This document shows positions 1 through 64,000 of a stretch of DNA of 64,000 bases, piece after piece. Positions within the stretch are counted from its first letter, which is position 1; each line of letters starts with the position of its first letter. Source of the DNA: Solirubrobacterales bacterium (lineage in GTDB: Bacteria; Actinomycetota; Thermoleophilia; Solirubrobacterales; Solirubrobacteraceae); NCBI GenBank assembly GCA_025963965.1, contig JAOPZS010000084.1, positions 62,001 to 126,000 on the forward strand, written 5' to 3'. Below the pieces are notes generated by a model that searched no databases, was not told where the DNA came from, and saw only the letters and a list, made by a program, of their open reading frames with translations. The position numbers and the translations under genes were made by a program.

Positions 1-1
1 C

Positions 2-574
2 GTAAAGGACACGTCGGCCGACGCCATCGATGAGAGTGTCGCCGACACGTGGGCGAAGGCCGTCGCGCTCGCCATCCTGATCGGCGGCTTGGCGTACTGT
101 CTGCTCGGCGCAGGCCTCGCCAAAATCTGTCATGCGCAGCCCTTTCAGGTCGATGAGGCGAACTTTGCGTTCTTCGCAGCGTTCATCGTCGTCGCCGGGG
201 CGATCGAGCGCTTCCTCGAGCCCCTCGCTGCACTCATGCCTCCCTGGAGTAAGAAGCTAACGTCCGCCACAAAGGCCGACCGTGCGCTGCTGTCGAGCAG
301 CATCGCACTCATCATCGGGATCATCGTGAGCTCCGCCTTCGGCCTTTACTTCCTCGAGGCCATCGGCATCAAGATCGGCACGGTCACGGGATCCGCGAAA
401 GCACCAACAGTGATGTTGGTGAAAGACGGAGACAAGCTCCTGCGCGGCTTGGACGTATTCGTTACGGCTCTCATCATCACGGGTGGAACCAAGCCGCTGC
501 ACGATCTGATCTCCTCGGTGGAAAAGAAGAAGGAAGAGATCAAGGCCAAGGCCAAGGTTGCCGCCGGCGCCTAA
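2..574 (+). CDS. Small multi-pass membrane protein, 5' end outside the window
   Basis: The frame is open to the first base of the window, so the TTG at 89 is probably internal and the true start lies upstream. The visible 190 residues hold about four hydrophobic stretches: one just before position 89, one around NFAFFAAFIVVAGAIERF, one around IALIIGIIVSSAFGLYFL, and one around FVTALIITGGTKPLHDLI. The C-terminus is lysine/glutamate rich (EKKKEEIKAKAKV) and probably cytoplasmic. Size and layout resemble holin-like or small phage/ICE membrane proteins, but I recognise no named family. It heads the mobile element as seen here. Function unknown. Confidence 0.6.
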   Translation, partial: VKDTSADAIDESVADTWAKAVALAILIGGLAYCLLGAGLAKICHAQPFQVDEANFAFFAAFIVVAGAIERFLEPLAALMPPWSKKLTSATKADRALLSSSIALIIGIIVSSAFGLYFLEAIGIKIGTVTGSAKAPTVMLVKDGDKLLRGLDVFVTALIITGGTKPLHDLISSVEKKKEEIKAKAKVAAGA

Positions 575-992
575 GCGGCGCGCATGTCCACGGGTCCCAG
601 GCAGACAATGACGGGACTAGAAGTTCACGCCGGCTGACGCGCGGAGCACCGCGCTCTGATCCGGGCTCCTGCGCCAGCAGCACGTGTAATGGGCTCGGAG
701 GAGAACCTAGCCGCGTCGACCCGGCTCGCGCTACGCCCCACGCCCATGCGACGCTTCCCGGCGCCTACCTGACCGCCAGCCACACAAGGAAGCTGATCCA
801 GCCGAGTGTCACGAGCACCGGACCGACGACCGGAAGATTTGCGGACACAGAGAAGCTGTGGCTGCGCAACGTTGGACCCGCCACGGTAGGGGCCTTCCGT
901 CCAATCGACGATACTCAAGGAGCTCAAAGGGTCACCGGAGCAGATCGGGGTCGCATGCCGGACGCTGGCAGTCTTCTCGAGGTAGGAGGGGA
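575..992. other. Intergenic stretch, no gene recognised
   Basis: No convincing protein lies in these 418 bases. Frames open here have no recognisable sequence or ribosome binding site. The last ten bases hold the GGAGG of the next gene. Nothing else was seen. Confidence 0.4.
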
Positions 993-1175
993 ATGTTCAA
1001 CGAGAACGACCGGGTTCGGGTTCCGAATCCGGAGGGCGACGGCACCGTCGAAGCGATCGTCATCGTGTCCGCCACCAAGAAGGGCGAGCTCAAGACCTGC
1101 TGGGTCCGCTACCTGGATGGCCCGCAGAAGGGGCTGCCCGCAAAAGTCGCTCATGACGACATCAAACGGGCCTAG
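993..1175 (+). CDS. Small hypothetical protein, 60 aa
   Basis: The ATG at 993 was chosen over an upstream in-frame start at 858 because a strong GGAGGGG ribosome binding site sits just before it and the upstream extension is low-complexity and arginine rich. The product starts MFNENDRVRVPNPEGDGTVE and is mostly predicted beta strand, with an aromatic CWVRYLDG segment. It looks like a small SH3/KOW-like barrel, but that is only an impression from strand pattern. Its neighbours are a membrane protein upstream and a convergent protease operon downstream. Function unknown. Confidence 0.5.
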   Translation: MFNENDRVRVPNPEGDGTVEAIVIVSATKKGELKTCWVRYLDGPQKGLPAKVAHDDIKRA

Positions 1176-1224
1176 CCGGCCTACTTCGGCTTCGGCGTGT
1201 TGAAAAGCACGCTTCGCGTTCGGC

Positions 1225-1398
1225 CTACAGGTCCGCTTGGCCCTCGTCGCCCTTGGTCAGCCGGTCCAGCGCCTCACGATTGCGCTCAAGCGACTCCGCG
1301 AGCCGCCGCTGAAACTCGGGGTCGTTGCGGGCCCTCTCGATCTGCGCGTCCAAGTCGACGCGCTCGGCCTTGATTTCGCTCCACTTCCGGCCCGGCAT
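1225..1398 (-). CDS. Small charged helical protein coupled to a protease gene
   Basis: A 57-residue frame starts with ATG at 1398, immediately after the TAG stop of the upstream protease gene with no spacer, which implies translational coupling. The protein begins MPGRKWSEIKAERVDLDAQI and is almost wholly charged helix (EFQRRLAESLERNREALDRL). The N-terminus resembles the leading helices of some small actinobacterial antitoxin-like regulators (KWSEIKAE), but no helix-turn-helix follows. It may be a partner or inhibitor of the protease; that is inference from coupling only. It is too short to stand out by length, but codon use and placement support it. Confidence 0.5.
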   Translation of the reverse strand: MPGRKWSEIKAERVDLDAQIERARNDPEFQRRLAESLERNREALDRLTKGDEGQADL

Positions 1399-2289
1399 CT
1401 ACTCGTCGCTCCGCTTCGGCGTGTTGACGAGCTGCCGGGTCAGATCATTCGCCGCGTCTATTCCTGCGCGCTTCGCCTCCTCGCTCTCGCTCATCAACGC
1501 CTCCCAGATCATGCTCGCGGGGAGCATCAGTCCGATGCCGTAGCGGCTCGCCGCCGCTGACCCCTCATCATCGTAGTGGGCCGTGAACATGCCGACGAGG
1601 ACTGCGAGCGACGCGAGTTCGTACAGGTCGTGTTCCGCAGCTTCGCGCGGCGGCTCTACTGGCATCTCCGCTGCATGAGAAAGGTTCGCGTACTGAAGGA
1701 CCGCGTAGCACGGCGAGCCGCTGAAACCGTCGTAGGAGCGGCAGTCCACCAAATTGGCCTGGTACTCGTACCTGTTCGGATTCTCGCGAGTGGGCTCTTT
1801 GACGATCTGGACGGGTGGCGAGCCAAGGGTCCCGCTGCGAGCCATCGGCAACAGCAATTCGCCGGGCAGCGCGAACGTGCCGACGTAGAACAACTCCGCT
1901 CCGAGGTTCGGTTCGGTGTCGGGCGTGATCTGGCGGTGCAGGTCGACCGAATGCGACGGGCGTTGAGGGCCGCTCAGCCGCGCGTACATGAGGTCCACGC
2001 CCTCGAACGGATACTCCCAGTCGATGACCGGGATCGGGTCGTGCAGGCGGCCCGAGAACGCGTTAGGGAGAGCCGCTTCGATAGTCGTCTCGTCGCGCGC
2101 TACATGGTGCGGCGCGACGAGGTAGCGATGCCCGTCAACGTCAACCAAGAAGCCGCCACCGCGAAACGCGCCCGCCGAAAAGATGCGGGCCGTGTTCCAA
2201 AGCATCGACGCAGCTAGCGGCATCCTGCGCGCCCAATCCGGCCAGTCGGCAAGCGAGTCGCCATGTGGCGGAACTCTAACGGTCAGCAT
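1399..2289 (-). CDS. Trypsin-like serine peptidase-fold protein
   Basis: The 296-residue protein shows the hallmarks of a chymotrypsin-fold peptidase. A glycine-rich strand (GGGFLVDVDGHRYLVA) is followed by the catalytic-His segment APHHVA (His61/62). A VDLMYARL segment supplies Asp99, and YDGFSGSPCY supplies Ser190 in a GxSGxP nucleophile motif. A final strand (GIGLMLPASMIWEAL) fits the end of the second barrel. There is no signal peptide or membrane segment, so it should act in the cytoplasm. That is unusual for a housekeeping S1 protease but common for peptidase modules of conflict systems. It is followed without a gap by a 57-aa gene. Substrate unknown; a role in defence or element control is inference. 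Confidence 0.7.
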   Translation of the reverse strand: MLTVRVPPHGDSLADWPDWARRMPLAASMLWNTARIFSAGAFRGGGFLVDVDGHRYLVAPHHVARDETTIEAALPNAFSGRLHDPIPVIDWEYPFEGVDLMYARLSGPQRPSHSVDLHRQITPDTEPNLGAELFYVGTFALPGELLLPMARSGTLGSPPVQIVKEPTRENPNRYEYQANLVDCRSYDGFSGSPCYAVLQYANLSHAAEMPVEPPREAAEHDLYELASLAVLVGMFTAHYDDEGSAAASRYGIGLMLPASMIWEALMSESEEAKRAGIDAANDLTRQLVNTPKRSDE

Positions 2290-2597
2290 TTGTCGGGTGA
2301 GTCGCGTATGTCATTCCGGCGCCGGGCTTGTCAGCGCGCACATCGCCAATAAATCGGTCTCCGACTGGGGCATGGATCCCGCCGCACCGGAACCGTCGCT
2401 GCGCGAAGACCAGACCCCGGGGTAGGTCCTCGCGATATCCAGACGGGTGCGGCGGTCGTCGCGGTGCCCCTTGCTCGTGGCCGCCCGGCCGCTCTCGCGG
2501 TCATTGCCGCGCAAGAAACGCTATGCCCGTCGCGGCTCCGGCTGGTCGTGGCGGGCTGTGTGTCTTGCCGCAGTTTCGGCGTGGCGGCTGGCGCGCC
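2290..2597. other. Divergent intergenic region between protease and ssb
   Basis: About 300 bases separate the leftward protease gene from the rightward ssb leader. No protein is supported. It must hold the protease promoter on the minus strand; I cannot pick out a convincing -35/-10 pair. Confidence 0.35.
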
Positions 2598-2673
2598 AAC
2601 CCCGCAAAGGGGGTTCCCCTACGCGCCCACGGCGCTCCGGTTCCGCGCGCCGGACCCCGCCGGTTTACGGCGG
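2598..2673 (+). promoter_or_regulatory. Structured leader upstream of ssb
   Basis: Three GC hairpins sit in a row: AACCCC (2598-2603) with GGGGTT (2610-2615), TCCGG (2636-2640) with CCGGA (2650-2654), and CCGCCG (2657-2662) with CGGCGG (2668-2673). They end about 35 bases before the ssb start. Similar strongly structured leaders precede parB, the DUF3072 gene and ardC in this element. This one shares the layout but not clear sequence identity with the others. Role (RNA element, attenuator or single-strand promoter) is inference. Confidence 0.5.
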
Positions 2674-2708
2674 CGTCACAACCACCACCACCAGCAAGGG
2701 AGCGCCCG

Positions 2709-3041
2709 ATGAACATCAACAAGATCATCTGCACCGGCCGCCTCACCAAGGACCCCGAGCTCAGGCAGCTGACTACTGAGACTACGGTCTGCGAGCTACG
2801 GCTCGCGGTCGACGGGATGGGCCGCGGCCGCGAGGCCGGCTACATCAATGTGAGCGTCTTCGGAGCCGGCGGCGTCGCGGCGGCGGAGCACCTCGCAAAG
2901 GGCTGGCTCGTCGCAGTCGACGGGCGCCTCGAGTACCGGGAGTGGGACACCGAGGCCGGCAAGCGCCACGACTACACGGTCATCGGGAACGTCGAGTTCC
3001 TCACGGCACCTCGCGGGGCCGAAGTGGATGAGGCCGCCTGA
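2709..3041 (+). CDS. ssb: Single-stranded DNA-binding protein, short form
   Basis: The ATG at 2709 follows an AAGGGAG ribosome binding site. The 110-residue product begins MNINKIICTGRLTKDPELR, the standard opening of bacterial SSB (strand 1 of the OB fold). It continues through ELRLAVDG, the YINVSVFG strand, and AKGWLVAVDGRLEYREW, matching the family's GxxVxVxGRLxxRxW. It is shorter than chromosomal SSB and lacks the linker and the acidic DDDIPF-type tip that recruits partners; it ends EVDEAA. SSB proteins of conjugative elements protect the incoming strand, which fits the relaxase and ArdC genes here. The next gene is a ParB-like protein. Confidence 0.85.
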   Translation: MNINKIICTGRLTKDPELRQLTTETTVCELRLAVDGMGRGREAGYINVSVFGAGGVAAAEHLAKGWLVAVDGRLEYREWDTEAGKRHDYTVIGNVEFLTAPRGAEVDEAA

Positions 3042-3067
3042 TCAACAACGCGGTCAGAGGAGGGAGA

Positions 3068-3146
3068 GGGGCTGGCACGGAAGCCGGCCCCTCCCCAGTT
3101 TCGCACCCTGACGGGTGCGGTCTGGTCGGGTCCGGCTCCCGCACCC
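3068..3146 (+). promoter_or_regulatory. Structured leader upstream of parB
   Basis: Hairpin 1 pairs GGGGCTGGC (3068-3076) with GCCGGCCCC (3083-3091). Hairpin 2 pairs CGCACCC (3102-3108) with GGGTGCG (3113-3119). A later CCGCACCC (3139-3146) can compete for GGGTGCGG (3113-3120), so two folds exclude each other. From about 3098 to the start codon the sequence aligns with the ardC leader, with base-pair changes that preserve pairing (CACCC/GGGTG here, CGCCC/GGGCG there). A GAAGGAG ribosome binding site follows. Confidence 0.55.
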
Positions 3147-3177
3147 GGCGAGAGCCACCCACCGAAGGAGAGAAGCC

Positions 3178-4752
3178 ATGGCTTCCACCACCGAAACACC
3201 CGGCCACACCCAGCCGGAGCTGGCGAGCATCCCGATCAGCGACATCGCCATCGAGGACGGGTTCAACCCGCGAGGCGAGGTCCTCGAGAACGACGAGCTT
3301 CGTGCGCTCGCCGAGACGATCCGAAACCACGGCTGCCTGCTCCCGATCAGGGTCCGCCGCGAGGGCAACCGCTTTGTGCTGGTCGCGGGGAAGCGCCGCT
3401 ACCGTGCCGCCCAGATCGCAGGGCTGAGCGAGATCCCGGCCAGCATCCTCGCCGCGCACGCGGGGGAGGAACCCGCGGAGCGGCTGACCGAAGCGCTGAT
3501 CGAGAACGAGCTGCGCTCACAGATCGACCCGGTTCACCGGGCACTCGCCTACCAGACGCTGCTCGAGCAGGGCCTCACGATCCGCGGGATCGCCGAGCGC
3601 CTCGGCGGCACCACAGGCCGCCGCGGCCGTGAACAGCGAATCAAAGAGCACCTCGAGATCCTTGACCTGCCCGAGCAACTGCAGGTGAGGGTCGGGGAGG
3701 GGGAGATCCCGATGCTCGCGGTGAAAGCGCTCCGGCAGCTCGCCGAGATCCACCCGGACCTCGCGAGCGCCGCGGTGAAGGCGGTCGAGCCGGCCGAGGA
3801 GTACGAAGAGCCCTACTGCTGGGCGGACGTCGCCGCCGCACCGATACAGACGGCCGTCAACTGCTGCGAGCAGCTGCCCGCCGGGATCTACTCCACACGC
3901 GAGAGCTACCCGCTTGAGAGCTTCAACCTGAGCGAGCAGGCGAGCGCGGACCTTGCGGTGCTCGCCGAGCACGGGCACGCCCCGGAGCTGATGGGGTTCA
4001 CGGGCCCGCTGGTCGACCGGGCGGCTGCGCTCGGTGCGGTGCACGACGCGGGGTGGTGCCAGATCATCGCCGGCCAAGATGTCGCCGACGCGCTCGCCGC
4101 CGACTGGCTCGCCGAGGCGCGCAAGAAGAGCGACGAGCACGCCGCCACTGCGCCCTCGCGCAACGGCGTGGAGCACGGGACGGACGCAGCGGAGGCAGCC
4201 GAGCAGTTGCGTCAGCAGGCCGCCGCGGAGCGCGCCCACCAATGCGAGCAGCACGATGACGCTGTCGCTTACAACCTGCGGCTCGGGGTGCTCGCGTTCA
4301 AGCACCTCGCCCGGGTCAAGGTCGACGAGCGGGTCCTGCGGATCCTCACTGCAGTTGACGTGGGCCGGAGTCTGCGCGTGCTCGCTGCCCGAGGCGCCCG
4401 CCTGACGGCGCCGGGCTGGGTCACCCAGACCGAGCAGAAGAACGGACGCACCACGACCAGCTACCTCGAGGCGCACGACGCGCAGCAGCGGGCGTTCGAG
4501 TTCCTCGCCGGGGCGAAATCCGTGGGTGAGATCGCGGGCCGCGCACTCACGTTAATCGCGCTCGCAGTCCACGCCGACGAGGAAGCCGTCGCCGCCTCGA
4601 ACCGCAGCTACTACGGGGTCAGCTTCCGTGGACCGTTCGCGGAGCAGGCAAAGAACGATCTGATGGAGCTGATTGCAGAGCGGATCGCTGAGGGCGAGCT
4701 TCCCGCGCTCGATGAGCGGCTTGGCCGAGGCCCGAACGGCCAGGACGCCTGA
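3178..4752 (+). CDS. ParB/Srx-domain protein
   Basis: ATG at 3178 is preceded by GAAGGAG. The 524-residue product has a ParB N-terminal domain at about residues 15-110: an IPISDIAIEDGFNPRG entry strand, ETIRNHGCLLPIRVR, and the GKRRYRAAQIAG box that matches the family's GERRYRA nucleotide-binding motif. ALIENELRSQIDPVHRALAY is the usual ParB helix before the helix-turn-helix (LTIRGIAERLG). The remaining 350 residues are helical and not recognised. No ParA partner lies in the window, so a classical partition role is doubtful. ParB-fold proteins of mobile elements can also act as nucleases or regulators. The RYRA arginines and ENE motif are present, so CTP binding is possible but unproven. Confidence 0.75.
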   Translation: MASTTETPGHTQPELASIPISDIAIEDGFNPRGEVLENDELRALAETIRNHGCLLPIRVRREGNRFVLVAGKRRYRAAQIAGLSEIPASILAAHAGEEPAERLTEALIENELRSQIDPVHRALAYQTLLEQGLTIRGIAERLGGTTGRRGREQRIKEHLEILDLPEQLQVRVGEGEIPMLAVKALRQLAEIHPDLASAAVKAVEPAEEYEEPYCWADVAAAPIQTAVNCCEQLPAGIYSTRESYPLESFNLSEQASADLAVLAEHGHAPELMGFTGPLVDRAAALGAVHDAGWCQIIAGQDVADALAADWLAEARKKSDEHAATAPSRNGVEHGTDAAEAAEQLRQQAAAERAHQCEQHDDAVAYNLRLGVLAFKHLARVKVDERVLRILTAVDVGRSLRVLAARGARLTAPGWVTQTEQKNGRTTTSYLEAHDAQQRAFEFLAGAKSVGEIAGRALTLIALAVHADEEAVAASNRSYYGVSFRGPFAEQAKNDLMELIAERIAEGELPALDERLGRGPNGQDA

Positions 4753-4769
4753 ACAGTCGGCGGGCGCGT

Positions 4770-4919
4770 GGTCGTGGGTGAGCAGCCGCTGATGAAAGCA
4801 GCCCGGCCGGGCCGCGTAAAGGCCCGCCTCCGGCCGCCCTATCGGGCGGTCCCTGACGGGACGGGCCTTGACCCGGCCCGGCCGGCCCGCAGCAGCCGGG
4901 GTCGTGCTCACCCACGACC
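4770..4919 (+). promoter_or_regulatory. 150-base inverted-repeat leader upstream of the DUF3072 gene
   Basis: A perfect 15-base inverted repeat, GGTCGTGGGTGAGCA at 4770-4784 and its complement at 4905-4919, closes a large structure. Inside are CCGCCC/GGGCGG (4835-4840, 4845-4850), TCCC/GGGA (4851-4854, 4859-4862) and long imperfect pairings of GGCCGGGCC-type blocks. The element starts 17 bases after the parB stop and ends 13 bases before the next ATG. It could terminate parB transcripts, regulate the next gene, or fold as single-stranded DNA during transfer. Confidence 0.55.
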
Positions 4920-4932
4920 AACGGAGGCCCAG

Positions 4933-6054
4933 ATGACCAGCACAACCCAAAGGCCCGCGACGGCGAAGCAGCTCAGCTACCTGCGAGTGCTCGCGCAGAG
5001 AACAGGGACCACGTTCACACCGCCCGCGAGCAGTCGGCACGCAAGCCGGGAGATCGAGCGGATGCGCGGCCTGAAGGCGGAGCGGACCGACCCGCGTGAG
5101 CGGGGCGAATCCCTCGACCGGTACGCGGCCGCACCGGATGACGAGGAACCCAGCGGGCGCACCGCAGTCCCAACCGGGCCCGGGCGAACGCCACACAGCC
5201 GGCAGGCGCCCGGGTCCGAGAAACCTCGCTCGCGGACAGCGCGAGCGACGGTGATCGCAAGCCACACCCGGGGCGGGAGCCCACGCCAGGTGATCACGGT
5301 CGCGATCGCCGGGCGGACCCTCGTGATCGACCGCTCACCAGCGCGCGGCGACGCCCGGGTCCTCGCCCGGCTCGAGCCCGAGGAGCCGCAAGAGAACGCG
5401 CGACTGATCGCGCGGATGTACATCGCCGACACGACAAGCAGCCCACCCCGCCGTGTCACGGCCGCGGATCTCAAGAGCCCCGAGCGGGCACCAGTCGATC
5501 CTGCACCGGTTCGCTGGGAGACACCGCTGATCGCCGGCATCGGCGCGACCTTCCAGATCCAGCGGGCCGCGACCGGCGGCATCGCTGTGGTCCGCTGGAC
5601 CAAGACACGCGGCCGCGGCGAAAGCCCGGCGGCCGCCGTCCCGCTGCGGCAAGTCGTCGCTCAGCTCGAGGACTACCAGCCCGCGATCGCCATGACCCGA
5701 GCCGCGATCGACGCCAACGATCAAGACCCCCAAGTGAGCGTCGTCAAGCTGAAGGCCGAGCTTCAGCGGCTGACCGAGAGCAGGATCGTGCTGAACCGGC
5801 GGCTACGCGAACACGTCCAACGAGCCGTCGAGCACGACCAGACCACGATGAGCGCGATCGCCGTGCGCTGCGGACGGTTCCGGACGAGCGACCGTGGAGG
5901 CCGGACGGGGGAGACCAGCTGGCTGGCTCGCCGCATCGGCGTGCTCGCAGAGGCAGGCGCCGCGCGGCCGACGCCGTGGGTGCACACCGACGTGCTCGCC
6001 GTGATCGCACGCGACGGGCTTGGCATCAACCCCTGCGAGGCAGAACTCGGATGA
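4933..6054 (+). CDS. DUF3072-like N-terminus, mobile-element protein
   Basis: ATG at 4933 with ACGGAGG upstream was chosen over earlier in-frame starts, which lie inside the inverted repeat. The product has 373 residues. Residues about 8-40 (ATAKQLSYLRVLAQRTG, then TFTPPASSRHASREIERM) match the short DUF3072 module found in many actinobacterial plasmid and integrative-element proteins. The middle is a disordered, arginine/proline-rich linker. The rest is a mixed alpha/beta region of unknown type with a charged helical stretch (LKAELQRLTESRIVLNRRLR). It follows parB in the same direction. Function unknown; the family is tied to mobile elements by context rather than experiment. Confidence 0.65.
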   Translation: MTSTTQRPATAKQLSYLRVLAQRTGTTFTPPASSRHASREIERMRGLKAERTDPRERGESLDRYAAAPDDEEPSGRTAVPTGPGRTPHSRQAPGSEKPRSRTARATVIASHTRGGSPRQVITVAIAGRTLVIDRSPARGDARVLARLEPEEPQENARLIARMYIADTTSSPPRRVTAADLKSPERAPVDPAPVRWETPLIAGIGATFQIQRAATGGIAVVRWTKTRGRGESPAAAVPLRQVVAQLEDYQPAIAMTRAAIDANDQDPQVSVVKLKAELQRLTESRIVLNRRLREHVQRAVEHDQTTMSAIAVRCGRFRTSDRGGRTGETSWLARRIGVLAEAGAARPTPWVHTDVLAVIARDGLGINPCEAELG

Positions 6055-6274
6055 GGCATTGGCGACCTCAGCGGGGCTTTTCGCCGGGCTCGCGACCTGA
6101 GCGACAGTTGGCGGTTCGATTTGTTGCTGCTGCCCGGCGACGCAGCTCAAATGACGGCCACAACGACGAAGAACGCGATCACGCTCCCAAGCAGTTTCCC
6201 CCGCGGAGTTTGAACACGCCACTTCTCCAGCCGCACAATGACTCGACACTCGCCGGCAAGTACCGGCCGGTGCC

Positions 6275-6631
6275 TTAACCCACACCCACGGACCGCACAC
6301 GACCATCGGACAGATGTACATCGATCCGGAACGGAAGGTAGTCCATGGTGAGCCCCACACCGGGCCTCAACGGGCTCACGACACGAAACCAATTGCCGTG
6401 GTGTTCCGCGATGAACTCCGCCGCTTTTACGGTTAGCCCGACGAGAATCGCTGCGTTCCACTGACGACCACAGAGCTTAGGATCCGGCGGGCTGCGCCAA
6501 GCAAGACCTGCACCGCCCTTTGGGTTGCAGACACCGACCACGTACTTGGCCTTCGGATCCTTCGGTAATGCTTGTCCGCCGCAGCCAGCGAGGACGACAC
6601 CCAAGCATACGAGCAGGCGATAGCGCCGCAT
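6275..6631 (-). CDS. Small lipoprotein, possibly I78-inhibitor-like
   Basis: Start ATG at 6631 (an earlier in-frame start at 6655 was not preferred) gives MRRYRLLVCLGVVLAGCGG, a signal peptide with lipobox LAGC, so the protein should be lipid-anchored outside the membrane. The mature part of about 100 residues ends LTMDYLPFRIDVHLSDG followed by a short glycine/valine tail. That segment resembles the TMDYxPxRxNVxLDxxG core of peptidase inhibitor family I78, but the usual final CG is replaced by VG. It points left, opposite to its backbone neighbours. Assignment to I78 is a weak resemblance by eye. Confidence 0.55.
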   Translation of the reverse strand: MRRYRLLVCLGVVLAGCGGQALPKDPKAKYVVGVCNPKGGAGLAWRSPPDPKLCGRQWNAAILVGLTVKAAEFIAEHHGNWFRVVSPLRPGVGLTMDYLPFRIDVHLSDGRVRSVGVG

Positions 6632-6974
6632 CGTCTTGCCGCTACCCAAGCTCATCTCCCGGACAAACCCTCGTTCGTGTTGGTTGTTGTCCCATATCCG
6701 GCAAGCACCTGCCGACCCCGACGCCCCACCTATGGATGGGGGAGGGGTACACCCCTGCTGCTAGGGAACGGACGTTCCGCTTTACAAGGTGTGTAAAGGG
6801 GGACTCGGGATTGTGTCGGGCGGTGGCGCACAACTAAAATCCGTGTCCTTCCAGGGTTTGCTTCTCCGGTGGTGGCTCGCTTCGGCGGGCCACCACTGTA
6901 TTTGGGGTGCGTCTAAGGGAGGGGGCACCCCCCCATACGTTCGCGGAGACCCGAGCGGGCCACGCGTGCAGCGC
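6632..6974. other. Intergenic region with a strong hairpin
   Basis: No gene is supported. A hairpin with GTGGTGGC (6869-6876) and GCCACCAC (6889-6896) is followed by GTATTTGG. It could end rightward transcripts or be an orphan copy of the structured leaders seen elsewhere in the element. Confidence 0.4.
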
Positions 6975-7652
6975 TCAGAGCGGCGCCTCCTTCGCCGCCC
7001 CTCCTTCGCTCCAGTAAAGCCGGTTGTCGGACGCGGCGAGCGAGCCGGCTTCGACGGCGGGCGAGCTGGCGAGGAGCCGTGGCGTCCTGGAACCGGACGG
7101 CAGCGCGTAGACCTGCCGCGCTGACGAGACGACTGGTTCGCCGCCGGGCACCGGGTAGAGCGCTTCTCCGCCCGCGATCCAGCCGACGCCGCCCGACGGC
7201 GTCACGACGATGCTGAGCAGGCCGCCGTGCAGACTGAAGAACCCGCCAGGGGAGCCAACCATTTCCAGACGACCGGTCGCCACGTCAAGCCTGCAGACTC
7301 GCCATGGGTCTGGGCCTTCTTTCCCCGCGATTCGGAGCCCGTAGACGAGGAACCGACCTGCGGAGGCGAGCGGACGCGCGGTCAGACCGAGCGTGTCCTG
7401 CGTTTCGTCGCCGAGCCACTTGCAGGTGTTGCGGGAGCGCCAGCAGGCAATCGTGCGCAGGAAGGGTTCGACGTTCGGGTGGCGTTCGTTCAGGCGCGCG
7501 ACCGCACGCACGACGGTGATCGGGCCATCGCGCAGCACGACGTGACACGGTGCCTGCCTGCAGAGCTTGCTGCGCGAGGCTGCCTCGCCCGGCGCCGACA
7601 GTGCCAGGGCTGCCAGGGCGGCAGCGAGGGCGCACAAACGAAAGCGAGACAT
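6975..7652 (-). CDS. Secreted hypothetical protein
   Basis: Start ATG at 7652 is set by a strong AGGAGGGG ribosome binding site. Longer in-frame extensions upstream have no coding character. The 225-residue protein begins MSRFRLCALAAALAALALSA, a clear signal peptide with probable cleavage after GEA. The mature part has four cysteines in its first half (LCRQAPCHV and a CWRSRNTC segment) that could form two disulphides. It then has repeated beta-rich segments such as LVYGLRIAGKEG, LLSIVVTPSGGVGWIAGG and ALPSGSRTPRLL, suggestive of a small beta-propeller-like fold. No enzymatic motif was seen. Common-looking secreted protein type for this class; function unknown. Confidence 0.65.
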   Translation of the reverse strand: MSRFRLCALAAALAALALSAPGEAASRSKLCRQAPCHVVLRDGPITVVRAVARLNERHPNVEPFLRTIACWRSRNTCKWLGDETQDTLGLTARPLASAGRFLVYGLRIAGKEGPDPWRVCRLDVATGRLEMVGSPGGFFSLHGGLLSIVVTPSGGVGWIAGGEALYPVPGGEPVVSSARQVYALPSGSRTPRLLASSPAVEAGSLAASDNRLYWSEGGAAKEAPL

Positions 7653-7733
7653 GCCCCTCCTACTACCCGGAAGAGGCGCGGGCACATGCGCCGCGCAGGC
7701 GTCCGTGGACTCTTCAGCGCCAGATGCCCCTGA

Positions 7734-7955
7734 GTGGTCTTTCCACGCTTGCCCTTTCACGCCAGCGCCGGACGACACAACCGGGCAGACATACTCCGAA
7801 CCAGCCTCGTGCGGCCGGAGCGGCTCCGTGAGCTCTACGAGCACATCGAGCCGGACCTCTACTTCTACCCCGCGATCGACCCGGCCGCGTCCCGCGCGAA
7901 GGTCAACCGGGCGCTCCATCAGCCCGACCCGGATTCCATCGCAGACGAACCGTAG
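7734..7955 (+). CDS. Short hypothetical protein
   Basis: A 73-residue frame starts with GTG at 7734. The second half (ERLRELYEHIEPDLYFYPA, then DPAASRAKVNRALHQ) looks like a real helical protein with sensible amino-acid composition. The first half is less convincing, and no good ribosome binding site is visible, so the start may be further in. It precedes the winged-helix gene in the same direction. No family recognised. Confidence 0.35.
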   Translation: MVFPRLPFHASAGRHNRADILRTSLVRPERLRELYEHIEPDLYFYPAIDPAASRAKVNRALHQPDPDSIADEP

Positions 7956-7981
7956 CCTCGGAGAGCAGAACCCCAAATAGC

Positions 7982-8013
7982 GGCCCCCGCGCAGCTTGCG
8001 ACTGCCGGGGGCC
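7982..8013 (+). promoter_or_regulatory. Hairpin upstream of the winged-helix gene
   Basis: GGCCCCCG (7982-7989) pairs perfectly with CGGGGGCC (8006-8013), enclosing a smaller CGCA/TGCG stem. It lies 27 bases before the next start codon. It may terminate upstream transcripts or serve as a leader for the regulator gene. Confidence 0.45.
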
Positions 8014-8040
8014 CGGCACGGAAAGGAAGACGCCTTCCCA

Positions 8041-8297
8041 TGCGAGATGAATGCAACCATGATCAGGGTGAGGTCGACGTGTGGGCGGAGTCGCTCGTCG
8101 TCCTCGCGGTCGTCGGCGTCAAGAACGGCCGGACCCGGGACCGCCTGTACCGGTCGCTGCGGGACATCGACCCGGCGCGGATAGACGCCGCGACGCGAAG
8201 GCTCGAGGCCGCCGGGGTCGTGCAACTCCGTGGACGGAGGGTGACCCAGTCGACGGCGCTGGAGCGCCTGGACCGGCTCGACATGATCAGCATCTAG
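8041..8297 (+). CDS. Small winged-helix DNA-binding protein
   Basis: The 85-residue protein starts at ATG 8041 after a GGAAGACG-containing leader. Its layout is that of a single winged helix. A first helix (SLVVLAVVGVKNGRT) is followed by a helix-turn-helix-like stretch (RDRLYRSLRDIDPARIDAATRRLEAAGVV). The wing is QLRGRRVTQSTALERL. The arrangement resembles PadR/MarR-like mini regulators. It sits directly upstream of the ardC leader, so it may control antirestriction or transfer genes; that is inference from position. Confidence 0.55.
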
Positions 8298-8319
8298 ACA
8301 GAAACAGAACGGGCGGAAC

Positions 8320-8387
8320 GGGTGCGGGCCGGCAGTCCCGAGTGTCGCGCCCTACGGGCGCGGGACGGGCCGGACCGGCCCGCACCC
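8320..8387 (+). promoter_or_regulatory. Structured leader upstream of ardC
   Basis: A perfect 13-base stem, GGGTGCGGGCCGG (8320-8332) with CCGGCCCGCACCC (8375-8387), closes an inner hairpin CGCGCCC/GGGCGCG (8346-8352, 8356-8362) with loop TAC. GTCCCG (8335-8340) can also pair with CGGGAC (8361-8366). From about 8341 to the start codon the sequence aligns with the parB leader. The shared parts include TCGC-CCCT-ACGGG, a GGNCGGNCCGGC block, CCCGCACCCGGCG and CCACC before the ribosome binding site AAGGGAG. Confidence 0.6.
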
Positions 8388-8417
8388 GGCGGGCCACCGA
8401 TCGCAAGGGAGTCGCCA

Positions 8418-9281
8418 ATGCCCCGCCGAGAATCCACCGATGCTGACCGTGAGCGGCGCAGGACCGCAGACCGCGAACGACTCCAGCGAGCCGTTACCCA
8501 GCTCAGCGACAGTGAGGGCTGGAAGCGATGGGTCCGGGTCCGCTCACGCAACGGCCTGGCCCGCTACTCGCTGCACAACCAGCTGCTGATCGCGCGTCAA
8601 CGACCCGACGCGAGCTACGTCGCCGGGTACCGGGCGTTCCTGGCGCTCGACAGGTGCGTCCGCACAGGGGAGAAGGCGATCAGGATCCTCGCACCCGTCA
8701 CCCCACGGACCGTCAAGCCGACCGACAGTCCCGCTCAGCCGGAGGCCGAAGGTGAACGGCGCCGAACCATCTTCACAAGCGTCTGCGTGTTCGATGTCGC
8801 ACAGACGGAGCCGCTGCCCGGCAGCAAGCCCGTGCCGCTCGAGCCTCCCGCCAGCCCTGTGACCGGGGACACCCACCGAAAGCTCCTTCCTCCGCTCGAG
8901 CTCCTCGCGAACGAGCTCGGCTACTCGATCAGCTACCGCAAGCTCGATGGGACCGCCGACGGCTGGTGCGACAACGCGCACCGGCTGATCGCAGTCGACG
9001 GCGAACTGCCCGCGAACGCGCACGTCCGCGTGCTCGTCCACGAGATCGCACACGCCCTCGGCGTCAGCTACGAGCAGTACGGGCGCGCCGACGCCGAGGT
9101 GATCGTCGACACCGCCACCTACATCGTCTGCTCAAGCAGCGGCCTGGACGTGTCCGGCTCGAGCGTCCCCTACATCACCGGGTGGGGCGAGACCTCCGCA
9201 GGCGAGACGATCGAGCGGTTCGCCGCCGTGATCGACACGATCGCCAGACGAATCGAAGCAGCCCTCACGTCGACGGGTTAG
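8418..9281 (+). CDS. ArdC-like antirestriction protein
   Basis: ATG at 8418 follows AAGGGAG. The 287-residue product has the two-part ArdC layout. The N-terminal ssDNA-binding-like domain includes the family's SLHNQLLIARQ, VAGYRAFLALDR and GEKAIRILAPV stretches. A C-terminal zincin-like domain has the metal motif HEIAH near residue 209 (VRVLVHEIAHALG) and downstream acidic residues (EVIVDTATYIV). ArdC proteins of conjugative plasmids shield incoming DNA from restriction. The ssb, parB and relaxase genes nearby fit such a role. It ends four bases into the oppositely oriented recombinase gene, a convergent overlap. Confidence 0.8.
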   Translation: MPRRESTDADRERRRTADRERLQRAVTQLSDSEGWKRWVRVRSRNGLARYSLHNQLLIARQRPDASYVAGYRAFLALDRCVRTGEKAIRILAPVTPRTVKPTDSPAQPEAEGERRRTIFTSVCVFDVAQTEPLPGSKPVPLEPPASPVTGDTHRKLLPPLELLANELGYSISYRKLDGTADGWCDNAHRLIAVDGELPANAHVRVLVHEIAHALGVSYEQYGRADAEVIVDTATYIVCSSSGLDVSGSSVPYITGWGETSAGETIERFAAVIDTIARRIEAALTSTG

Positions 9282-11251
9282 CCAACGCCGACGGCTGCCG
9301 CGACACCCGTCGTCCAGCCGCCGAAGTGCTTTTCCACGGTCCACGTGCACGGACGGCCGGGCGCGGCCCGCGCCCACTCATCCCACCGCGGCGCCCGGCC
9401 ATGCTCCCGGACCCAGACGCGGATCGCCTCAAGGATCTCCTGATCGCTCCACGCCCAGTTCCGTGGCGGCTCGTTGGGCCGGTGGCGCTCCAGCCCGGCG
9501 CGGCGCAGCGCGCCACGCCAGCTCGTGAAGTGCCGGTACACCGTCTTGTTGGTCGGCCACACCCCATGCCCGTTCACCCAGTCCTGCGACGTGGGGGCAC
9601 GGTCGTGTATCAGCGCCCAGGCCTGCATCGCACCGAGGATTTCAACGTCGTCCCAGGCCGCGCACCGGAACCGCGAGCGGCCCACCAGGCACGCGACCCG
9701 GGCCCAGTCCAGGCGATCGAAAACGACGCTCGCCCGGCGGGCCGTCGCGGCACTGTCGAGCGGGAAGCGTCGTAGCACCGCGATCGTCACCTCCGTCGCG
9801 GTGACATCGACGGTCATCTCGGTGAACCAGCGGGCCAGCAGACCATTCAGCTCAGAGGCGGCGGTGCGCGTCTGCTCGCTCTGCCCACGGAGCGCTTCGC
9901 TCGCCCACGCATCGAAACGGGGCACCGCCTCCAGCTGGCGCAGCAGCTGCTGCCCGGCGCTCTGCTCATAAGCGGTGCGAACCTCACGCTGACGCGACAG
10001 CAGGCCCTGTAGAGCGTCATGGAAAGCGGTCTCATCCCGGCTGGCCGCCTCCCGCAGCCGCTCGCGCTCCCACGAGAGGTCGAGAACCGGCTCGGCGGTG
10101 TCCGGCACACCGTCCTGCTCGGTGGCTGTGAGCAGGGTGCGCAGGCTCCCGATCAACATCGCCTCGAGCTGATCGGCCACGATCACCGGCAGGCCGCACC
10201 GGTCCGCGTGCCGGTCCTTCTCATGGCTCGCGCACGCATACCGGCGGCTCGCACCACCCGCAACACGGCGCTTCGTCGTCTGGCAGTGAATCGGCCGGCC
10301 GCAGCGCCCGCAGCGCAGCAACCCGGCCAGCAGGTAAGCCTCCAGCCGCCGCGAAGCTATCCCCTTCGCAGGCATCCGGGCGTCGAGCATCACGGCGATC
10401 CGCTGGTGCTGGCGCTCGCTCACATACGCCGGCCAGCTGTCGCGGGCGACGATCCGCCCGCTGAACGGGACGAGACCCGCATAGCGCGGGTTGCGGAGCA
10501 CGTGCAGCACGCTTCCGCTCGTCCACTTCGCCACCACCGTGTCCCTGCGGCCCGGTTTCGTCACCCAGCCATGTCGGTTCAACGAAACTGCGATCTGGCC
10601 CGTCGTCCGGCCACGCAGCGCCAGCCGGAAGATCGCCTCAATCACATTCCGGCGTCCGGGATCGATCACCATCCGCTTCGTGACCCGCCCCCGATCGTCG
10701 ATATCCGCGCCCAGCTTGTAGCCATCCGGGAGGTAGCCGATGAACTCGCCGCGTTCCGCGGCCCGGCGGCGCCCGGCGGCCATCGCCAGGCCCCGCCGCC
10801 GCGAGTCCTCATGGTTACGCTGCCCCGTCACCACTGCGTAGAGCAGGTCGCGGAACGTGTCGGGATCCTGCACGCAACGAACGTCAACGCCGCGCTTCAA
10901 CGCCCACAGCCCGATCTCCACCGCGTGCCGAGCACGCACCCCGTCACCACGCGCCAAGCGATCGGAATGCTGCACCCAAAGCTCGGCTCTCCCATTCTCA
11001 AACGCGAGCTCCTCCGCATGACGCATCGCCTCAACCAGACCGGGCCCCCGGTTGCCGCGATACGCCGAGAACCGCTCATCGGAGTACTCGCCCACAAGCT
11101 CCCGGTCGGAATCGACGCCCACCAGCTCCCGGCATTCCTGCAGCTGATCGGGGATCGACCCACGCCGATCCTCGCTGCTCTTCGCCGCATAGATCACGCA
11201 TGAAACGCGCACCTCATTCCGCGCCGGGCAGGCCGCCCGGCGATCACTCAT
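9278..11251 (-). CDS. Large serine recombinase with C-terminal HNH-type repeats
   Basis: ATG at 11251 overlaps the end of the upstream gene by eight bases; an upstream in-frame extension is spurious. The 657-residue protein has a resolvase domain (VIYAAKSSEDRRGSIPDQL supplies the nucleophilic serine; WVQHSDRLARGDG is the conserved second box). A recombinase domain carries a YLPDGYKLG stretch. A zinc ribbon follows (LLRCGRCGRPIHC and RCGLP). After a coiled region the C-terminus holds two copies of a roughly 50-residue repeat (HDRAPTSQDWVNGHG and EHGRAPRWDEWARAAP) like the HNH-associated repeat. This is a second, independent recombinase besides the tRNA-linked tyrosine integrase, so it may mark a nested insertion. 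Confidence 0.85.
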   Translation of the reverse strand: MSDRRAACPARNEVRVSCVIYAAKSSEDRRGSIPDQLQECRELVGVDSDRELVGEYSDERFSAYRGNRGPGLVEAMRHAEELAFENGRAELWVQHSDRLARGDGVRARHAVEIGLWALKRGVDVRCVQDPDTFRDLLYAVVTGQRNHEDSRRRGLAMAAGRRRAAERGEFIGYLPDGYKLGADIDDRGRVTKRMVIDPGRRNVIEAIFRLALRGRTTGQIAVSLNRHGWVTKPGRRDTVVAKWTSGSVLHVLRNPRYAGLVPFSGRIVARDSWPAYVSERQHQRIAVMLDARMPAKGIASRRLEAYLLAGLLRCGRCGRPIHCQTTKRRVAGGASRRYACASHEKDRHADRCGLPVIVADQLEAMLIGSLRTLLTATEQDGVPDTAEPVLDLSWERERLREAASRDETAFHDALQGLLSRQREVRTAYEQSAGQQLLRQLEAVPRFDAWASEALRGQSEQTRTAASELNGLLARWFTEMTVDVTATEVTIAVLRRFPLDSAATARRASVVFDRLDWARVACLVGRSRFRCAAWDDVEILGAMQAWALIHDRAPTSQDWVNGHGVWPTNKTVYRHFTSWRGALRRAGLERHRPNEPPRNWAWSDQEILEAIRVWVREHGRAPRWDEWARAAPGRPCTWTVEKHFGGWTTGVAAAVGVG

Positions 11252-12284
11252 CGTCCCGTGCCGGCGCGCGCGCGAGGTCCTCGATCGAGTCCCGCAGCCG
11301 GCTCGCAAGCCCGTTGAATCGTTCAAGGGCGTCGACCACGAGCTCAGGGTCCGGAGCCTCCCCGCGCAACTGTTGCCGCGCTCGCTGCGCTCGGTCATTG
11401 ACCTCGTAGAAGAGTTCCTCGATATCGAAATACCAAGCCGCGCCGATAGCCGCATCCCAGGAGCGGTAGAACGCTTTCGTGGCAGCGTCTAGATACTCGA
11501 GGGTTTCTGCGGTCAGCCGGTCGGGTGGCGTAGTGCCGATCCGTGCGCGCCACTCCTCGACCAGCTGTTCGAACGCGAACGTCCGTGTGCTGTACGCAGT
11601 CTCAAGCGCTTCGATATCGGCAGGATCGAAGTAGTGGTCCACCTCTCGCGGGTCTATCCCGCGATCCAGATCGCGCTCGACCATTCGGCGGGCGCCCTCG
11701 GCAACCAGACCGGCCGCGACATGCGCGAGCAGGAGGGGCACGCCGAGTGTTGCTGCCAGCGGCGCGGCGGCAATACCCGTGACCGCGATCACGCTCACGA
11801 GGACGAGCAGCTTGCCGGCGGTGCGGACTCCGGACCGGAGCTGTCTCCTGAGCTCCCGCCGCGACACGGGACGCCCCTCGCCCAGTTCGACGAGCCTTTT
11901 GCACAGAGCGCGCAGCCGCTCGCGCGTCGCATCAATGTCCGCGCCTGGCCCGTCCGTCAGAACTTCTGAAAGCGCGATCTGGAGGGCGTTTGCCTGAGAC
12001 TCAGCGGCGGGCGGCGGCACATACCCCGCTTCGTTCAGGAGCCTTGCCCAGTCGAGCCGAAGAACCCCATCGAGCTGGTGCGACTGCTCGGCGGTCAGCT
12101 GCGCTGTCCGAAAGGCCCCGGTCTCGCGGTGAATCCTCGCCCAGAGATCGTTGTCGTCTGCGGTGGCACAGAGAGCTCGGCCGAGATCGAGTGCGGCGTC
12201 GCGAAGCTGACGCATCTCGCTTCCGCGCTGAAGTGCGGCGAGCGCGCGATCTCTCGACTCCTGCAGGATGCCCCCATCCGGCAT
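11244..12284 (-). CDS. Membrane-segment protein, co-transcribed with the recombinase
   Basis: 346 residues starting at ATG 12284. The N-terminal 150 residues are charged helix. Residues about 155-200 form a hydrophobic hairpin (LLVLVSVIAVTGIAAAPLAA, then TLGVPLLLAHVAAGLVAEG) predicted to insert in the membrane. The C-terminal 150 residues are again charged helix. Its stop overlaps the ATG of the serine recombinase gene (ATGAGTGA), so the two are translated together. No known domain was recognised. Possible roles are a membrane-acting effector or an accessory of the recombinase; both are inference. Confidence 0.65.
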   Translation of the reverse strand: MPDGGILQESRDRALAALQRGSEMRQLRDAALDLGRALCATADDNDLWARIHRETGAFRTAQLTAEQSHQLDGVLRLDWARLLNEAGYVPPPAAESQANALQIALSEVLTDGPGADIDATRERLRALCKRLVELGEGRPVSRRELRRQLRSGVRTAGKLLVLVSVIAVTGIAAAPLAATLGVPLLLAHVAAGLVAEGARRMVERDLDRGIDPREVDHYFDPADIEALETAYSTRTFAFEQLVEEWRARIGTTPPDRLTAETLEYLDAATKAFYRSWDAAIGAAWYFDIEELFYEVNDRAQRARQQLRGEAPDPELVVDALERFNGLASRLRDSIEDLARAPARDDE

Positions 12285-12582
12285 GCGAGCATGCTCCCGG
12301 AATCATCCCGACAAATCAACCCGATTTAGTTGTGGTTGGCTGCAGGAGGGGGCGGGGGGAGGGCCCTGGGCGCAAGGATCGGCTCTAGGATCAGCGTTTC
12401 GGCCGTCGGGCGTTGCGCACCTAGTAGACGCCGAGATGCGGGTTCGGGCGGGACCGCTCACGAAACCGCCCATGCAACGAGGCGTGGGCGCCCTTACATC
12501 CACAGAAGCTCCTGCCCCGCGCAAGCTGTGGTTCGAGCTTGAGGCTGATCAAGCTGTCGGGATGCCGTTGTAGAACCGTCCC
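12285..12582. promoter_or_regulatory. Divergent promoter region with a shared 26-base motif
   Basis: This 298-base gap separates the leftward membrane-protein gene from the rightward HEPN gene. It contains a 26-base motif at 12447-12472 that recurs with 22 of 26 identities at 14868-14893, upstream of the SIR2-NACHT gene. A TAGAAC hexamer lies six bases before the ATG at 12583, which would make that mRNA leaderless. The stretch 12300-12340 is unusually AT-rich for the window and may hold the minus-strand promoter. Confidence 0.4.
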
Positions 12583-14766
12583 ATGCCGAAGGTGAACCAG
12601 CGCGAGATGAACTGGGCGCTTGGGAAGCTGCTTCGAGCGCCTGATGACGTCGCGGAGCTTCGGCAGTTTCGGCCTGTCTCAGATCAGGAAGCCGAGCAGC
12701 TTCAGAGCAGCGCCCGAGTGGTTCGAGAGCTCGGGTCCCTCCGTGGCTTCCAAAGCCTGCTCCACGCTGTCGAGCGCTGGCTGGGCTCAGTTGAGCGAGC
12801 CCGTGACCGGCTGGCCGCTGGCAATACGGTCCCAAGCGCGGTCCGCATCTCCGCAGCACTCGACCTGGTTGCCATGAAACGCGCCAGCGCGGGGTGCGTG
12901 CGACAGGTCATCACGACCACGGAGTCGCTAGCGGCCGAAGGCCACGCCGACGCGACGCACACTCAAGCAGTCGACGATGCCCTCCGGTTCCTTCAGACCC
13001 GGCAGGCCTACTTGATCATCTCGGGACTGTCACAGGCGCCCTCGGATGCGGCGATCGAGTTCTCTCTGGTCGACACGGCAGTCCAGCTTTACGGTGTAAC
13101 CGCGTTCAGCGCCAACGCGCTGGGCTACCTGTTGGTGGCGGAGGTAGGTCAGTTCACGGGTATCACCCTCGCGGCGTTGGCCGCCGCCATCGCCGAGCCA
13201 GCCAGCCAGCTTGCAGCGCTGCTCGAGGAGGTGCCTGATGACGTGATCCCGGATCTCGTGCGAGTCGACGGTACCAGCAGCCCGCCTGGTCTGACACTCA
13301 CATCGCTGCCGATCGCCCAGGCCGTGGCGCTTCGCCGGTTCAGCCAACGTCTTCAGACGCTGCCGCCTGACCAGTTCGCGGAGGCTGCGTTCGAGGTCAT
13401 CAATGCGGGCGTCCAACAGCAGGTCGCGATTGGCTCGGTTGACGTCAGTACGGCCTCCGCGAACGCGCGCGCGAGCACTGCGGTCAACGACATGCCGCAC
13501 CTAAACATCACTGTCGACGTCGATCTTGTCGGTTCCGCCCCGATCGACTACTGGAGTGCAACGACTTTCAACATCATCGGCGAGGGCACCGGTCAGCAAC
13601 TGTTCGCAGGGGCTGTGCAGCGAGCATCAGGAGGCGAACCTCTGGCGCTCGAGTGCGAAGGGGCAATAGAGCTCGCCGAACACAACCGGGGCAGCCTCGT
13701 CGCCGCCGGCGTCGACTCTGCAGAGTTGGTGGCGACGATCATGCGGCAGATCGGGCTACCCGAGGACACGATCTCATTCAGCGCACCCGAGCAATCCGCA
13801 CGACATCACGAGCGGTTCGACGTGCTCGTCCCTGTCCGTGGCCTCGCCGTCAGCGACCCAGTGACAATCGGCCGCATCACGATGGTGCCCGTGAGCGACG
13901 GCATACTGCCGCTCGATGCTCTCGACCTGACGCCAGAGCACGTTCGATCCCTCGAGGATGAGTACCGGAATGCGACCGCGTACGCGGTCGCGAGCGTCGA
14001 CGCCGACGCGCTCGATACCGCGGAGGACCAGGGGTACGCGGTGATCGAGACGACGATGGCGTGGCTGGTCGCGCGACAACGCTATGGCTTCCTACGACTC
14101 CCCGACGGCTCGACCCAGACATTCGAGCGGGAGCGAGCCCTGCAGAGCGCCCGCTATGGGGCCGTCGTCCTTGTGCGCGGCAAGAACACGCGCCGCCAAT
14201 GGCTACGTTGGATCAAGGATGCCGGTCGACCGACAGCTAGCAAGCTGACCACCGAATCTGACATCTTGTACCCAGCGCTGCCCGATGATCTGGCCTTGGC
14301 GGACGAGCGGGCGCTCCGGGCGCTGATGCGGGCTGTCAACGAGCCCGGTCTACAGCAGCAGGTTCAAGCACTCTCGGAGGCCCTTGAGGCGTACGTCGCC
14401 GGGGTGGAGCTGCCCGAGTTGTTCTCAAAGCAGCAGCGCGAAGAGCTCCGTGAGCTAGCCCCTGGGTGGCTGAACTCCGAGCAGCAACACAAGTTCGAGA
14501 CGGCGATCAACACCCTCAACGCGCCCCCGTTCGGTGCGCGGCTCTCGGAGCGGCTCGATCGCGATGGTGTGCCGCTGACCGACGTGGAGCGGAGGCTCCT
14601 GTTCGGCACGCTGCGAGCTGCGCGCAACGACGTTGCACACGGACGAGCAGTCAGGAAGCCACCCACGCGAGATGAGGTTCTGCGAGGCATTAGCGTCGTG
14701 TCGCGGGCGCTGCTATTTAGCATCACGGTTAAGAGCCAAAGCTGCGGCGGACCCGCCACAGGCTGA
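12583..14766 (+). CDS. Large protein with C-terminal HEPN-like motif, candidate defence protein
   Basis: 727 residues from ATG 12583. The first 300 residues are helical (for example LRGFQSLLHAVERWLGSVERA). The middle 300 are mixed alpha/beta with strands such as FDVLVPVRGLAVSD. The last 130 residues are helical and contain RAARNDVAHGR around residues 680-688, the Rx4-6H motif of HEPN ribonuclease domains, in the arrangement seen in ApeA-like HEPN proteins. HEPN proteins in mobile elements usually cleave RNA to abort phage infection. The gene stands beside a SIR2-NACHT gene in the same direction and shares an upstream motif with it. No other domain was recognised; the HEPN call rests on the motif and helical context. 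Confidence 0.6.
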   Translation: MPKVNQREMNWALGKLLRAPDDVAELRQFRPVSDQEAEQLQSSARVVRELGSLRGFQSLLHAVERWLGSVERARDRLAAGNTVPSAVRISAALDLVAMKRASAGCVRQVITTTESLAAEGHADATHTQAVDDALRFLQTRQAYLIISGLSQAPSDAAIEFSLVDTAVQLYGVTAFSANALGYLLVAEVGQFTGITLAALAAAIAEPASQLAALLEEVPDDVIPDLVRVDGTSSPPGLTLTSLPIAQAVALRRFSQRLQTLPPDQFAEAAFEVINAGVQQQVAIGSVDVSTASANARASTAVNDMPHLNITVDVDLVGSAPIDYWSATTFNIIGEGTGQQLFAGAVQRASGGEPLALECEGAIELAEHNRGSLVAAGVDSAELVATIMRQIGLPEDTISFSAPEQSARHHERFDVLVPVRGLAVSDPVTIGRITMVPVSDGILPLDALDLTPEHVRSLEDEYRNATAYAVASVDADALDTAEDQGYAVIETTMAWLVARQRYGFLRLPDGSTQTFERERALQSARYGAVVLVRGKNTRRQWLRWIKDAGRPTASKLTTESDILYPALPDDLALADERALRALMRAVNEPGLQQQVQALSEALEAYVAGVELPELFSKQQREELRELAPGWLNSEQQHKFETAINTLNAPPFGARLSERLDRDGVPLTDVERRLLFGTLRAARNDVAHGRAVRKPPTRDEVLRGISVVSRALLFSITVKSQSCGGPATG

Positions 14767-15100
14767 CCGCTGTCCGGCCCTTGAGGCCAGCTTCGATCGC
14801 GGCGCATCAGGGGATTTCGGGAGGTGCGGGCGCGGGTACGCTCCGAGGTCGCGGCGGGCGTGTATCAGGCGCGACCGCTTACGAAACTGACCACGCCAGA
14901 GAGCGGTCAGAGTGGGTTCAGTGCTCCGCGCTTGTGGCGGCGTGCGCCCGAGGTCTTGCGTCCTAACCGGCAATGCGCAAGTCAGGAGCGTACCTACCCC
15001 CGACGCAGCCCTGACCCCCTCCCCCGAGGGCGTCGCATCAGCCCGGCCAGTCTCCGCCGCCACTCCGTCCGTTCCCTCGGCCGCTAGCTTCTCAGGCACC
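14767..15100 (+). promoter_or_regulatory. Promoter region of the SIR2-NACHT gene
   Basis: No gene is supported here. The second copy of the 26-base motif lies at 14868-14893, and GACCGCT within it (14872-14878) can pair with an AGCGGTC near 14903-14909. A TAGCTT hexamer at 15085-15090 is placed 10 bases before a TTG at 15101. That matches the layout of several leaderless genes in this window, such as the HIT, nnr and glycosyltransferase genes. Confidence 0.45.
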
Positions 15101-18100
15101 TTGTCCGACCCAGCCGACCCAGCCAACGCGCCAGACCAGATGGGTGCGGCCGATCCGTATCTGCGGCCGCCCCAGAACGTGATCCCGGTTCTCGGCGCGG
15201 GCGTCACACAGAGCGCGGGGCTCCCTGGTGCCGGCGGCCTCGCCGAGTACCTGCTCGATACTCACGGGCATAGGAACGACTACACCGACGATCCGCGCTC
15301 CCTGACCCAGGTTGTGGACTCTTTGATGAATGCCGGGCACGCCGAGATCGGGCTGGCCGCGTCCCTGGGCTCGTATGTCGGTTCGTGGGAGCCCGCCTCG
15401 TCACCGCTGATCGAAGCCATGATCCGTGTCCCGTCCCGGTTCATCGTCACGTTCAACTACGACGTGACTCTCGAGCAGGCCGCCGAAGTGCAGGGGCAAT
15501 CGGTGCTCACGCTGGGGAACAGCCATAAAGATTTGGCCGACGCACAGCGTCTGCTCACCGGCACCTGGCCGCCGAGCGCGCTGACGGTTCTCCACCTTCA
15601 TGGCAGCGTCATGGCGCCCGAGGAGATGGTCCTCGGGCCCGAAGCGTACGCCCGTATGGTGGACCCGGCCCGCAAATTGCTCTATGAGCTGGCGGTCCAC
15701 AAGAGGCTTGTGTTCTACGGCACCGTTCTCGACGAGGGCTACATCGTCACTGAGCTCGGGACTGTCACGAACCGTGCGGAACACGTTCTCTGGTGTCGTG
15801 CCGACGAGGAGCCAGAGCTAACGAGCGGGCGCCTGCCGCTTCTCCGTAGCCGCACGGGCATCGTAATCCGGACCGTCAAGCATTACGACGAACTGGCGGC
15901 GACCGTCCCGGTCCTCCCTGGCCACCCCGTTACCCATGTGCCTGTCTTGGTCCCGCCGATTGAGCTCGAGGCCGTCGCGTACGTCCCGAATCGGCTCGTC
16001 GACAACCGAGTGGAGGACGACCGCGAGGACGCGGTCCGCCGCTCCGCTGGGCTGCCGACAGCGTGGCCGCCGGCGCTACCGCCGACCGAGACGGATGTTC
16101 TCGACGCTCCTCGCACGATCGTGATCGGGGATCCCGGCACAGGCAAGAGCGAGCTCCTGCGCCGTCTCGCGGCCGATTCTTCCTCCTCGCGCCCGGGAGT
16201 CCTGATCCGCCTCGTTGACATCGGCCTCGAGGAGGCATCCCCTCGAGCGACGCTCGCGTCCTGGGCCGCCCGTGGGACAGCTGCTCCCGGTCTCGACGTC
16301 GGCCAGGGTGCTCTCGACGCGGGGAGCTACCACTTCTTCCTCGACGGCCTCGATGAGGTGTCGAACGTCCTCCAGAACCAGATTGCGACGGAGATCAACA
16401 CGCTCGCGCGTGAGCTGCCGCAGCATGCGTTCACAGTGTCGAGCAGGCCGCTGCCATTGCTTGCGTTCCTCGCGCTCGACGCCCCGGAGTCCATCGACTG
16501 GCGCCACATCACTCTGGCCCCGGATGACCAATGGCGCGACCTCTACCTCGCCGAGCGCGGCGTCACGCTCGATCGGCTTCAACACGAGATGCCTGCGCTC
16601 CTCGACATGACCGACGTCCTGACGACTCCGTTCTATCTGCGCCATATCGTCGACCTACACGACGATGGAGAGCTCGCTGGACTCCGCGATCTCAGCGATG
16701 TCCTGAACGCGTTGGTCACCTCCGCGATCGAGCGCGAGCAGAGCACGCTGAGTCTCGACAACGACGCAGTCTCGGCGTGGCTTAGAAAGGTGGCGCTTGC
16801 CGGTGTACTCGCTGGCCGGCGCACGTTCACTGAGCCCGAGCTCCGGGAGTTTGCGCTTCCAGAAGGAGCGACCGGTGATCCTGCGCAGCTCGCCCGGGCC
16901 CTCGAGCAGCGTCTGCTACTCGCCGAGGATCATGGCAGCTTCCGCTTCCATCACCGGCTGCTCGGAGAGCAGGTCGCGGCTGACGCGCTGATCGATGCCG
17001 GGCCGCAGCCCGAGATCCTCGACTGTCTTGTGCCGTTCCTTGACGCGGCGCTCAGCGGTGTCCGCGCGGACGCGATAGTTCCCGTCGCACTTGCGTGTTT
17101 GCGCTCGCAGCAATGGCGAGATGCGGTCGCGGCCCGTGACCCGCTGGCCGCTGCACGGGCGACACCCACGCAGGCGGCCGAGCCCGATCGCGAACGGGCG
17201 CTTCGTGCCCTCTGGCAGAACGCGCTGGATAGCCAGATCTGGGTCTGGGATTACGGCACCCAACTGACCGATGACGCCGAGGCAATGGGCCGACTCGGCC
17301 GGACGCTGAGCGACACTGCGCTCGCCCCGATCCTCACCGCGGTGCACGACGGGACCCCGGAGGATCAGGGCAACGCGATCCGAGTCCTCGCACGAGCGCG
17401 GCCCGACGCGATCGAAAGCGACCTCCGTATGCTCCTTGCCGATCCAGACCGCAACGGTGTGGTGTTGCGGCAGGCCGCCATCGCGGCAGCTGACGCCGCC
17501 ATCACACCCCTGATCGACGACATCGTCGCGATGCTCGTCGCCCGGCCCGACAGTCTCGTGCAGCAGGATGGAGTGCACTCGCTGCTGCGGCTGACACCTC
17601 CGGGCCGCTTGCTTGAGATCGGCCGTCAACTGATGGGGAGTAAGGAGGCCGACTACGTGCTGACGGCGATCGCGGACCGTTTGGCGCCGGCTGAGAGTGT
17701 CGTCCTAGCGGGCGTCTACGTGAGCGAAGGGAATGACCTAGAGCGGAGCTGGCTAACGGAAACGGTTCTTGCCGCCATGGCGCGTGTAGAGGCCGCCGAC
17801 GTGACGCGGGACGTCGTGGCCGCCACTGTCGAGATCGCGCTCACATGGCACATCGAAAGCGACGACGTCATCAGGATTTGCCGAAGTGACCGCGATACCG
17901 CGCTGAAGCGCCTCGCCGAGATACTGGCGGCGCGCGACATCGGATGGTGGGATGGGATTCGAATCGCCCAGATCTTCACCGCGCAGGAGATGGAAGGCTA
18001 TGCGCTGCCACAGGAACTCGTCGAACGTGTCGCGTCTCAGCACGCACAGCAAACTCCCGAAGGCAAGACGGCGGCAGCCGATGCGTTCGCCGAGGGGAAG

Positions 18101-19216
18101 GTTCTTGCAGGCAAGGCGCGCAAAGTGCGTCTCGAGCGCGGGGAGCCCGCGACGCTTGGCGAGCTCTTGGAGCGCCCCGAGAGCGAGCGCGCTCAAAGCG
18201 ACGCTGAGATCCTTGGCGGGCTTCAACGCTTCGCAAGGCAGGTCGGGGATCTCAGCACCAGCCAGCGCCAAGCGCTGATCGGCCGGCTCGAAGCCTGGTG
18301 GCCTGAAAAGCCTTTTCGGGCAACGATCACGCGTCTCTCTACCAATGAGTGGAGGCAGGAGGGGACGGCGGCCGCATGGACCTGGATCGGCCCGCTTGCC
18401 AGACCGCCCCTTCCGGTTGACCGATGGGCACAGCTCGCGACTTGCGGCGTCGCAATGCCTGAGCTGCAGAAATGGCTGCTTGAGACCGAAACGTCTGACG
18501 GCGCGTACGCTGCGATCGGTTTTCTCGCTGGTGAGAGGGATCCGCGCCGCTGGTGGCACCTACTCGCGTGCTGTCGTGATCCGCTTCCGAACGCACTGCT
18601 CTTCGCTTGCTCGGAATCCGTCGACCCGCAGCCGGACCCGTCTGACGAGGAGGGTGTCGTTCGCCAGCTGACCGAGATCGGCCATCGATTTCTCCGTAAT
18701 GACCGTGAGGATCTCGCACTCTCCCTGGCGGCACGTCTCCCGGCTTTTAGCAATGCGCTGATGCCTCTGCTTGCTGACGCAGGCGACGTCGCGGCACAGG
18801 AGCGTCTGCTTGCCGAACTGACGGACCGCGTGGACGGTACTGACCGCCCTGCGGTCACCGAGTTGTTCTGGGTGAAGGCGATTCGTTCGCCGGCTCTGTT
18901 GCCGTTGCTCTTCGGGCTGCTGTGGCGCGCGTACCCAGATGGAGAGGCTTCGCCCGTGTCTCCGCCGCGCGTGGTCAGTGGCTATGAACCGCATGACATC
19001 ATCAACCCGATGGTGGAGGCGATCGCCGCTGTCGGCGGCCGTACCGCGGTCGCCGCGTATGACGACCAGATCGCAGCGGCTCCTTACATGCGCTGGCTCT
19101 CCCCGCAGCGCGAACGCATCGCGCTGGAGGTTTTGACCCGTGACGGGCACCGTTTTCTTAAGGTCGCCGCGGCCCGTGCCGGCGTTCCGTGCCTCGAGGG
19201 CGAAGTCGGCTCGTAG
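15101..19216 (+). CDS. SIR2-NACHT protein, candidate antiphage STAND system
   Basis: The start is uncertain. TTG 15101 is preferred because of the promoter at 15085; ATG 15140 is the alternative. The upstream frame to 14912 is low-complexity. From TTG the protein has 1371 residues. An SIR2-like domain spans about residues 25-290 with NVIPVLGAGVTQSAGLPG, FIVTFNYDVTLE, VLHLHGSVMAPEEMVLG and LVFYGTVLDEGYI. A NACHT-type NTPase follows, with Walker A GDPGTGKS at 343 and Walker B FFLDGLDEVS near 411. The long C-terminus is HEAT-like helical repeats. Family knowledge: SIR2 effectors deplete NAD+ when a sensor NTPase detects phage, killing the host cell. The gene stands alone on its strand with no partner gene. 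Confidence 0.85.
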   Translation: MSDPADPANAPDQMGAADPYLRPPQNVIPVLGAGVTQSAGLPGAGGLAEYLLDTHGHRNDYTDDPRSLTQVVDSLMNAGHAEIGLAASLGSYVGSWEPASSPLIEAMIRVPSRFIVTFNYDVTLEQAAEVQGQSVLTLGNSHKDLADAQRLLTGTWPPSALTVLHLHGSVMAPEEMVLGPEAYARMVDPARKLLYELAVHKRLVFYGTVLDEGYIVTELGTVTNRAEHVLWCRADEEPELTSGRLPLLRSRTGIVIRTVKHYDELAATVPVLPGHPVTHVPVLVPPIELEAVAYVPNRLVDNRVEDDREDAVRRSAGLPTAWPPALPPTETDVLDAPRTIVIGDPGTGKSELLRRLAADSSSSRPGVLIRLVDIGLEEASPRATLASWAARGTAAPGLDVGQGALDAGSYHFFLDGLDEVSNVLQNQIATEINTLARELPQHAFTVSSRPLPLLAFLALDAPESIDWRHITLAPDDQWRDLYLAERGVTLDRLQHEMPALLDMTDVLTTPFYLRHIVDLHDDGELAGLRDLSDVLNALVTSAIEREQSTLSLDNDAVSAWLRKVALAGVLAGRRTFTEPELREFALPEGATGDPAQLARALEQRLLLAEDHGSFRFHHRLLGEQVAADALIDAGPQPEILDCLVPFLDAALSGVRADAIVPVALACLRSQQWRDAVAARDPLAAARATPTQAAEPDRERALRALWQNALDSQIWVWDYGTQLTDDAEAMGRLGRTLSDTALAPILTAVHDGTPEDQGNAIRVLARARPDAIESDLRMLLADPDRNGVVLRQAAIAAADAAITPLIDDIVAMLVARPDSLVQQDGVHSLLRLTPPGRLLEIGRQLMGSKEADYVLTAIADRLAPAESVVLAGVYVSEGNDLERSWLTETVLAAMARVEAADVTRDVVAATVEIALTWHIESDDVIRICRSDRDTALKRLAEILAARDIGWWDGIRIAQIFTAQEMEGYALPQELVERVASQHAQQTPEGKTAAADAFAEGKVLAGKARKVRLERGEPATLGELLERPESERAQSDAEILGGLQRFARQVGDLSTSQRQALIGRLEAWWPEKPFRATITRLSTNEWRQEGTAAAWTWIGPLARPPLPVDRWAQLATCGVAMPELQKWLLETETSDGAYAAIGFLAGERDPRRWWHLLACCRDPLPNALLFACSESVDPQPDPSDEEGVVRQLTEIGHRFLRNDREDLALSLAARLPAFSNALMPLLADAGDVAAQERLLAELTDRVDGTDRPAVTELFWVKAIRSPALLPLLFGLLWRAYPDGEASPVSPPRVVSGYEPHDIINPMVEAIAAVGGRTAVAAYDDQIAAAPYMRWLSPQRERIALEVLTRDGHRFLKVAAARAGVPCLEGEVGS

Positions 19217-19423
19217 TCGAGACTTCGCCGCGTCCGTCTCCGCTCAGCGAGTGGCGTCCCAATGCCGCCCCCCGTCACAAGTTCACGCCATGACCGCCGA
19301 GCCCAACCCCGGTCGATCCGTCGCCCGCAGACCCGGACCGCGCGTCCTGGGTCTGAGCCGGGCAAGCTGGGCAGCGTCCAGTTCATCGAGCTCGACGACC
19401 TACGCGTCGCCCGCGTCTCCCGC
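19217..19423. other. Convergent intergenic region
   Basis: The SIR2-NACHT and Hsp90-like genes converge here. No gene was seen. A perfect 11-base stem, GGGAACCAGCC (19429-19439) with GGCTGGTTCCC (19445-19455), overlaps the last codons and stop of the Hsp90-like gene. It lacks a T run. Confidence 0.4.
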
Positions 19424-21721
19424 CTATTGGGAACCAGCCTCGTCGGCTGGTTCCCACGACCGAGCGGACGTGAAGTCGATCCAGTCACAGCGCACCTCGA
19501 TGCGCACCTCGCGTCCGTCGGCGGGCACCAGGAACGGCTCGAGCTCCACAGGGACCGGGAAGTACAGCCCGTCGAACAAAGCCTGAAGCGGCTGGGTTAG
19601 TTCGACTGCGCCGCCGGCGCTCAGCCCGTCGGAGCCCTCGGTTGTTATCAGCTCGTCTAGGCGCACCTCGAACTGGAACGCGGTGGAGATCAGATCCGAG
19701 GCGATCAGCATGATCTTATTCCCGGCCCAGACCCCGCCGCGGCCCTCGCACTGCTGGATCACATCTCCGTACACGCTCGCCGCAGTCTTCGGTATTCGCA
19801 GGTAGTAGCCGCTCAGCGCCGCGAACTCCTCGGCGCCCTCAATGCGCACGAGCTTTGGGATCCTTCCCTCTTGTGGCTGCTGATCATCCGGGGCGTCCTC
19901 AGCCGCCTGCACGCCTGAGCCGCCTCCTCCGCCGCCCCCACCGATGCGGATCACGTGCACGTCGGACTGCGTGACAACCTCCCGCTGCGTGCCGCGCTGA
20001 ACGACCTCCACGTCTCCGCTGGCGAGGATCCAGAGCTCTGACTTGCGCTTGGCTAGGAAGTCGAGGTTCACGGCTCCGCTGCCGAAGAACTTCGGACTGC
20101 GCCCGCGTAGCACGTTACCGAGGTACTCACGTGCGAACGCGGCGACAAGTGAGTAGAACACCCCGCCGATGCCGAGCTGCTCGAGCTTCTTGATCTCGGA
20201 GTGGCGCACGTCCACGTACACCCGGAGCTGGCTCGAGATCGAGCCGGCCGCGAACACCGGAACGTCCTCGGTCAGCCGGCCCGGTATCAGCGACAGGTTG
20301 CTGACCTCGTAGGACTGGCTGATCGTCAGCTCCAACTCGCTGAGGAACGCGCGCTCGAACACGCTCAGATGCTCGTAGCGCTCGGCGCACTCGATCTTCC
20401 CGTCGAACGCCTCCGCGCCGCAGTGGCTCGTGAGATATTCGGTGATAGCGGCCTTCTTGGCGTGATCGCTGGGAAGCTGCACGACGATGTGCCCGCGGGT
20501 CTGAAGGAGCTGGCTGAGCGCCTTGTTCTTGCTCGTGGCGAAGTACACCTTGACGGCGCCGTCCGCCTTGCGCCTGACCTCCTTCAGCTGGGTCTCGCTG
20601 CCATCGGCGAGCTCGACCGCGACGTTGCCGATCCGGTCAACCATTCCGTTCCGGCGCACGTACTGGAAGATCCGCGAATGTTGGCTGATCCGCTCGGGGG
20701 ACTCGAGCACAGCAAGCGTCGCCGCGCGCTCCATACTCGTCACTATCGAGGCTAGGAGCGCTCCCGAAGCGGGGTCCAGCGAGTCGCGTCCCGCGGTCGG
20801 TGATAGCCGGTCGCAGTCGATCACGCCTGAGACGCCGATGTCGGTGCCGACGGTGGTGCTGCAAATCTTGAACCCGCGCTTGAGCACAGCGACTGGGCCG
20901 TTCTCGAAGCGCAGCCAGCCCCGGACCCGCACCGGCTCGCCGTCGATCGACATCTCCCGCACCTCGGCCTGCAGCTGATGGCCGGGTGTCTCATACAGCT
21001 GCCCGGCGAGTTCGACGCTGCCGTGGCTCCACTGGGTTGTGGCCCCCGTGATCGCGGTCAGCTCCCTGTTGCTCTCGCTGGGTAGCCGGAACGCACGCCG
21101 GGAGACGGGCTCGCCGTTAAATGACACGTTCTCCTCCGCGTACTGAACGAAGTCCGCCACGAAGGCGAGCAACGCCTCGGTGTCCGCCTCCTCCTTCAGG
21201 ACGCCTCGGACGATGGTGCCGCGCGGTGCCGCATCGCCTGACGCGCCGTTTGACACCCGCGGGATTTTGCCGCCCGCCTGCTCGATGTCCGCGCGCGTCA
21301 GCTGCGTCCAATTCCCCGTCTCCGCCCCGGAGGCCTGCGAGACGACCCGAAGCTCATCACAGACTCCGAAGTTCGCGAAGCCGCCGATCCCGAACATGCC
21401 GACGCATCCGGCGGCGCGCGCCTCCTCGGTGCGCTTGCCGCTCGCCCCGATCGTCCAGAACAGGTTGCGGAGATCCTCGAGGCTCATGCCGATCCCGTTG
21501 TCGGTGATTTGGCACACGTTTCCCTCGGCTAGGATTTGCACGCTCAGGCCCTCATCGGAGGAGGGGATTTCTTGGCGGGACGCCTGCATCCGCAGAGCGT
21601 CGATCGCGTTCTGCACGTTCTCGCGGATGAAGGCGAGGGGAGTCTCGTAAATCTGCTTGGAGATCGCCGCTAGGACCGAGTCGAACTCGATCCCGACCTG
21701 GAAGCCGTCGTCTTCACCCAT
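19424..21721 (-). CDS. Hsp90-like (GHKL) ATPase, partner of a metallophosphoesterase
   Basis: ATG 21721 overlaps the upstream gene stop by eight bases (ATGGGTGA). The 765-residue protein has the Bergerat ATP-binding fold of Hsp90/HtpG at its N-terminus. IRENVQNAIDAL is the N box with Glu/Asn, ITDNGIGM is the G1 box, and VGMFGIGGFANF is the glycine lid. A middle domain follows (GVIDCDRLSPTAGRDSLD resembles the HtpG catalytic-loop region). The C-terminus contains a poly-glycine linker of nine glycines near residue 630 and then a domain unlike HtpG. Length exceeds typical HtpG (about 630). Tight coupling to a phosphoesterase, in a defence island, suggests a conflict system rather than a general chaperone; that is inference. 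Confidence 0.8.
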   Translation of the reverse strand: MGEDDGFQVGIEFDSVLAAISKQIYETPLAFIRENVQNAIDALRMQASRQEIPSSDEGLSVQILAEGNVCQITDNGIGMSLEDLRNLFWTIGASGKRTEEARAAGCVGMFGIGGFANFGVCDELRVVSQASGAETGNWTQLTRADIEQAGGKIPRVSNGASGDAAPRGTIVRGVLKEEADTEALLAFVADFVQYAEENVSFNGEPVSRRAFRLPSESNRELTAITGATTQWSHGSVELAGQLYETPGHQLQAEVREMSIDGEPVRVRGWLRFENGPVAVLKRGFKICSTTVGTDIGVSGVIDCDRLSPTAGRDSLDPASGALLASIVTSMERAATLAVLESPERISQHSRIFQYVRRNGMVDRIGNVAVELADGSETQLKEVRRKADGAVKVYFATSKNKALSQLLQTRGHIVVQLPSDHAKKAAITEYLTSHCGAEAFDGKIECAERYEHLSVFERAFLSELELTISQSYEVSNLSLIPGRLTEDVPVFAAGSISSQLRVYVDVRHSEIKKLEQLGIGGVFYSLVAAFAREYLGNVLRGRSPKFFGSGAVNLDFLAKRKSELWILASGDVEVVQRGTQREVVTQSDVHVIRIGGGGGGGGSGVQAAEDAPDDQQPQEGRIPKLVRIEGAEEFAALSGYYLRIPKTAASVYGDVIQQCEGRGGVWAGNKIMLIASDLISTAFQFEVRLDELITTEGSDGLSAGGAVELTQPLQALFDGLYFPVPVELEPFLVPADGREVRIEVRCDWIDFTSARSWEPADEAGSQ

Positions 21722-23486
21722 TGTCGTAGTCTTCCCTTGCCTTCGTGATCGCGTCGCGCAACGGAACGTCTCCTGTTCTCGTGGCCAGGTCCCGAGCGTA
21801 GGACACGACGCGGGCGCTGGCGGGCCAGCGGTGGACTGCGTCGACGGTGGCCGCGACCGCACGGGCGGTCTCGTTGTTCACCTCGAACGCGCCGGCAGCG
21901 AGGAGATACTCATCCTCACCGACGCTCAGCTCATCGATCAGCTCCTGCGCGAGTACGGCGGCGTGCGCCCGCTTGGGCGCCTCGTCGCTGTGCATCAGCG
22001 CCATCGCGATCATCCGTCGACCAAGCTGGGCGAGCGCGGGATCGCTGCTATTCAGCGCCCGGCCTGCTTGCAACTCCAGAGCGTCCCAGTCTTCCTCGGC
22101 TGCCAGCTCTCGCAGCAACAGGGCGGTATGGGGAGCCACGAGGCCACCGCCGGCCTTCTCGCCGGCCGGTTGCGCGGCGGCGACATCGCTAACGCGGCGG
22201 CGGCACTGCTCATCTTTCTCAGCCTTCTCCTCGAGCCATGCGGCGAACTCGATTACTTGCTCAGCATGCTCGCGTACGCGTTCGCCGAGCGCGACGCCTT
22301 CCCGCCTGATTCGCAGCAAGTTACGGAGTCCGAGAAATGCCAGTGCCGGCGCGGCCTGCTCGGCGTCGCTGTCGTGAGCCATCGAGGAGGTCACGAACAT
22401 TATGGCCCCGTCGATCTCCAGCGGGATCTCCTCTTTCTCACCAAGCAACAGCGCCGCCATATATCCGGCGAACGGGCTTGCCTCGGGAGCGCTCGCGGCG
22501 ATGGCTGCTGAGAGTTCCGGTCCCGTGCCGGGGATCTCGCCGCCGAGATCGCAGGGCGTCCGGATCACTGGCTCGGCCGCGAACTCCCCATCCTCCACGT
22601 TGTAGCGGTACTCGGCTACCGCCGAGGAGCCTGTGGCGAGGTCGACCGTCACGATGTTGTAGGAGTTCGGGTGGAATCGGCTGCCGTGCGCCGAGCCGGC
22701 AGCCACTAGGACGCATTTCCGCTGCGGCGAGGTCGCAACATCCGCAGTGTGCAAGTGCCCTCGATGCAGGAAGTGCGCCCCCTCCAGCAGCCTGCTGCGG
22801 CAGCTCGCCTGATCCCATTCCGTCAGCCACTCAAGCGGATGGTGCGCCATTGCCACCACGAGTTGCGGGTCGATTTCCCCGACGATTTCGAGTGCCGCGA
22901 TGACCTGCCGCTCCCCAATGATCAACGTTTTCTCCTCGGACTCGCCGCCGCAGAGCCAGGCGGAGTTCATCCCTGCCACCGCTACCGTCAGCGCCTCAAG
23001 CTGAACCTTCGCGACGTATCCCAGGCCGTCGGGTGTTGCTGTTCGCTCCTGCCCGCTGGCGAAGCCCTCCACGAATGCTCGATACGCACGCTGGCGGTCC
23101 GCCAGGTCTGCCATCACAACGGGGTCGCCGAGGGCCTGGTCCACCGCCTGCTGTGAGGTTAGGACGTGTCTTGCTCCGATCTGCGCGAAACGGTGAGGCG
23201 CGCGGTCGACATCGTGGTTGCCGGGGATGAAGAAGAACCGGGACGTCGCGACCGATATCCGAGCCGAAAGCTCGCTCAGGAACTTCGCTGCTCGCTCGTA
23301 CTCCAACGGTTGCCCGGAGTAGGCGATGTCGCCGCTGACGAGCACGAACGCGATCGGCCCGTGCTCCTGTGCCCGCACCGTCAGGTCGGCGAGCAGCGCG
23401 TTGCAGGCGACCGTTTCGGAAAAACGGTCGCCCCTGCTCCTGAAATGAAAGTCGGAGACGTGCAGCCACGCGATGCGGTCGATCAA
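21714..23486 (-). CDS. Calcineurin-like metallophosphoesterase with helical C-terminus
   Basis: The start is TTG 23486, chosen because CCAGGAGAAG lies just upstream and the protein then begins MIDRIAWLHVSDFHFRSRG, the first metal-binding box. Upstream in-frame sequence to 23798 looks non-coding. The 590-residue product contains all five phosphoesterase boxes: SDFHF, VSGDIAYSG, IPGNHDVDR, MAHHPLEW and HRGHLHTAD. Residues about 340-590 are helical, with a TPR-like character (EDWDALELQAGRALNSSDPA). Its stop overlaps the start of the Hsp90-like gene, so the pair is translationally coupled. Likely substrates are nucleotides or nucleic acid; the specific target is unknown. Confidence 0.8.
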   Translation of the reverse strand: MIDRIAWLHVSDFHFRSRGDRFSETVACNALLADLTVRAQEHGPIAFVLVSGDIAYSGQPLEYERAAKFLSELSARISVATSRFFFIPGNHDVDRAPHRFAQIGARHVLTSQQAVDQALGDPVVMADLADRQRAYRAFVEGFASGQERTATPDGLGYVAKVQLEALTVAVAGMNSAWLCGGESEEKTLIIGERQVIAALEIVGEIDPQLVVAMAHHPLEWLTEWDQASCRSRLLEGAHFLHRGHLHTADVATSPQRKCVLVAAGSAHGSRFHPNSYNIVTVDLATGSSAVAEYRYNVEDGEFAAEPVIRTPCDLGGEIPGTGPELSAAIAASAPEASPFAGYMAALLLGEKEEIPLEIDGAIMFVTSSMAHDSDAEQAAPALAFLGLRNLLRIRREGVALGERVREHAEQVIEFAAWLEEKAEKDEQCRRRVSDVAAAQPAGEKAGGGLVAPHTALLLRELAAEEDWDALELQAGRALNSSDPALAQLGRRMIAMALMHSDEAPKRAHAAVLAQELIDELSVGEDEYLLAAGAFEVNNETARAVAATVDAVHRWPASARVVSYARDLATRTGDVPLRDAITKAREDYDNG

Positions 23487-23873
23487 GATGCTTCTCCTGG
23501 GGAGGGGCTCGTCGCCGCAGTATTGCGGCCCGGCCCCTTTCGTAGGTACCGCGAGCTTGGCGACTGCGGGACCGACAGAGAACGATGGCTGACTGAGAGC
23601 GCCGATCGTTCCCCTTGGGGTCTCGGCGTCCGCGAGTGATCGCGCTGCCGCCAGCTGCCCCAAGAGCCGGACGGCCGACCGGCGTTCGTTCCTCCCGGCT
23701 CCGCCCCAGGAACTCACACCGAGACCAAGAACCAGCTTTCCGTCCGAGAGCACGTCACTGGTCTCTAAACGGGGCCAGAGAGGACGGACTAGATGCACGG
23801 GGGTGCGAGGAGGTACCGATCGGTACCTGTGATTTCGGCCGCTCGGACCGGTTTCGGGTCATGTTCTGGCGTG
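23487..23873. promoter_or_regulatory. Divergent region upstream of the relaxase, oriT candidate
   Basis: A 387-base gap lies between the leftward phosphoesterase and the rightward relaxase. An 18-base perfect palindrome, AGGTACCGATCGGTACCT, sits at 23811-23828, about 45 bases before the relaxase start. Its half AGGTACCG recurs near 23543. oriT sites of MobF relaxases often lie next to the relaxase gene and contain inverted repeats, so this region is the natural candidate. It could equally be an operator. No gene is supported here. Confidence 0.45.
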
Positions 23874-26477
23874 ATGACGGCGCAGAGCATCGGGGCTGCG
23901 AAGGGCGGCGGGTATGCGAGGTACCTGGAGTCGAAGACGGTCGCTCCGGAGCCTGGTGCGTATTACCTGACGCCGGAGGGCGAGCCGACCCAGGCGGCCG
24001 GGCGCTGGCACGGGTCGCCGGCGACGCTACGGCGGCTCGGGATCCACGGGCCCGCCGTGGAGGGGGACGACTTCGTGGCGTTGATGGAGGGTCGCCACCC
24101 GGCCGGCGGCTGGTTGCGGAAAGCGGGCGCGGACGGGGAGCGTGGGGGAGGGATTGACATCACGTTCAGCGCTCCGAAGTCCGTGTCGATCGAGTGGGCA
24201 CTCACCGACGACAGCACGCGGGAGCGCATTGAAGCCGCACACAGCAAGGCGGTCACAAAAACGGTCCAGCACCTGCTGTGCAGCGTCCCTGTTGTCCGCC
24301 GTCGCGTCGACGGGCAGGTGATCGAGGAGCTCGCGGCAGACCTCGTCGCAGCCGAGTACCGGCACACCACCGCCCGTGGAGTCGAGCCGGACGATCTTCC
24401 CGACCCGCAGCTGCACAGCCACGTCGTCATCACGACCGCGATCCGTCAGGACGGGCGAACCGTGGCGGTCGCCTCCCGGCCGATCTTCAGATCCGCAAGG
24501 GCAACCGGCGCCTACTACCGCTCCGCGCTCGCGCAGGACCTCGAGGCCGCCGGGTATGAGATCGAAGCGGGGACGGGGCGCGACGGCCGGTACTTCGAGC
24601 TCACAGGGCACCCTCGAGCGTTGATCGACGCGTTCTCCGCCCGGAGCCGGCAGGTCGCGGCGGCCGCCGAGCGGTTCCGAGCGAAGTGGGGGAGAGCACC
24701 AGAACGCGGCGAGCTACGACGCGTCAAGCAAGAAAACAAGAGCAGGAAGAAGCTCGTGAACCGCGGCGACCTCGACCGCGCCTGGCAACACACCGCCGAA
24801 CACGTCGAGCAAGCCCAAACGAGCCGCATCACCGTCGACCGGGCGGCGCCTGCCGAGCGGGTCGACGCGAAGCTCACAGAGCGAGCAGCCACATTCGGTC
24901 GCAGCGAGCTGGACGCGATCAGCCTCGAGCAGACCGTCGGCGAGTTCCACCCGAACGAAGCGCTGCGGCTAGCCGAGAGGATGATCGAGAGCGGTGCCGT
25001 GGTCGGGCTCCGCGATGGGCGGTTCACGACGCGTCGTCAGCGCGACCGAGAGGCACGGCTCGAGCAACGGTTCGCCGAGCTCGCCGCCACCCGGCAGCGA
25101 AACTCGCCGCGTGAGCAGCACCGCGAGGACGCCCTCACGAGCGTCACCGAGCGGATCGGACACCCGCTCGATGCGGATCAGGCGGCAGCGGTCGCGACGC
25201 TCACCGGGCCCGAGCGGGCCGCCGTCCTTATCGGGCCCGCCGGCACCGGCAAGGGCGTCGTGATCGATGCCGCCGCGCTCGCCGAGCAGCAAGCGGACCA
25301 CGACACCTACGGCGTCGCGGTCTCCGGGTCCACCGCGCAGCGCTTGGGGCACGACACGCCGGCGTTGGCAGAGAAAACGCTGACCATCGACGCGTTCATC
25401 CAAAGAGTCGAGCACGGGCGCCTGACGCTCGACCCCGGGACGGTCGTCTACCTCGATGAGGCCGGGGTGGCGGACACGAGCCGACTCGCCGCACTTACCG
25501 ACACCGTGCACCGGGGCGGAGCGAAGCTGGTCCTGATCGGCGATGAGGCGCAGCTCCCGTCGATCGGCGCGGGCGGCATGTTCGACCGGCTCGCAGGGCT
25601 CGTCCCGCACGCGGAGCTGACAAGCGTCCACCGGACGAATGATCAGGGTGAGCGCCGGGCATGGACGGACCTCAGAGCCGGCCGGACAGACCGGGCGATG
25701 GCGCACTACCAAGCAAGAGGCAGGCTCCACATCGCTCCGACCCGCGATGAGGCTATCGAGCGGGCCGTCCAAACATGGGCGCGGCTCACCCGGGACCACA
25801 CCGTCGAGTCCGTTGCGCTGCTCTCGGACGCGTCGAACGTCGAGATCGACAGGCTCAACGCACGTGCACAGACGTTCCGGATCGAGCGAGGGCAGCTCGG
25901 AGCGGAGGAGCTGCCGATCCCCGGCACCCACTACGGCGTCCGTGCCGGCGACCGCATCGCCACGATCGAACAACACCACCCCCCCGAGGAGCCCCGTGTC
26001 GAGAACGGGAGCCGCGGGATCGTCCTCCAACTCGACGCCGACACCGAAACGGTGCTCGTCAGGTTCGACGGCACCGGACGCGAAACGACCCTCACCGGTG
26101 AGGATCTCGCGAAGCTCAGGCTCGCCTACGCCCAACACATCTATCGCGCCCAGGGCGCCACCTACGACCGAGCCTTGGTTCTCACCGGCGGCTGGCAGAC
26201 AAGCCACGAGACGAGCTACGTCGAGGCGTCTCGTGCCCGGCACGGTGCCGACTGGTACGTCAACCGGGAAGAGCTCGGCCAAGAAGGCGACGACCCCGAG
26301 CGGATCACGAGGCTCGCCGCGAAAATGCGACAAAGCCAGACGCAGATACCGTCGCTGGACTGGGCGGAGCGCCGGTCGGCCGAGCCTGAGGGCCGACCGA
26401 CGCTCCGCAACCCGTTCAGCCAGCTCCTCACACGTCATCGTCAGAATCGGGAACTCACGAGGGGACCGCAGCGGTGA
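23874..26477 (+). CDS. MobF-family relaxase-helicase (TrwC/TraI-like)
   Basis: ATG 23874 gives 867 residues starting MTAQSIGAAKGGGYARYLES, where the early tyrosines (YARYL) are the likely nicking residues. FSAPKSVSIEWAL is the hallmark box of TrwC relaxases. EYRHTTARG and DPQLHSHVVI supply the three-histidine metal site. A RecD-like helicase follows, with Walker A GPAGTGKG near residue 460, Walker B VVYLDEAG, QLPSIGAGG, and the C-terminal box HIYRAQGATYDRALVL. The enzyme nicks oriT and unwinds the transferred strand. It is shorter than F TraI and lacks its long C-terminus. The next gene overlaps by four bases. Confidence 0.9.
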   Translation: MTAQSIGAAKGGGYARYLESKTVAPEPGAYYLTPEGEPTQAAGRWHGSPATLRRLGIHGPAVEGDDFVALMEGRHPAGGWLRKAGADGERGGGIDITFSAPKSVSIEWALTDDSTRERIEAAHSKAVTKTVQHLLCSVPVVRRRVDGQVIEELAADLVAAEYRHTTARGVEPDDLPDPQLHSHVVITTAIRQDGRTVAVASRPIFRSARATGAYYRSALAQDLEAAGYEIEAGTGRDGRYFELTGHPRALIDAFSARSRQVAAAAERFRAKWGRAPERGELRRVKQENKSRKKLVNRGDLDRAWQHTAEHVEQAQTSRITVDRAAPAERVDAKLTERAATFGRSELDAISLEQTVGEFHPNEALRLAERMIESGAVVGLRDGRFTTRRQRDREARLEQRFAELAATRQRNSPREQHREDALTSVTERIGHPLDADQAAAVATLTGPERAAVLIGPAGTGKGVVIDAAALAEQQADHDTYGVAVSGSTAQRLGHDTPALAEKTLTIDAFIQRVEHGRLTLDPGTVVYLDEAGVADTSRLAALTDTVHRGGAKLVLIGDEAQLPSIGAGGMFDRLAGLVPHAELTSVHRTNDQGERRAWTDLRAGRTDRAMAHYQARGRLHIAPTRDEAIERAVQTWARLTRDHTVESVALLSDASNVEIDRLNARAQTFRIERGQLGAEELPIPGTHYGVRAGDRIATIEQHHPPEEPRVENGSRGIVLQLDADTETVLVRFDGTGRETTLTGEDLAKLRLAYAQHIYRAQGATYDRALVLTGGWQTSHETSYVEASRARHGADWYVNREELGQEGDDPERITRLAAKMRQSQTQIPSLDWAERRSAEPEGRPTLRNPFSQLLTRHRQNRELTRGPQR

Positions 26478-26980
26478 GCCGCAGCATCAAAATCGTGGTC
26501 CCCGACCCCACCGGCGCCCGCCTGGACGAGATCGCCGAAACCACCGGGGAGCCACTCGCGACCCTCGCCGCCAGGCTCGTCAAACAAGGACTGACGCAGC
26601 CCGAGATCGCTACCGCCCCGAAGCGCACCCGACGCGCCCGAACCGGTCGCCGAGGCCCGCCCGTCTGGATCGAGCCCGAGCAGGACACCGCCGACTGGCG
26701 GGCCGCCACCTGGGGCGCGATCGTCGCGCTCCACCACCGCTACCCGCAACAACTCGCCGGCGTTCAGGACGGCTGGTGGGAGCAGGCCGCTCAACGCGAG
26801 ACGCTCGCCGCGCTCGCGGCCTGGCGCGCCGAACTCGACCAAGCCGGCCAGGACCCACGCGACGAGCTGCTCTTCCACGCCCAACTCAACGACTACGCAG
26901 ACACCCTGCGCAACCAAGGCAGAGGCGTCGCCAAGGCCTGGCAGCCCGGTGCGCCGCCTGACAGGTGGAGCATCCCGTAA
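26474..26980 (+). CDS. Relaxase-coupled accessory protein
   Basis: GTG 26474 overlaps the relaxase stop in a GTGA junction, so the pair is coupled. The 168-residue protein starts MSRSIKIVVPDPTGARLDEI followed by a helix (TGEPLATLAARLVKQGLTQ), a pattern like the strand-helix-helix of ribbon-helix-helix DNA-binding proteins. A basic linker (KRTRRARTGRRG) follows. Then comes a tryptophan-rich helical region (DWRAATWGAIVALHHRYP and DGWWEQAAQRETLAALAAW). Such proteins next to relaxases often bind oriT as relaxosome accessories; I infer this role here from position and the N-terminal pattern. Confidence 0.6.
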   Translation: MSRSIKIVVPDPTGARLDEIAETTGEPLATLAARLVKQGLTQPEIATAPKRTRRARTGRRGPPVWIEPEQDTADWRAATWGAIVALHHRYPQQLAGVQDGWWEQAAQRETLAALAAWRAELDQAGQDPRDELLFHAQLNDYADTLRNQGRGVAKAWQPGAPPDRWSIP

Positions 26981-27083
26981 CGCCAGCCGATGTCGGACTG
27001 AACCAGCGACAGTCGCTGTAGCGCGGAAAAGCCCGGCCGCTTTCGAGACATCGGTCGGTTAGTTGCTCCGGCTGCTGAAAACA

Positions 27084-27494
27084 TCAGCCTCTCGGCTCAG
27101 CACCACCGAGGGACGTGGCGAGGCGATCTACACCTCCGTTCCAGTCGTTGGAGAGGTCAACATATTGGAGGTCCGAAAGGCGTTCGGACCCACCTATCGC
27201 ATGGTCCGGGACGCTACACGGCGAGAGGAGCACAGGGATGAACCAGGCCTTGTCGCTAGGTCGGAGCCGAAGCTCCTCGATCGCGATCGCGATCTCCTCC
27301 CGCATGAAGCTCCGTTCCTTGATCTCCGACCGCGTCGAAAAGCACGCCAGGAAGAAGTCCCCTGTCCTGATTGCCTCTGTGATCTCCTGACGCCAGCGAA
27401 CACCCGGCAGGAGCCTCTCGCGGTCAAGCCACAAACCAACCTCTCTATCGCTCAGCTCGCCGCACAGTTTCTGTATCTTCCGCCCAGTTCGACG
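27084..27494 (-). pseudogene. TIR-domain fragment lacking its N-terminus
   Basis: The frame is open from an in-frame TAG at 27495-27497 down to 27084. It reads KLCGELSDREVGLWLDRERL, then LLPGVRWRQEITEAIRTGDF, FFLACFSTRSEIKERSFMR and AWFIPVLLSPC, which is the middle and end of a TIR domain (alpha A end, WLDxxxLxPG, the catalytic-Glu region, and the later core strand). The first TIR strand and loop (the usual FISYxxxD) are missing, and no ATG precedes it; TTG 27434 is the only usable start. It lies immediately behind a DnaA_N-like frame in another reading frame. I read it as the remnant of a TIR effector damaged by deletion or frameshift. Confidence 0.6.
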
Positions 27495-27721
27495 CTAACG
27501 CTGGGCCCGAGGATCATCTCCGCTGCGGCCTCAATAACGCGCCCAAAACGGCCTTCAATCCACCGGCGGATGTGCGCGGGTACCTCGAGAACAAGACACT
27601 CACCGTCGATCCGGACAACACGTAGCGATGTGAGCCAGATCCTGTACGTGGGCTCGTCGACCACGAGCCGAAGCTGGTCTTGGACTCGCGACCAGATCCG
27701 TTCCTCGTTACTCGTCGGCAT
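27452..27721 (-). pseudogene. DnaA N-terminal-like domain fragment
   Basis: ATG 27721 was chosen over GTG/ATG extensions to 27817. The 89-residue frame runs IWSRVQDQLRLVVDEPTYR, IWLTSLRVVRIDGECLVLEV, PAHIRRWIEGRFGRVIEAAA. This is the pattern of the DnaA N-terminal domain (LWxxVLxxLxxxLxxxxYxxWLxPLxxxxxxxxxLxLxVPNxFxxxWIxxxY). No AAA+ or DnaA DNA-binding domain follows. The frame stops after about eight more codons, while a TIR fragment begins in another frame across the same bases. A fused DnaA_N-TIR protein that has decayed is the simplest reading; a free-standing small domain is the alternative. Confidence 0.5.
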
Positions 27722-27856
27722 CGGATGGGACGCTACAACGTGCCGCGTGACTCCTCTCGCCGAGCCAGGCACGGTAGGCGAAACCCTGCATAGGAGCCGG
27801 GCATCCTTTCTCGTCATACGACGAGACGCTCAGAGCCGCTCGCGGTCAATACCCCT

Positions 27857-28108
27857 ATGGCGCACCTGGGAGGCTTTGTCTCGCCGCTGCTGACGCCCTC
27901 CGAGGTCGCGGCTCGTCTGGCGGTGTCGCGTACTTGGGTCTACGACGCGGCCAAGACTGGCCGGATTCCCTCGATCCGGATCGGGGCTCCAGACGGCCCG
28001 CTCCGGTTCGTCGCCGACGACCTCGAAAAATGGCTTGTCGACGCACGCGAAGCATGGCCGCCCGGCAAGTCGAGCGCAGCTACCCGGCGTCGTCAAGGCC
28101 GCGACTAG
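27857..28108 (+). CDS. Excisionase-like helix-turn-helix protein
   Basis: 83 residues from ATG 27857. LTPSEVAARLAVSRTWVYDA, then AAKTGRIPSIRIGAPDGPLR and FVADDLEKWLVDA, match the MerR-like helix-turn-helix plus wing of AlpA/Xis excisionases. Such proteins bend attachment-site DNA and direct the integrase to excise. The gene points towards the integrase gene and ends 15 bases before its stop, the usual pairing at the end of an integrated element. Confidence 0.8.
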   Translation: MAHLGGFVSPLLTPSEVAARLAVSRTWVYDAAKTGRIPSIRIGAPDGPLRFVADDLEKWLVDAREAWPPGKSSAATRRRQGRD

Positions 28109-28123
28109 CGAGCTGTGTGAGTT

Positions 28124-29431
28124 TCAACTGGTCGCTGCCGCACGGGCGATTGCCTCTTCGGTTGCGATCGCGCCGGCTGCCAGGACGTGCCGCTCGAGGT
28201 GGCCGTAGTAGCGCTCGGTCGTCGAGATGTCCGCGTGCCCGAGCTGGCGTTGCACGTACATAAGCGAGTTCCCGGCCGCCAGCCACGATGCGGCGGCTGT
28301 GTGGCGCAGCGCGTGCAGAGGCATGTCTCTGAGCGCGGCGTCCTGCAGGGCAGCCTTGTGCCAGTCCCGGGACACAGTGGTCCGGTCCATCGCCTCGCCG
28401 TCACCGCGGCCGTGCCACCGGCCCAGCTCGCGTTTGCGGCTACGCGCCGGCATCACGAACACAAGCCTCTCCCGGCCGGCCCTCTCAGATCTCTCAGCGA
28501 GATGCGTTTGTAGTTGTCGGGAGAGTCCGCGTCCGATCTCGACGGGCCGGAATCGGTCGGACTTGGTCGAGCCGACCCCGTCGCGCTTACTCGACCGGTA
28601 CACAACGATCACGCCGCCCGTCTCCTCGAGCTCTAGATCCCCGATCTTCAGGGCGAGTGCCTCGGAGATCCGGAGCCCGGCTCCGACTAACACCTCGGCG
28701 AGCGGCCGATAGACCGCGGAGCAGGAGTCCAGGTAGAGCGGGATCTCGTGCAACCGCAGGTACTCGGGCTCGCGATGCGCGGCCGGTAGCCGCTTCACCC
28801 GGGATGCGGGGTTCGATGGGAGCAGCCCGTCTTCGACCGCCACGTTCAAGCAGACAACCAGGGTGGCGAGTGTGTTGTTGATCGTCTTCGACGCGAGATC
28901 CCCCGCCGCCATCGCCTCCGCCCACCTGTCCATCAGCTCCCGTAGTCGCTCGACATCGAGCTGACCGAGCGGCACATCGCCGAGGGTGGGGAGGAGGCGC
29001 AGACGGCCGTCGCGCTCATACGCGGCCCAGGTCCCGGGCTCCAGGTAGGGCTTACGGCGCTCGAGCCAGCGAGCCCAATGCTGACCGAACGTCTCTCTGG
29101 TGTGGACGACCTCGCGGCGGACCACCTGCTCGACGACGCGACGACGGGCGTCGCGGGCGGCCGTTTCGCTAGAGAACCCGCGCTTGCTGGTCATGCTCCC
29201 ATCCGAGCGGCGCACCACATAACGCCAGCGCGTACCGGCCGTGGTCCGGTACGCGTAGACGCCCCCCGCTTGGCCGTGCCTTCCCTTGTCGCGTTCGCCG
29301 GTGGCCTGGTCGCGGATCGCTCCGTCGAACGCGTGTGCGGCCGCCTTGTCCTTGAAGCGCTTGGAGCGTTGCCTACCTGCGGTGTCGCGCCACCGGACCT
29401 CCCAGGCGCCCTTGGCGTAGCTGCAGCTCAT
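28124..29431 (-). CDS. Tyrosine integrase of the mobile element
   Basis: ATG 29431 gives 435 residues beginning MSCSYAKGAWEVRWRD, the usual arm-binding N-terminus; upstream extension runs into the repeat region. The core-binding domain is at about 110-200 (ETFGQHWARWLERRKPYLEP). The catalytic residues are visible: Arg in GAGLRISEALAL, Lys in YRSSKRDG, HALRHTAASW-like box (PLHALRHTAAASWL), His in GHADISTTERYYGH and the nucleophile Tyr in the same stretch. The gene ends in the element and its 5' end faces the 3' end of tRNA-Leu 150 bases away, so that tRNA is the likely attachment site. Confidence 0.92.
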   Translation of the reverse strand: MSCSYAKGAWEVRWRDTAGRQRSKRFKDKAAAHAFDGAIRDQATGERDKGRHGQAGGVYAYRTTAGTRWRYVVRRSDGSMTSKRGFSSETAARDARRRVVEQVVRREVVHTRETFGQHWARWLERRKPYLEPGTWAAYERDGRLRLLPTLGDVPLGQLDVERLRELMDRWAEAMAAGDLASKTINNTLATLVVCLNVAVEDGLLPSNPASRVKRLPAAHREPEYLRLHEIPLYLDSCSAVYRPLAEVLVGAGLRISEALALKIGDLELEETGGVIVVYRSSKRDGVGSTKSDRFRPVEIGRGLSRQLQTHLAERSERAGRERLVFVMPARSRKRELGRWHGRGDGEAMDRTTVSRDWHKAALQDAALRDMPLHALRHTAAASWLAAGNSLMYVQRQLGHADISTTERYYGHLERHVLAAGAIATEEAIARAAATS

Positions 29432-29452
29432 CGGTGGTCGGTGACCGTCGCC

Positions 29453-29517
29453 TGTTCGGACCGGCCGAGAATGTTCGGAAAAGTGTTCGGATTTGTCAGT
29501 GGCAACAATCCGAACAC
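29453..29517. repeat. TGTTCGGA repeats between integrase and tRNA
   Basis: The octamer TGTTCGGA occurs directly at 29453-29460, 29472-29479 and 29484-29491, and inverted at 29509-29516. The last two form a perfect 11-base inverted repeat, GTGTTCGGATT (29483-29493) with its complement at 29507-29517. The cluster lies just upstream of the integrase start. It probably binds the integrase or a repressor; the half-site also resembles half of the LexA box near 29770. Confidence 0.55.
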
Positions 29518-29553
29518 TAGATATCAACGACGATGGAAAGGGCCCAGACGCAG

Positions 29554-29578
29554 AAAAGCCCCGCCACGCAGGGCTTTT
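29554..29578 (-). terminator. Terminator of tRNA-Leu
   Basis: On the minus strand AAAAGCCC and GGGCTTTT enclose a nine-base loop, ending in a T run, five bases after the tRNA 3' end. It lies between the tRNA and the integrase gene, so it also shields the integrase from tRNA transcription. Confidence 0.7.
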
Positions 29579-29582
29579 CGCA

Positions 29583-29668
<86 letters not shown>

Positions 29669-29766
29669 AGAGTGCGCGAGTATAGCCCCGCACTCATGGC
29701 TCGGAGGGTCGACTGGGGCTGCTGCGCCCGGCCGTCTTGCATCCGTCCACGCTCGGCGCTACATTG

Positions 29767-29780
29767 CGAACACATGTTCG
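29767..29780. promoter_or_regulatory. LexA-binding SOS box
   Basis: CGAACACATGTTCG is a perfect 14-base palindrome matching the Gram-positive/actinobacterial SOS box (CGAACNNNNGTTCG). It lies 41 bases before the lexA start, so lexA is autoregulated. Confidence 0.85.
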
Positions 29781-29820
29781 TCGTAGCGGATCGTCCAACG
29801 AATCGGGGAGCCGAGCACCC

Positions 29821-30444
29821 ATGGACTTGACCAAGCGCCAGCAGGAGATCTTCGACTTCATCCGCAAGTACTCAGCGAAGTACGGTTATCCACCGACTGT
29901 CAGGGACATCGGCAAAGCCGTCGGTCTGGCCTCGTCCTCGACGGTTCACGCGCACCTGTCGAACCTCGAGAAGATAGGGCTGCTGCGGCGCGATCCGTCC
30001 AAGCCGCGCGCGATCGAGCTGCTCGACCGTGCCGTTGGCACGGCTGTCGAGAGCGTCAAGGGGATCGTCCGACCCGAAGGACTGCCGGTACTCGGCTCGG
30101 TTGCCGCCGGCCAGCCGATGCTCGCCGAGGAGAACATCGAGGAGTACGTGTCGATCCCGGAGATCGCCGGGGGCCAAGAAGGCGAGTACCTGCTGCGGAT
30201 CAGGGGGGACTCGATGAAGGACGCTGGGATCCTCGAGGGCGACCACGTCGTCGTGCATCCCCAGGAGACAGCGCGCGACGGCGAGATCGTGGTCGCACTG
30301 CTCGGCGAGGAGGCGACGGTCAAGCGCTACTTCAAGGAGTCCGACCACATCCGCCTGCAGCCGGAGAACGAGGCGATGGAGCCGATCCGCAGCAAGGAGG
30401 TCAAGGTGCTGGGACGGGTCGTCGGGCTGCTGCGCAAAGTCTGA
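29821..30444 (+). CDS. lexA: LexA repressor
   Basis: ATG 29821 gives 207 residues: MDLTKRQQEIFDFIRKYSAK is the classical LexA opening. A winged helix-turn-helix follows (PTVRDIGKAVGLASSSTVHAHL). The C-terminal S24 peptidase domain has LPVLGSVAAGQPML, the catalytic serine in RIRGDSMKDAGI and the lysine in EATVKRYF. LexA represses SOS genes and cleaves itself when RecA filaments form on damaged DNA. An earlier in-frame start exists but the SOS box sits inside that extension, so this ATG is right. It is the first chromosomal gene beyond the tRNA boundary. Confidence 0.95.
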   Translation: MDLTKRQQEIFDFIRKYSAKYGYPPTVRDIGKAVGLASSSTVHAHLSNLEKIGLLRRDPSKPRAIELLDRAVGTAVESVKGIVRPEGLPVLGSVAAGQPMLAEENIEEYVSIPEIAGGQEGEYLLRIRGDSMKDAGILEGDHVVVHPQETARDGEIVVALLGEEATVKRYFKESDHIRLQPENEAMEPIRSKEVKVLGRVVGLLRKV

Positions 30445-30520
30445 GCCGCCGCGCCGAGGCTGCGCACCCCTGTCGCACCTCCGGTTGCCGCGGACCATTC
30501 CGGCCGCTAGCCTCTGAGGT

Positions 30521-30846
30521 GCGGGTCAGGCAGCCGCGGAGGCTTCATGCCTTCGAGGAAAGTCCGGACATCGAAGGGCAGGGTGGTCGAGAGATCGACC
30601 CGGGGAAACCCGCGGGAAAGTGCCACAGAAACAAACCGCCTACGTCCGCCGTCCCACGTGAACGGCGGGCCGGCAAGGGTGAAATGGTGCGGTAAGAGCG
30701 CACCAGCGCCGCGGCGACGCGGCGGCTGGGCAAACCCCACCCGATGCAAGGCCAAACAGGACCGCTTGCAGGCTGCTCGCCAAGGTCCAGGTAGGCCGCA
30801 CAGATGGATGGCTGCTCAATGACAGAATCCGGCTTATCGACCCGCT
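30521..30846 (+). ncRNA. rnpB: RNase P RNA
   Basis: Universal RNase P RNA cores are present: the P4 5' half within GAGGAAAGTCCGGAC near 30555, and the 3' half ACAGAATCCGGCTTAT near 30823. P1 forms between GCGGGTC (30521) and GACCCGC (30839-30845). The conserved GGTAAGAGCGCACCAGC and GCAAGGCCAAACAGG segments lie between. Type A layout is likely. The ends are approximate to a few bases. Confidence 0.93.
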
Positions 30847-30850
30847 AAGG

Positions 30851-30880
30851 AAAGGCCCCGCTCCGGCGGGGCCTTTCTAT
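30851..30880 (+). terminator. rnpB terminator
   Basis: AAAGGCCCCGC (30851-30861) pairs with GCGGGGCCTTT (30866-30876) around a four-base loop TCCG, followed by CTAT. It directly follows the rnpB 3' end. Confidence 0.85.
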
Positions 30881-31007
30881 TGGTGGACTGGGCGAGTCCG
30901 CCGTGAGCGGCGACCCACGCGCATGCCGAGACCTGTCAGCCGCGAGAGCGCCACACATCGTGGTGTCGGCCCGGCGCTTCGCTCGGCTCAGAGCCTGCCG
31001 GGAACGC

Positions 31008-31352
31008 TCAGCCGTCTTTGGCGAGGTCCGTGCGGAAGGTCAGCTTCTCGCCGACCCCCGAGACCTCGAACAGCCGACGCACCTGTGGGCTGAGCGCGCC
31101 GATCATCAGCTCGCAGCCGTTGACCTCGCACAGTTCCTGGCCGACGAGCACCGAGCGCAGCCCGGTCGAGTCCATGAACTCGAGCTCGCCCATCTCGAGC
31201 GTGATCAGCTCGGCCCCGTCCGTGCAGAGCTCGGCGATCGCCGTGTCGAGCACTCCTGCTGACGCGAGGTCCAGTTCGCCTGAGAGCGTCAGCACGTGGC
31301 CACCCGCGGCGGCCTCGCTGCGGATCCTCAGGGCGGGGGGGTTCGCGCTCAC
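31008..31352 (-). CDS. STAS-domain anti-sigma factor antagonist
   Basis: GTG 31352 gives 114 residues. The STAS fold is seen in LTLSGELDLASAGVLD, the strand LITLEMGELEFMDSTGLRSV with the phosphorylatable serine (DSTGLR), and a C-terminal helix/strand ending SPQVRRLFEVSGVGEKL. Such proteins bind an anti-sigma factor kinase and release a sigma factor when unphosphorylated. No kinase or sigma partner lies nearby, so the cognate system is elsewhere. Confidence 0.85.
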   Translation of the reverse strand: MSANPPALRIRSEAAAGGHVLTLSGELDLASAGVLDTAIAELCTDGAELITLEMGELEFMDSTGLRSVLVGQELCEVNGCELMIGALSPQVRRLFEVSGVGEKLTFRTDLAKDG

Positions 31353-31601
31353 GGTCGGCCTGCGAATCCGGTCGGGGCGAAGGGGTCCGTCTTGGTGGAG
31401 TGCGCGCGCAAGGCGTGCGATCTAGTTAGGGGCATCTCTCCTCGACACACTTTCGTTGTCTTTGTGTGCCGGTCTGCCCTGGACTGCGCATATGGCTCGC
31501 AGCGTGCTTCCCGGTCGCAAAGCCGCCCCTCCGCGGCCTGCGCAGCAACCATCCTAGCCGACTTTCTGTTCGTCCTCTGACAGCACGCCGTTCGCGACCG
31601 G

Positions 31602-31841
31602 TCAATCTGGCAGGTGCTCCTCGTCGGCCTCGCCGTAGGACTGGTCGTCCTGCTCTGTCTCTGCGGCCGCGTCGCGCATGATCCGCGACGGTGCATGGCC
31701 ATCGCCGTGGGAGGTGTGTTCCACGAGTTCCTGCTCGGCCAGCTCGAACCCCTCGGACTCGCCACCGCCGGCCTCATCGACGGGTCGGCGCTCTTCGCGG
31801 CGCCGCTGCTCGAGGTCGTGCTCGTCCATCTCGTCGATCAC
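31602..31841 (-). CDS. Small acidic protein coupled to thrC
   Basis: GTG 31841 overlaps the thrC stop in a GTGA junction. The 79-residue product starts MIDEMDEHDLEQRRREERRP and is strongly acidic and hydrophilic. The stretch SEGFELAEQELVEHTSHGD followed by GHAPSRIMRDAA looks like a conserved small actinobacterial protein I have seen beside metabolic genes, but I know no function for it. It is probably disordered in part. An ORF extending further upstream overlaps thrC and was not accepted. Confidence 0.55.
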   Translation of the reverse strand: MIDEMDEHDLEQRRREERRPVDEAGGGESEGFELAEQELVEHTSHGDGHAPSRIMRDAAAETEQDDQSYGEADEEHLPD

Positions 31842-33172
31842 GCCTGCAGCTGACGCCGGGCCGCGTCCATCAGACGCTCGGTGTCCTTCAGCGCCTCGAG
31901 CGCCGCCGCCATCGCTTCGCGCTCGCACTCGACCTTTTCCGGCCACGGCTTCGGGGGGTGATCGTCGAGGGTCTTCATGCCGTTGCCCGTGATCATCGCC
32001 ACGACCGTCTCATCCGAGCCGAAGCGGCCTGCCGCTGCGAGCTTCTCGAGCACCGCGATCGTCGTGCCCCCCGCCGGCTCGGTGAGCAGCCCCTCGCTCG
32101 CCGCCAGCAGGTCGATCCCGGCGAAGATCTCGGGGTCCGATGCGAAGGCCGCCGTGCCGCCCCGTTCGAGCACCGCGTCGATCACCAGGTAGCCGTCGCC
32201 GGGGGCACCGATCGCCAGCGAGTGCGCCGCGGTCTCGGGCATCACCGGCACCACCTCGGCCTCCTCGGCGAGGATCGCGCTGGCGATCGGGTTGCAGCCG
32301 CTCGGCTGGGCTATGTGGATCGCCGTCGCGCTCGTCTCCGCCAGCCCCATCAGCTGCAGCTCGCCGAGCCCCTTGTGCATTCGCGAGGACAGCGTCCCGC
32401 CCGCGGCCGGGCTGACGATGTGCTCCGGCGAGTGCCAGCCCAGCTGCTCGACGATCTCGAACGCCGCCGTCTTGGCACCCTCCGCGTAGAACGGACGCAA
32501 CGTGATGTTCGCGAAGTCCATGCCCGTCGCTTCTGCCACTTCGCGGCAGCGCTTGTTCGCTTCATCGTAGTTGCCCTCGACCTGGCAGACCTTCGCCCCG
32601 AGGGCCATCACGCCCCGCGCCTTGGTCGCCTCGAGCCGGCTCGGGTACACGACATAAGCATCGACGCCGGCCTTGGCTGCCAGCGATGCGACCGCCGTGC
32701 CGACGTTGCCCGTCGAGACGCAGCCGATCTCCGTCTTGCCCTTCTCGAGCAGCCGGGCGATCGACATCGAGACGACCCGGTCCTTGTAGGAGAAGCTCGG
32801 CCGCTGCGCCGAGTCGTCCTTCAGGTACAGGTTCTCGATGCCCAGCTCGGCGCCCAGCCGGTCGGCGCGGATCAGCGGCGTGTAACCGGAGTACTGCCCC
32901 ACGCGCGCCTGCGCCCGCGCGTCCACGATCGGCAGCAGCTCCTCGAAGTGCCAGATGTTCTCGGGCCGGTCCGTCGCAGGCACCTCGGCGAAATGCCGCG
33001 CGGCGAGCTCGTAGTCGTAGACGATGTCCAGGCCCTTGCCGCAGTCCGGGCATGAGAAGACCGGGTCCTCGAGCGGCCAGCTGCGGTCGCAGCGATGACA
33101 CGCCAGCCCGGTTGCGCAGGAGCGCGTCCGCTGCCTGGAGCCCTGCGTGGACTGTGCGGTCGTCGTGCTCAT
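31838..33172 (-). CDS. thrC: Threonine synthase
   Basis: ATG 33172 overlaps the upstream gene stop by four bases. The 444-residue enzyme begins with a zinc-ribbon-like N-terminus (ACHRCDRSWPLEDPVFSCPDCG). The PLP fold follows: YTPLIRADRLG, the PLP-binding lysine in PSFSYKDRVV, the phosphate loop TGNVGTAVASLAAKAG and AITGNGMKTLDD-like ending (VVAMITGNGMKTLDD). It converts O-phosphohomoserine to threonine in the cytoplasm. The operon order is LeuRS-like gene, thrC, small acidic gene. A threonine synthase-like paralogue with another substrate is possible because no other threonine genes are near. Confidence 0.88.
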   Translation of the reverse strand: MSTTTAQSTQGSRQRTRSCATGLACHRCDRSWPLEDPVFSCPDCGKGLDIVYDYELAARHFAEVPATDRPENIWHFEELLPIVDARAQARVGQYSGYTPLIRADRLGAELGIENLYLKDDSAQRPSFSYKDRVVSMSIARLLEKGKTEIGCVSTGNVGTAVASLAAKAGVDAYVVYPSRLEATKARGVMALGAKVCQVEGNYDEANKRCREVAEATGMDFANITLRPFYAEGAKTAAFEIVEQLGWHSPEHIVSPAAGGTLSSRMHKGLGELQLMGLAETSATAIHIAQPSGCNPIASAILAEEAEVVPVMPETAAHSLAIGAPGDGYLVIDAVLERGGTAAFASDPEIFAGIDLLAASEGLLTEPAGGTTIAVLEKLAAAGRFGSDETVVAMITGNGMKTLDDHPPKPWPEKVECEREAMAAALEALKDTERLMDAARRQLQA

Positions 33173-35421
33173 GCGGCAACCTTGAACGATACGCCCGGCC
33201 AAGGCGTCTGTGAACCCTGCTCGTCGTTGCCGAGCGCCAGCCACAGCTCCTCGGCGAGGTGCGGCACGAACGGCCCGAGCATCTGCACGAGCACCGAGAG
33301 CGCCGCGAGCAGCGCGTCGACGTTCGCCGCGCTCAGCCCCGGCTCGCGCGCCAGCACGCGCTTCTCGAAGTCCTTGAGGCGATCGAACAGCCGCATCAGG
33401 TTGCGCACTGCGCTGTGCATCTCGAGGCTCTCCATGTCGGCTGTCGTCCGCTGCACCGCTGCGTCGCACCACTGCGAGAGTTTCAGCCGCAGGTGCTCGC
33501 TCGTGTCCTTCTCGATCGCTGGGCGCTCGGCCTCCGGGCCGGCCAGGGCGAGCTTGTCCTGGCTGTACTCCCAGACCTGTCCGAGGAAGCGGTGGCAGCG
33601 CAGCACGGCCGAGTCGCTCCAGTTCAGCGACTTCTGCGGTCGCGCCGCGAACAGCACTGCCAGCCTCACCGTGTCTGCTCCGTAGCGCTCGACGAGCTCA
33701 TCCGGGTCGACCACGTTGCCGAGATGCTTGCTCATCTTGCGGTTCTCCCGCGTCACCATCTCGTGAAACAGGCATCCGGCGAAGGGCTCGCCGTCGGCCA
33801 GGAACGACAGCGGGCCGAGGTCGCGCAGCGCCTTCGTCACCGTTCGCTGGTCGAACACGAAGTTGCCGCTGTCCGATCCGGCGACGAGCCGCTCCGACGG
33901 CAGCCAGTGGCGCAGGTCCGCGAGCGCCAGGATCTCCTCCAGCGGCTCCCCCCGCGACTCCGGCGGTACGCATGCGGGGATCCACAGCCACAGTGCGTCG
34001 AAGTGGCAGTCGAGCGTGTCGGTCTCGCGGCGCGCCGGGCCGCCGCACTGCGGGCAGGTCGTCTCGACGAACGAGTGCAGCTCCGCCAGCGGGTTGCCCG
34101 TGCCGGTCGGCGTGATGTCGAGCGGCAGCTTGACGGGCAGGTCCTCCTTCGCCACCGGCACCGTGCCGCACTGCTCGCAGTAGACGATCGGGATCGGCGT
34201 GCCCCACGAGCGCTGCCGCGAGATCACCCAGTCGGAGGCCTTGTAGCGAACCGCCTCGCGCGCCCCGGCGGCGGGCCCGGCTGGAGCGGCGGCGTCGCCG
34301 TCGGTGTCCTGCTCTGCGGCCTCCCCGTCACCGCCGCCGGGCAGCCCGAGGCGCCGCGCGAACACCTCGTCGGTGCGGTCCTCGGTGGCGATGCCGAGCG
34401 CGATCGTCGGTCCGAAGCGGGCGTCGACGACCGGCGAGATCACGACCGGGAGCTCGCGCCCCGACGGATCGCTCAGCGTCCCGGCGGCCTCGACCAGCGG
34501 GATCGTCTCGGCATCGCGGGCACTGCGTGCCCAGCCGCCCGAGCGCATCTGCTCGAGTCGCTCGCCGATCGCCGGGTCCGACGCCCAGCGCTCGGCCTCG
34601 GGGTGGCGCGGTGAGATCACGACGAAGCTCGCCGCGCCGGCGGCGCCCGCATGGGGCGTGAAGGCAGTGACGGTCGATCCGTCCGCCGCCGTCAGCTCGA
34701 CCTCGACTCCGTCCACCCGTCCCATCACGTCGAGCTGTGAGTCGAGCGCGAGCTTGTCCCATTTGCCGCTCGCCTCGCGCTGGGCCAGGCGGCTGTCGTT
34801 CTCCGTCACATAGGCGCTGACCTTGAAGTACCACTGCGGAAGCTCGATCAGGCGAACGGGGTTGTGGCATCGCCAGCACGTCCCGCCCGGCTCCACCTGG
34901 ATCGAGGCAAGCGTCGTCTGGCAGTGGTCGCACCAGTCGACTGTGCCTGTGCCGCGGTACACCAGACCGGCCTCGTAGAGCGTCAGGAACAGCCACTGCG
35001 ACCAGCGGTACATGATCTCGTCACAGCTCAGAAACGAACGGTCCCAGTCGAGTGAGAAGCCGAGTCGCTGCAGCTGGCCGGTCATGTGCGCGGCGCAGCG
35101 GTTGACCCACTCACTCGGCGGCTCGCCGCCGGCGATCGCGCCGAGCTCCGCGGGCAGACCGAACGCGTCGAAGCCGAAGGCGAACAGGACGTCGTCGCCG
35201 CGGGCGCGCCTGAAGCGCGCATAGGCGTCGCCGATCGAGTACGAACGGACGTGGCCGATGTGAACGTTGCCCGACGTGAACGGCGCGGAGGGCTTGATGT
35301 ACAGGTGCGGCTGATCCTCCGCCAGGGGCGGCGTCCGGAATGCCTCGCGCTCCGCCCAGGCCGCCTGTCGGCGAGCCTCGACGGCGTGCGGGTCATAGCG
35401 CCTGTCGGGCCCGTCGCTCAC
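33169..35421 (-). CDS. LeuRS-like class I aminoacyl-tRNA synthetase, atypical
   Basis: GTG 35421 follows TATCCT by nine bases, suggesting a leaderless mRNA. The 750 residues contain a literal HIGH box (SGNVHIGHVRS), WCDHC and CWRC zinc-like pairs, DWVISRQRSWGTPIP, and ENRKMSKHLGNVV, so the KMSKS loop ends in His. The CP1 editing region is degenerate: TTRPDT is replaced by AFTPHAGAAG, and GTGAVMxVPAHDxRD by GPTIALGIATEDRTD, after which an Ala/Gly/Asp-rich loop is inserted. The protein stops right after the anticodon-binding domain (PWPGVSFKVAA) and lacks the C-terminal tRNA-binding domain (VxVNGK). It may be the sole LeuRS of the lineage or a paralogue; I cannot tell. Confidence 0.85.
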   Translation of the reverse strand: MSDGPDRRYDPHAVEARRQAAWAEREAFRTPPLAEDQPHLYIKPSAPFTSGNVHIGHVRSYSIGDAYARFRRARGDDVLFAFGFDAFGLPAELGAIAGGEPPSEWVNRCAAHMTGQLQRLGFSLDWDRSFLSCDEIMYRWSQWLFLTLYEAGLVYRGTGTVDWCDHCQTTLASIQVEPGGTCWRCHNPVRLIELPQWYFKVSAYVTENDSRLAQREASGKWDKLALDSQLDVMGRVDGVEVELTAADGSTVTAFTPHAGAAGAASFVVISPRHPEAERWASDPAIGERLEQMRSGGWARSARDAETIPLVEAAGTLSDPSGRELPVVISPVVDARFGPTIALGIATEDRTDEVFARRLGLPGGGDGEAAEQDTDGDAAAPAGPAAGAREAVRYKASDWVISRQRSWGTPIPIVYCEQCGTVPVAKEDLPVKLPLDITPTGTGNPLAELHSFVETTCPQCGGPARRETDTLDCHFDALWLWIPACVPPESRGEPLEEILALADLRHWLPSERLVAGSDSGNFVFDQRTVTKALRDLGPLSFLADGEPFAGCLFHEMVTRENRKMSKHLGNVVDPDELVERYGADTVRLAVLFAARPQKSLNWSDSAVLRCHRFLGQVWEYSQDKLALAGPEAERPAIEKDTSEHLRLKLSQWCDAAVQRTTADMESLEMHSAVRNLMRLFDRLKDFEKRVLAREPGLSAANVDALLAALSVLVQMLGPFVPHLAEELWLALGNDEQGSQTPWPGVSFKVAA

Positions 35422-35467
35422 GATAGTTCGAGGATATCCGAGGGCCTCGCGCGGGCAGCGCCCGTTG

Positions 35468-35559
35468 CTATGCTCAGCAGGACTTGGCTGTCGCCGCCCG
35501 AGCGGCGATCACAGCGCTCCGACGCCCTGTACATGGCCCCGCCGAGAGCGGGGTCTTTT
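35468..35559 (+). promoter_or_regulatory. guaB3 leader with internal terminator, attenuator candidate
   Basis: A -10-like TATGCT lies at about 35469-35474. A hairpin TCGCCGC/GCGGCGA follows around 35510-35528. Then an intrinsic terminator pairs GGCCCCGC (35535-35542) with GCGGGGTC (35548-35555), ending in TTTT at 35556-35559, 28 bases before the guaB3 ATG. A terminator between promoter and coding start suggests attenuation, for example by a purine-sensing RNA. No known riboswitch class was recognised. Confidence 0.5.
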
Positions 35560-35587
35560 CGTCCGTGCCGACTGCGAGGATTCGACG

Positions 35588-36781
35588 ATGGAGATTGAGA
35601 TCGGACGTGGAAAGAAGGGTCGTCGAGCTTATGGTTTCGACGACATCGCGATCGTTCCTTCCCGGCGGACCCGCGACCCCGACGACATCGACATCTCCTG
35701 GAAGCTCGGCCCGTACCAGTTCGAGCTGCCGATGCTGGCCTCGGCGATGGACGGCGTCGTCTCGCCCGAGACGGCCGGCCTGATCGGCCGCCTCGGCGGC
35801 CTCGCCGTGCTCAACCTCGAGGGCATCTTCACTCGCTACGAGGACGCAGAGGAGCAGCTCGAGCGGATCGCCGCGCTGCCCAAGGATCTCGCCACGCGCG
35901 AGATGCAGCAGATCTACCGCGAGCCCGTCAAGCCCGAGCTGATCACGCAGCGGATCCAGGAAATCAAGGAGCAGAAAGTCGTCGTCGCCGCCTCGCTCAC
36001 GCCACAGCGCGTGCTCCAGTGGCACGAGCTCGCGCTCGAGGCCGGTCTGGACGTGCTCGTGATCCAGGGCACCGTCGTCTCCGGCGAACACGTCTCGACG
36101 GTCTCCGAGCCGCTCAACCTCAAGGAGTTCATCCCGAGCCTCGAGGTCCCAGCGGTCGTCGGCGGCTGTGCCTCCTACCACACCGGCCTGCACCTGATGC
36201 GCACCGGCGCCGCCGGCGTGCTCGTCGGCGTCGGCCCGGGCGCGGCCTGCACGACTCGCGGTGTGCTCGGCATCGGCGTGCCGCAGGCGACGGCGATCGC
36301 CGACGTGGCGCATGCCCGCTCGACGCACATGCTCGAGACGGGCGAGTACTGCCAGGTGATCGCCGACGGCGGCATGCGCAACGGCGGCGACGTCTCCAAG
36401 GCGATCGCGCTCGGCGCCGACGCCGTGATGATCGGCTCGCCGCTCGCACGCGCCTATGAGGCTCCGGGCCGGGGCTTTCACTGGGGCATGGCGACCTTCC
36501 ACCCCGACCTGCCTCGGGGCGCGCGCGTCGCGACTACCCAGAACGGCACGCTCGAGGAGATCCTCGTCGGACCGGCTCGCGAGAACGACGGCACGTTCAA
36601 CCTGTTCGGCGGGCTGCGCACCTCGATGGCGACGTGCGGTCACAAGGACCTGGCGGAGTTCAACCGCGCCGAGGTGGTCGTCGCGCCGTCCCTGCAGACC
36701 GAGGGCAAGGCGCTGCAGCGCGATCAGCAGGTCGGGATGGGCGCCACGAACGGGAAGGTCGCAGCCCTCGTCAATGACTGA
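35588..36781 (+). CDS. guaB3: GuaB3-family IMP dehydrogenase-related protein
   Basis: ATG 35588 gives 397 residues. [20 protein letters not shown] opens the GuaB3 form, which lacks CBS domains. The barrel carries [18 protein letters not shown], the catalytic-cysteine loop [38 protein letters not shown] and [18 protein letters not shown]. It ends [10 protein letters not shown]. GuaB3 proteins resemble IMP dehydrogenase and are typical of actinobacteria and cyanobacteria. The exact reaction is debated, but coupling to guaA with an eight-base overlap supports a role in guanine nucleotide synthesis. Upstream lies a possible attenuator. Confidence 0.92.
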
Positions 36782-38393
36782 CGCCGCCGCCACGGCCGTC
36801 GAGCCGGAGGGCGAGCAGCGCCAGCGGATCACGCCTGCGCAGACGGTCGAGCAGGAGATCGTCGTGCTCGACTACGGCGGTCAGTACTCGCAGCTGATCG
36901 CCCGGCGCGTGCGCGACTGCGGCGTCTTCAGCGAGCTGCTGCCCCACCACGTCTCGATCGACGAGGTCGCGGCACGCAAACCGCGCGGGATCATCCTCTC
37001 CGGCGGCCCGGCCTCGGTGTATGCGCCTGGCGCCCCTGCGCTCGACGAGCGCCTGCTCGAGCTGGGAGTGCCGGTGATGGGCATCTGCTACGGCATGCAG
37101 CTGCTGGTCCACACCCTCGGCGGGCGCGTAGAGGAGGCAGAGGTCGGCGAGTTCGGCCGTTCCGAGCTGCACGTCTCAGAGCCCGGCGTGCTGCTCGCAG
37201 GCCTGCCGCGCGAGCAGACCTGCTGGATGTCCCACCGCGACACCGTCTTTGAGCCTCCGCCGGGCTTCACGGCGCTGGCCTCCTCGACCGGCTCTCCGGT
37301 CGCCGCCGTCCAGGACCAGGCGCGCGACATCTACGGCATCCAGTTCCACCCGGAGGTCGTGCACACCCCCTACGGTCAGGAGATCCTGACGCGCTTCTTG
37401 ACGGATGTCTGCGGCTGTGAGCCCAACTGGTCGGCCGCGTCGATCGTCGAGGACCAGATCAGGCGGATCCGCGAGCAGGTGGGGGAGGGGAAGGTCATCT
37501 GCGGCCTCTCCGGAGGCGTCGACTCGTCGGTCGCCGCGCTGCTCGTGCACCGCGCGATCGGCGACCAGCTGACGTGCGTGTTCGTCGACCACGGGCTGAT
37601 GCGCAAGGACGAGGGCGAGCAGGTGATCAAGACGTTCCGCGACACCTTCAAGGTGGCGCTCGTCGCCGTCGACGCCGAGACGCGCTTCCTCGAGAAGCTG
37701 CAGGGCGTGACTGAGCCCGAGGCCAAGCGCAAGGCGATCGGCGCCGAGTTCATCCGCGTCTTCGAGGAGGAGGCCGCAAGGCTCGCCGGCGACGGCGAGG
37801 GCGCCCGGTTCCTCGTCCAGGGCACGCTCTACTCCGACGTGATCGAGTCCGGCGGCGGCACCGGAGCCGCGACGATCAAGTCACACCACAACGTCGGCGG
37901 CCTGCCGGACGACCTGCAGTTCGAGCTCGTCGAGCCGCTGCGTGCGCTGTTCAAGGACGAGGTCCGCGCGGTCGGCGCCGAGCTCGGCCTGCCGGAGCGC
38001 CTCGTCTGGCGCCAGCCGTTCCCGGGCCCCGGTCTCGCGATCCGCGTCGTCGGCGGCGAAGCCACGCGCGAGCGCCTCGACGTCCTGCGCGAGGCCGACC
38101 ACATCCTTCAGGAGGAGATCCGCAAGGCCGGTCTCTACCGCGAGCTTTGGCAGTCCTTCTGCGTGCTCCCCGACGTCCGGACCGTCGGCGTGCAGGGTGA
38201 CGAGCGCACATACGGCTACGTCGTCGTCGTCCGCGCCGTCACCAGCGACGACGCGATGACCGCCGACTGGGCCCGCCTCCCGTATGACCTGCTCGAGACG
38301 ATCGCCTCGCGCATGATCAACGAGCTGCGCGAGGTCAACCGGGTCGTGCTCGACATCACGTCCAAGCCCCCCGGCACCATCGAGTGGGAGTGA
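36774..38393 (+). CDS. guaA: GMP synthase (glutamine-hydrolysing)
   Basis: ATG 36774 overlaps the guaB3 stop (ATGACTGA). The 539-residue enzyme has a class I amidotransferase domain ([19 protein letters not shown], nucleophile Cys in [11 protein letters not shown], His/Glu in [11 protein letters not shown]). An ATP-pyrophosphatase domain carries the P-loop [16 protein letters not shown]. The dimerisation domain ends KPPGTIEWE. It turns XMP into GMP using glutamine. The first 25 residues form an acidic extension. It is co-transcribed with guaB3. Confidence 0.96.
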
Positions 38394-38423
38394 CCTGAGG
38401 CCTCGCTCGCGGGTGATGCCGGC

Positions 38424-38990
38424 TCAGTTGGGCGGCACGTTGGTGACGACGCCCGAGCCCGTGTAGCGGCGCACGTGGCCCCGGCAGCCGGCCGGGAACG
38501 AGAACTGGACGCTGTCCTCGTGGACGCCGTTGTAGCTGGCAAAGATCGTCACCTCACCGCGCGTGCCGGTGGCGCACCTCGCGTCGGTCGTGCTCCTCAC
38601 GTGCACGCGGATCCGCACGATGTTCCCGGGGACCCCGAACATCACGGCGTGGTGTGAGGTGTAGGCGACGCGGCGGTCGATCGAGAGGACTATCTGCCGT
38701 TCCCCGGCGACGCGAGAACGGTCGACCTGGCAGATGACTCCTGAGGCGGTCGACGCTGCGAGGTCGATCTTGCCGTGGCCGCGCGCGTAGCTCGTGCCGG
38801 GACCGGGTTGGGGCTGCCCGGCGTGGAACCCCCACTCCTGCCTCTGCACTTCCACCTGCGGGATCGAGCTGCAGTAGGCGCTCGTGTGGGCCGCTGGGTG
38901 CCCTGAGGCGGGCACCGCCGCCGCGAGCGCCGCCACCGTCACGGCTGCGGCGAGACGATTCTGATGAGCGATCGCGGCCACGAGGCCCAC
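38424..38990 (-). CDS. Secreted hypothetical protein
   Basis: The 188-residue product starts at 38990 with a short leader and a hydrophobic stretch (LAAAVTVAALAAAVPASG), read as a signal peptide. The mature protein has four cysteines (SAYCSSIP, GVICQVDR, DARCATGT and PAGCRGHV), which could form two disulphides, and many beta-strand-like segments such as GEVTIFASYNGVHEDSVQFS. It is convergent with guaA. No family recognised; function unknown. Confidence 0.6.
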   Translation of the reverse strand: MGLVAAIAHQNRLAAAVTVAALAAAVPASGHPAAHTSAYCSSIPQVEVQRQEWGFHAGQPQPGPGTSYARGHGKIDLAASTASGVICQVDRSRVAGERQIVLSIDRRVAYTSHHAVMFGVPGNIVRIRVHVRSTTDARCATGTRGEVTIFASYNGVHEDSVQFSFPAGCRGHVRRYTGSGVVTNVPPN

Positions 38991-39047
38991 AGGATGCGCA
39001 GGCGCACGCTTCGCGATGGCGTGGCTTGGCCGAATCTCGTATGAGTC

Positions 39048-39701
39048 TCAGCCGCGCGGTGGCCCGAGCGGCGGCGGGTCGAGGCCCGTCAGGAACGGAG
39101 GCAGCTCGATCGTCGGGTCGAGTGCCGCCGCCGCCATCATCGAGGCCGCGAGCGCTCGCGAGAGGACGTCGATCAGCTGCTCGGCCGGCACCTCGCGGGA
39201 TTCCAGCCAGTCCAGGCCGGCGGCCTGCACCGATGCGAGCCAGGCGCGCGCGGTCGCGCGGGCGAGCGCAGAGCCGCTGCCTCCACCGGGCATCCCGGCG
39301 AGCACGAGCGCGGTGAACGCCTCGTGGTCGCGCGCGACGATCTCGGCGACCTCGACATCGGCCGGCGCCACGCGGCGCAGCGCGCGATGCATGTCCGGGT
39401 GCTGCTCGATGCTCTCGAAGTAGCGCTGCAGCCCCACGTGAAGCTGCTGCGCCGGGGGCATCCCCGCGTCCGGCTCCAGCGCGAGCAGGCGATCGACGAC
39501 GTGCTCGATGCAGGCCACGTAGTAGTCGCGCTTACCCGAGAAGTAGTGGTAGAGCAGCCCCCGCGAGACGCCTCCCGCGCTCGCTATCTCCTCGATCGAC
39601 ACCTCATCCCAGGAGCGCACGGCGAACAGCGCCACGCCGGCTTCGAGCAGCTGCTCGCGCCGGGCGTCGACGTCCATGCGCGTGCGGGGGATGCTCGCCA
39701 C
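39048..39701 (-). CDS. TetR-family transcriptional regulator
   Basis: 217 residues. The N-terminal TetR helix-turn-helix reads RREQLLEAGVALFAVRSWDE, VSIEEIASAGGVSRGLLYHY, FSGKRDYY, the standard arrangement. The C-terminal ligand-binding region is alanine/leucine-rich helix. The gene is divergent from a cytochrome P450 gene 84 bases away, so it probably represses that gene and responds to its substrate or a related lipophilic ligand. The shared region contains an imperfect inverted sequence TTGTTAGA-N3-TCGTTCAA at 39739-39757, a plausible operator. Confidence 0.9.
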   Translation of the reverse strand: MASIPRTRMDVDARREQLLEAGVALFAVRSWDEVSIEEIASAGGVSRGLLYHYFSGKRDYYVACIEHVVDRLLALEPDAGMPPAQQLHVGLQRYFESIEQHPDMHRALRRVAPADVEVAEIVARDHEAFTALVLAGMPGGGSGSALARATARAWLASVQAAGLDWLESREVPAEQLIDVLSRALAASMMAAAALDPTIELPPFLTGLDPPPLGPPRG

Positions 39702-39738
39702 CGGTCGATTCTAGGCTCACGACCCGCTGCCGCGCAGC

Positions 39739-39757
39739 TTGTTAGACTTTCGTTCAA
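39739..39757. promoter_or_regulatory. Candidate TetR operator / P450 promoter
   Basis: TTGTTAGA (39739-39746) and TCGTTCAA (39750-39757) form an imperfect inverted repeat with five of eight matching pairs. It lies between the divergent regulator and P450 genes. TAGACT inside it could be the P450 -10 element. Confidence 0.4.
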
Positions 39758-39785
39758 TAGCGCTTCCGAGGCCTGGAGGTAAACC

Positions 39786-41249
39786 GTGCCCTCATCCGCC
39801 ACAGCCAACCTCGCGCTCGCGGCGCGGCCAGCCGCGAGCGCCGACGCGAGCGCCCAGCCCGAACTGCTGGGGACGGCGCCGCCGTCGCCGGCGGGTCCGG
39901 CGCAGGACGGCGCTCAGCACGTCATGCCGCCGCGCATGGGAGCGCCGCGCGCGCTGCAGACGCTCCGCGTCGGCGTGCGCCAGGCCGGCTTCATGTTCCG
40001 CGCGCGCCGCGAGATCGGCGAGGTCTTCGGGATGTTCGGGCCGATCGGGGAGGACGCGGTCGTCACCACCCACCCGGACCACGTGCGCTCGCTGTTCACG
40101 GCCGACCCGGAACTGGCGCCGTCGCTCACCGGCGAGTCCCCGCTGCGGCCGATCGTCGGCCCCAATTCGGTGCTGACACTGCTCGGTCCGGCGCACATGC
40201 GCCAGCGCAAGCTGCTGCTGCCGTCCTTTCACGGCGAGGCCGTCGAGCGGTACACCGCGATGATTGCCGACGTCGCCGAGCGCGAGATCGATCGCTGGCC
40301 GCTCGGCACGACGTTCGAGCTGGGGCCGGCGATGCAGGCGATCACGCTCGACGTGATCATGTCGGGGATCTTCGGCGTGGAGGGCGTCCCCGCCCAGGGG
40401 ACGCCCGAGCGAGACCTCCGTGAGGCGATCCGCAACGCCGTGCGGTTGTCCTCGCGCCCGAGCACGCAGCTCTTCGAACTGCTCAACGTCGGGCGCCGCG
40501 AGCCGGTCGGCCTTGCGAGGCGCTTCGTCGAGAGCCTCGAGCGCCCGGTCTATGCGGCGATCGCCAAGCGCCGCGCCCTCGGCGAGCGGGAGGGGGCCAC
40601 CGACGTCTTCTCGCTGCTGCTCGCCGCACGCTACGAGGACGGTGAGCCGATGAGCGACCAGGAGTTGCGCGACGAGCTGCTGACGCTCGTGCTGGCCGGA
40701 CACGACACGACCGCCAACTCGCTCTCTTGGGCGTTCGAGCGGCTGCTGCGCACCCCGCACGCCTACGAGCGCCTGCGCGAGGAGGTCCGCGCCGACGGCG
40801 CGACGGACACCGGCGCCGACTATCTCGAGGCGACGATCCACGAGGCGATGCGCGCGCGGCCGGTGATCCCCCTGATCGGGCGCCGCGTCAGCGTCCCGTG
40901 GCAGCTCGGTGAGTGGCTCCTCCCGGCCGGAACGCCGGTGCTGGTCAGCATCCTGCTGCTGCACCACCGGGAGGATCTCTACCCCGAGCCCTTCTCGTTC
41001 CGGCCCGAGCGCTTCCTCGGCGTGAAGCCCGGCACCTACACGTGGATCCCGTTCGGAGGCGGGATCCGCCGCTGCCTCGGCGCGACGCTCGCCATGGCCG
41101 AGCAGCGCGTCGTGCTGCGCGCGATCGCCCGGCGCACGGACCTCGTGGCGCCCGACCCGGCACCAGAGCCGCCCAGGCACCGCAACGTGACGATGGTGCC
41201 ACGGCACGGGACGCGCGTGATCGTGCGCGCGAAGCACGCGGGCGCTTAG
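39786..41249 (+). CDS. Cytochrome P450
   Basis: GTG 39786 follows TGGAGGT. The 487-residue protein has the P450 signature set: I-helix oxygen-binding LVLAGHDTTANSLSWAFERL, K-helix EATIHEAMRARP with ExxR, PERFLGVKPGTYTWIPFGGG, and the heme-cysteine loop FGGGIRRCLGATLAMAEQRV. The first 45 residues are alanine/proline rich and probably disordered. There is no membrane anchor, so it is soluble and needs separate ferredoxin partners, not seen nearby. Substrate unknown. The divergent TetR gene suggests inducible control. Confidence 0.93.
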   Translation: MPSSATANLALAARPAASADASAQPELLGTAPPSPAGPAQDGAQHVMPPRMGAPRALQTLRVGVRQAGFMFRARREIGEVFGMFGPIGEDAVVTTHPDHVRSLFTADPELAPSLTGESPLRPIVGPNSVLTLLGPAHMRQRKLLLPSFHGEAVERYTAMIADVAEREIDRWPLGTTFELGPAMQAITLDVIMSGIFGVEGVPAQGTPERDLREAIRNAVRLSSRPSTQLFELLNVGRREPVGLARRFVESLERPVYAAIAKRRALGEREGATDVFSLLLAARYEDGEPMSDQELRDELLTLVLAGHDTTANSLSWAFERLLRTPHAYERLREEVRADGATDTGADYLEATIHEAMRARPVIPLIGRRVSVPWQLGEWLLPAGTPVLVSILLLHHREDLYPEPFSFRPERFLGVKPGTYTWIPFGGGIRRCLGATLAMAEQRVVLRAIARRTDLVAPDPAPEPPRHRNVTMVPRHGTRVIVRAKHAGA

Positions 41250-41293
41250 GCGAGTCCACTCGACATTGGCTATTGTGTGCCCCTCGCCGCGCG

Positions 41294-41325
41294 CCGATCG
41301 GAGATCGGCCAGCGTGGCCTTTTTC
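41294..41325 (+). promoter_or_regulatory. Possible L13 leader structure
   Basis: CCGATC (41294-41299) can pair with GATCGG (41303-41308). Alternatively GGCC (41307-41310) can pair with GGCC (41316-41319), followed directly by T5, six bases before the rplM start. The two folds exclude each other, which is the form of an autoregulatory leader or attenuator. The second stem is short. Confidence 0.3.
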
Positions 41326-41330
41326 ACGCA

Positions 41331-41777
41331 ATGGCACCCTCAGTGAAGACCTACGTAGCGAAGCCGACCGACCGTGAGCGGAACTGGCTGATCGTCGACG
41401 CCAACGGCAAGACGCTCGGCCGCCTGGCCACGCAGCTGGCCGACCTGCTGCGCGGTAAGCGCAAGCCCGAGTACACGCCGCACATCGACACGGGCGACTT
41501 CGTCGTCGTCGTCAACGCCGAGAAGATCCACGTGAGCGGCAACAAGCGCCAGGACAAGCGCTACTACCGCCACTCCGGCTACCCCGGCGGGCTGCGCTCG
41601 CGCACCTTCGAGGAGATGCAGGCGCGCCGTCCCGAGGAGATCATCAGGCTGGCCGTCAAAGGCATGATGCCCCGCAACCGCCTCGCCCGGAAGCAGATCA
41701 CGAAGCTGAAGATCTACGCCGGCCCCGAGCACCCTCACGTGGCACAGAAGCCCACCCCCTTCGAGATCGAGGTCTGA
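41331..41777 (+). CDS. rplM: 50S ribosomal protein L13
   Basis: 148 residues from ATG 41331: [60 protein letters not shown] and [20 protein letters not shown] are all L13 signatures. It binds 23S rRNA early in 50S assembly. ATG 41331 was preferred over a longer frame from 41277. The stop overlaps the rpsI start by one base, the conserved rplM-rpsI operon. Confidence 0.97.
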
Positions 41778-42712
41778 TGGCAGACGAGGACACACCCGAC
41801 GACGCGGCGACGCCGCCCGCCGAGGACGCGGAGACCCCGCAGCACGCAGTGCCCGGCGAGGACGCCGCCGAGATAGCCGGTTCGGCCGAGGACGCCGCGC
41901 TGGAGGCCGCCGAGGAGGCTGCCGAGTCCGGCGCCCAGGCGCCCGAGCCCCCCACCGTCGAGCCGGCCGGTGAAGGCCACGCCGTTCCCACCGCGGACGC
42001 CCAGGAGCTCGCCGGGTCCGCCGAGGACGCTCCGCTGGAGGCAGCCCAGGAGGCGCAGGACGCGCAGGCCGAGGCAGCCGCCGAGAGCGAGGAGGAAGTG
42101 GACACGGACGCCGCCGCCGCACCCCGCGAGAAACCGTCTGTGCCCGGCGCGCACCTCGAGGTCGACATCGTCCCCGAGGGCGTCGACCCGCTGAACCGCG
42201 GCGAGGAGTACCAGGACCCCTACGCCGTCGAGGAGGAGCCGGAGGCCCAGACCCAGAGCGTTGAGACAGACCCCGAGGAGCCGGCCGCCGAGCCGATCTC
42301 GACCGCCGCGATCGATCTCGCCTCGGGCGCGCGTTACCGCGCGACGGGCAAGCGCAAGACGGCGATCGCCCGCGTCACGCTGCGGCCCGGAACCGGCACC
42401 TACCTGGTCAACGGCCGCACGCTCGAGACACATTTCCCGCGCACGACACTGCAGCGCAACATCCGCCAGCCGCTCGAGACGGTGGGCTACGAGGACCGCA
42501 TGGACGTCGTCGCTCGCCTGCATGGCGGCGGCATCTCCGCCCAGGCCGGCGCGCTGCGCCACGGCGTCTCGCGCGCCCTGCTCGAGGCCGACCCGAATCT
42601 CCGCGGCGAGTTGAAGCGTCGCGGCTTCCTGACGCGGGACTCGCGCGCCAAGGAGCGCAAGAAGGCCGGGCTGAAGAAGGCGCGCAAGCGTCCGCAGTTC
42701 TCCAAGCGCTAG
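41777..42712 (+). CDS. rpsI: 30S ribosomal protein S9 with long acidic N-terminal extension
   Basis: 311 residues, more than twice the usual 130. The conserved S9 domain starts near residue 187 ([15 protein letters not shown]) and ends [12 protein letters not shown], the tail that reaches the decoding site. Residues 1-185 are acidic and low-complexity, with a 26-residue unit repeated at residues 23-48 and 68-93 (20 of 26 identical, sharing AGSAEDA). The frame is unbroken and overlaps rplM by one base, so the extension is truly encoded. It may be disordered on the ribosome surface. Shorter acidic extensions are known in actinobacterial S9. Confidence 0.95.
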
Positions 42713-42733
42713 GGCCTTCAAAGGAGGAAGTCG

Positions 42734-44053
42734 ATGGCCCGCAAGCTGTTCGGGACGGACGGCATCCGCGGTGTGGCGGGCGAGTTCCTGACCGCCGAGA
42801 TGGCGCTCGGCCTGGCCCGGGCCGCGACCGGGCACGCGGCCCCTGAGCGCCCGCAGGTGCTGATCGTGCGCGACACGCGCGAGTCCGGCGAGATGCTTGA
42901 GGCGGCCGTCGCGGCCGGTGTCAGCGCTGCCGGCGGTGACGCGCTGCTCGGCGGCGTGCTGCCGACGCCGGCGGCGCCTCTGCTGCTCAGCCGCTACGGG
43001 CTCGACCTCGCAGTGGTGCTGTCGGCTTCCCACAATCCCTACCGGGACAACGGCATCAAGTTCTTCGGCGGCGACGGCTACAAGCTCTCCGACGAGACCG
43101 AGCTGGAGATCGAGCGCGCACTCGAGCGACCAGCGGCGAGCGACGGGACGATCGGGCGGGTGCGCGAGCTGCGGGGCGCCGCCGAGGACTACCTGCGCGA
43201 GCTGCACAGCCGCTTCAACGACCTCGACCTGTCCGGCCTGGACGTGCTGCTGGACTGCGCCAACGGCGCCACCTACCGCGTCGCGCCGGAGATCTTCCGG
43301 CGCCTCGGCGCATCGGTGACGGTGCATGCCGCGAGCCCGGACGGACGAAACATCAACGACGGCTCAGGCTCCACGCACGTGCACGAGCTCGCCGGCGCCG
43401 TCGTCGCGGGGGGTCACCGTGTCGGCTTCGCCTTCGACGGCGACGGGGACCGGGTGCTCGCCGTCGACTCCCGCGGCGAGGTCGTCGACGGCGACGAGCT
43501 GCTCGCGCTGAGCGCGCTGCACCTGCGCGAGCAGGGTCGCCTGCGGGGTGGAGGCGTCGTCGTGACGGTGATGACCAACTACGGCTTTCACGCGGCGATG
43601 AAGCAGGAGGGCATCGACGTGACCGTGACCAACGTCGGCGACCGCTACGTGCTCGAGGAGCTCCGTGCGCGGGACTGGACGCTCGGCGGCGAGCAGTCCG
43701 GGCATCTGATCGAGATGGGCTTCAACCGCACCGGAGACGGCATCGCAGGTGCGCTGCTCACGCTCGAGGCGCTCGGCGGCGCCGACCTCGCCGAGCGAGC
43801 CGCGATGAGCAAGCTGCCCCAGCGCCTGGTCAACGTGAGGGTCCGCGACCGCGACTCGATCGCCGGCGCCGGCAGCGTGCACGAGGCCGTCCGCGCCGCC
43901 GAGGCCGAGCTCGACGGCCGCGGCCGCGTGCTGGTCCGGCCCAGCGGCACCGAGCCGCTCGTGCGGGTGATGGTCGAGGCGCCGACCGCCGAGGAGGCCG
44001 ACGAGCTGTGTGGGCGGCTCGTAGCACTGGTCGAGGCCGAGCTCGGCGGCTGA
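42734..44053 (+). CDS. glmM: Phosphoglucosamine mutase
   Basis: ATG 42734 follows AAAGGAGG. The 439-residue enzyme opens MARKLFGTDGIRGVAGEFLT. It has the catalytic phosphoserine loop VVLSASHNPYRDNGIKFFGG, metal-binding FAFDGDGDRVLAVD, GGEQSGHLIE and the phosphate-binding RPSGTEPLVRVMVEA. It interconverts glucosamine-6-P and glucosamine-1-P for UDP-GlcNAc and the cell wall. glmS follows, so two consecutive steps of one pathway lie together. Confidence 0.97.
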   Translation: MARKLFGTDGIRGVAGEFLTAEMALGLARAATGHAAPERPQVLIVRDTRESGEMLEAAVAAGVSAAGGDALLGGVLPTPAAPLLLSRYGLDLAVVLSASHNPYRDNGIKFFGGDGYKLSDETELEIERALERPAASDGTIGRVRELRGAAEDYLRELHSRFNDLDLSGLDVLLDCANGATYRVAPEIFRRLGASVTVHAASPDGRNINDGSGSTHVHELAGAVVAGGHRVGFAFDGDGDRVLAVDSRGEVVDGDELLALSALHLREQGRLRGGGVVVTVMTNYGFHAAMKQEGIDVTVTNVGDRYVLEELRARDWTLGGEQSGHLIEMGFNRTGDGIAGALLTLEALGGADLAERAAMSKLPQRLVNVRVRDRDSIAGAGSVHEAVRAAEAELDGRGRVLVRPSGTEPLVRVMVEAPTAEEADELCGRLVALVEAELGG

Positions 44054-44114
44054 GCGGCTCCCCGCGGCATCCGCCGCCCAAGCGCGCACGGCCGCCCTTG
44101 GTATCTTCGAGCGG

Positions 44115-45968
44115 GTGTGCGGCATCGTTGGCTACGTCGGATCCCGGCCCGTCCGTGACCTGCTGCTCGCCGGTTTGACGCGGCTGGAATACCGCGGCTA
44201 TGACTCGGCCGGCATCTCGGTCATCGCGGGCGAGAAGATCGACGCGGTGCGGGCCGTCGGCAACCTGGGCGCGCTGCGCGAGAAGCTTGACGGCGAAGGG
44301 GGCTCGGTCGCCCTCGCCGAGCGACCGGCGACGACCGGGATCGGCCACACACGCTGGGCGACGCACGGTCGCGTCAGCGAGGAGAACGCCCATCCCCACA
44401 GCGACGACGGCGACCGCATCCACGTCGTCGTCAACGGCATCGTCGAGAACTACATGGCGCTCAAGCAGGACCTCCTCGACGGCGGCAGCGTGTTCAGCTC
44501 TGAGACCGACGCCGAGGTGATCGCGCACCTGATCGCAGAGCTCTACGACGGTGATCTCGGCGATGCCGTCCGCGCCGCCTACAACCGGCTGGAGGGCCAC
44601 TACGCGTTCGTCGCGATGAGCCTCGACGAGCCAGACGTGCTGGTCGGCGCGCGCAAGGAGTGCCCGCTGATCATCGGGCGCGGCGACGGCGAGCAGTTCA
44701 TCGCCTCGGCCGTGCCCGGGTTCCTCGCCGAGACCCGCCGCGTGCAGTACCTGGAGAGCGGCGAGATCGTCGTGCTGCGCCCCGGCGGCGTAGAGATCAT
44801 GACGGCCGCCGGCGAGCCCATCGAGCGCCCCGAGGAGCTCGTCGACTGGGACGAGGCGACGGCCGAGAAGGGTGGCTACGAGACTTTCATGCTGAAGGAG
44901 ATCCACGAACAGGCCGACGCCGTCGCCGATGCGATCGCCGGACGCACCGCACGGGGCGACGGCATCGACCTGGCCGAGGACAACGTGTTCGACGAGTCGC
45001 TTCTGAGCGGACTCCGGCGGATCGTGATCGTCGGCTGCGGCACCGCCTACCACGCAGGGCTGATCGGGCGCTACGCGATCGAAGAGTGGGCGCGCGTCCC
45101 GGTCGAGATGGACATCGCCTCGGAGTACCGCTACCGCAACCCCGTCGTCGGTCCCGACGACCTCGTGATCGGCATCACGCAGTCGGGAGAGACCGCCGAC
45201 ACGCTCGCCGCGATGCGCCTCGCCCGCGAGCGCGGCGCTCGCGTCGTGGCCGTCACCAACACGATGGGCTCGCAGGCCACGCGCGACGCCGACGGCACGC
45301 TCTTCACCCGCGCCGGCCTGGAGATCGGCGTCGCCGCGACGAAGACGTTCATCTGCCAGGTGGCCGTGATGTACACGTTCGCGCTGCGTCTCGCCGAGCT
45401 GCGCGGCGAGCTGCCGCCCGAGCGCCTCGCCGAGCTGGTCGCCGAGGTCAAGCGCCTGCCGCACTGCATCGACGCGGTGCTGGGGCGTGCCGCCGATCAG
45501 GTCCGGCCGATCGCCGACGCCCACTGGCAGAACGACTTCTTCCTCTACATCGGCCGCCACGTCGGCCTGCCCGTCGCGCTCGAGGGTGCGCTGAAGCTCA
45601 AGGAGATCTCCTACATCGCCACCGACGCCTACGCCGCGGGTGAGATGAAGCACGGTCCGATCGCGCTGCTCGACGAGTCGACGCCGGTCGTCTGCGTGGC
45701 CACCGACTCGCCTGTCCTCGACAAGGTCGTCTCGAATATGCAGGAGGTGCGCGCTCGCGGCGCGCACGTGATCGCGATCGCCACCGAAGGCAACACGACA
45801 ATCGCCCAGCAGTCCGAGGCGACCGTCGGGGTGCCGCCGCTGGACTGGATGCTGCAACCGCTGCTGGCAGTGATCCCGCTGCAGCTGCTCGCTTATCAAA
45901 TCGCCAGGCGGCGGGGGCTGAACGTCGACCAGCCGCGCAACCTCGCCAAGACGGTGACCGTCGAGTAG
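44115..45968 (+). CDS. glmS: Glucosamine-fructose-6-phosphate aminotransferase
   Basis: GTG 44115 follows TATCTT by seven bases, so the mRNA is probably leaderless. The 617-residue enzyme starts MCGIVGYVGSRPVRDLLLAG with the N-terminal nucleophile Cys2 after Met removal. It has the glutaminase motif GHTRWATHGRVSEENAHPH and two SIS domains (IVIVGCGTAYHAG, GITQSGETADTLAAM), ending DQPRNLAKTVTVE, the conserved C-terminus. It makes glucosamine-6-P from fructose-6-P and glutamine, the entry to amino-sugar synthesis. Confidence 0.97.
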   Translation: MCGIVGYVGSRPVRDLLLAGLTRLEYRGYDSAGISVIAGEKIDAVRAVGNLGALREKLDGEGGSVALAERPATTGIGHTRWATHGRVSEENAHPHSDDGDRIHVVVNGIVENYMALKQDLLDGGSVFSSETDAEVIAHLIAELYDGDLGDAVRAAYNRLEGHYAFVAMSLDEPDVLVGARKECPLIIGRGDGEQFIASAVPGFLAETRRVQYLESGEIVVLRPGGVEIMTAAGEPIERPEELVDWDEATAEKGGYETFMLKEIHEQADAVADAIAGRTARGDGIDLAEDNVFDESLLSGLRRIVIVGCGTAYHAGLIGRYAIEEWARVPVEMDIASEYRYRNPVVGPDDLVIGITQSGETADTLAAMRLARERGARVVAVTNTMGSQATRDADGTLFTRAGLEIGVAATKTFICQVAVMYTFALRLAELRGELPPERLAELVAEVKRLPHCIDAVLGRAADQVRPIADAHWQNDFFLYIGRHVGLPVALEGALKLKEISYIATDAYAAGEMKHGPIALLDESTPVVCVATDSPVLDKVVSNMQEVRARGAHVIAIATEGNTTIAQQSEATVGVPPLDWMLQPLLAVIPLQLLAYQIARRRGLNVDQPRNLAKTVTVE

Positions 45969-46019
45969 GCGCCGGCGCGCCGTGGCGGCGCGCTGCCGTG
46001 AGCATCTAGCATCGCTGTC

Positions 46020-47597
46020 GTGGAGGACCTGCCCGACTGGCTGACGCCGCTGCCCGACGCCGAGACGATGCGTCGCGTCGACCGCTGGGCGATCGACGAG
46101 CAGGGCGTCGACAGCCTCGAGCTGATGGAGCGTGCCGGTGGCGCCGTCGCCGCCGCCGTCGAGCGGCTGGCCCCGGACGGGTCCGTCGCGGTCTACTGCG
46201 GCAAGGGCAACAACGGCGGCGACGGGCTGGTCGTCGCGCGCCTGCTGCGCGAGGCCGGTCGCGACGTGGCCGTCGTCTGCGCCTCGCCGCCCGGGGAGCT
46301 CGAGGGCGATGCCGGCGAGAACCTGAAACGCCTGCCGGGAGACGGCCCGGTGCGGCTCGACGGCAGCCCCTGGCGCGGCAAGGGCGCCGGGCGCGGGAAG
46401 CGCTCCTCGCCGCTGGACGATCGCGTGGCGATCGTCGACGCGCTGCTCGGCACGGGCTTTCGGGGAGAGCCACACGGCGAGATCGCCGCTGCGATCGAGG
46501 AGCTCGCGAAGGCGGCCGCCCCGGTCATCAGCGTCGACGTGCCCAGTGGCGTCGATGCCTCCACGGGGGTCGTCGCCGGGCCTGCCGTGCGGGCCGCCGC
46601 GACCGTCACCTTCCATGCCGCCAAGGCAGGACTGTGGATCCGCCCCGGCAAGGAATACGCCGGCGCGGTCGAGGTCGCAGACATCGGCATCCCGCGGGGC
46701 GCCCCGATGGCGTCGGCGATCGGGCTGATCGAGCCGACCGTGCTCGCGCTGCTGCCGCGTCGCAGCGGCTCCTCGACGAAGTTCGCCTCCGGCCACGTGC
46801 TCGTGGTGGGAGGCTCGCTGGGTCTCACCGGAGCGCCGGCGATGGCCTCGCGCGCGGCGATGCGCGCAGGCGCCGGTTACGTCACGGCGCTCGTCCCGGC
46901 CGGGCTCCAGCAGGTGCTTGCCGGCTCCGGGATGCCCGAGCTGATGACCCGCGGCCTGCCCGAAAGCGAAGGCGCGCTCAGCAACGTCGGGGTCGAGCAG
47001 GTGCTCGAAGCGACCGCTCGCGGCGGTGCGCTGGCGCTCGGACCCGGGCTCGGTCGCACCGAGCAGGCGGCCGTCTTCGCGCGTCGCCTGGCGCGCGCCG
47101 CGAAGCTGCCGATGGTGCTCGACGCAGACGGGCTCAACGCGCATGCAGGGCGCCTCGCCGAGCTGACGCACAGACCGGCCGCGACCGTGCTGACCCCGCA
47201 CGCCGGCGAGCTGGGCAGGCTGCTCGAGCTGGACAGCGACGAGGTCGAAGCCGAGCGCCTGCGCCACGTGCGCGAGGCGTCCAGGCGCTCCGGCGCGATC
47301 GTCGTCCTGAAGGGCGACGACACGCTCGTCGCCGCACCCGACGGGCATGTCGCCGTGAGCCGCGGCGGCAGTCCCGCGCTCGCCACGGCCGGGACAGGCG
47401 ACGTCCTCACCGGTGTGATCGCCGCGCTGCTCGCCCAGCGGCTCGACCCGTTCCTGGCGGCCGCCGCCGGAGTGCTGCTGCACGTCCGGGCCGGACGCCT
47501 TGCGGCGCTCGCCGTCGGGTCGGCCGAGGCCGTGATCGCCGGCGATGTGATCGAAGCGCTCGCGCGAGCCCGCGGGCAGGAGGGCGCAGGTGGCTGA
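46020..47597 (+). CDS. nnr: Bifunctional NAD(P)H-hydrate repair enzyme (epimerase plus dehydratase)
   Basis: GTG 46020 follows TAGCAT by seven bases. The 525 residues join two enzymes. The N-terminal YjeF epimerase has DETMRRVDRWAI-like DAETMRRVDRWA and YCGKGNNGGDGLVVARLL. The C-terminal ADP/ATP-dependent dehydratase has VVGGSLGLTGAPAMASRAAM, GPGLGRTEQA, TPHAGELGRLL and the AGTGDVLTGVIAALLAQ box. Together they restore NADH and NADPH damaged by hydration. Its stop overlaps alr by eight bases. Confidence 0.95.
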   Translation: MEDLPDWLTPLPDAETMRRVDRWAIDEQGVDSLELMERAGGAVAAAVERLAPDGSVAVYCGKGNNGGDGLVVARLLREAGRDVAVVCASPPGELEGDAGENLKRLPGDGPVRLDGSPWRGKGAGRGKRSSPLDDRVAIVDALLGTGFRGEPHGEIAAAIEELAKAAAPVISVDVPSGVDASTGVVAGPAVRAAATVTFHAAKAGLWIRPGKEYAGAVEVADIGIPRGAPMASAIGLIEPTVLALLPRRSGSSTKFASGHVLVVGGSLGLTGAPAMASRAAMRAGAGYVTALVPAGLQQVLAGSGMPELMTRGLPESEGALSNVGVEQVLEATARGGALALGPGLGRTEQAAVFARRLARAAKLPMVLDADGLNAHAGRLAELTHRPAATVLTPHAGELGRLLELDSDEVEAERLRHVREASRRSGAIVVLKGDDTLVAAPDGHVAVSRGGSPALATAGTGDVLTGVIAALLAQRLDPFLAAAAGVLLHVRAGRLAALAVGSAEAVIAGDVIEALARARGQEGAGG

Positions 47598-48792
47598 GCG
47601 CGCAGGGGAGACGCCTGCGGCGAGCGAGGGACCGGCCGCCGAACGCGTGCAGGCGAGCGTCAACGTCGCGGCGATCGAGCGCAACTGTGCGCGACTGCGG
47701 GCCGGCCTGGCCGATGGCACGCAGCTGTGTGCCGTCGTGAAGGCCGACGGTTACGGTCACGGCGCGGTCGCGAGCTCCCGGGCGGCGCTCGCCGGAGGCG
47801 CTGACTGGCTGGCCGTCGCCGGGTCGCGCGAGCTTTGCGAGCTTCGGGCGGCTGGCCTGGAGGTGCCGATCCTCGTGATGGGCGCACTGACCCAAGGTGA
47901 ACTCGCCGATACCCTCGCCGCGCGTGGCGACGTCGTCGTCTGGGCGGAGCGCCAGGTGGCCGCAGTCGCAGCAGCCGGGGGCGGGCGGGTGCACGTCAAG
48001 CTCGACTCGGGGATGGGACGGCTCGGCACGCGCCACCCCGAGGAGGCGAGTGCCGTGGCCGACGCGGCGGACCGAACGCCCGGGGTCGAGCTGGCCGGCG
48101 CGATGACGCATTTCGCAACAGCCGACGAGCTCGACGACGACGGCTTCTTCTCCGTCCAGCTGCGTGTCTTCGAGCGCTGGGTCGCTGCGCTCAAGCAGAC
48201 CCGCCCGGGCCTCCTGGTCCATGCCGCCAACAGCGCTGCGATGCTGCGCGACACGGCGGCGCAGTTCGACATGGTGCGCTGCGGCATCGCGATCTATGGC
48301 ATGGACCCGTTCGGCGAGGACCCGGCCGAGCGCGGCCTCGAGCCGGCGCTCGAACTGCGCTCCTACCTGGCGGACGTCAAGGACTGCAGCGCCGGAGAGA
48401 GCGCCGGCTATGGAAGGCGGTTCGTCGCCGAGCGCGACACCGTCGTCGGCGTGCTGCCACTCGGCTACGGCGACGGCTGGCGGCGCAACCTGACGAACGC
48501 GTGCGACGTGCTGATCGGCGGTGTGCGCTACCCGCTCGTCGGCACGATCAGCATGGACAGCGTCACTGTCGACCTCGGGCCGGATGGCGGCGAGTCACTG
48601 CTCGGGGAGCCGGCGGTGCTGATCGGCCTGCAGGGCAGCGGGCGGATCACCGCCGAGGAGATCGCGCGCCGCCTGGAGACGATCAACTACGAGATCACGT
48701 GCGGGCTCACGCCGCGCGTCACGCGCGTCTACCACCGCGACGGCGCCCCTGAAGCGGCGCGGGCAGCGGCGAACGAGCCCGGGTCGGCGTGA
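47590..48792 (+). CDS. alr: Alanine racemase
   Basis: GTG 47590 lies inside the nnr end. The 400-residue enzyme has the PLP lysine in AVVKADGYGHGAVA, the HVKLDSGMGRLGTR stretch, the TMSMD-like box GTISMDSVTVDLGP, and the catalytic tyrosine region SAGYGRRFVAERDT. It makes D-alanine for peptidoglycan. A 20-residue alanine/glutamate N-terminal extension precedes the usual start; a later start is possible. It is between nnr and the CCA-type gene with overlaps on both sides. Confidence 0.95.
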   Translation: MAERAGETPAASEGPAAERVQASVNVAAIERNCARLRAGLADGTQLCAVVKADGYGHGAVASSRAALAGGADWLAVAGSRELCELRAAGLEVPILVMGALTQGELADTLAARGDVVVWAERQVAAVAAAGGGRVHVKLDSGMGRLGTRHPEEASAVADAADRTPGVELAGAMTHFATADELDDDGFFSVQLRVFERWVAALKQTRPGLLVHAANSAAMLRDTAAQFDMVRCGIAIYGMDPFGEDPAERGLEPALELRSYLADVKDCSAGESAGYGRRFVAERDTVVGVLPLGYGDGWRRNLTNACDVLIGGVRYPLVGTISMDSVTVDLGPDGGESLLGEPAVLIGLQGSGRITAEEIARRLETINYEITCGLTPRVTRVYHRDGAPEAARAAANEPGSA

Positions 48793-50213
48793 GCGCCGGT
48801 CTCGACGCAGCTCGCGAGGCGCTCGCGGGCAGTCCCGCTTGGCTCGTCGGCGGTGCTGTGCGCGACGCGCTGCTGGGACGGCCCACGGCCGACTACGACA
48901 TCGTCGTCGCCGGCGATCCGGCACGAGCCGCAAAGGCGGTGGCCCGCGCGGGGGGACGCGCCGCCTGCTTCGCTCTCTCTGAGGAGTTCGGATCCTGGCG
49001 CGTCGTCGCGCGCGACAACAGCTGGCAGGTCGACCTCGAGCCGCTGCGCGGCGAGACGCTCGAGGCCGACCTGGCGCTGCGCGACTTCACCGTCAACGCG
49101 ATCGCCCAGCCGCTCTCCGGAGGCGAGCCGATCGACCCGCTAGGCGGCGGCGCCGACCTGCGGGCCAAGCGCCTGCGCGTCGCCGGCCCGGCCTCCTTCC
49201 AGGACGACCCGCTGCGCGTATTGCGGCTCGTGCGCGTCGCCGTCGAGCTCGGCCTGCGCCCGGACGAGGAGGCGCTGCGCGGCGCCCGAGAGCAGGCGTC
49301 CGGCCTCGCGGGGGTCTCCGGTGAGCGTGTCTTCGGAGAGTTGCGCCGCACGATCGCGACGCCCGCGGCGAGAGCCGGCATCGAGCTGATCGCCGACATC
49401 GGCGCGCTGGGAGTCGTGGCGCCCGAGCTCGACGCTCTGCGAGGCGTCGAGCAGAGCGCCTACCACCACGCCGACGTCTACGGCCACACGCTCGAGGTGC
49501 TCGACCGGGCAATCGAGCTGACGACACCCGGCGATCCTGGGGGGGACGACGCGGAGCCGGCGATTGGGCGGCACCGCGCCGCGATCGCCGCGCTGCTCGG
49601 CGAGCCGCTCGCCGACGGCCTCAGCCGCGGCGAGGCGCTGCGCTGGGGAGCGCTGCTGCACGATGCGGCAAAGCCGCTGACTCGCGAGGTGCGCCCGCAG
49701 GACGGACGCATCACGTTCATCGGCCATGACCGCGCCGGCGCCGAGCTGGCCAGGGAGATGCTCGGGCGGCTGCGAACCAGCGAGCGGCTGCGCTCCCACG
49801 TCGCCGCGCTCGTGCGCAACCACCTGCGCCTCGGCTTTCTCGTGCACGAGCCCCAGCCGCTGGCCCGTCGCACGGTCTACACCTACCTCACGAGCTGCGC
49901 GCCCGTCGAGGCCGACGTCACGCTGCTGACGGTCGCCGACCGGCTCGCCACGCGCGGGCGCAGCGCCGAGCGGGCGATCGACGCGCACCTGCGACTCGCC
50001 TCGGCGATGCTCGGCGACGCGCTGCGCTGGCGCGCGGAGGGGCCGCCCGCGCCGCTCGTGCGCGGCGACGAGCTGGCGCGGCTCCTGGACCTCGCCCCGG
50101 GCCCGCAGCTGGGGGGCCTGCTCGACGAGCTGGCGCAGGCGCGCTACGCCGGTGAGATCGAGACACCCGAGCAGGCCGTCATGCACGCCCGCGCGATGCT
50201 CGCTGGGCGCTGA
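48789..50213 (+). CDS. tRNA nucleotidyltransferase / poly(A) polymerase family protein with HD domain
   Basis: GTG 48789 overlaps alr by four bases. The 474-residue protein has the class II nucleotidyltransferase core (AWLVGGAVRDALLGRPTADY, then DIVVAG with catalytic aspartates), ALRDFTVNAIAQPL and DDPLRVLRLVRVAVELGL. A C-terminal HD domain (HHADVYGHTLEVLD, LHDAAKPLTREV, GHDRAGAELAREML) is present. It may add CCA to tRNA 3' ends; tRNA-Leu in this window lacks encoded CCA, which fits a need for that activity. Some members add only A or C. Confidence 0.88.
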   Translation: MSAGLDAAREALAGSPAWLVGGAVRDALLGRPTADYDIVVAGDPARAAKAVARAGGRAACFALSEEFGSWRVVARDNSWQVDLEPLRGETLEADLALRDFTVNAIAQPLSGGEPIDPLGGGADLRAKRLRVAGPASFQDDPLRVLRLVRVAVELGLRPDEEALRGAREQASGLAGVSGERVFGELRRTIATPAARAGIELIADIGALGVVAPELDALRGVEQSAYHHADVYGHTLEVLDRAIELTTPGDPGGDDAEPAIGRHRAAIAALLGEPLADGLSRGEALRWGALLHDAAKPLTREVRPQDGRITFIGHDRAGAELAREMLGRLRTSERLRSHVAALVRNHLRLGFLVHEPQPLARRTVYTYLTSCAPVEADVTLLTVADRLATRGRSAERAIDAHLRLASAMLGDALRWRAEGPPAPLVRGDELARLLDLAPGPQLGGLLDELAQARYAGEIETPEQAVMHARAMLAGR

Positions 50214-50240
50214 AGCGAGGGCTGGCTAGGATCAGGCCGC

Positions 50241-50654
50241 GTGTCCGATCCCGACTGCATCTTCTGCAAGATCCTCGCCGGTGAGCTGCCGGCGACGATC
50301 GTCGACGAAGACGAGCTGACGATCGCGTTCATGGACATCGCGCCGGCGACGCGCGGACACGCCCTGGTGATCCCGCGGGCCCACTCGCGCGACGTGTTCG
50401 AGGCCGGCCCGGAGGACCTGCAGGCGACGATCCTGGCCGCGCAGCGCCTCGCCAGACGAGTCCGGGAGCGCCTTGGAGCGGACGGGGTGAACCTGCTCAA
50501 CTCCGCCGGCGCGGCCGCCTGGCAGACGGTATTTCACCTGCACATCCACGTGATTCCGCGCTACCGAGACGATCCTCTGCGGCTGCCGTGGGTACCATCG
50601 GCGGGCGATCCCGAGGAGATCGCCGCCGCCGCGCAGGAGTTGGCAGGGGGATAG
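50241..50654 (+). CDS. HIT-family nucleotide hydrolase
   Basis: GTG 50241 is eight bases after TAGGAT, another probable leaderless gene. The 137 residues open with the zinc-binding CIFCKILAGELPATIV and carry the HIT triad FHLHIHVIPRY (HxHxH). GHALVIPRAHSRDVFE is the usual first half. Proteins of this HinT-like branch hydrolyse nucleoside phosphoramidates. The gene ends a run of core genes. Confidence 0.92.
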   Translation: MSDPDCIFCKILAGELPATIVDEDELTIAFMDIAPATRGHALVIPRAHSRDVFEAGPEDLQATILAAQRLARRVRERLGADGVNLLNSAGAAAWQTVFHLHIHVIPRYRDDPLRLPWVPSAGDPEEIAAAAQELAGG

Positions 50655-50705
50655 CGAAATGATCCAACCGCTACATCGAGCGCGTTGGCGTGTTGAATTG
50701 CTGAG

Positions 50706-51371
50706 ATGAGACGGATCAAGACCGCCATATTCGCGAGCTTCCTGCTCGCCCTCGCGCTGCCCGCCGCCGCGCCCGCCACGCTCAGCGAAGTGGGCGTGCT
50801 CGGCACCACCAACCCGGCGACCGTCGCCAGCTGCCCGGCGAGCCCGTGCCTGGCGGTCAGCCGCACGACCGGCTTTCAGGTCAAGGTCGCGACCGCGCAC
50901 AACCCGCTCGGGGTGCCGCGTGACGGCTCGATCGTCGGCTGGACGATCACGCTGGGCAAGCCGAACGCGACCCAGATCAAATTCTTCAACACCAACGAGG
51001 GCGGCGTCTCCGAAGCGGCGATCGCCGTGCTGCGCGCGCAGAAGAGCCCGAACCTGACCTACAAGCTGATCGCCCAGGGCCCGCTGACGAAGCTGCAGCC
51101 GTACTTCGGCAAGACCGTCCAGTTCCCGCTGGAAACGACGATCAAGGTCAAAAAGGGCGACATCGTGGCGCTGACCGTGCCGACCTGGGCGCCGGCGCTG
51201 GCGCTGGGCTTCGGCAACGACACGTCCTGGCGGGCGAGCCGGCCGAAGAAGCAGTGCACGACGACGAGCGCGCAGACGGCGCACACGCAGATCAACACGC
51301 CGATTCAGTACTACTGCCTCTACCAGACCGCCCGCCTGACCTACAGCGCCACGCTGATCTCCACTCCCTGA
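50706..51371 (+). CDS. Secreted hypothetical protein
   Basis: ATG 50706 gives 221 residues starting MRRIKTAIFASFLLALALPA, a clear signal peptide with likely cleavage after APA. The mature part is beta-rich (GSIVGWTITLGKPNATQIKF, VKKGDIVALTVPTWAPALAL) and has four cysteines. It has no catalytic motif. The pattern fits a beta-sandwich extracellular protein. I have the impression this is a recurrent secreted type in Solirubrobacterales, but no function is known to me. Confidence 0.7.
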   Translation: MRRIKTAIFASFLLALALPAAAPATLSEVGVLGTTNPATVASCPASPCLAVSRTTGFQVKVATAHNPLGVPRDGSIVGWTITLGKPNATQIKFFNTNEGGVSEAAIAVLRAQKSPNLTYKLIAQGPLTKLQPYFGKTVQFPLETTIKVKKGDIVALTVPTWAPALALGFGNDTSWRASRPKKQCTTTSAQTAHTQINTPIQYYCLYQTARLTYSATLISTP

Positions 51372-51382
51372 GCGGGGCGTAG

Positions 51383-51590
51383 GCCGGCGCGAGGCGGCGT
51401 CCTCGCGGGACTCGTGTGCACATGCACACTTCGTCCGCTGCGTCCTTGCCTCGCTTGGCCTACGACCCGCTCACCGTCGTTTGCCGGCGCGGGGCGGCGT
51501 CTTGTAGGACTCGTGCGCAACGGGCACCTACGCCCGCTGCGTCCTCGCCTCGCCTCGCCCCCTCACGCCGTCTGCCGGCGCGAGGCGGAA
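51383..51590. repeat. Imperfect tandem repeat, two copies plus a partial
   Basis: A unit of about 100 bases beginning GCCGGCGCG-GGCGGCGTC repeats from about 51383 and again near 51483, and its first bases return near 51578. Shared blocks include GGACTCGTG, TCCGCTGCGTCCT/CCCGCTGCGTCCT and CTCGCCTCGC. It lies between convergent genes and encodes nothing. Confidence 0.5.
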
Positions 51591-51594
51591 TCCT

Positions 51595-51981
51595 CTAGGG
51601 AGCGCTCGCCCCGCCGGTCGGGCTCGAAGCGCCTTCTTCGGTTTTCGAGGATTTTTCAGGCGCTTTTTCTTCGCTGCCGGTGCCGCCTGCGGCGGTCCCT
51701 TCGCTGGCCGCGCCGCCGGTTTCGCCTTCAGCTGTTTCGCCTTCGGGTTTTTCCGCTTCCGTCGATTCGGCCGTGCTGGTCGTTTTCGATTTCGTCGTCG
51801 CCGCCGTCGAGGTCGTCTGCGCGGAGGCCTTTTCGGCGCTCGTGTCCGCCGGAGGGGTGATGTCGGGAGTGCTCTTGGGGATAGCGTCCGACACGCTGCT
51901 GCCGCCGCAGGCCCCCAGCGCGACGGAGCACAGGAGCGCCACCAGGCCGGCGCCGAGCAGACGCGTCCGTGGCGCCGGCAC
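51595..51981 (-). CDS. Low-complexity lipoprotein
   Basis: GTG 51981 gives 128 residues: MPAPRTRLLGAGLVALLCSV followed by lipobox ALGAC, so a lipid anchor is expected. After the cysteine nearly the whole protein is threonine, serine, glutamate, glycine and alanine (TSTAATTKSKTTSTAEST), presumably disordered. It starts two bases after the stop of the zinc-ribbon gene on the same strand. Function unknown. Confidence 0.65.
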   Translation of the reverse strand: MPAPRTRLLGAGLVALLCSVALGACGGSSVSDAIPKSTPDITPPADTSAEKASAQTTSTAATTKSKTTSTAESTEAEKPEGETAEGETGGAASEGTAAGGTGSEEKAPEKSSKTEEGASSPTGGASAP

Positions 51982-51983
51982 GC

Positions 51984-52268
51984 TCAGCCGTTCCTCGCCG
52001 GCGTTCCGAGCGGGCCCATGCGCCTGCCGCACGTCGGACAGTCGTTGAGGTCCTTCTGGGCCATCTGACGGCACCAGGGACAGAAGCGGAGGTGCTCGAC
52101 CGCCCACGGCAGCCTCGACTCCGACGGCGCCAGCGGCAGGACCTTGCCGACCACTTCGAGCTCCTCGCCGGTGTCGCGGTCGAGGTAGACCTCCTCGGGC
52201 TCGGCCTCGAGCACGATCTCGCGGCCGGTCGAGTGGTTGCGAAGGCGGTAGCGCTGCCTGGTGCTCAT
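51984..52268 (-). CDS. Small zinc-ribbon protein
   Basis: ATG 52268 gives 94 residues. The N-terminal half is beta-rich and charged (RYRLRNHSTGREIVLEAEPE). The C-terminus has two CxxC pairs (FCPWCRQM and NDCPTCGRRM), the layout of a rubredoxin-like zinc ribbon. It is followed closely by a lipoprotein gene. A longer ORF upstream overlaps the divergent glycosyltransferase and was rejected. Function unknown. Confidence 0.7.
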   Translation of the reverse strand: MSTRQRYRLRNHSTGREIVLEAEPEEVYLDRDTGEELEVVGKVLPLAPSESRLPWAVEHLRFCPWCRQMAQKDLNDCPTCGRRMGPLGTPARNG

Positions 52269-52355
52269 GGCGGGGACTCTACCGAAGGCGGTGGGCGCCC
52301 CGGCGGACGCACGGGGAGCCGGAGGCCCGCCCGGGCCGGGATAGGCTGACCGTCC

Positions 52356-53942
52356 TTGCGCCTGCTGATCTTCCACGGCTACCTGCTTGGCGGCACCGGC
52401 TCGAACGTCTACAACGCGCGCCTCGCGGAGGCACTGGCGCGCCTCGGCCACGAGGTGCACCTGCTGAGCCAGGAGCGCCACCCCGAGCAGCATCCGTTCA
52501 TCGGCGCCGCGGGCGACTGGGACTCGGGCGCCCTGCGCGTCCGCGAGCTGGGCGGCGGCTCGGCGGGCGGCCCGGGCCGGGCGACCGTCTACCGGCCGGA
52601 CATCGGCGGGCTGCTGCCGGTGTATGTGGCTGACCGCTACGAGGGCCTCGAGACGAAGACCTTCGCCGAGTGCAGCCCGGAGGAGCTCGATCGCTACCTG
52701 GCGGCGAACGTTGCCGCCGTTGCCGAGGTGACGGCGCTGGCCCGCCCGCAGCTGGCGCTGGCCAACCACCTCGTGATGGGCCCCGTGATCCTCGCGCGCG
52801 GCCTCGGCGGATCGGTCCCGTACGCGGTCAAGATCCACGGCAGCGCGTTGGAGTACACGGTCAAGCCGAACCCGCAGCGATTCCTCGCCCCCGCCCGCGA
52901 GGGCCTCGCCCCCGCGCGTGGCGTGCTGGTCGGCTCACACCACACGGCGGCGAGCCTGTGGCAGGCGATCGGCGACGAGCGCCTGCCGGAGCGCACGCGC
53001 CTCGGTCCACCCGGCGTCGACGTCGATCGTTTCGCGCCGCGCGAGCCCCCTGCCGCCGCAGCGGGACTGCACGAGCTGGCGGCGCGGCTGCGGGCCGAAC
53101 CCGCCCCCGCTTCCGGCGCAGATGGTCCCGCGAGCGCCTTCGCGCGCGACCCGCGCGAGGCCGCCGCGGCGATCGGAGCGCTCGAGGACGCCGACGGGCC
53201 GCTCGTCGCCTTCGTCGGCAAGCTGATCGTCAGCAAGGGCGTCGACCTGCTGCTCGCGAGCTGGCCGCTGGTGCTCTCGCGCCTACCCGGCGCGCGGCTT
53301 ACGGTGGTCGGCTTCGGCGCCTACCGCGACGGGCTGCGAGCGCTCGTCGCCGCGCTGGGAAGCGGTGACATCGAGGCCGCGCGGCGCCTGGCGCTCGCCG
53401 GGCGGACGCTCGAGGACCCGGCCGCCCCCGCCGGGGCCCTGCGACACCTGCTTGCGTTCCTCGACAGCCTCCAAGGAGACGAGCGCGAGCGCTATCTCGC
53501 GGCCGCGGCCGCGCTCGAGGAGCGCGTCGTGTGGACCGGCCGGCTCGAGCACGAGGAGCTCGCCGACCTGTTGCCGGCGTGCACGGCCCTCGTCGCGCCG
53601 AGCACCTTCCCGGAGGCGTTTGGAATGGTCGCCGCCGAGGGCGCGGCGTGCGGGGCCGTGCCGGTCGTCGCGCGGCACTCGGGGCTCGCCGAGGTCAGTG
53701 AGGTGCTCGCCGCGGCAGTCCCGTCCGAGGCTGCGCCGTGGCTGTCCTTCCCGGTCGACGACGGCGCCGTGCGCGCTCTGGCGGACTGCCTGCTCGGCTG
53801 CCTCACGGCCGAGCCCGGCCTGCTTGCGAGGACCAGAGAAGGGCTCGTCGAGACGGTCCGCGAGCGCTGGTCCTGGGAGCGCGTCGCGGCCGGCGTGATC
53901 GCCGCGGCGAGGGGCGAGCTGGACGGTCTGCAACGGCCGTGA
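52356..53942 (+). CDS. Glycosyltransferase, GT4-like
   Basis: TTG 52356 is eight bases after TAGGCT, so probably leaderless. The 528 residues form a GT-B fold: MRLLIFHGYLLGGTGSNVYN is the N-terminal acceptor loop. VAFVGKLIVSKGVDLLLASW opens the C-terminal Rossmann domain. The donor-binding motif is PSTFPEAFGMVAAEGAACGA with the conserved glutamates, and VVARHSGLAEV follows. There is a proline/alanine-rich insert in the middle. It likely transfers a nucleotide sugar in the cytoplasm; product unknown. Confidence 0.87.
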   Translation: MRLLIFHGYLLGGTGSNVYNARLAEALARLGHEVHLLSQERHPEQHPFIGAAGDWDSGALRVRELGGGSAGGPGRATVYRPDIGGLLPVYVADRYEGLETKTFAECSPEELDRYLAANVAAVAEVTALARPQLALANHLVMGPVILARGLGGSVPYAVKIHGSALEYTVKPNPQRFLAPAREGLAPARGVLVGSHHTAASLWQAIGDERLPERTRLGPPGVDVDRFAPREPPAAAAGLHELAARLRAEPAPASGADGPASAFARDPREAAAAIGALEDADGPLVAFVGKLIVSKGVDLLLASWPLVLSRLPGARLTVVGFGAYRDGLRALVAALGSGDIEAARRLALAGRTLEDPAAPAGALRHLLAFLDSLQGDERERYLAAAAALEERVVWTGRLEHEELADLLPACTALVAPSTFPEAFGMVAAEGAACGAVPVVARHSGLAEVSEVLAAAVPSEAAPWLSFPVDDGAVRALADCLLGCLTAEPGLLARTREGLVETVRERWSWERVAAGVIAAARGELDGLQRP

Positions 53943-54010
53943 AGCCCCGTCCGACGGCCCCGCATGGACGCGCGGGCCAACCGCGCCTTCGGATAGTGTT
54001 CCGCCCTCCG

Positions 54011-54805
54011 ATGAGCTCCGAACACGACTTTTCACAGCCCCGGCGCGGAGCCGGGGGAGGATCGCGCGGCCTAGCGGGCCGCGCCGTAGCCGTCTGCGCG
54101 GTTGGGATCGTTGCGCTCGTCGCGTCGGGCTGCGGCAGCGTCAAGGGCGGCGACAATGCGAACCTGATCGCCGGCAAGCAGGCGTTCGTGTCGAAGTGCG
54201 GGTCGTGCCACACGCTGGCCCGCGCCGGCACCAAGGGCATCGTCGGTCCGAACCTCGACGACTCCTTCCGGGCGAGCATCGTCGAAGGCCTCGGGCGCGG
54301 CACAGTGCGCGGCGTGGTCGAAGATCAGATCAAGCTGCCCAACCCCGAGGGAGCGATGCCCAAAGACCTCGTCAAGGGCTCGACACTGAAAGACGTCGCC
54401 GCCTACGTCGCGCAGGACGCCGCGCTGTCCGGCAAGGACAGCGGGCTGCTCGCCAGCGCCGTCGAAGCGCCGGGCGCCGGCAAGCCGGCGGTCGAGAAGG
54501 GCGGCAAGCTGACGATCCCTGCGAGCCCCAGCGGCCAGCTGGCCTACGCGACGAACAAGGCGACCGCGGAACCGGGTGCGGTGACGATCGAAATGCCGAA
54601 CACCTCGGGCGTCAGCCACAACATCGCGTTGGAACCCGGCGAAAACGGCGCCACGCCGAAGGGAACCCCGATCGGCGCGAGCCCCATCATCACGAAGGGC
54701 ATCGCGACGGTGCGCGTGACGCTCAAAGCTGGGAAGTACACGTTCTTCTGCGAGGTTCCCGGGCATCGTCCGGCTGGCATGTACGGGACGTTGACGGTCA
54801 AATAG
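54011..54805 (+). CDS. Lipoprotein cytochrome c fused to a cupredoxin domain
   Basis: ATG 54011 is ten bases after TAGTGT. The 264-residue protein has a signal segment ending in a lipobox (ALVASGCGS). A cytochrome c domain follows with heme motif CGSCHTLARAG and axial Met in EGAMPKDLV. The C-terminal plastocyanin-like domain has histidine (SGVSHNIAL) and CEVPGHRPAGMYGTL, the type-1 copper Cys/His/Met set. Such a two-cofactor protein would shuttle electrons outside the membrane to the oxidase genes downstream. The partner complex is inferred from proximity. Confidence 0.88.
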   Translation: MSSEHDFSQPRRGAGGGSRGLAGRAVAVCAVGIVALVASGCGSVKGGDNANLIAGKQAFVSKCGSCHTLARAGTKGIVGPNLDDSFRASIVEGLGRGTVRGVVEDQIKLPNPEGAMPKDLVKGSTLKDVAAYVAQDAALSGKDSGLLASAVEAPGAGKPAVEKGGKLTIPASPSGQLAYATNKATAEPGAVTIEMPNTSGVSHNIALEPGENGATPKGTPIGASPIITKGIATVRVTLKAGKYTFFCEVPGHRPAGMYGTLTVK

Positions 54806-54842
54806 GGCCCCGCTTCACGCCGTTTTCGGGGAGACTAGGGGC

Positions 54843-55334
54843 GTGGCGCGGGTCAACTCGAGCTTCACGATGGGCGTGCCCCCCGAGCGGGCGCAGGCGA
54901 TGTTCGTTCGCGACATCGTCCCCGACCTGCACAACGATGCCGGGCTCGCGCTGCTCGAGGAACACCCCGGCCGGCTCGAGCTCGCGGCCGGAGTGGTGGG
55001 GGCGAGGCAGGGCTTCGACATGGTCGAAGCCACCGACCCGGACGTGGTCGGCCATGGCGAGGAAGACGAGGAACCTGACGTGACGCGGGCGCGCCTCGGC
55101 GGGCCGGCGACGATCTTCCCCGTCGGCGGCGGCCGGGTCGGGCGAAAGAGCGCCCCCGTCTACTCGCTGCTGCGGCGCTGGACCTCGCGCCGCCTGAAGG
55201 TCGACTTCGCGCCCACCGCCGACGGCACGCGCGTGACGCTCACCGGCTCAGCAGGGCGCCCCCTGCGCGACGCCCTCGCCCGGCTCGGCACCCCCGGCCA
55301 CTGGCCGGAGACCGCCGACAACCCTCACGACTGA
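54843..55334 (+). CDS. Hypothetical protein, 163 aa
   Basis: The frame starts with GTG 54843 and opens MARVNSSFTMGVPPERAQAM, FVRDIVPDLHND. It has a charged acidic middle (DVVGHGEEDEEPD) and a basic beta-rich end (RRLKVDFAPTADGTRVTLTG). The layout, a short ligand-like helix-grip opening and RVTLTGSAGRP-like ending, is reminiscent of SRPBCC-type proteins, but the similarity is weak. It follows the cytochrome gene in the same direction. Function unknown. Confidence 0.6.
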   Translation: MARVNSSFTMGVPPERAQAMFVRDIVPDLHNDAGLALLEEHPGRLELAAGVVGARQGFDMVEATDPDVVGHGEEDEEPDVTRARLGGPATIFPVGGGRVGRKSAPVYSLLRRWTSRRLKVDFAPTADGTRVTLTGSAGRPLRDALARLGTPGHWPETADNPHD

Positions 55335-55411
55335 GCGCTAGGGCCGACGGCCACCTCCGCTAGCAGTCCCGCTTGCCTTGGCGACGCGCCCCCTAACCCC
55401 GGTCGCGAAGA

Positions 55412-55464
55412 CGTCTGCCTCGCAAGCTCGCCTGCGCAAGCACCAGAGCTTGCGAAGGCAGACG
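55412..55464. terminator. Long hairpin between convergent genes
   Basis: CGTCTGCCTCGCAAGCTC (55412-55429) pairs with GAGCTTGCG-A-AGGCAGACG (55446-55464), 18 pairs with one bulged A, between convergent genes. It could terminate both directions, though no T run follows. Confidence 0.5.
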
Positions 55465-55474
55465 GCTCCGCCCC

Positions 55475-55615
55475 CTATAGCGCCCGGATCACCAACACGA
55501 GGATGATCGCCGCCACGATCACGGCCAGCACGTAGAGCAGCGCACGGAACGCCTCGCCCTCGGAGCGCAGCGGGTTCAGCACCAGACGCGCCGGGACGCG
55601 GCGGTCCACGCACAT
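55475..55615 (-). CDS. Small membrane protein, probable oxidase-cluster subunit
   Basis: ATG 55615 gives 46 residues starting MCVDRRVPARLVLNPLRSEG and ending in one transmembrane helix (LLYVLAVIVAAIILVLVIRA). It lies 34 bases beyond the stop of the subunit III gene, on the same strand, and so may be a small oxidase subunit or assembly peptide. It is too short for a family call. Confidence 0.5.
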   Translation of the reverse strand: MCVDRRVPARLVLNPLRSEGEAFRALLYVLAVIVAAIILVLVIRAL

Positions 55616-55649
55616 CCGACCCGCAGGGCCGACGCGGCGGGGAGGGGCG

Positions 55650-56270
55650 TCAAAGGATGTAGACGGTGAAGTAGACGACGAGCCACATGACGTCGACGAA
55701 GTGCCAGTAGATGCCAGGCACCTCTACGCCGCGATGCTCCTCCGGGCTGTAATGGCCGCGGAAGGCTCGGATCGTCACGAACAGCAGCAGCAGCAGCCCG
55801 ATGAAGACGTGCGCGCCGTGCAGGCCGGTGAGCGAGAAGAAGACCGTCTGCTGCGCGCCGTCCTGCGGAGCGAAGCCGATGTTGGCGTACTCGTTGATCT
55901 GGATGAAGAGGAACGAGCAGCCGAGCAGGAACGTCAGCAGCATCCCCGCCTTGAAGCCGAAGCGGTTGTTTTTCTTGATGCACTGCTCGGCCCAGTGGAT
56001 CGTGAACGACGAGGACACGAGGATCGCCGTGTTCATTCCGGCGACTTCGACCGGCAGGTTCGTTCCGGGCGCGGGCCACGGGTCGCCCTGCGCCACGCGG
56101 ATGAAGAAGTAGGCGGTGAAGAACCCCCCGAAGACCATGATCTCCGAGATGATGAAAAGCAGCATCCCGAGCAGCTGCGGCTCGACGCGCGAGCTGCGGT
56201 GCGCCTCCGGTGGGCCGTGGTGCTCGTCGTGGGCGTGCCCGCCGGCGTGCGCGATGCTGGCAGCCTCCAC
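55650..56270 (-). CDS. ctaE: Cytochrome c oxidase subunit III
   Basis: GTG 56270 gives 206 residues; an ORF extension to 56384 was rejected because it runs into the next gene. Five hydrophobic helices are visible: LLGMLLFIISEIMVFGGFFT, AGMNTAILVSSSFTIHWAEQ, GMLLTFLLGCSFLFIQINEY, TGLHGAHVFIGLLLLLFVTI and YWHFVDVMWLVVYFTVYIL. The conserved Glu of subunit III (SEIMVFGGFF) and the GLHGAHVFIGL and WHFVDVMW boxes fix the family. The short subunit III with five helices is usual for actinobacteria. Confidence 0.95.
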   Translation of the reverse strand: MEAASIAHAGGHAHDEHHGPPEAHRSSRVEPQLLGMLLFIISEIMVFGGFFTAYFFIRVAQGDPWPAPGTNLPVEVAGMNTAILVSSSFTIHWAEQCIKKNNRFGFKAGMLLTFLLGCSFLFIQINEYANIGFAPQDGAQQTVFFSLTGLHGAHVFIGLLLLLFVTIRAFRGHYSPEEHRGVEVPGIYWHFVDVMWLVVYFTVYIL

Positions 56271-56278
56271 GATCGCTC

Positions 56279-57115
56279 CTAGGCCGCCGGCGCCGGTGTC
56301 GGTGAGTCGGTGTCCACGACGACGTGGTCGACCTCCGCCGATGTGGCGCCCTGCACACGCTCGATCAGATTCGCGCGCATCCACCCCGAACGCTGGTCGG
56401 GCAGGGTCGAGATCACGATGTGATCGACGCGGAACAGCTCCAGCGCGTTCATCGTCGCGGTGTACGGGTCCGGGTCGCCGATCATGCCCGAGCTCAGCAG
56501 GCCTGCCCCGCCGAGCCGGTCGAGCATCTTCGCCAGGCGTGCCCGCGCCTCGCGCGGGGAGTCGCCGCTTCCGTCCACCTGCGGCACGACAGCGATGAAC
56601 AGCTGCTCCTCGCCGGCCGCCAAGCTCTTCAGGTGTTCGATCAGCTCCTCGCCGGATGAGGTCTTGTTGGCGATGACGAGCGTCACCTTGAACGGCAGGC
56701 CCTCCTGCTCGAGATCGACCACGATGTGCTCCACCGGGAGGCCCGTCGCATTGCGGATCCGCTCGATCAGATCGCGGCGCAGCCAGCCGGAGTGCTCGGC
56801 CGGGTGCGTCGAGACGATGATCTCATCCGGCCGGTGCTGGGCCACGGCGTCCATCGTCGCCGAGAACGGGTCCGGGTCGCCGACTTCGCCGCTCGCCTCC
56901 AGTCCCTCTCTGGCAACAGCCTCGAGCGCCAGGTCGATGCGCACCTGTGCCGATTCCCGCACGGCCTCGTCGTAGATCACGTAGCCGGCGGTGGGCTTGC
57001 TCTGCGGCACGACGAGCCGGAACCGCGTCGCTCCGTCAGTCGCCCGCTCGCGGACCGCTTCGAGCAGCTTCGCGCCGCCGAGCGTGCGGTTGGCGACCAC
57101 CAGAACCTCTCTCAC
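56279..57115 (-). CDS. Tandem universal-stress-like protein
   Basis: 278 residues in two homologous halves. Each half has a start strand (REVLVVANRTLGGAKLLEAV and KVTLVIANKTSSGEELIEHL), a GDPDPFSATMDAV or GDPDPYTATMNAL helix, a (D)EIIVSTHP or HIVISTLP strand, and HSGWLRRDLIERIRNATG or RSGWMRANLIERVQGATS. The double Usp-like fold can bind nucleotide; the classical ATP-binding glycines are not clear. It sits between subunit III and subunit I on the same strand, so it may modulate respiration. Role is inference. Confidence 0.75.
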   Translation of the reverse strand: MREVLVVANRTLGGAKLLEAVRERATDGATRFRLVVPQSKPTAGYVIYDEAVRESAQVRIDLALEAVAREGLEASGEVGDPDPFSATMDAVAQHRPDEIIVSTHPAEHSGWLRRDLIERIRNATGLPVEHIVVDLEQEGLPFKVTLVIANKTSSGEELIEHLKSLAAGEEQLFIAVVPQVDGSGDSPREARARLAKMLDRLGGAGLLSSGMIGDPDPYTATMNALELFRVDHIVISTLPDQRSGWMRANLIERVQGATSAEVDHVVVDTDSPTPAPAA

Positions 57116-57125
57116 GACTTCCTCC

Positions 57126-59024
57126 TCATCGGCTCGGCTCTCTCAGGACGCCGCTCCCGGCAGCAGCCGGGGTCGGAGCGAAGATCCCGTGCACAGCCCC
57201 TGGGACGCCGTACTCGTACGGGCCGCCCACGACGGTCGGCAGGCGGTCGAAGTTGAACACGGGCGGCGGCGAGGAGACCTGCCACTCGAGCGTCAGGGCG
57301 CGCCACGGGTTGGATACCGACTTCGGCCCGCCGCGCCAGCTGGTGACCATGTTGTAGAGGAACACCAGCGTGCTGATCCCGAGGCCGAAGCTGGCGAGCG
57401 AGATGAACAGGTTGAGGCCGGCGAACTGCGACGCGTAGGTCGAGACCCGGCGCGGCATGCCCTCGAGGCCGAGTATGTGCATCGGCGCGAACGTCAGGTT
57501 GAAGAACACGAACGTCGTCCAGAAGTGCCATTTGCCCAATCGCTCGTCGAACATCCGCCCCGTCATCTTCGGGAACCAGTAGTAGACGCCGGCGAAGATC
57601 GTCATCAGCGATCCGCCGAACAGCACGTAGTGGATGTGCGCGACGATGAAGTACGTCGCGCTGACGTGGATGTCGAACGGGATCATCGCGAGCATCACGC
57701 CGCTGATCCCGCCGAGCGTGAACGTCGTCAGGAAGCCCAGGGCGAACAGCATCGGCGTGTCCAGGTGCAGGACGCCGCGCCACAGCGTCGCCAGCCACGA
57801 GAAGATCTTGATGCCCGTCGGCACCGCGATGATCGCCGTCGTGATCGCCATCGGGATGCGGATCCAAGCCGCCATCCCCGAGGTGAACATGTGGTGGGCC
57901 CAGACCGTGAAGCCGAGGCCGACGATCGCCAGCAGCGAGAAGGCCATCATGCGGTAGCCGAAGATCGGCTTGCGCGCCTTCACGGCGATCACTTCGCTGA
58001 TGATCCCGAAGCCCGGCAACATCATGATGTAGACCGCCGGGTGCGAGTAGAACCAGAAGACGTGCTGGTACATCAGCACGTCGCCTCCCTTGGCGGCGTT
58101 GAAGAAGTTGAAGTGCAGGCCCCGGTCGAGCAGGATGAAGAACTGCGACGCGGCGATGAACGGCGTCGCGATCACGACCAGCAGCGACGTCGCGAAGTTC
58201 GCCCACACCAGCAGCGGCATCCGGAAGAAGCTCATCCCGGGCGCACGCATCGTGATGATCGTGACCAGGAAGTTGAGCGCCGTCATGATCGACGAGGCCC
58301 CCGCGAACTGCACGGCCATCGAGAAGAACGTCTGACCCACGGGCGCCGTGTCCGAGAGCGGCGCATAGGCGGTCCAGCCGTCGGCGAACGCCCCACCCGG
58401 CGCGAAGAAGCTGCCCAGCATCATCAGCCCGGCGATCGGCAGCAGCCAGAACGACAGCGCGTTCAGCCGCGGGAAGGCCATGTCGGGAGCACCGATCATC
58501 AGCGGGATCACGAAGTTCCCGAGACCGGCGAAGACCGGGATGATGAACAGGAAGATCAGCAGCGACGCGTGCACCGAGAACAGCCCGTTGAACGTGTTCG
58601 CATCGACGAAGTGCGAGCCGGGCTGGGCCAGCTGGGCTCGCATCAGCATCGCGATCAGGCCGCCGACCAGCAGGAAGAAGAACGAGTTGACCGTGTACTG
58701 GATCCCGATCACCTTGTGATCGGTGTTGATCCGGAAGTAGTCCTTCCACGTGTACGCCCCGTGGCTCGAGTGGTCCTCGGGGCGAGTCTTTTTGCCGGCT
58801 GCCCAGTAGAACCAGTAGTCGAAGCCACCCAGCCCGACCAGGAAGGCCAGGGGCGCGGCGATCAGCGAAACCGTGAGGATCGCTTCCGAGGAGAGGTAGT
58901 GGTGGAACGTCGAGTGCCCCGTCGAGGAGCGCACCACCCACGTCAGCAGGGCGGAGAACGCGATGCCGATCAGGATCCCGAGTCCTCCACGAAGGAAGCC
59001 CGGCTGTTTGAGCCTGGCCGCCAT
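57126..59024 (-). CDS. ctaD: Cytochrome c oxidase subunit I, A2-like (YSHP) type
   Basis: ATG 59024 gives 632 residues. About 14 hydrophobic segments are visible, including two before the usual core. Heme and copper ligands are present: NGLFSVHASLLIFLFIIPV, HVFWFYSHPAVYIMMLPGFG (CuB His and crosslinked Tyr), VWAHHMFTSG, and FIVAHIHYVLFGG. The Glu of the D-channel motif GHPEVY is replaced by YSHPAVY, which marks the A2 subgroup of heme-copper oxidases. It reduces oxygen to water and pumps protons. A second subunit I gene (A1-like, broken) lies at 62051. Confidence 0.95.
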   Translation of the reverse strand: MAARLKQPGFLRGGLGILIGIAFSALLTWVVRSSTGHSTFHHYLSSEAILTVSLIAAPLAFLVGLGGFDYWFYWAAGKKTRPEDHSSHGAYTWKDYFRINTDHKVIGIQYTVNSFFFLLVGGLIAMLMRAQLAQPGSHFVDANTFNGLFSVHASLLIFLFIIPVFAGLGNFVIPLMIGAPDMAFPRLNALSFWLLPIAGLMMLGSFFAPGGAFADGWTAYAPLSDTAPVGQTFFSMAVQFAGASSIMTALNFLVTIITMRAPGMSFFRMPLLVWANFATSLLVVIATPFIAASQFFILLDRGLHFNFFNAAKGGDVLMYQHVFWFYSHPAVYIMMLPGFGIISEVIAVKARKPIFGYRMMAFSLLAIVGLGFTVWAHHMFTSGMAAWIRIPMAITTAIIAVPTGIKIFSWLATLWRGVLHLDTPMLFALGFLTTFTLGGISGVMLAMIPFDIHVSATYFIVAHIHYVLFGGSLMTIFAGVYYWFPKMTGRMFDERLGKWHFWTTFVFFNLTFAPMHILGLEGMPRRVSTYASQFAGLNLFISLASFGLGISTLVFLYNMVTSWRGGPKSVSNPWRALTLEWQVSSPPPVFNFDRLPTVVGGPYEYGVPGAVHGIFAPTPAAAGSGVLREPSR

Positions 59025-59064
59025 CAGCGTTTGCACCCCGGAGTCCTCATCGCGGTGGCGCACA

Positions 59065-59835
59065 TTATCCCGAACTCCCCGTGCTCGACGCCGCGCCGCC
59101 GGCCGAGGCGCTCATCTGGCCGGCGACCCAGCTGTGGAACTGCTGCTGGGTTACGACATGGACCTTGGAGCGCATCAGCGAGTGCCCGAGGCCGCACAGC
59201 AGGTTGCAGACGACCGGGTAGGTGCCGAGCCGCGTCGGCGTCACGCGCCAGTGCGTCGTGATCCCCGGCACGGCGTCCTCCTGGAGGCGGAAGGCCGGGA
59301 TCCAGAACGCGTGGATCACGTCCTTGGCGCGGATGTTGAAGTACACCGACTGGTCCAGGGGCACGTACAGCTGGTCGCTTTTGAGGGGCGCCCCGCCCGT
59401 CACCGACGGCGGGTACGTGTAGCTCCAGGCGAACTGCTCGCCGGTGGCCTGGATCTGGACCTCCTTGGCAGGCCTGCCCTGCTCGTTTTCTTTGAGCACC
59501 ACGAACGAGTAGCCGACGAGCCCGAGCAGCAGGACAGTCGGAATCGCCGTCCAGAAGACCTCCAGGCGCGTGTTGCCGTGGATCGGCGGACCGTCCTTGA
59601 GCTCCTCGCCCGGCCTCATCCTGAACTGCCAGACCGAGTACAGGATCACCGACACGACCAGTACGAAGATCGGGATCGAGGCGATCACCAGCACGTGGTA
59701 CAGGCGGTCGGTGTTCTTGGCCTGCGTCGAGGCCTGGACCGGGAACCAGTGGATCAGATAGCTGATCACGATCCCGATCGCGATCGCGATCGCCGCGCAA
59801 GCCGCGGCGACCATCACCGAGCGGTTCTTAGGCAA
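59065..59835 (-). CDS. ctaC: Cytochrome c oxidase subunit II
   Basis: The start is TTG 59835 (MPKNRSVMVAA) or the ATG seven codons later; both give a two-helix anchor (IAIGIVISYLIHWFPV and IASIPIFVLVVSVILYSVWQ). The 256-residue protein then has an external cupredoxin domain: QATGEQFAWSYTYPPSVTGG, the histidine in VIHAFWIPAFRLQEDAVPG, and the CuA site CNLLCGLGHSLM. It accepts electrons from cytochrome c. Its stop is about 40 bases before the subunit I start, an oxidase operon with subunits II and I. Confidence 0.95.
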   Translation of the reverse strand: MPKNRSVMVAAACAAIAIAIGIVISYLIHWFPVQASTQAKNTDRLYHVLVIASIPIFVLVVSVILYSVWQFRMRPGEELKDGPPIHGNTRLEVFWTAIPTVLLLGLVGYSFVVLKENEQGRPAKEVQIQATGEQFAWSYTYPPSVTGGAPLKSDQLYVPLDQSVYFNIRAKDVIHAFWIPAFRLQEDAVPGITTHWRVTPTRLGTYPVVCNLLCGLGHSLMRSKVHVVTQQQFHSWVAGQMSASAGGAASSTGSSG

Positions 59836-60053
59836 GGGCTTCGCCCGCGCGGCTGGTTTTTCCGGAGCTCCTCCTCATCGGGAGCCGGATCCTAATGCCT
59901 CCGTCCCCGGATCGCTGCGAGCTTGACTGGCCCGGCTCCGCCTAGTAGATTGAGGCAATAGTTGCAAGATGAGTGGCGAGCGCTTGCCCGACCGACGCGC
60001 CGGGTAGCAGTCGTCTGCCGGGCGAGCCTCACCCAGGAGACTGCGAGGGAACG

Positions 60054-60467
60054 ATGCAAGTACACGAGGGCATGAGCCGGACGGTGTTGACGGTCGGTCC
60101 CGGGCACTCCCTCAGGGCGGTCGCGCGGCTGATGGCCGAGCGTCGCGTCGGTGCCGCCGTCGTGATGGATCCCGACGGGCACGGCCCGGCGATCATCACC
60201 GAGCGCGACATCCTCGTTGGCGTCGGGGCCGGCCAGAGCCCTGACGAGGAGACCGTCGCCGACCATCTCACGCGGGACGTCGTCTACGCCGCTCCCGACT
60301 GGTCTCTCGAGGAGGCCGCCGCGGCGATGGTCCGCGGGAACTTTCGCCATCTGATCGTCCTCGACGGGGGCGAGACGGTCGGCATCCTGTCGGTGCGCGA
60401 TGTCGTGCGCTGCTGGACCGAAGATGGCGCGATCTGTCCGGTGCCAGCCCGGGTAGCCGTGGGGTGA
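60054..60467 (+). CDS. CBS-domain pair protein
   Basis: ATG 60054 was chosen over 59973 for its GCGAGGGA ribosome binding site and because the earlier region lacks homology. The 137 residues are two CBS motifs: MSRTVLTVGPGHSLRAVARL with AAVVMDPDG and AIITERDIL, then LTRDVVYAAPDWSLEEAAAA with HLIVLDGGETVGILSVRDVV. CBS pairs bind adenine nucleotides as sensors. It lies divergent from ctaC with no clear partner. Function unknown. Confidence 0.85.
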   Translation: MQVHEGMSRTVLTVGPGHSLRAVARLMAERRVGAAVVMDPDGHGPAIITERDILVGVGAGQSPDEETVADHLTRDVVYAAPDWSLEEAAAAMVRGNFRHLIVLDGGETVGILSVRDVVRCWTEDGAICPVPARVAVG

Positions 60468-60515
60468 GAGGGGTCGCGTGCCCGCCGGGGGGCGGGCGCG
60501 CACTCGCCACAGCGG

Positions 60516-60543
60516 CCGGGCGCGGCTGAGGGACCGCGCCCGG
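60516..60543. terminator. GC-rich hairpin after the CBS gene
   Basis: CCGGGCGCGG (60516-60525) pairs perfectly with CCGCGCCCGG (60534-60543), loop of eight. It lies 49 bases after the CBS gene stop, without a T run. Terminator role is inference. Confidence 0.45.
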
Positions 60544-60672
60544 CGCTCCACGGGGTCAAGCCGAGCTCTCGGCGTCTTCTGGCGTCGTTTCTGAGCTCGC
60601 GCGGACCGTCGGTTGCGCCGGTTGAGGGAGAGTCGCCGGAGCCGCTCTTGTCAGCTGACTGCGATGCGGCGC

Positions 60673-60906
60673 TCAGGCGTCCGGTGCCTGCAGCGGCAGC
60701 TCGTCGACTTCGCGGCGCGTGTCTTTGATCCAGCGCACGATGCAGACCAGCGTCAGCAAGCCGCCGATGATCGTCAGCTCGATGAACGTCGTCACGCCGA
60801 TCAGCGCCAGCGTGATCCCCAGCGCCGTCAGCACCGGCAGGATCGACGGGCCTGGAAGGTGGATCTCCTCGCCCACCGGCGGCGCCTCCGGCTCGAGCGG
60901 GCTCAT
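60673..60906 (-). CDS. Cytochrome c oxidase subunit IV-like protein
   Basis: ATG 60906 gives 77 residues: a proline-rich leader (MSPLEPEAPPVGEEIHLPGP) and two transmembrane helices (LPVLTALGITLALIGVTTFI and IIGGLLTLVCIVRWIKDTR). Its size, two-helix layout and the EEIHLPGPSILPVL opening match actinobacterial small oxidase subunit IV. It is preceded by a 37-aa membrane peptide with a four-base overlap. Confidence 0.75.
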   Translation of the reverse strand: MSPLEPEAPPVGEEIHLPGPSILPVLTALGITLALIGVTTFIELTIIGGLLTLVCIVRWIKDTRREVDELPLQAPDA

Positions 60907-61016
60907 GAGACGTAGACCGCCGCGACCAGGAACGTGATGGCGAACATGAACATGCAGATCCCCGCCACGATCAGGCCGGTGCGGATGTTCTTGCGCGCCA
61001 GGCGTCGAGTCAGCAT
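60903..61016 (-). CDS. 37-aa membrane peptide, oxidase small subunit
   Basis: ATG 61016 gives MLTRRLARKNIRTGLIVAGI and then a hydrophobic helix ending VAAVYVS. The stop overlaps the start of the subunit IV-like gene (ATGA), which argues that it is translated. It is too short for the usual length threshold. Probable small subunit of the oxidase; no family name. Confidence 0.55.
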   Translation of the reverse strand: MLTRRLARKNIRTGLIVAGICMFMFAITFLVAAVYVS

Positions 61017-61030
61017 GCGCAGAAGAATAT

Positions 61031-61132
61031 AGGTCGCCGCCGGGGCGGCGATGAAACGGCGCGCTCCATGCGCCTTAGATCCAGGTCGCCGTCTGACGAC
61101 GGCGAAAAAACGGCGCGCTCCATGCGCCGTTT
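61031..61132. repeat. Duplicated terminator-like segment
   Basis: Two related segments, 61031-61078 and 61089-61132, share AAACGGCGCGCTCCATGCGCC. The second folds into a perfect nine-base stem, AAACGGCGC (61108-61116) with GCGCCGTTT (61124-61132). Read leftward it ends in T-rich bases, so it terminates ctaB transcripts (or rightward ones). The segment looks duplicated, with the first copy decaying. Confidence 0.6.
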
Positions 61133-62051
61133 AGAGATGGGCGTCGGCGACCATCGCGCAGAACAGCGCCGCGAGATAGGCCAGCGAGTACAGGTACAGA
61201 CGCAGCGCGCTGCGTCTGTCGGCACGGCGGTACAGCCGCACGGCGCCGGCGATGAAGCCGAGCCCGAGTGCCAGCGAGCAGGCGAGGTAGATCAGGCCGA
61301 ACCCGCCCGCGCAGAACGGCAGCTGCGTGACGGCGTAGAGCAGCACCGAGTACAGAAGGATCTGCCGCCGCGTCTCGGCCTCGCCGCGCACGACCGGCAG
61401 CATCGGCACGCCGACCTTGCCGTACTCCTCCTTCATCAACAGCGACAGCGCCCAGAAATGCGGCGGCGTCCAGAAGAAGACGATGAAGAACAGGATCACC
61501 GCCGTGCCGCTCACCGATCCCGTCACGGCGGCCCATCCCACCAGCGGCGGCACCGCTCCGGCGGCGCCGCCGATCACGATGTTCTGCGGGGTGCGGCGCT
61601 TCAGCCAGATCGTGTAGACGAAGACGTATCCGAGGAAGCCGCTGAAGGAGAGCGCCGCCGCCAGCGGGTTGACCGTCAGCGACAGCTCGAGCAGCGACAG
61701 GCACGCCAGCACGCACCCGAACAGCAGCCCTGAGCGCGGCGCAATCCGGCCCGCCGGGATCGGGCGCGACGCGGTCCTCGACATCTGCTTGTCGATGTCG
61801 CGGTCGAACCAGTGGTTGACCGCGCCCGCGCCCCCCGCCGACAGGTACCCGCCGAGGCACGTCAGCGCGACCAGGCCCGGGGAAGGGTCGCCGGCGACGT
61901 ACATCGTCGCGATCGTCGTCAGCAGCAGGAGCGACTGGACCTTCGGCTTCGTCAGCTCCACGTAGTCCGAGAGCAGCTGGCGCGTGCGCGGAGCCAGCCC
62001 GACGCGCGGGACCTCGAGGGCGCGTTCGGCGCCGGCCCCGGCTGGCGGCAT
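61131..62051 (-). CDS. ctaB: Protoheme IX farnesyltransferase
   Basis: ATG 62051 overlaps the stop of the upstream oxidase gene by one base (TGATG). The 306-residue UbiA-family membrane protein opens YVELTKPKVQSLLLLTTIAT. It contains the first aspartate motif NHWFDRDIDKQMSRTASRP and WTPPHFWALSLLMKEEYG. It makes heme O for the cytochrome oxidases. It follows the broken A1-like subunit I on the same strand. Earlier in-frame starts to 62240 overlap the oxidase gene and were rejected. Confidence 0.95.
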   Translation of the reverse strand: MPPAGAGAERALEVPRVGLAPRTRQLLSDYVELTKPKVQSLLLLTTIATMYVAGDPSPGLVALTCLGGYLSAGGAGAVNHWFDRDIDKQMSRTASRPIPAGRIAPRSGLLFGCVLACLSLLELSLTVNPLAAALSFSGFLGYVFVYTIWLKRRTPQNIVIGGAAGAVPPLVGWAAVTGSVSGTAVILFFIVFFWTPPHFWALSLLMKEEYGKVGVPMLPVVRGEAETRRQILLYSVLLYAVTQLPFCAGGFGLIYLACSLALGLGFIAGAVRLYRRADRRSALRLYLYSLAYLAALFCAMVADAHL

Positions 62052-63811
62052 CACACGCCTACCTGTCGAGCTCCGGCAGGCACCGTTGCGCCGCTCGGCG
62101 AGGCGTCTCCGCCGGAGCGCCGCGCGACCTCGCGGCGGATGTCCTTCATCGGTTCGGCGGAGCGCACCAGCGGCACCACGTCGAAGTTGTTCGCGGGCGG
62201 GGGTGAGGCCGTGAACCACTCGAGCGTGTTCGCCTGCCACGGGTCCGGGCCGGCGACCGTGCCTTTGCGCAGGCTCAGCACGACGTTGACGACCGTCGCC
62301 GCGACACCTGCCGCGAGGATGAACGAGCCGATCGTCGAGATCACGTTGTACAGCTGCAGGTGCCCCACCGTGTCGTACTCATAGACGCGCCGCGGCATCC
62401 CGTCAAGCCCCATCACGTGCTGGATCAGGAACGTCGTGAGGATGCCGAGGAAGATCAGCGCGCAGCTGAGCCTGCCGAGGCCCTCGCTCAGCATGCGCCC
62501 GGTCATCTTCGGGAACCAGTAGTAGATCGCCGCGAAGATCGGCATCACCGCTCCGCCGAGCAGCACGAAATGCAGGTGGGCGACCACGAAGTACGTTTCG
62601 TTGACCTGCCAGTCGATCGGGAACGTCGCCAGGAAGATGCCCGAGATCCCACCGATCAGGAAGATCGCGATCGCGCCGACGCAGAACAGCAGCGGCGTTC
62701 GGAACTCGATCGATCCACGCCACAGCGTCGCCACCCAGTTCAGGACCTTCACGCCCGTCGGCACAGCGATGAAATACGAGCTCAGCATCACGAACACGAG
62801 GATCCCCTCCGGGATCGGCGCCGTGAACATGTGGTGTGCCCACGTCAGGAAGCCGAGGAACGCGATCGCCACGGTCGAGGCCGCGATCGCCTTGTAGCCG
62901 AAGATCGGCTTGCGCGCGAACACCGGCAGCACCTCCGAGATGACGCCGAACCCCGGCAGCACCATGATGTAGACCTCGGGATGGCCGAAGAACCAGAACA
63001 GGTGCTGCCACAGCATCGGCCCGGCCACGGAACTGCTGAACACGTGCGCGCCGAGCCGGCGATCGGCCTCCAGGACCAGCAACGCCGCGGTCAGCACCGG
63101 AAACGCCATGATCACCATCAGTGCGGTGAACAGAATGTTCCACGTGAACACCGACATCCGGAACATCGTGAGGCCTGGCGCCCGCAGCGTCAGGATCGTC
63201 GTGATGATGTTGACTGCGCCGAGAATTGTGCCCAGTCCGGAGACGACCAGTCCCATGATCCAGGCGTCCGCACCGACGTTCGGCGTGTGAATCATCGTGT
63301 TCTATGGCGCGTACGCGTACCCGCCGAAGTCAGCGGCACCGTCCGGCGTGATAAACCCGGACACCACCATGATTCCACCGAACAGAAACAGCCAGTACGA
63401 CATCGCGTTGAGCCGCGGGAATGAGACGTCGGACGCGCCGATCTGGAGCGGGATGACGTAGTTGGCGAAACCGAACACCAGCGGCGTGGCGAACAGCAGC
63501 ATCATAATCGTGCCGTGCGCGGTGAACAGCTGGTTGTACTGCTCCGGCGACAGGAACTGGAGTCCCGGCCAGCCCAACTCGGCACGCATCAGCAGCGCCA
63601 TCACCCCGGCGAGCAGAAAGAAGCCGAACGAGGTGACGAGGTACATGACCCCGATCTGCTTCGCGTCGGTTGTGCGGATCAGGCGGGTCAGCGCGTTTCC
63701 CCGGATCGGCAGTTCGACGGGGCCGGGACGGCCTGGCCCCTGCCCGATCGGCACCAGGATCGTGTCGCCGCGCGCGCTCACGGCTTTGGTGGCAGGTGCG
63801 CCCACGCTCAC
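62051..63811 (-). pseudogene. ctaD: A1-type cytochrome oxidase subunit I interrupted by an in-frame TAG
   Basis: One frame of 587 codons runs from GTG 63811 to 62051 with a single internal stop, TAG at 63302-63304. Before it come helices I-III with the heme ligand region [20 protein letters not shown] and [20 protein letters not shown]. After it come WIMGLVVSGLGTILGAVNII, WFFGHPEVYIMVLPGFGVIS, WAHHMFTAPIPEG and YFVVAHLHFVLLGG. All ligands and the D-channel Glu (GHPEVY) are intact. The break lies at YAYAP-stop-NTMIHTPNVG, in a loop. It may be a true mutation, a read error, or recoded; an internal ATG 63295 could start the second part but would lack helices I-III. Confidence 0.75.
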
Positions 63812-64000
63812 AGGACCAGCAGCCCGTCGGTCTGCGCGCCCTGCACCAGCGCGCCCAGCGCCTCGCCAGGGTCGATCGGCGCCAGATACGGCAGGTCGTA
63901 CGGATGGGTGCGCAGGACCGAGGTCGCATGGTGCGCCGGCACCGCACCGAGCGGATAGGCACGCGCACAGCGCCGGTCGACCGCGCCCCGACGGGTGGCG
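63808..64000 (-). CDS. C-terminal end of an unidentified protein
   Basis: The frame is open to the last base of the window on the minus strand and ends with TGA overlapping the oxidase gene start (GTGA). The visible 63 residues include [20 protein letters not shown] and end [15 protein letters not shown]. It lies upstream of subunit I, where subunit II or an accessory gene is expected, but no copper or heme motif is visible. Identity unknown. Confidence 0.5.

What the first reader, a model, noticed from the sequence alone, without database searches (positions are those of the whole stretch)
19424..23486. Two-gene module: metallophosphoesterase plus Hsp90-like ATPase
The genes overlap by eight bases and stand between a SIR2-NACHT gene and a relaxase. 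The ATPase carries intact Bergerat boxes but extends beyond HtpG with a poly-glycine linker and an unknown C-terminal domain. The phosphoesterase has all metal boxes plus a helical C-terminus. I do not recall a named defence system with exactly this pair. Hypothesis: the Hsp90-like protein senses or holds a phage component and controls a nucleotide- or nucleic-acid-cleaving phosphoesterase.
Basis: partly seen in the sequence, partly recalled or inferred. Interest (0 to 1): 0.7.

Follow-up and report, generated by a model that had tools for sequence, protein, structure and literature searches.

The report
Hsp90-gated two-gene bacterial defence module
Bacteria and some archaea carry a rare, mobile two-gene unit in which a relative of the chaperone Hsp90 is always encoded next to an enzyme that can be swapped (a phosphoesterase, a nucleoside-cleaving enzyme, or apparently a caspase); this looks like an undescribed immune system built around an Hsp90-type switch, although no phage test has been done.

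Summary
The pair is real: a metallophosphoesterase (MPE) with a helical, TPR-like C-terminus and an Hsp90-fold ATPase, overlapping by 8 bp. A profile search with the ATPase alone brought back 80 loci from 14 bacterial and 2 archaeal phyla. An MPE gene sits directly upstream in 74; two more are cut by a contig end. In the other four the MPE is replaced: three encode a PNP/MTA-nucleosidase-family enzyme whose helical C-terminus is homologous to that of the shorter (~485-residue) MPE subfamily; one shows the end of a caspase-TPR gene. Catalytic residues are invariant (84/84 ATPases; 73/73 MPEs but for one H244 change). The MPE domain is homologous to that of DS-8, a validated anti-phage protein in which it is joined to NACHT. 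The unit is patchy, horizontally spread and lies on mobile or defence-rich DNA; here it rides an element integrated at tRNA-Leu. No named system found has this composition. Best reading: the Hsp90-like ATPase gates a nucleotide-destroying effector docked through its helical tail, resembling eukaryotic PP5 on Hsp90. Defence function is strongly inferred; trigger, substrate and direction of control are untested. New variant of NTPase-gated effector systems.

The parts
21714..23486 (-). Metallophosphoesterase (calcineurin-like) effector gene, TTG start, 590 aa
   Evidence: PF00149 3e-7; NF053861 DS8_antiphage 6.4e-37, below curated cutoff
22542..23486 (-). MPE catalytic domain, residues 1-315
   Evidence: AlphaFold model matches Lmo2642, Rv0805, GpdQ, purple acid phosphatase, SMPDL3A, Mre11 at Z 18-23, and a non-experimental YydB model at Z 33
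21717..22529 (-). All-helical C-terminal part of the effector, residues about 320-590; residues 506-573 TPR-like
   Evidence: secondary structure; profile matches to consensus TPR proteins
23494..23498 (-). AGGAG ribosome-binding site before the TTG start
   Evidence: read directly from sequence
21714..21721 (-). 8-bp overlap (ATGGGTGA) joining the two genes
   Evidence: overlap of 4 bp is the commonest arrangement in relatives
19424..21721 (-). Hsp90-like GHKL ATPase gene, ATG start, 765 aa
   Evidence: (PF13589 8e-11)
21077..21721 (-). N-terminal Bergerat ATPase domain, residues about 1-215
20420..21037 (-). Hsp90 middle domain with catalytic Arg312, residues about 229-434
   Evidence: model aligns to TRAP1/Hsc82/HtpG over residues 1-547, Z about 24
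20027..20417 (-). Region after the middle domain, residues about 435-565, corresponding in part to the Hsp90 C-terminal domain
   Evidence: alignments reach residue 547-554
19883..19936 (-). Poly-glycine/low-confidence linker, residues about 596-613; not conserved
19442..19864 (-). Extra C-terminal alpha/beta domain, residues about 620-760, conserved in all clades, no known sequence relative
28127..29527 (-). Context: tyrosine integrase of the integrated element that carries the pair
   Evidence: PF00589 5.6e-21
29582..29669 (-). Context: tRNA-Leu(GAG), attachment site; its 3' end is repeated three times upstream on the contig
23793..26477 (+). Context: MobF/TrwC relaxase of the element

Best explanation
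A mobile two-gene immune (abortive-infection-like) system. The Hsp90-like ATPase is the constant switch; the upstream gene is an interchangeable effector. The effector's catalytic domain (here an MPE of the DS-8 type) hydrolyses a nucleotide or signalling nucleotide, and its C-terminal helical/TPR-like tail holds it to the ATPase. In the resting state the complex keeps the enzyme inactive. An infection cue, directly or through a client protein, changes the ATP-driven clamp cycle and frees the enzyme, which depletes nucleotides or removes a needed cyclic nucleotide and stops the infected cell. Shown by computation: conserved operon, Hsp90 fold, intact active sites, effector exchange, a tail shared between the shorter MPE subfamily and the PNP effectors, mobile/defence setting, homology of the MPE to a validated anti-phage domain. 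Inferred: physical complex, autoinhibition, trigger, substrate, phage protection.
For: Operon in 74/80 loci found with the ATPase alone, also in two kinds of conjugative plasmid and three viral-collection contigs. Effector swap: PNP-family enzyme in L083, L084, L087 (PF01048 1e-19 to 3e-26) and caspase end plus TPR in L085. C-terminal helical domain shared between the ~485-aa MPE clade and PNP effectors: hhalign 92.8%, E 3.9e-7, against at most 4% and E of 0.01 or worse in 60 shuffles. Catalytic residues invariant in 84 ATPases; seven of eight MPE ligands invariant and the eighth kept in 72 of 73; overlap of 4 bp in 28 loci; identities of the two proteins co-vary, r 0.93. Hsp90 fold Z 24.7 to TRAP1. 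MPE homologous to DS-8 (6.4e-37), whose MPE is essential for phage defence (PMC13092281); MPE and PNP domains also match PADLOC effector models. Calcineurin-MPE, PNPase and caspase are interchangeable effectors of chaperone- or GTPase-gated conflict systems (PMC7159879, PMC8195603). Tree mixes phyla, i.e. horizontal transfer. Neighbours match NsnA, type I MTase, type II REase, PARIS AriA, Dsr2, HEC-01.
Against: No experiment. No complex was modelled. The window-clade MPE tail (590-aa form) aligns only weakly with the PNP tail (hhalign 5.9%), so a shared tail is shown for the 485-aa clade and only inferred here. Effector swap rests on three PNP loci and one contig-edge caspase fragment. The defence-neighbour comparison is rough (170 PADLOC families hit by 131 neighbours against 74 by 119 control genes from actinobacterial chromosomes) and was not counted per gene.
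Confidence: 0.6

Rival explanations
1. Toxin plus dedicated chaperone-antitoxin: the Hsp90-like protein only keeps the MPE (or PNP) inactive; loss of the chaperone frees the toxin. The unit mainly stabilises the mobile element or excludes rival elements.
For: Invariant two-gene order, coupling and location on an integrated element with relaxase; chaperone-controlled TA systems are known (TAC, discussed in PMC7159879).
Against: Invariant ATPase catalytic residues including Arg312 in 84/84 argue for an active cycle, not passive holding; DS-8 homology points to phage defence.
Confidence: 0.2
2. Nucleic-acid restriction: an Mre11/SbcD-like nuclease driven by a GHKL clamp (as MutL/MORC-type ATPases in restriction systems).
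For: MPE fold shared with Mre11/SbcD (Z 18-20; TIGR00619 1e-5); GHKL ATPases occur in restriction systems (BbrUII model 1e-6; PMC2292703).
Against: The same ATPase pairs with a PNP-family enzyme, a family that acts on nucleosides and not on nucleic-acid chains; no DNA-binding domain or methylase belongs to the unit; closest validated relative is DS-8.
Confidence: 0.12
3. Not defence: an accessory Hsp90-phosphatase signalling pair (a bacterial analogue of PP5 on Hsp90) acting on phosphoproteins or stress.
For: Same two component types, TPR-like tail and Hsp90 fold; PP5 appears among weak structural matches (E about 0.03).
Against: Patchy, horizontally spread, rare (no other genome in 386 and 398 sampled species of two phyla; none of about 200 relatives); defence-rich surroundings; swapping to PNP and caspase does not fit a phosphatase pathway.
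Confidence: 0.08

Closest known systems
DS-8 (metallophosphatase-NACHT anti-phage protein; DefensePredictor, PMC13092281)
   Same: Homologous N-terminal MPE domain (NF053861 6.4e-37 over 290 residues), essential for defence there
   Different: DS-8 is one protein gated by NACHT; here a separate gene gated by an Hsp90-like ATPase, with a helical/TPR-like tail
DS-9 (metallophosphatase plus HAD phosphatase, PMC13092281)
   Same: MPE effector in a two-gene unit (NF053862 9e-19)
   Different: Partner is a HAD phosphatase, not an Hsp90-fold ATPase
GTPase-centric GASH and MoxR-vWA ternary conflict systems (PMC7159879)
   Same: Constant NTPase/chaperone core with swappable calcineurin-MPE, PNPase, caspase effectors
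   Different: Core is a GTPase or MoxR AAA+; the text does not mention Hsp90. MPE-GASH loci L034, L035 lack the Hsp90-like gene
Bacterial Hsp90 (HtpG) and actinobacterial PRK14083 HSP90 family
   Same: N and middle domains, Bergerat site, catalytic Arg
   Different: Far below family cutoffs (53 of 371 bits; 86 of 455 bits), extra C-terminal domain, operonic effector; genomes carry a separate HtpG-like gene (19 of 24)
YydB-YydD of Bacillus subtilis (MPE plus SMC/ABC-like ATPase)
   Same: Closest fold for the MPE domain (Z 33.3)
   Different: Partner ATPase is of another fold (own knowledge); the structure matched is an integrative model, not experimental
PNP-family ATP nucleosidase immune effectors (Detocs and others; own knowledge)
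   Same: PNP domain as effector in L083, L084, L087
   Different: Attached to a helical tail and paired with the Hsp90-like ATPase; activity on ATP untested
Tiamat (TmtA, GHKL ATPase)
   Same: N-terminal GHKL ATPase (PADLOC 2e-4, residues 14-130)
   Different: Models of 1302 and 1655 residues, single protein; no MPE partner (own knowledge)
Eukaryotic PP5 on Hsp90
   Same: TPR plus calcineurin-like phosphatase working with Hsp90
   Different: PP5 has TPR at the N-terminus (own knowledge); the relation is analogy, no homology tested beyond the shared folds

Membership tests
DS-8 anti-phage system | MPE domain homologous to DS-8 | tested here: met
   NF053861 6.4e-37, residues 8-297
DS-8 anti-phage system | Full-length match: MPE fused to NACHT in one protein, curated cutoff 790 bits | tested here: not met
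   126.8 bits; no NACHT match in the 590-aa protein
Hsp90/HtpG chaperone family | Bergerat ATP site and middle-domain catalytic Arg | tested here: met
   84/84
Hsp90/HtpG chaperone family | Hsp90 N-M fold | tested here: met
   Z 24.7 to TRAP1, residues 1-442, and to HtpG (integrative model), residues 4-547
Hsp90/HtpG chaperone family | Reaches HtpG or HSP90-family curated cutoffs | tested here: not met
   53.1 of 371 and 86.5 of 455 bits
Hsp90/HtpG chaperone family | C-terminal dimerisation, chaperone activity | not testable with these tools
   Alignments reach residue 547-554 only; no dimer model
GASH/GTPase or MoxR-vWA conflict systems | Variable effector from the calcineurin/PNPase/caspase set | tested here: met
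   against PMC7159879
GASH/GTPase or MoxR-vWA conflict systems | DO-GTPase with GAP1/GASH, or MoxR with vWA, as core | tested here: not met
   Neither gene of the unit has such a domain; none among the 25 commonest Pfam families of 131 neighbours of relatives
Tiamat | TmtA full-length match | tested here: not met
   Only about 117 residues of the GHKL domain matched, 17.7 bits
Anti-phage defence system | Protection against phage | not testable with these tools
   needs a plaque assay
Anti-phage defence system | Enrichment near defence genes | tested here: inconclusive
   170 PADLOC families hit near relatives vs 74 in control, types differ clearly, but not counted per gene
PNP ATP nucleosidase effectors | PNP_UDP fold with intact catalytic Glu/Asp | tested here: met
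   PF01048; DMESAG and RGxSD motifs invariant in three sequences
PNP ATP nucleosidase effectors | Cleaves ATP | not testable with these tools
   biochemical

The most novel reading that the evidence does not exclude
A whole class of prokaryotic immune systems is built on an Hsp90-family clamp as the common switch, with exchangeable effectors docked through a TPR-like tail: a prokaryotic counterpart of the Hsp90-TPR cochaperone logic that eukaryotes use for PP5 and for NLR immune receptors.
Probability: 0.4. Interest if true: 0.88.

Novelty: new variant of a known kind. Interest (0 to 1): 0.74.

Why it matters
NTPase-gated effector systems with a STAND, MoxR or GTPase core are described in the papers read here; an Hsp90-type core is not described in the literature I could search. 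If confirmed it would show that Hsp90's clamp cycle can act as an infection-responsive switch in bacteria and archaea, give a minimal two-protein model for how Hsp90 controls TPR-tailed enzymes, and add a class that current defence finders miss because each gene alone looks like a generic phosphoesterase or 'ATP-binding protein'. Effector exchange on one core makes the logic directly testable with chimeras.

Tried and rejected
The short 152-aa gene upstream of the ATPase in Rhizobium sp. 007 first looked like a truncated MPE or a different partner; the full 490-aa MPE frame is open there, so the annotation is short. Single-protein scans of viral contigs with the window ATPase found nothing, nor did the window-clade profile. 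No pair in phage genomes. Plasmids: only four, all conjugative. Sampling 386 and 398 genomes of the phyla of L085 and L084 found no further copies, so extra effector types could not be sought that way. Structural similarity of the ATPase to phage RIIA proteins is noted but may only reflect the common Hsp90-like fold. A stable chromosomal setting was rejected: the pair lies on an integrated element. Paper searches pairing Hsp90 with phosphoesterase and phage defence returned nothing relevant; subscription papers and preprints could not be searched.
Full report
What is in the sequence. The upstream gene (minus strand, 23486..21714) starts with TTG behind AGGAG and encodes a 590-residue calcineurin-like metallophosphoesterase; the second (21721..19424) starts with ATG and encodes a 765-residue GHKL ATPase; they overlap by eight bases. 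Pfam gives Metallophos (3e-7) and HATPase_c_3 (8e-11). NCBIfam puts the ATPase nearest to Hsp90 proteins but far below family cutoffs, and the phosphoesterase nearest to DS8_antiphage (6.4e-37), again below cutoff. PADLOC has no model for either protein as a whole.

Conservation of the pair. About 200 genomes of the same wider group lack it. The first clear relative was on Pseudomonas aeruginosa plasmids: an MPE gene overlapping an ATPase gene of the same size, next to an ABC-three-component locus. An alignment of ATPases alone was then used to scan viral contigs and 84,980 species genomes. Of the best 80 genomic loci, 74 have an MPE gene directly upstream on the same strand. Two of the other six are cut by the contig end. 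Some MPE frames are broken in draft assemblies (for example L108, L110, L136). The loci come from 14 bacterial and 2 archaeal phyla, and the tree mixes phyla, as expected for horizontal transfer. Yet the unit is rare: no further copy in samples of 386 and 398 species, four of 72,556 plasmids, all conjugative.

Effector exchange. The remaining four loci are the most telling. In L083, L084 and L087 the gene before the ATPase encodes a PNP_UDP_1 (phosphorylase/MTA-nucleosidase superfamily) enzyme with an extra C-terminal part; its DMESAG and RGxSD motifs are intact. In L085 (a cyanobacterium, contig edge) it ends in a caspase C-terminal segment followed by TPRs. The C-terminal domain of the PNP proteins is homologous to that of the ~485-residue MPE subfamily: hhalign probability 92.8%, E 3.9e-7, against at most 4% and E no better than 0.01 in 60 shuffled controls. 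For the ~590-residue subfamily, to which the window belongs, this comparison was weak (5.9%), though its tail is helical and matches consensus TPR proteins. Thus the ATPase is constant and the catalytic part of its partner is swapped, at least in one branch on a shared tail.

Anatomy. The ATPase model (mean pLDDT 83.6) has the Hsp90 fold over residues 1-547: Z 24.7 to TRAP1, close to HtpG and Hsc82. E34, N38, D74, K96 and the middle-domain Arg312 are invariant in 84 sequences. After a linker, which happens to be poly-glycine here, comes an additional domain of about 140 residues conserved in every clade but without known relatives by sequence. Genomes with the system usually also have a separate HtpG-like gene (19 of 24). 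The phosphoesterase model (pLDDT 85.9) has a catalytic domain matching YydB (a non-experimental model), Lmo2642, Rv0805, GpdQ, SMPDL3A and Mre11; its metal ligands are invariant in 73 sequences except one H244 change. The two proteins' divergences are tightly correlated (r 0.93; shared ancestry contributes to this), a 4-bp overlap is the commonest junction, and the effector diverges faster than the ATPase (51 against 72% identity to the nearest relative L062), with third codon positions changing most in both genes.

Setting. In this genome the pair lies on an integrated element: tyrosine integrase beside tRNA-Leu(GAG), MobF relaxase, ArdC-like and ParB genes, a large serine recombinase, and a SIR2-NACHT gene. 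The 3' end of the tRNA is repeated as direct copies of 59, 51 and 30 bp at contig positions 8363, 13611 and 35782, against 91581 for the tRNA; this looks like a tandem array of elements, the nearest repeat bounding about 56 kb. In relatives, immediate neighbours match NsnA, type I methylases, type II enzymes, PARIS AriA, PD-T4-2, HEC-01, Dsr2, GmrSD, integrases and resolvases. A control of 119 chromosomal genes gave fewer than half as many PADLOC families, mostly from a few helicase- or kinase-like genes. This comparison was not counted per gene and used other phyla, so I call it suggestive.

How it most likely works. Interchangeable nucleotide-targeting effectors (calcineurin-MPE, PNPase) and caspases are the known effector set of NTPase- or chaperone-gated conflict systems (PMC7159879, PMC8195603). 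DS-8, an MPE-NACHT protein, needs its MPE active site to stop phage (PMC13092281), and our MPE domain is its homologue. I therefore propose that the Hsp90-like clamp holds the effector through its helical tail and, upon an infection cue, changes its nucleotide-driven conformation to release or activate the enzyme, which destroys a nucleotide pool or signal. The arrangement resembles PP5, a TPR-phosphatase working on Hsp90 in eukaryotes; that is analogy. Complex formation, cue, direction of control, substrate and protection are inferred. The strongest rival is a chaperone-antitoxin unit; nuclease-restriction and housekeeping readings fit the effector exchange poorly.

Novelty. I found no described or modelled system with an Hsp90-fold core and an exchangeable effector; the search covered PADLOC 2023, NCBIfam 2026, Pfam and open-access text only, so a report in a subscription paper or preprint could have been missed. 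It is best filed as a new variant of NTPase-gated effector systems, with a fair chance of deserving its own class.

Noticed in passing
window 29582-29669 and contig G000:C40 positions 8363, 13611, 35782, 91581: Direct repeats of the tRNA-Leu(GAG) 3' end (59, 51, 30 bp) suggest several integrative elements stacked in tandem at one tRNA gene; a second tRNA-Leu(GAG) lies at the far copy.
   Followed up: partly
window 14912-19213 (+): 1434-aa SIR2_2 plus NACHT-like protein, a likely second defence gene of the same element; a short stretch resembles EruA.
   Followed up: partly
window 12583-14766 (+): 727-aa protein without a significant Pfam, PADLOC or NCBIfam match beside the SIR2-NACHT gene; weak C-terminal hint of a RiboL-PSP HEPN domain (E 0.05).
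   Followed up: no
window 9278-11455 (-): Large serine recombinase with C-terminal homing-endonuclease-associated HNH repeats.
   Followed up: no
L033 and L178-L187: The separate actinobacterial PRK14083-type Hsp90 is followed, overlapping or adjacent, by a very large weakly TPR-like protein in 8 of 10 sampled genomes plus L033: another bacterial Hsp90 with a helical-repeat partner gene.
   Followed up: partly
model mb64301242ea0: Phage RIIA proteins (antagonists of Rex exclusion) share the Hsp90-like fold with this ATPase; possible mimicry or counter-defence is an open lead.
   Followed up: no
L032 7535-9004: In Rhizobium sp. 007 the plasmid annotation breaks an intact 490-aa MPE gene into two wrong genes.
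   Followed up: yes
L103 9907-11472 and 13188-14342: Two further GHKL-type genes lie downstream of the pair in this alphaproteobacterial locus.
   Followed up: no

What the first reader, a model, noticed from the sequence alone, without database searches (positions are those of the whole stretch)
35468..35587. Possible attenuator in front of guaB3-guaA
An intrinsic terminator with TTTT sits between the likely promoter and the guaB3 start, preceded by another hairpin. That is the layout of transcription attenuation by a purine-related ligand or protein. No known riboswitch consensus was recognised.
Basis: partly seen in the sequence, partly recalled or inferred. Interest (0 to 1): 0.5.

Follow-up and report, generated by a model that had tools for sequence, protein, structure and literature searches.

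The report
Terminator leader upstream of guaB3
A short RNA that folds into hairpins and ends at a built-in stop signal sits in front of two guanine-making genes in this bacterium and many relatives, and it probably helps control those genes, although a second start site next to the gene can bypass it.

Summary
Alone they are no better than chance; relatives make them real. In the family (Solirubrobacterales, inferred from named records) an extended -10 box (P1) is followed by a 65-80 nt leader with a 5' hairpin (A) and an intrinsic terminator (B). On 30 leaders chosen for having both, 96% of paired cells hold and 11 of 17 pairs have changes on both sides. An A-loop motif and B go together (27 of 32 leaders with B, 3 of 43 without). 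The layout recurs in another order of the class: 13 of 13 leaders have P1, a strong terminator and a normal ribosome-binding site. No Rfam family matches at its threshold.
Against the simple reading: no alternative antiterminator fold is visible (B probability 0.8 or more in 52 of 52 leaders), and in the window's order a predicted leaderless promoter (P2) lies between B and the ATG. So the attenuator reading is partly supported; the signal is unknown. In the window's genus the element is decaying: 6 of 22 leaders lack B, and 14 of the 16 that keep it lack an unbroken TTTT.

The parts
35466..35474 (+). P1: extended -10 TGC-TATGCT; transcript start predicted about 35480-35482 (inferred)
   Evidence: 16 of 16 g1 leaders with hairpin B have TG(C/A)TATGCT; strict TGNTANNNT between -160 and -40 in 71 of 97 family leaders; in another order the box is in 13 of 13 leaders, 11 with TTGA at -35 distance
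35487..35515 (+). upstream hairpin (core 35491-35508), at about the place of family hairpin A but without its conserved loop
   Evidence: family hairpin A has changes on both sides in all 5 outer pairs; weakly supported in g1
35535..35555 (+). hairpin B, intrinsic terminator stem-loop
   Evidence: model R2 hit 35496-35563, E 3.3e-4 in the own genome
35556..35559 (+). U-tract TTTT of hairpin B
   Evidence: unbroken TTTT in 2 of 16 g1 leaders with B, this one and L014
35561..35565 (+). GTCCG, a P2-linked box at -27 from the ATG
   Evidence: at exactly -27 in 19 of 22 g1, 51 of 80 other family and 16 of 39 other-family leaders
35573..35581 (+). P2: extended -10 TGC-GAGGAT, predicted to start a leaderless guaB3 mRNA at the ATG; AGGA could also serve as a Shine-Dalgarno
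   Evidence: NAnnnT at -12 in 22 of 22 g1 leaders, TAnnnT at -12 in 58 of 80 other family leaders; T-12 and TG(-15,-14) never occur together among the 100 leaders with A-11 and T-7
35588..36781 (+). guaB3 (GuaB3 family IMP dehydrogenase-related protein)
   Evidence: TIGR01304, 527 bits, cut-off 342
36861..38393 (+). guaA (GMP synthase), matched part with stop codon; its start codon was not determined
   Evidence: NF000848, 784 bits, cut-off 400

Best explanation
This is a two-promoter control region. P1 makes an RNA that folds into a 5' hairpin (A) and, after about 65-80 nt, runs into intrinsic terminator B, so by default most P1 transcripts should stop before guaB3. Those that read through would express guaB3-guaA, and an unknown trans-acting factor or ligand that recognises hairpin A (loop GUUGCC or CGCAA in much of the family) probably sets how many do. 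In this order a second promoter, P2, sits just past the terminator and starts a leaderless guaB3 mRNA, giving a basal supply that B cannot touch. Shown from sequence: conserved structure, terminator, P1 and P2 boxes, linkage to guaB3. Inferred: termination in vivo, read-through, a sensor, and the division of labour between P1 and P2. In the window itself hairpin A has lost the family loop, so P2 may carry most of the load there.
For: Covariation: 96.3% of cells paired, 11 of 17 pairs with changes on both sides against 5.9 in shuffles (0 of 500 as high), slid structures 2-4. A-loop motif and B co-occur: 27 of 32 with B, 3 of 43 without (not corrected for ancestry). Linkage: 38 of 38 places with E up to 0.0013 in 146 family genomes lie directly 5' of guaB3, one per genome; 30 of these leaders built the model, 8 did not. 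Terminator-like hairpins by one criterion: 14 of 22 (g1), 42 of 75 (other family), 13 of 13 in another order (f6), against 15%, 18% and 3% of shuffles. In f6 the hairpin lies between P1 and a GGAGG-like site in 13 of 13, so read-through seems needed. Leaders with B nearly all have a P2 box: 31 of 32, against 32 of 43 without B.
Against: No competing antiterminator: B forms with probability 0.80-1.00 in 52 of 52 leaders that met the script's hairpin and P1 criteria (three are duplicates). No ligand or protein identified. Patchy: B in 32 of 75 other-family leaders and 16 of 22 in the genus; in families f2, f4 and f9 terminator-like hairpins are about as common as in shuffles or rarer, or only slightly commoner (1 of 17, 0 of 4, 2 of 10). 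P2 could make B irrelevant to guaB3 output. In f6, 4 of 13 leaders have a TAnnnT just after the T-tract, so a second promoter there is not excluded. T-tracts are short in most family members. The covariation alignment was fitted to the model and its rows were chosen for having both hairpins; the unfitted genus alignment is much weaker. No transcript data.
Confidence: 0.5

Rival explanations
1. B is a constitutive terminator and P2 is the real guaB3 promoter. The P1 unit only affects P2 at the DNA level: a polymerase terminating at B covers P2 (interference), or is handed on to P2 after release (relay).
For: A P2 box accompanies B in 31 of 32 leaders; B has no competitor fold; the T-tract abuts the GTCCG box in both f1 and f3. 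RNA polymerase recycling after intrinsic termination is described in PMC6978380 and PMC6978322 (search listing and abstract starts only).
Against: It does not explain the covarying hairpin A with a conserved loop, nor a terminator at the same place in f6, where 9 of 13 leaders have no TAnnnT after it. No helical phasing of P1-P2 distances (714 of 5000 null draws as good).
Confidence: 0.22
2. P1-A-B is a small RNA gene of about 70 nt acting in trans, with a C/U-rich single-stranded linker between the two hairpins.
For: Own promoter, two hairpins, terminator, pyrimidine-rich linker in many members; B always predicted to form.
Against: Directly 5' of guaB3 in 38 of 38 strong places; no other hit better than E 0.003 in the family, order and class searches, which used strict filters; the linker is not sequence-conserved.
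Confidence: 0.15
3. The inverted repeats are DNA operators for a purine repressor, not RNA.
For: A CCGCAAA-GCGG-like repeat also lies upstream of the P1-like box in some f2 leaders.
Against: Arms of hairpin A change together while the loop stays; an operator would be expected to keep its arms. B has a T-tract and its stem sequence differs between families.
Confidence: 0.07
4. Ribosome-mediated attenuation through a leader peptide, at least in genera g8 and g9.
For: In g9, 7 of 7 leaders share one frame between the A loop and B, and 2 of 3 scored g8 leaders share it (the third, L043, looks like a wrong anchor of the script). By eye an open frame runs from a GTG or TTG through B to a stop at the P2 box in several of these (sequences).
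Against: Frame differs within g22 (2 of 4 against 2 of 4) and between L041 and L058 in g14. By eye, many differences among the g9 leaders fall on second codon positions.
Confidence: 0.04

Closest known systems
Terminator-controlled purine leaders, e.g. the purine (G-box) riboswitch, RF00167 (recalled as the standard example)
   Same: Structured leader plus intrinsic terminator in front of purine genes
   Different: No Rfam match at gathering thresholds in the window and 41 relatives nor at a relaxed one in the window's leader; no antiterminator seen; different anatomy
Protein-dependent attenuators such as PyrR or ANTAR leaders (recalled)
   Same: Small hairpin with a conserved loop followed by a terminator
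   Different: Loop UUGCCG or CGCAA does not resemble the PyrR or ANTAR consensus as I recall it; no antiterminator; protein unknown
Yfr1, cyanobacterial small RNA (PMC1242208, passages seen)
   Same: Very short RNA with its own promoter beside a guaB gene
   Different: Yfr1 lies downstream of guaB, between guaB and trxA
Leaderless actinobacterial promoters with TANNNT -10 boxes (PMC3160421, PMC3898074, search listing and abstract starts only)
   Same: P2: TANNNT 6 nt before the ATG
   Different: Here it directly follows a terminator fed by a second promoter, and carries a GTCCG box at -27

Membership tests
Transcription attenuator (generic) | Promoter upstream of an intrinsic terminator inside the leader of the gene | tested here: met
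   (by sequence)
Transcription attenuator (generic) | Mutually exclusive antiterminator fold | tested here: not met
   B probability 0.80-1.00 in 52 of 52; a trans-acting factor would not need one
Transcription attenuator (generic) | Regulated read-through | not testable with these tools
   needs transcript or in vitro data
Transcription attenuator (generic) | No promoter between terminator and gene | tested here: inconclusive
   P2-like box in the window's order; in f6, 4 of 13 leaders have a TAnnnT after the terminator and 9 do not
Known riboswitch classes (Rfam 15) | Match to the covariance model | tested here: not met
   no match at gathering score in the guaB3 leader of the window or of 41 relatives; one hit far below threshold (mir-587, 24 bits against 80, E 0.15) falls in the leader of L271; the M-box hits lie over 1 kb away
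Leader-peptide attenuation | Conserved short reading frame | tested here: not met
   not kept across the family; kept in g9 and perhaps g8
Yfr1 small RNA | Rfam model match | tested here: not met
   whole-library scans, (that Yfr1 is in Rfam is recalled)
Leaderless promoter | TANNNT box at -12 with the start at the ATG | tested here: inconclusive
   box in 58 of 80 other-family leaders; in g1 A-11 and T-7 in 22 of 22 but T-12 in only 3; the start site itself is not testable here

The most novel reading that the evidence does not exclude
An undescribed class of structured leader RNA, present in several families of the class Thermoleophilia, senses a guanine-nucleotide signal (GTP, GMP, PRPP or (p)ppGpp, directly or through a protein bound to hairpin A) and sets read-through into guaB3-guaA. 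In Solirubrobacterales it is coupled to a leaderless promoter directly behind its terminator, so one locus has a regulated leadered and a constitutive leaderless mRNA.
Probability: 0.3. Interest if true: 0.65.

Novelty: new member of a known kind. Interest (0 to 1): 0.48.

Why it matters
My searches of the held papers found no description of how the guaB3-guaA branch to GMP is controlled in these bacteria (listings only). A conserved leader with its own terminator is a direct, testable entry point. The pairing of a terminator with a predicted leaderless promoter immediately behind it also offers a natural test of how termination and reinitiation interact.

Tried and rejected
Tried without success: Rfam at gathering and relaxed thresholds; SD sequestration by GUCC:GGAU pairing (rejected by eye: GTCCG stays where GGAT becomes CGGT in g22 or GCT in L017; sequences); a family-wide leader peptide; helical phasing of P1-P2 distances (714 of 5000 null draws as good); antiterminator search by ensemble probability; element copies at other genes (best other hit E 0.003; of the loci fetched, one weak hit outside the family, L127 in f3, E 0.034, is at guaB3); a wider P2 regulon by pattern (39 places in 34 of 61 genomes, 29 of them at guaB3 by coordinates, none in the own genome). 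A pairing of the RNA 5' end with the linker, alternative to hairpin A, was seen in folds of L040, L062 and L093 and not tested further.

Rows left out or doubled: L021 and L194 (too short), L031 (duplicate of L001), nine duplicates among L142-L154 (three of them still counted); alignment A1 uses 30 of 32 prepared leaders (L069, L106 left out) of 75 other-family leaders; A5 15 of 16 (L014 left out); A6 10 of 13, some with the ATG clipped. L075, counted as having B, looks like a chance hairpin, and L106 does not appear in the with-B lists. One search lists 17 g1 leaders, two of them (L019, L024) with unrelated hairpins and without L014; by eye it is 16 of 22. One search anchored L015 wrongly; its tail (TCTTCTCG) is. 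One search was translated one base off and replaced. One search gave an empty reference for L061 and a long one for L047, corrected by hand. One search failed on wrong coordinates and answered the same question.

Full report
The observation. guaB3 starts at ATG 35588 and guaA follows. Upstream lie TGC-TATGCT (35466-35474), a hairpin at 35491-35508, and a terminator-like hairpin at 35535-35555 followed by TTTT. From this window alone the terminator is not beyond chance (1 found, 0.4 expected, sd 0.7), and the leader folds no better than shuffles (z -0.33). Everything that follows rests on relatives.

Genus and family. In 24 genomes of the genus, 23 had a match to guaB3, one of them (G017) only weak (E 8.7e-7); 22 leaders were long enough to read. 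Sixteen of 22 keep hairpin B near its place and the P1 box; six lack it, and L009 has P1 and the GTCCG region with the hairpins missing. An unbroken TTTT follows B in 2 of the 16, the window and L014 (L015). In the family, 112 of 121 searched genomes gave a guaB3 match at E up to 1e-150 and I read 75 leaders outside the genus, plus five more of the family in later counts. A recurring plan appears: TGNTANNNT, hairpin A, a pyrimidine-rich linker, hairpin B with T-tract, GTCCG, TANNNT, six bases, ATG. The P1-to-B leader is 65-79 nt in 51 of 52 cases scored (100 in L004), counted from a predicted start.

Structure. A covariance model from seven leaders found 33 of 97 guaB3 loci at E up to 0.001, three of them in the genus. 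Thirty family leaders chosen for having both hairpins were aligned to it. On that fitted alignment 96.3% of cells pair, 11 of 17 pairs show changes on both sides (shuffles 5.9, 0 of 500 as high), and sliding the partners drops pairing to 32-56%. All five outer pairs of A and four of eight pairs of B have such changes. The fitting favours the structure. The unfitted genus alignment gives weaker support: B is paired in 100% of cells but five of its eight pairs never vary, the helix before it is 62% paired, and an A-like helix as I drew it 37%. The loop of A is GG-UUGCCG-CC in one set and CGCAA in another. In 75 leaders these motifs go with B: 27 of 32 with B and 3 of 43 without (not corrected for shared ancestry).

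Spread. Model R2, built from the 30 leaders, finds 51 of 146 family genomes at E up to 0.05 (strict filters). All 38 places with E up to 0.0013 lie directly 5' of guaB3, but 30 of those 38 built the model. In searches of 121 genomes of the order and 149 of the class, both including the family, the hits with E below 0.003 are all in the family. The DNA pattern of B plus GTCCG occurs on seven stretches in the genome collection; six are beside guaB3, and in the seventh (L233) no guaB3 N-terminus was found. Named records include Svornostia abyssi (Thermoleophilia, Solirubrobacterales) and a Conexibacter MAG, which is how I place the family. Sister family f3 has a similar leader with five or six T after the hairpin in at least five of 18 (L163, L164, L165, L167, L169, by eye). 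Family f6, in another order, has TGGTA or TGCTA boxes in 13 of 13 leaders, TTGA at about -35 in 11, a hairpin mostly of the form AGACCC-C-GG.../...CC-C-GGGUCUUU, and a GGAGG-like site in 13; 13 of 13 pass the terminator criterion against 3% of shuffles. In f5, 4 of 10 pass, three of them with ACCCAGGC-type hairpins (L264, L265, L271). In f2 (1 of 17), f4 (0 of 4) and f9 (2 of 10) terminators are not clearly commoner than in shuffles (19%, 15% and 6%).

The second promoter. At exactly -12 from the ATG, TAnnnT stands in 58 of 80 family leaders outside the genus, against at most 5 of 80 at other offsets from -20 to -6; within the genus NAnnnT stands there in 22 of 22, TAnnnT in only 3. Of 21 family leaders without an AGGA, GGAG, GAGG or AAGG, 13 still have TAnnnT at -12, so ribosome binding does not explain its conservation there. 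In the genus the 19 leaders without T at -12 all have TG at -15/-14, whereas the 58 family leaders with T have none: a likely compensation through an extended -10, although it may be one ancestral event. GTCCG at -27 seems to belong to P2, since it often stays when A and B are gone. The pattern GTCCG-TAGGAT-ATG is found mainly at guaB3 (29 of 39 places). P2 is therefore a predicted leaderless promoter behind the terminator. The start itself is not shown.

How it probably works. P1 transcripts should mostly stop at B. B is predicted to form in every leader tested (0.80-1.00, 52 of 52), so if read-through is regulated the switch is not a visible antiterminator but something that acts on A or on the polymerase. 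In f6, 9 of 13 leaders show no TAnnnT between terminator and gene, so read-through probably feeds the gene there. In the window's order P2 would supply a leaderless mRNA regardless. This is why I call the interpretation partly supported. In the window itself hairpin A has lost the family loop while B and its TTTT remain; whether P1 still matters there is open.

Known or new. No Rfam family matches the leaders at its threshold (window and 41 relatives; one hit far below threshold in L271). Searches of the held papers for guaB3 with leader, guaB with attenuator and riboswitch, guaB RNA motifs, attenuation with guaA or IMP dehydrogenase (27 papers, 12 listed), Solirubrobacter with noncoding RNA, and GuaB3 with IMP dehydrogenase showed no title or abstract start describing it. 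Yfr1 is beside guaB in cyanobacteria but downstream of it (passages of PMC1242208). I file this as a new member of a known kind: a terminator-bearing leader RNA, with an unusual leaderless promoter behind it.

Noticed in passing
window 35421-35445, - strand: leuS (divergent) has TATCCT 9 nt before its GTG start, so it too may be nearly leaderless; several relatives show TATGCT there.
   Followed up: partly
window 35465-36781: guaB3 is open upstream of its ATG to a TTG at 35465, so automatic annotation could call a start inside the leader.
   Followed up: no
L040, L042, L055, about 5-22 bases upstream of the P1 -10: Palindrome CGGTTCCGTACGAACCG near the -35 region of P1 (complete in L040, with one or two changes in L042 and L055), a possible operator.
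   Followed up: no
f2 guaB3 leaders such as L146, L156, L166, L178: CCGCAAA-GCGG-like inverted repeats upstream of the P1-like box, similar to the CGCAA loop of hairpin A in part of the family.
   Followed up: partly
L241, L244, L250, L252, L262: M-box (magnesium) riboswitches more than 1 kb from guaB3, on the opposite strand, in five f6 genomes.
   Followed up: no
L228 (CAMCUD010000011.1): Record titled Bifidobacterium breve holds a guaB3 locus like this family's, and its contig length (134242) equals that of contig C11 of family genome G033; probably a wrong title.
   Followed up: partly
L233 (CAIFES010000006.1): Terminator-plus-GTCCG pattern in a record titled Aeriscardovia, without a guaB3 N-terminus found in the stretch.
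   Followed up: no
window 30518-30852 and 29583-29668: RNase P RNA (+ strand) and a tRNA (- strand).
   Followed up: no
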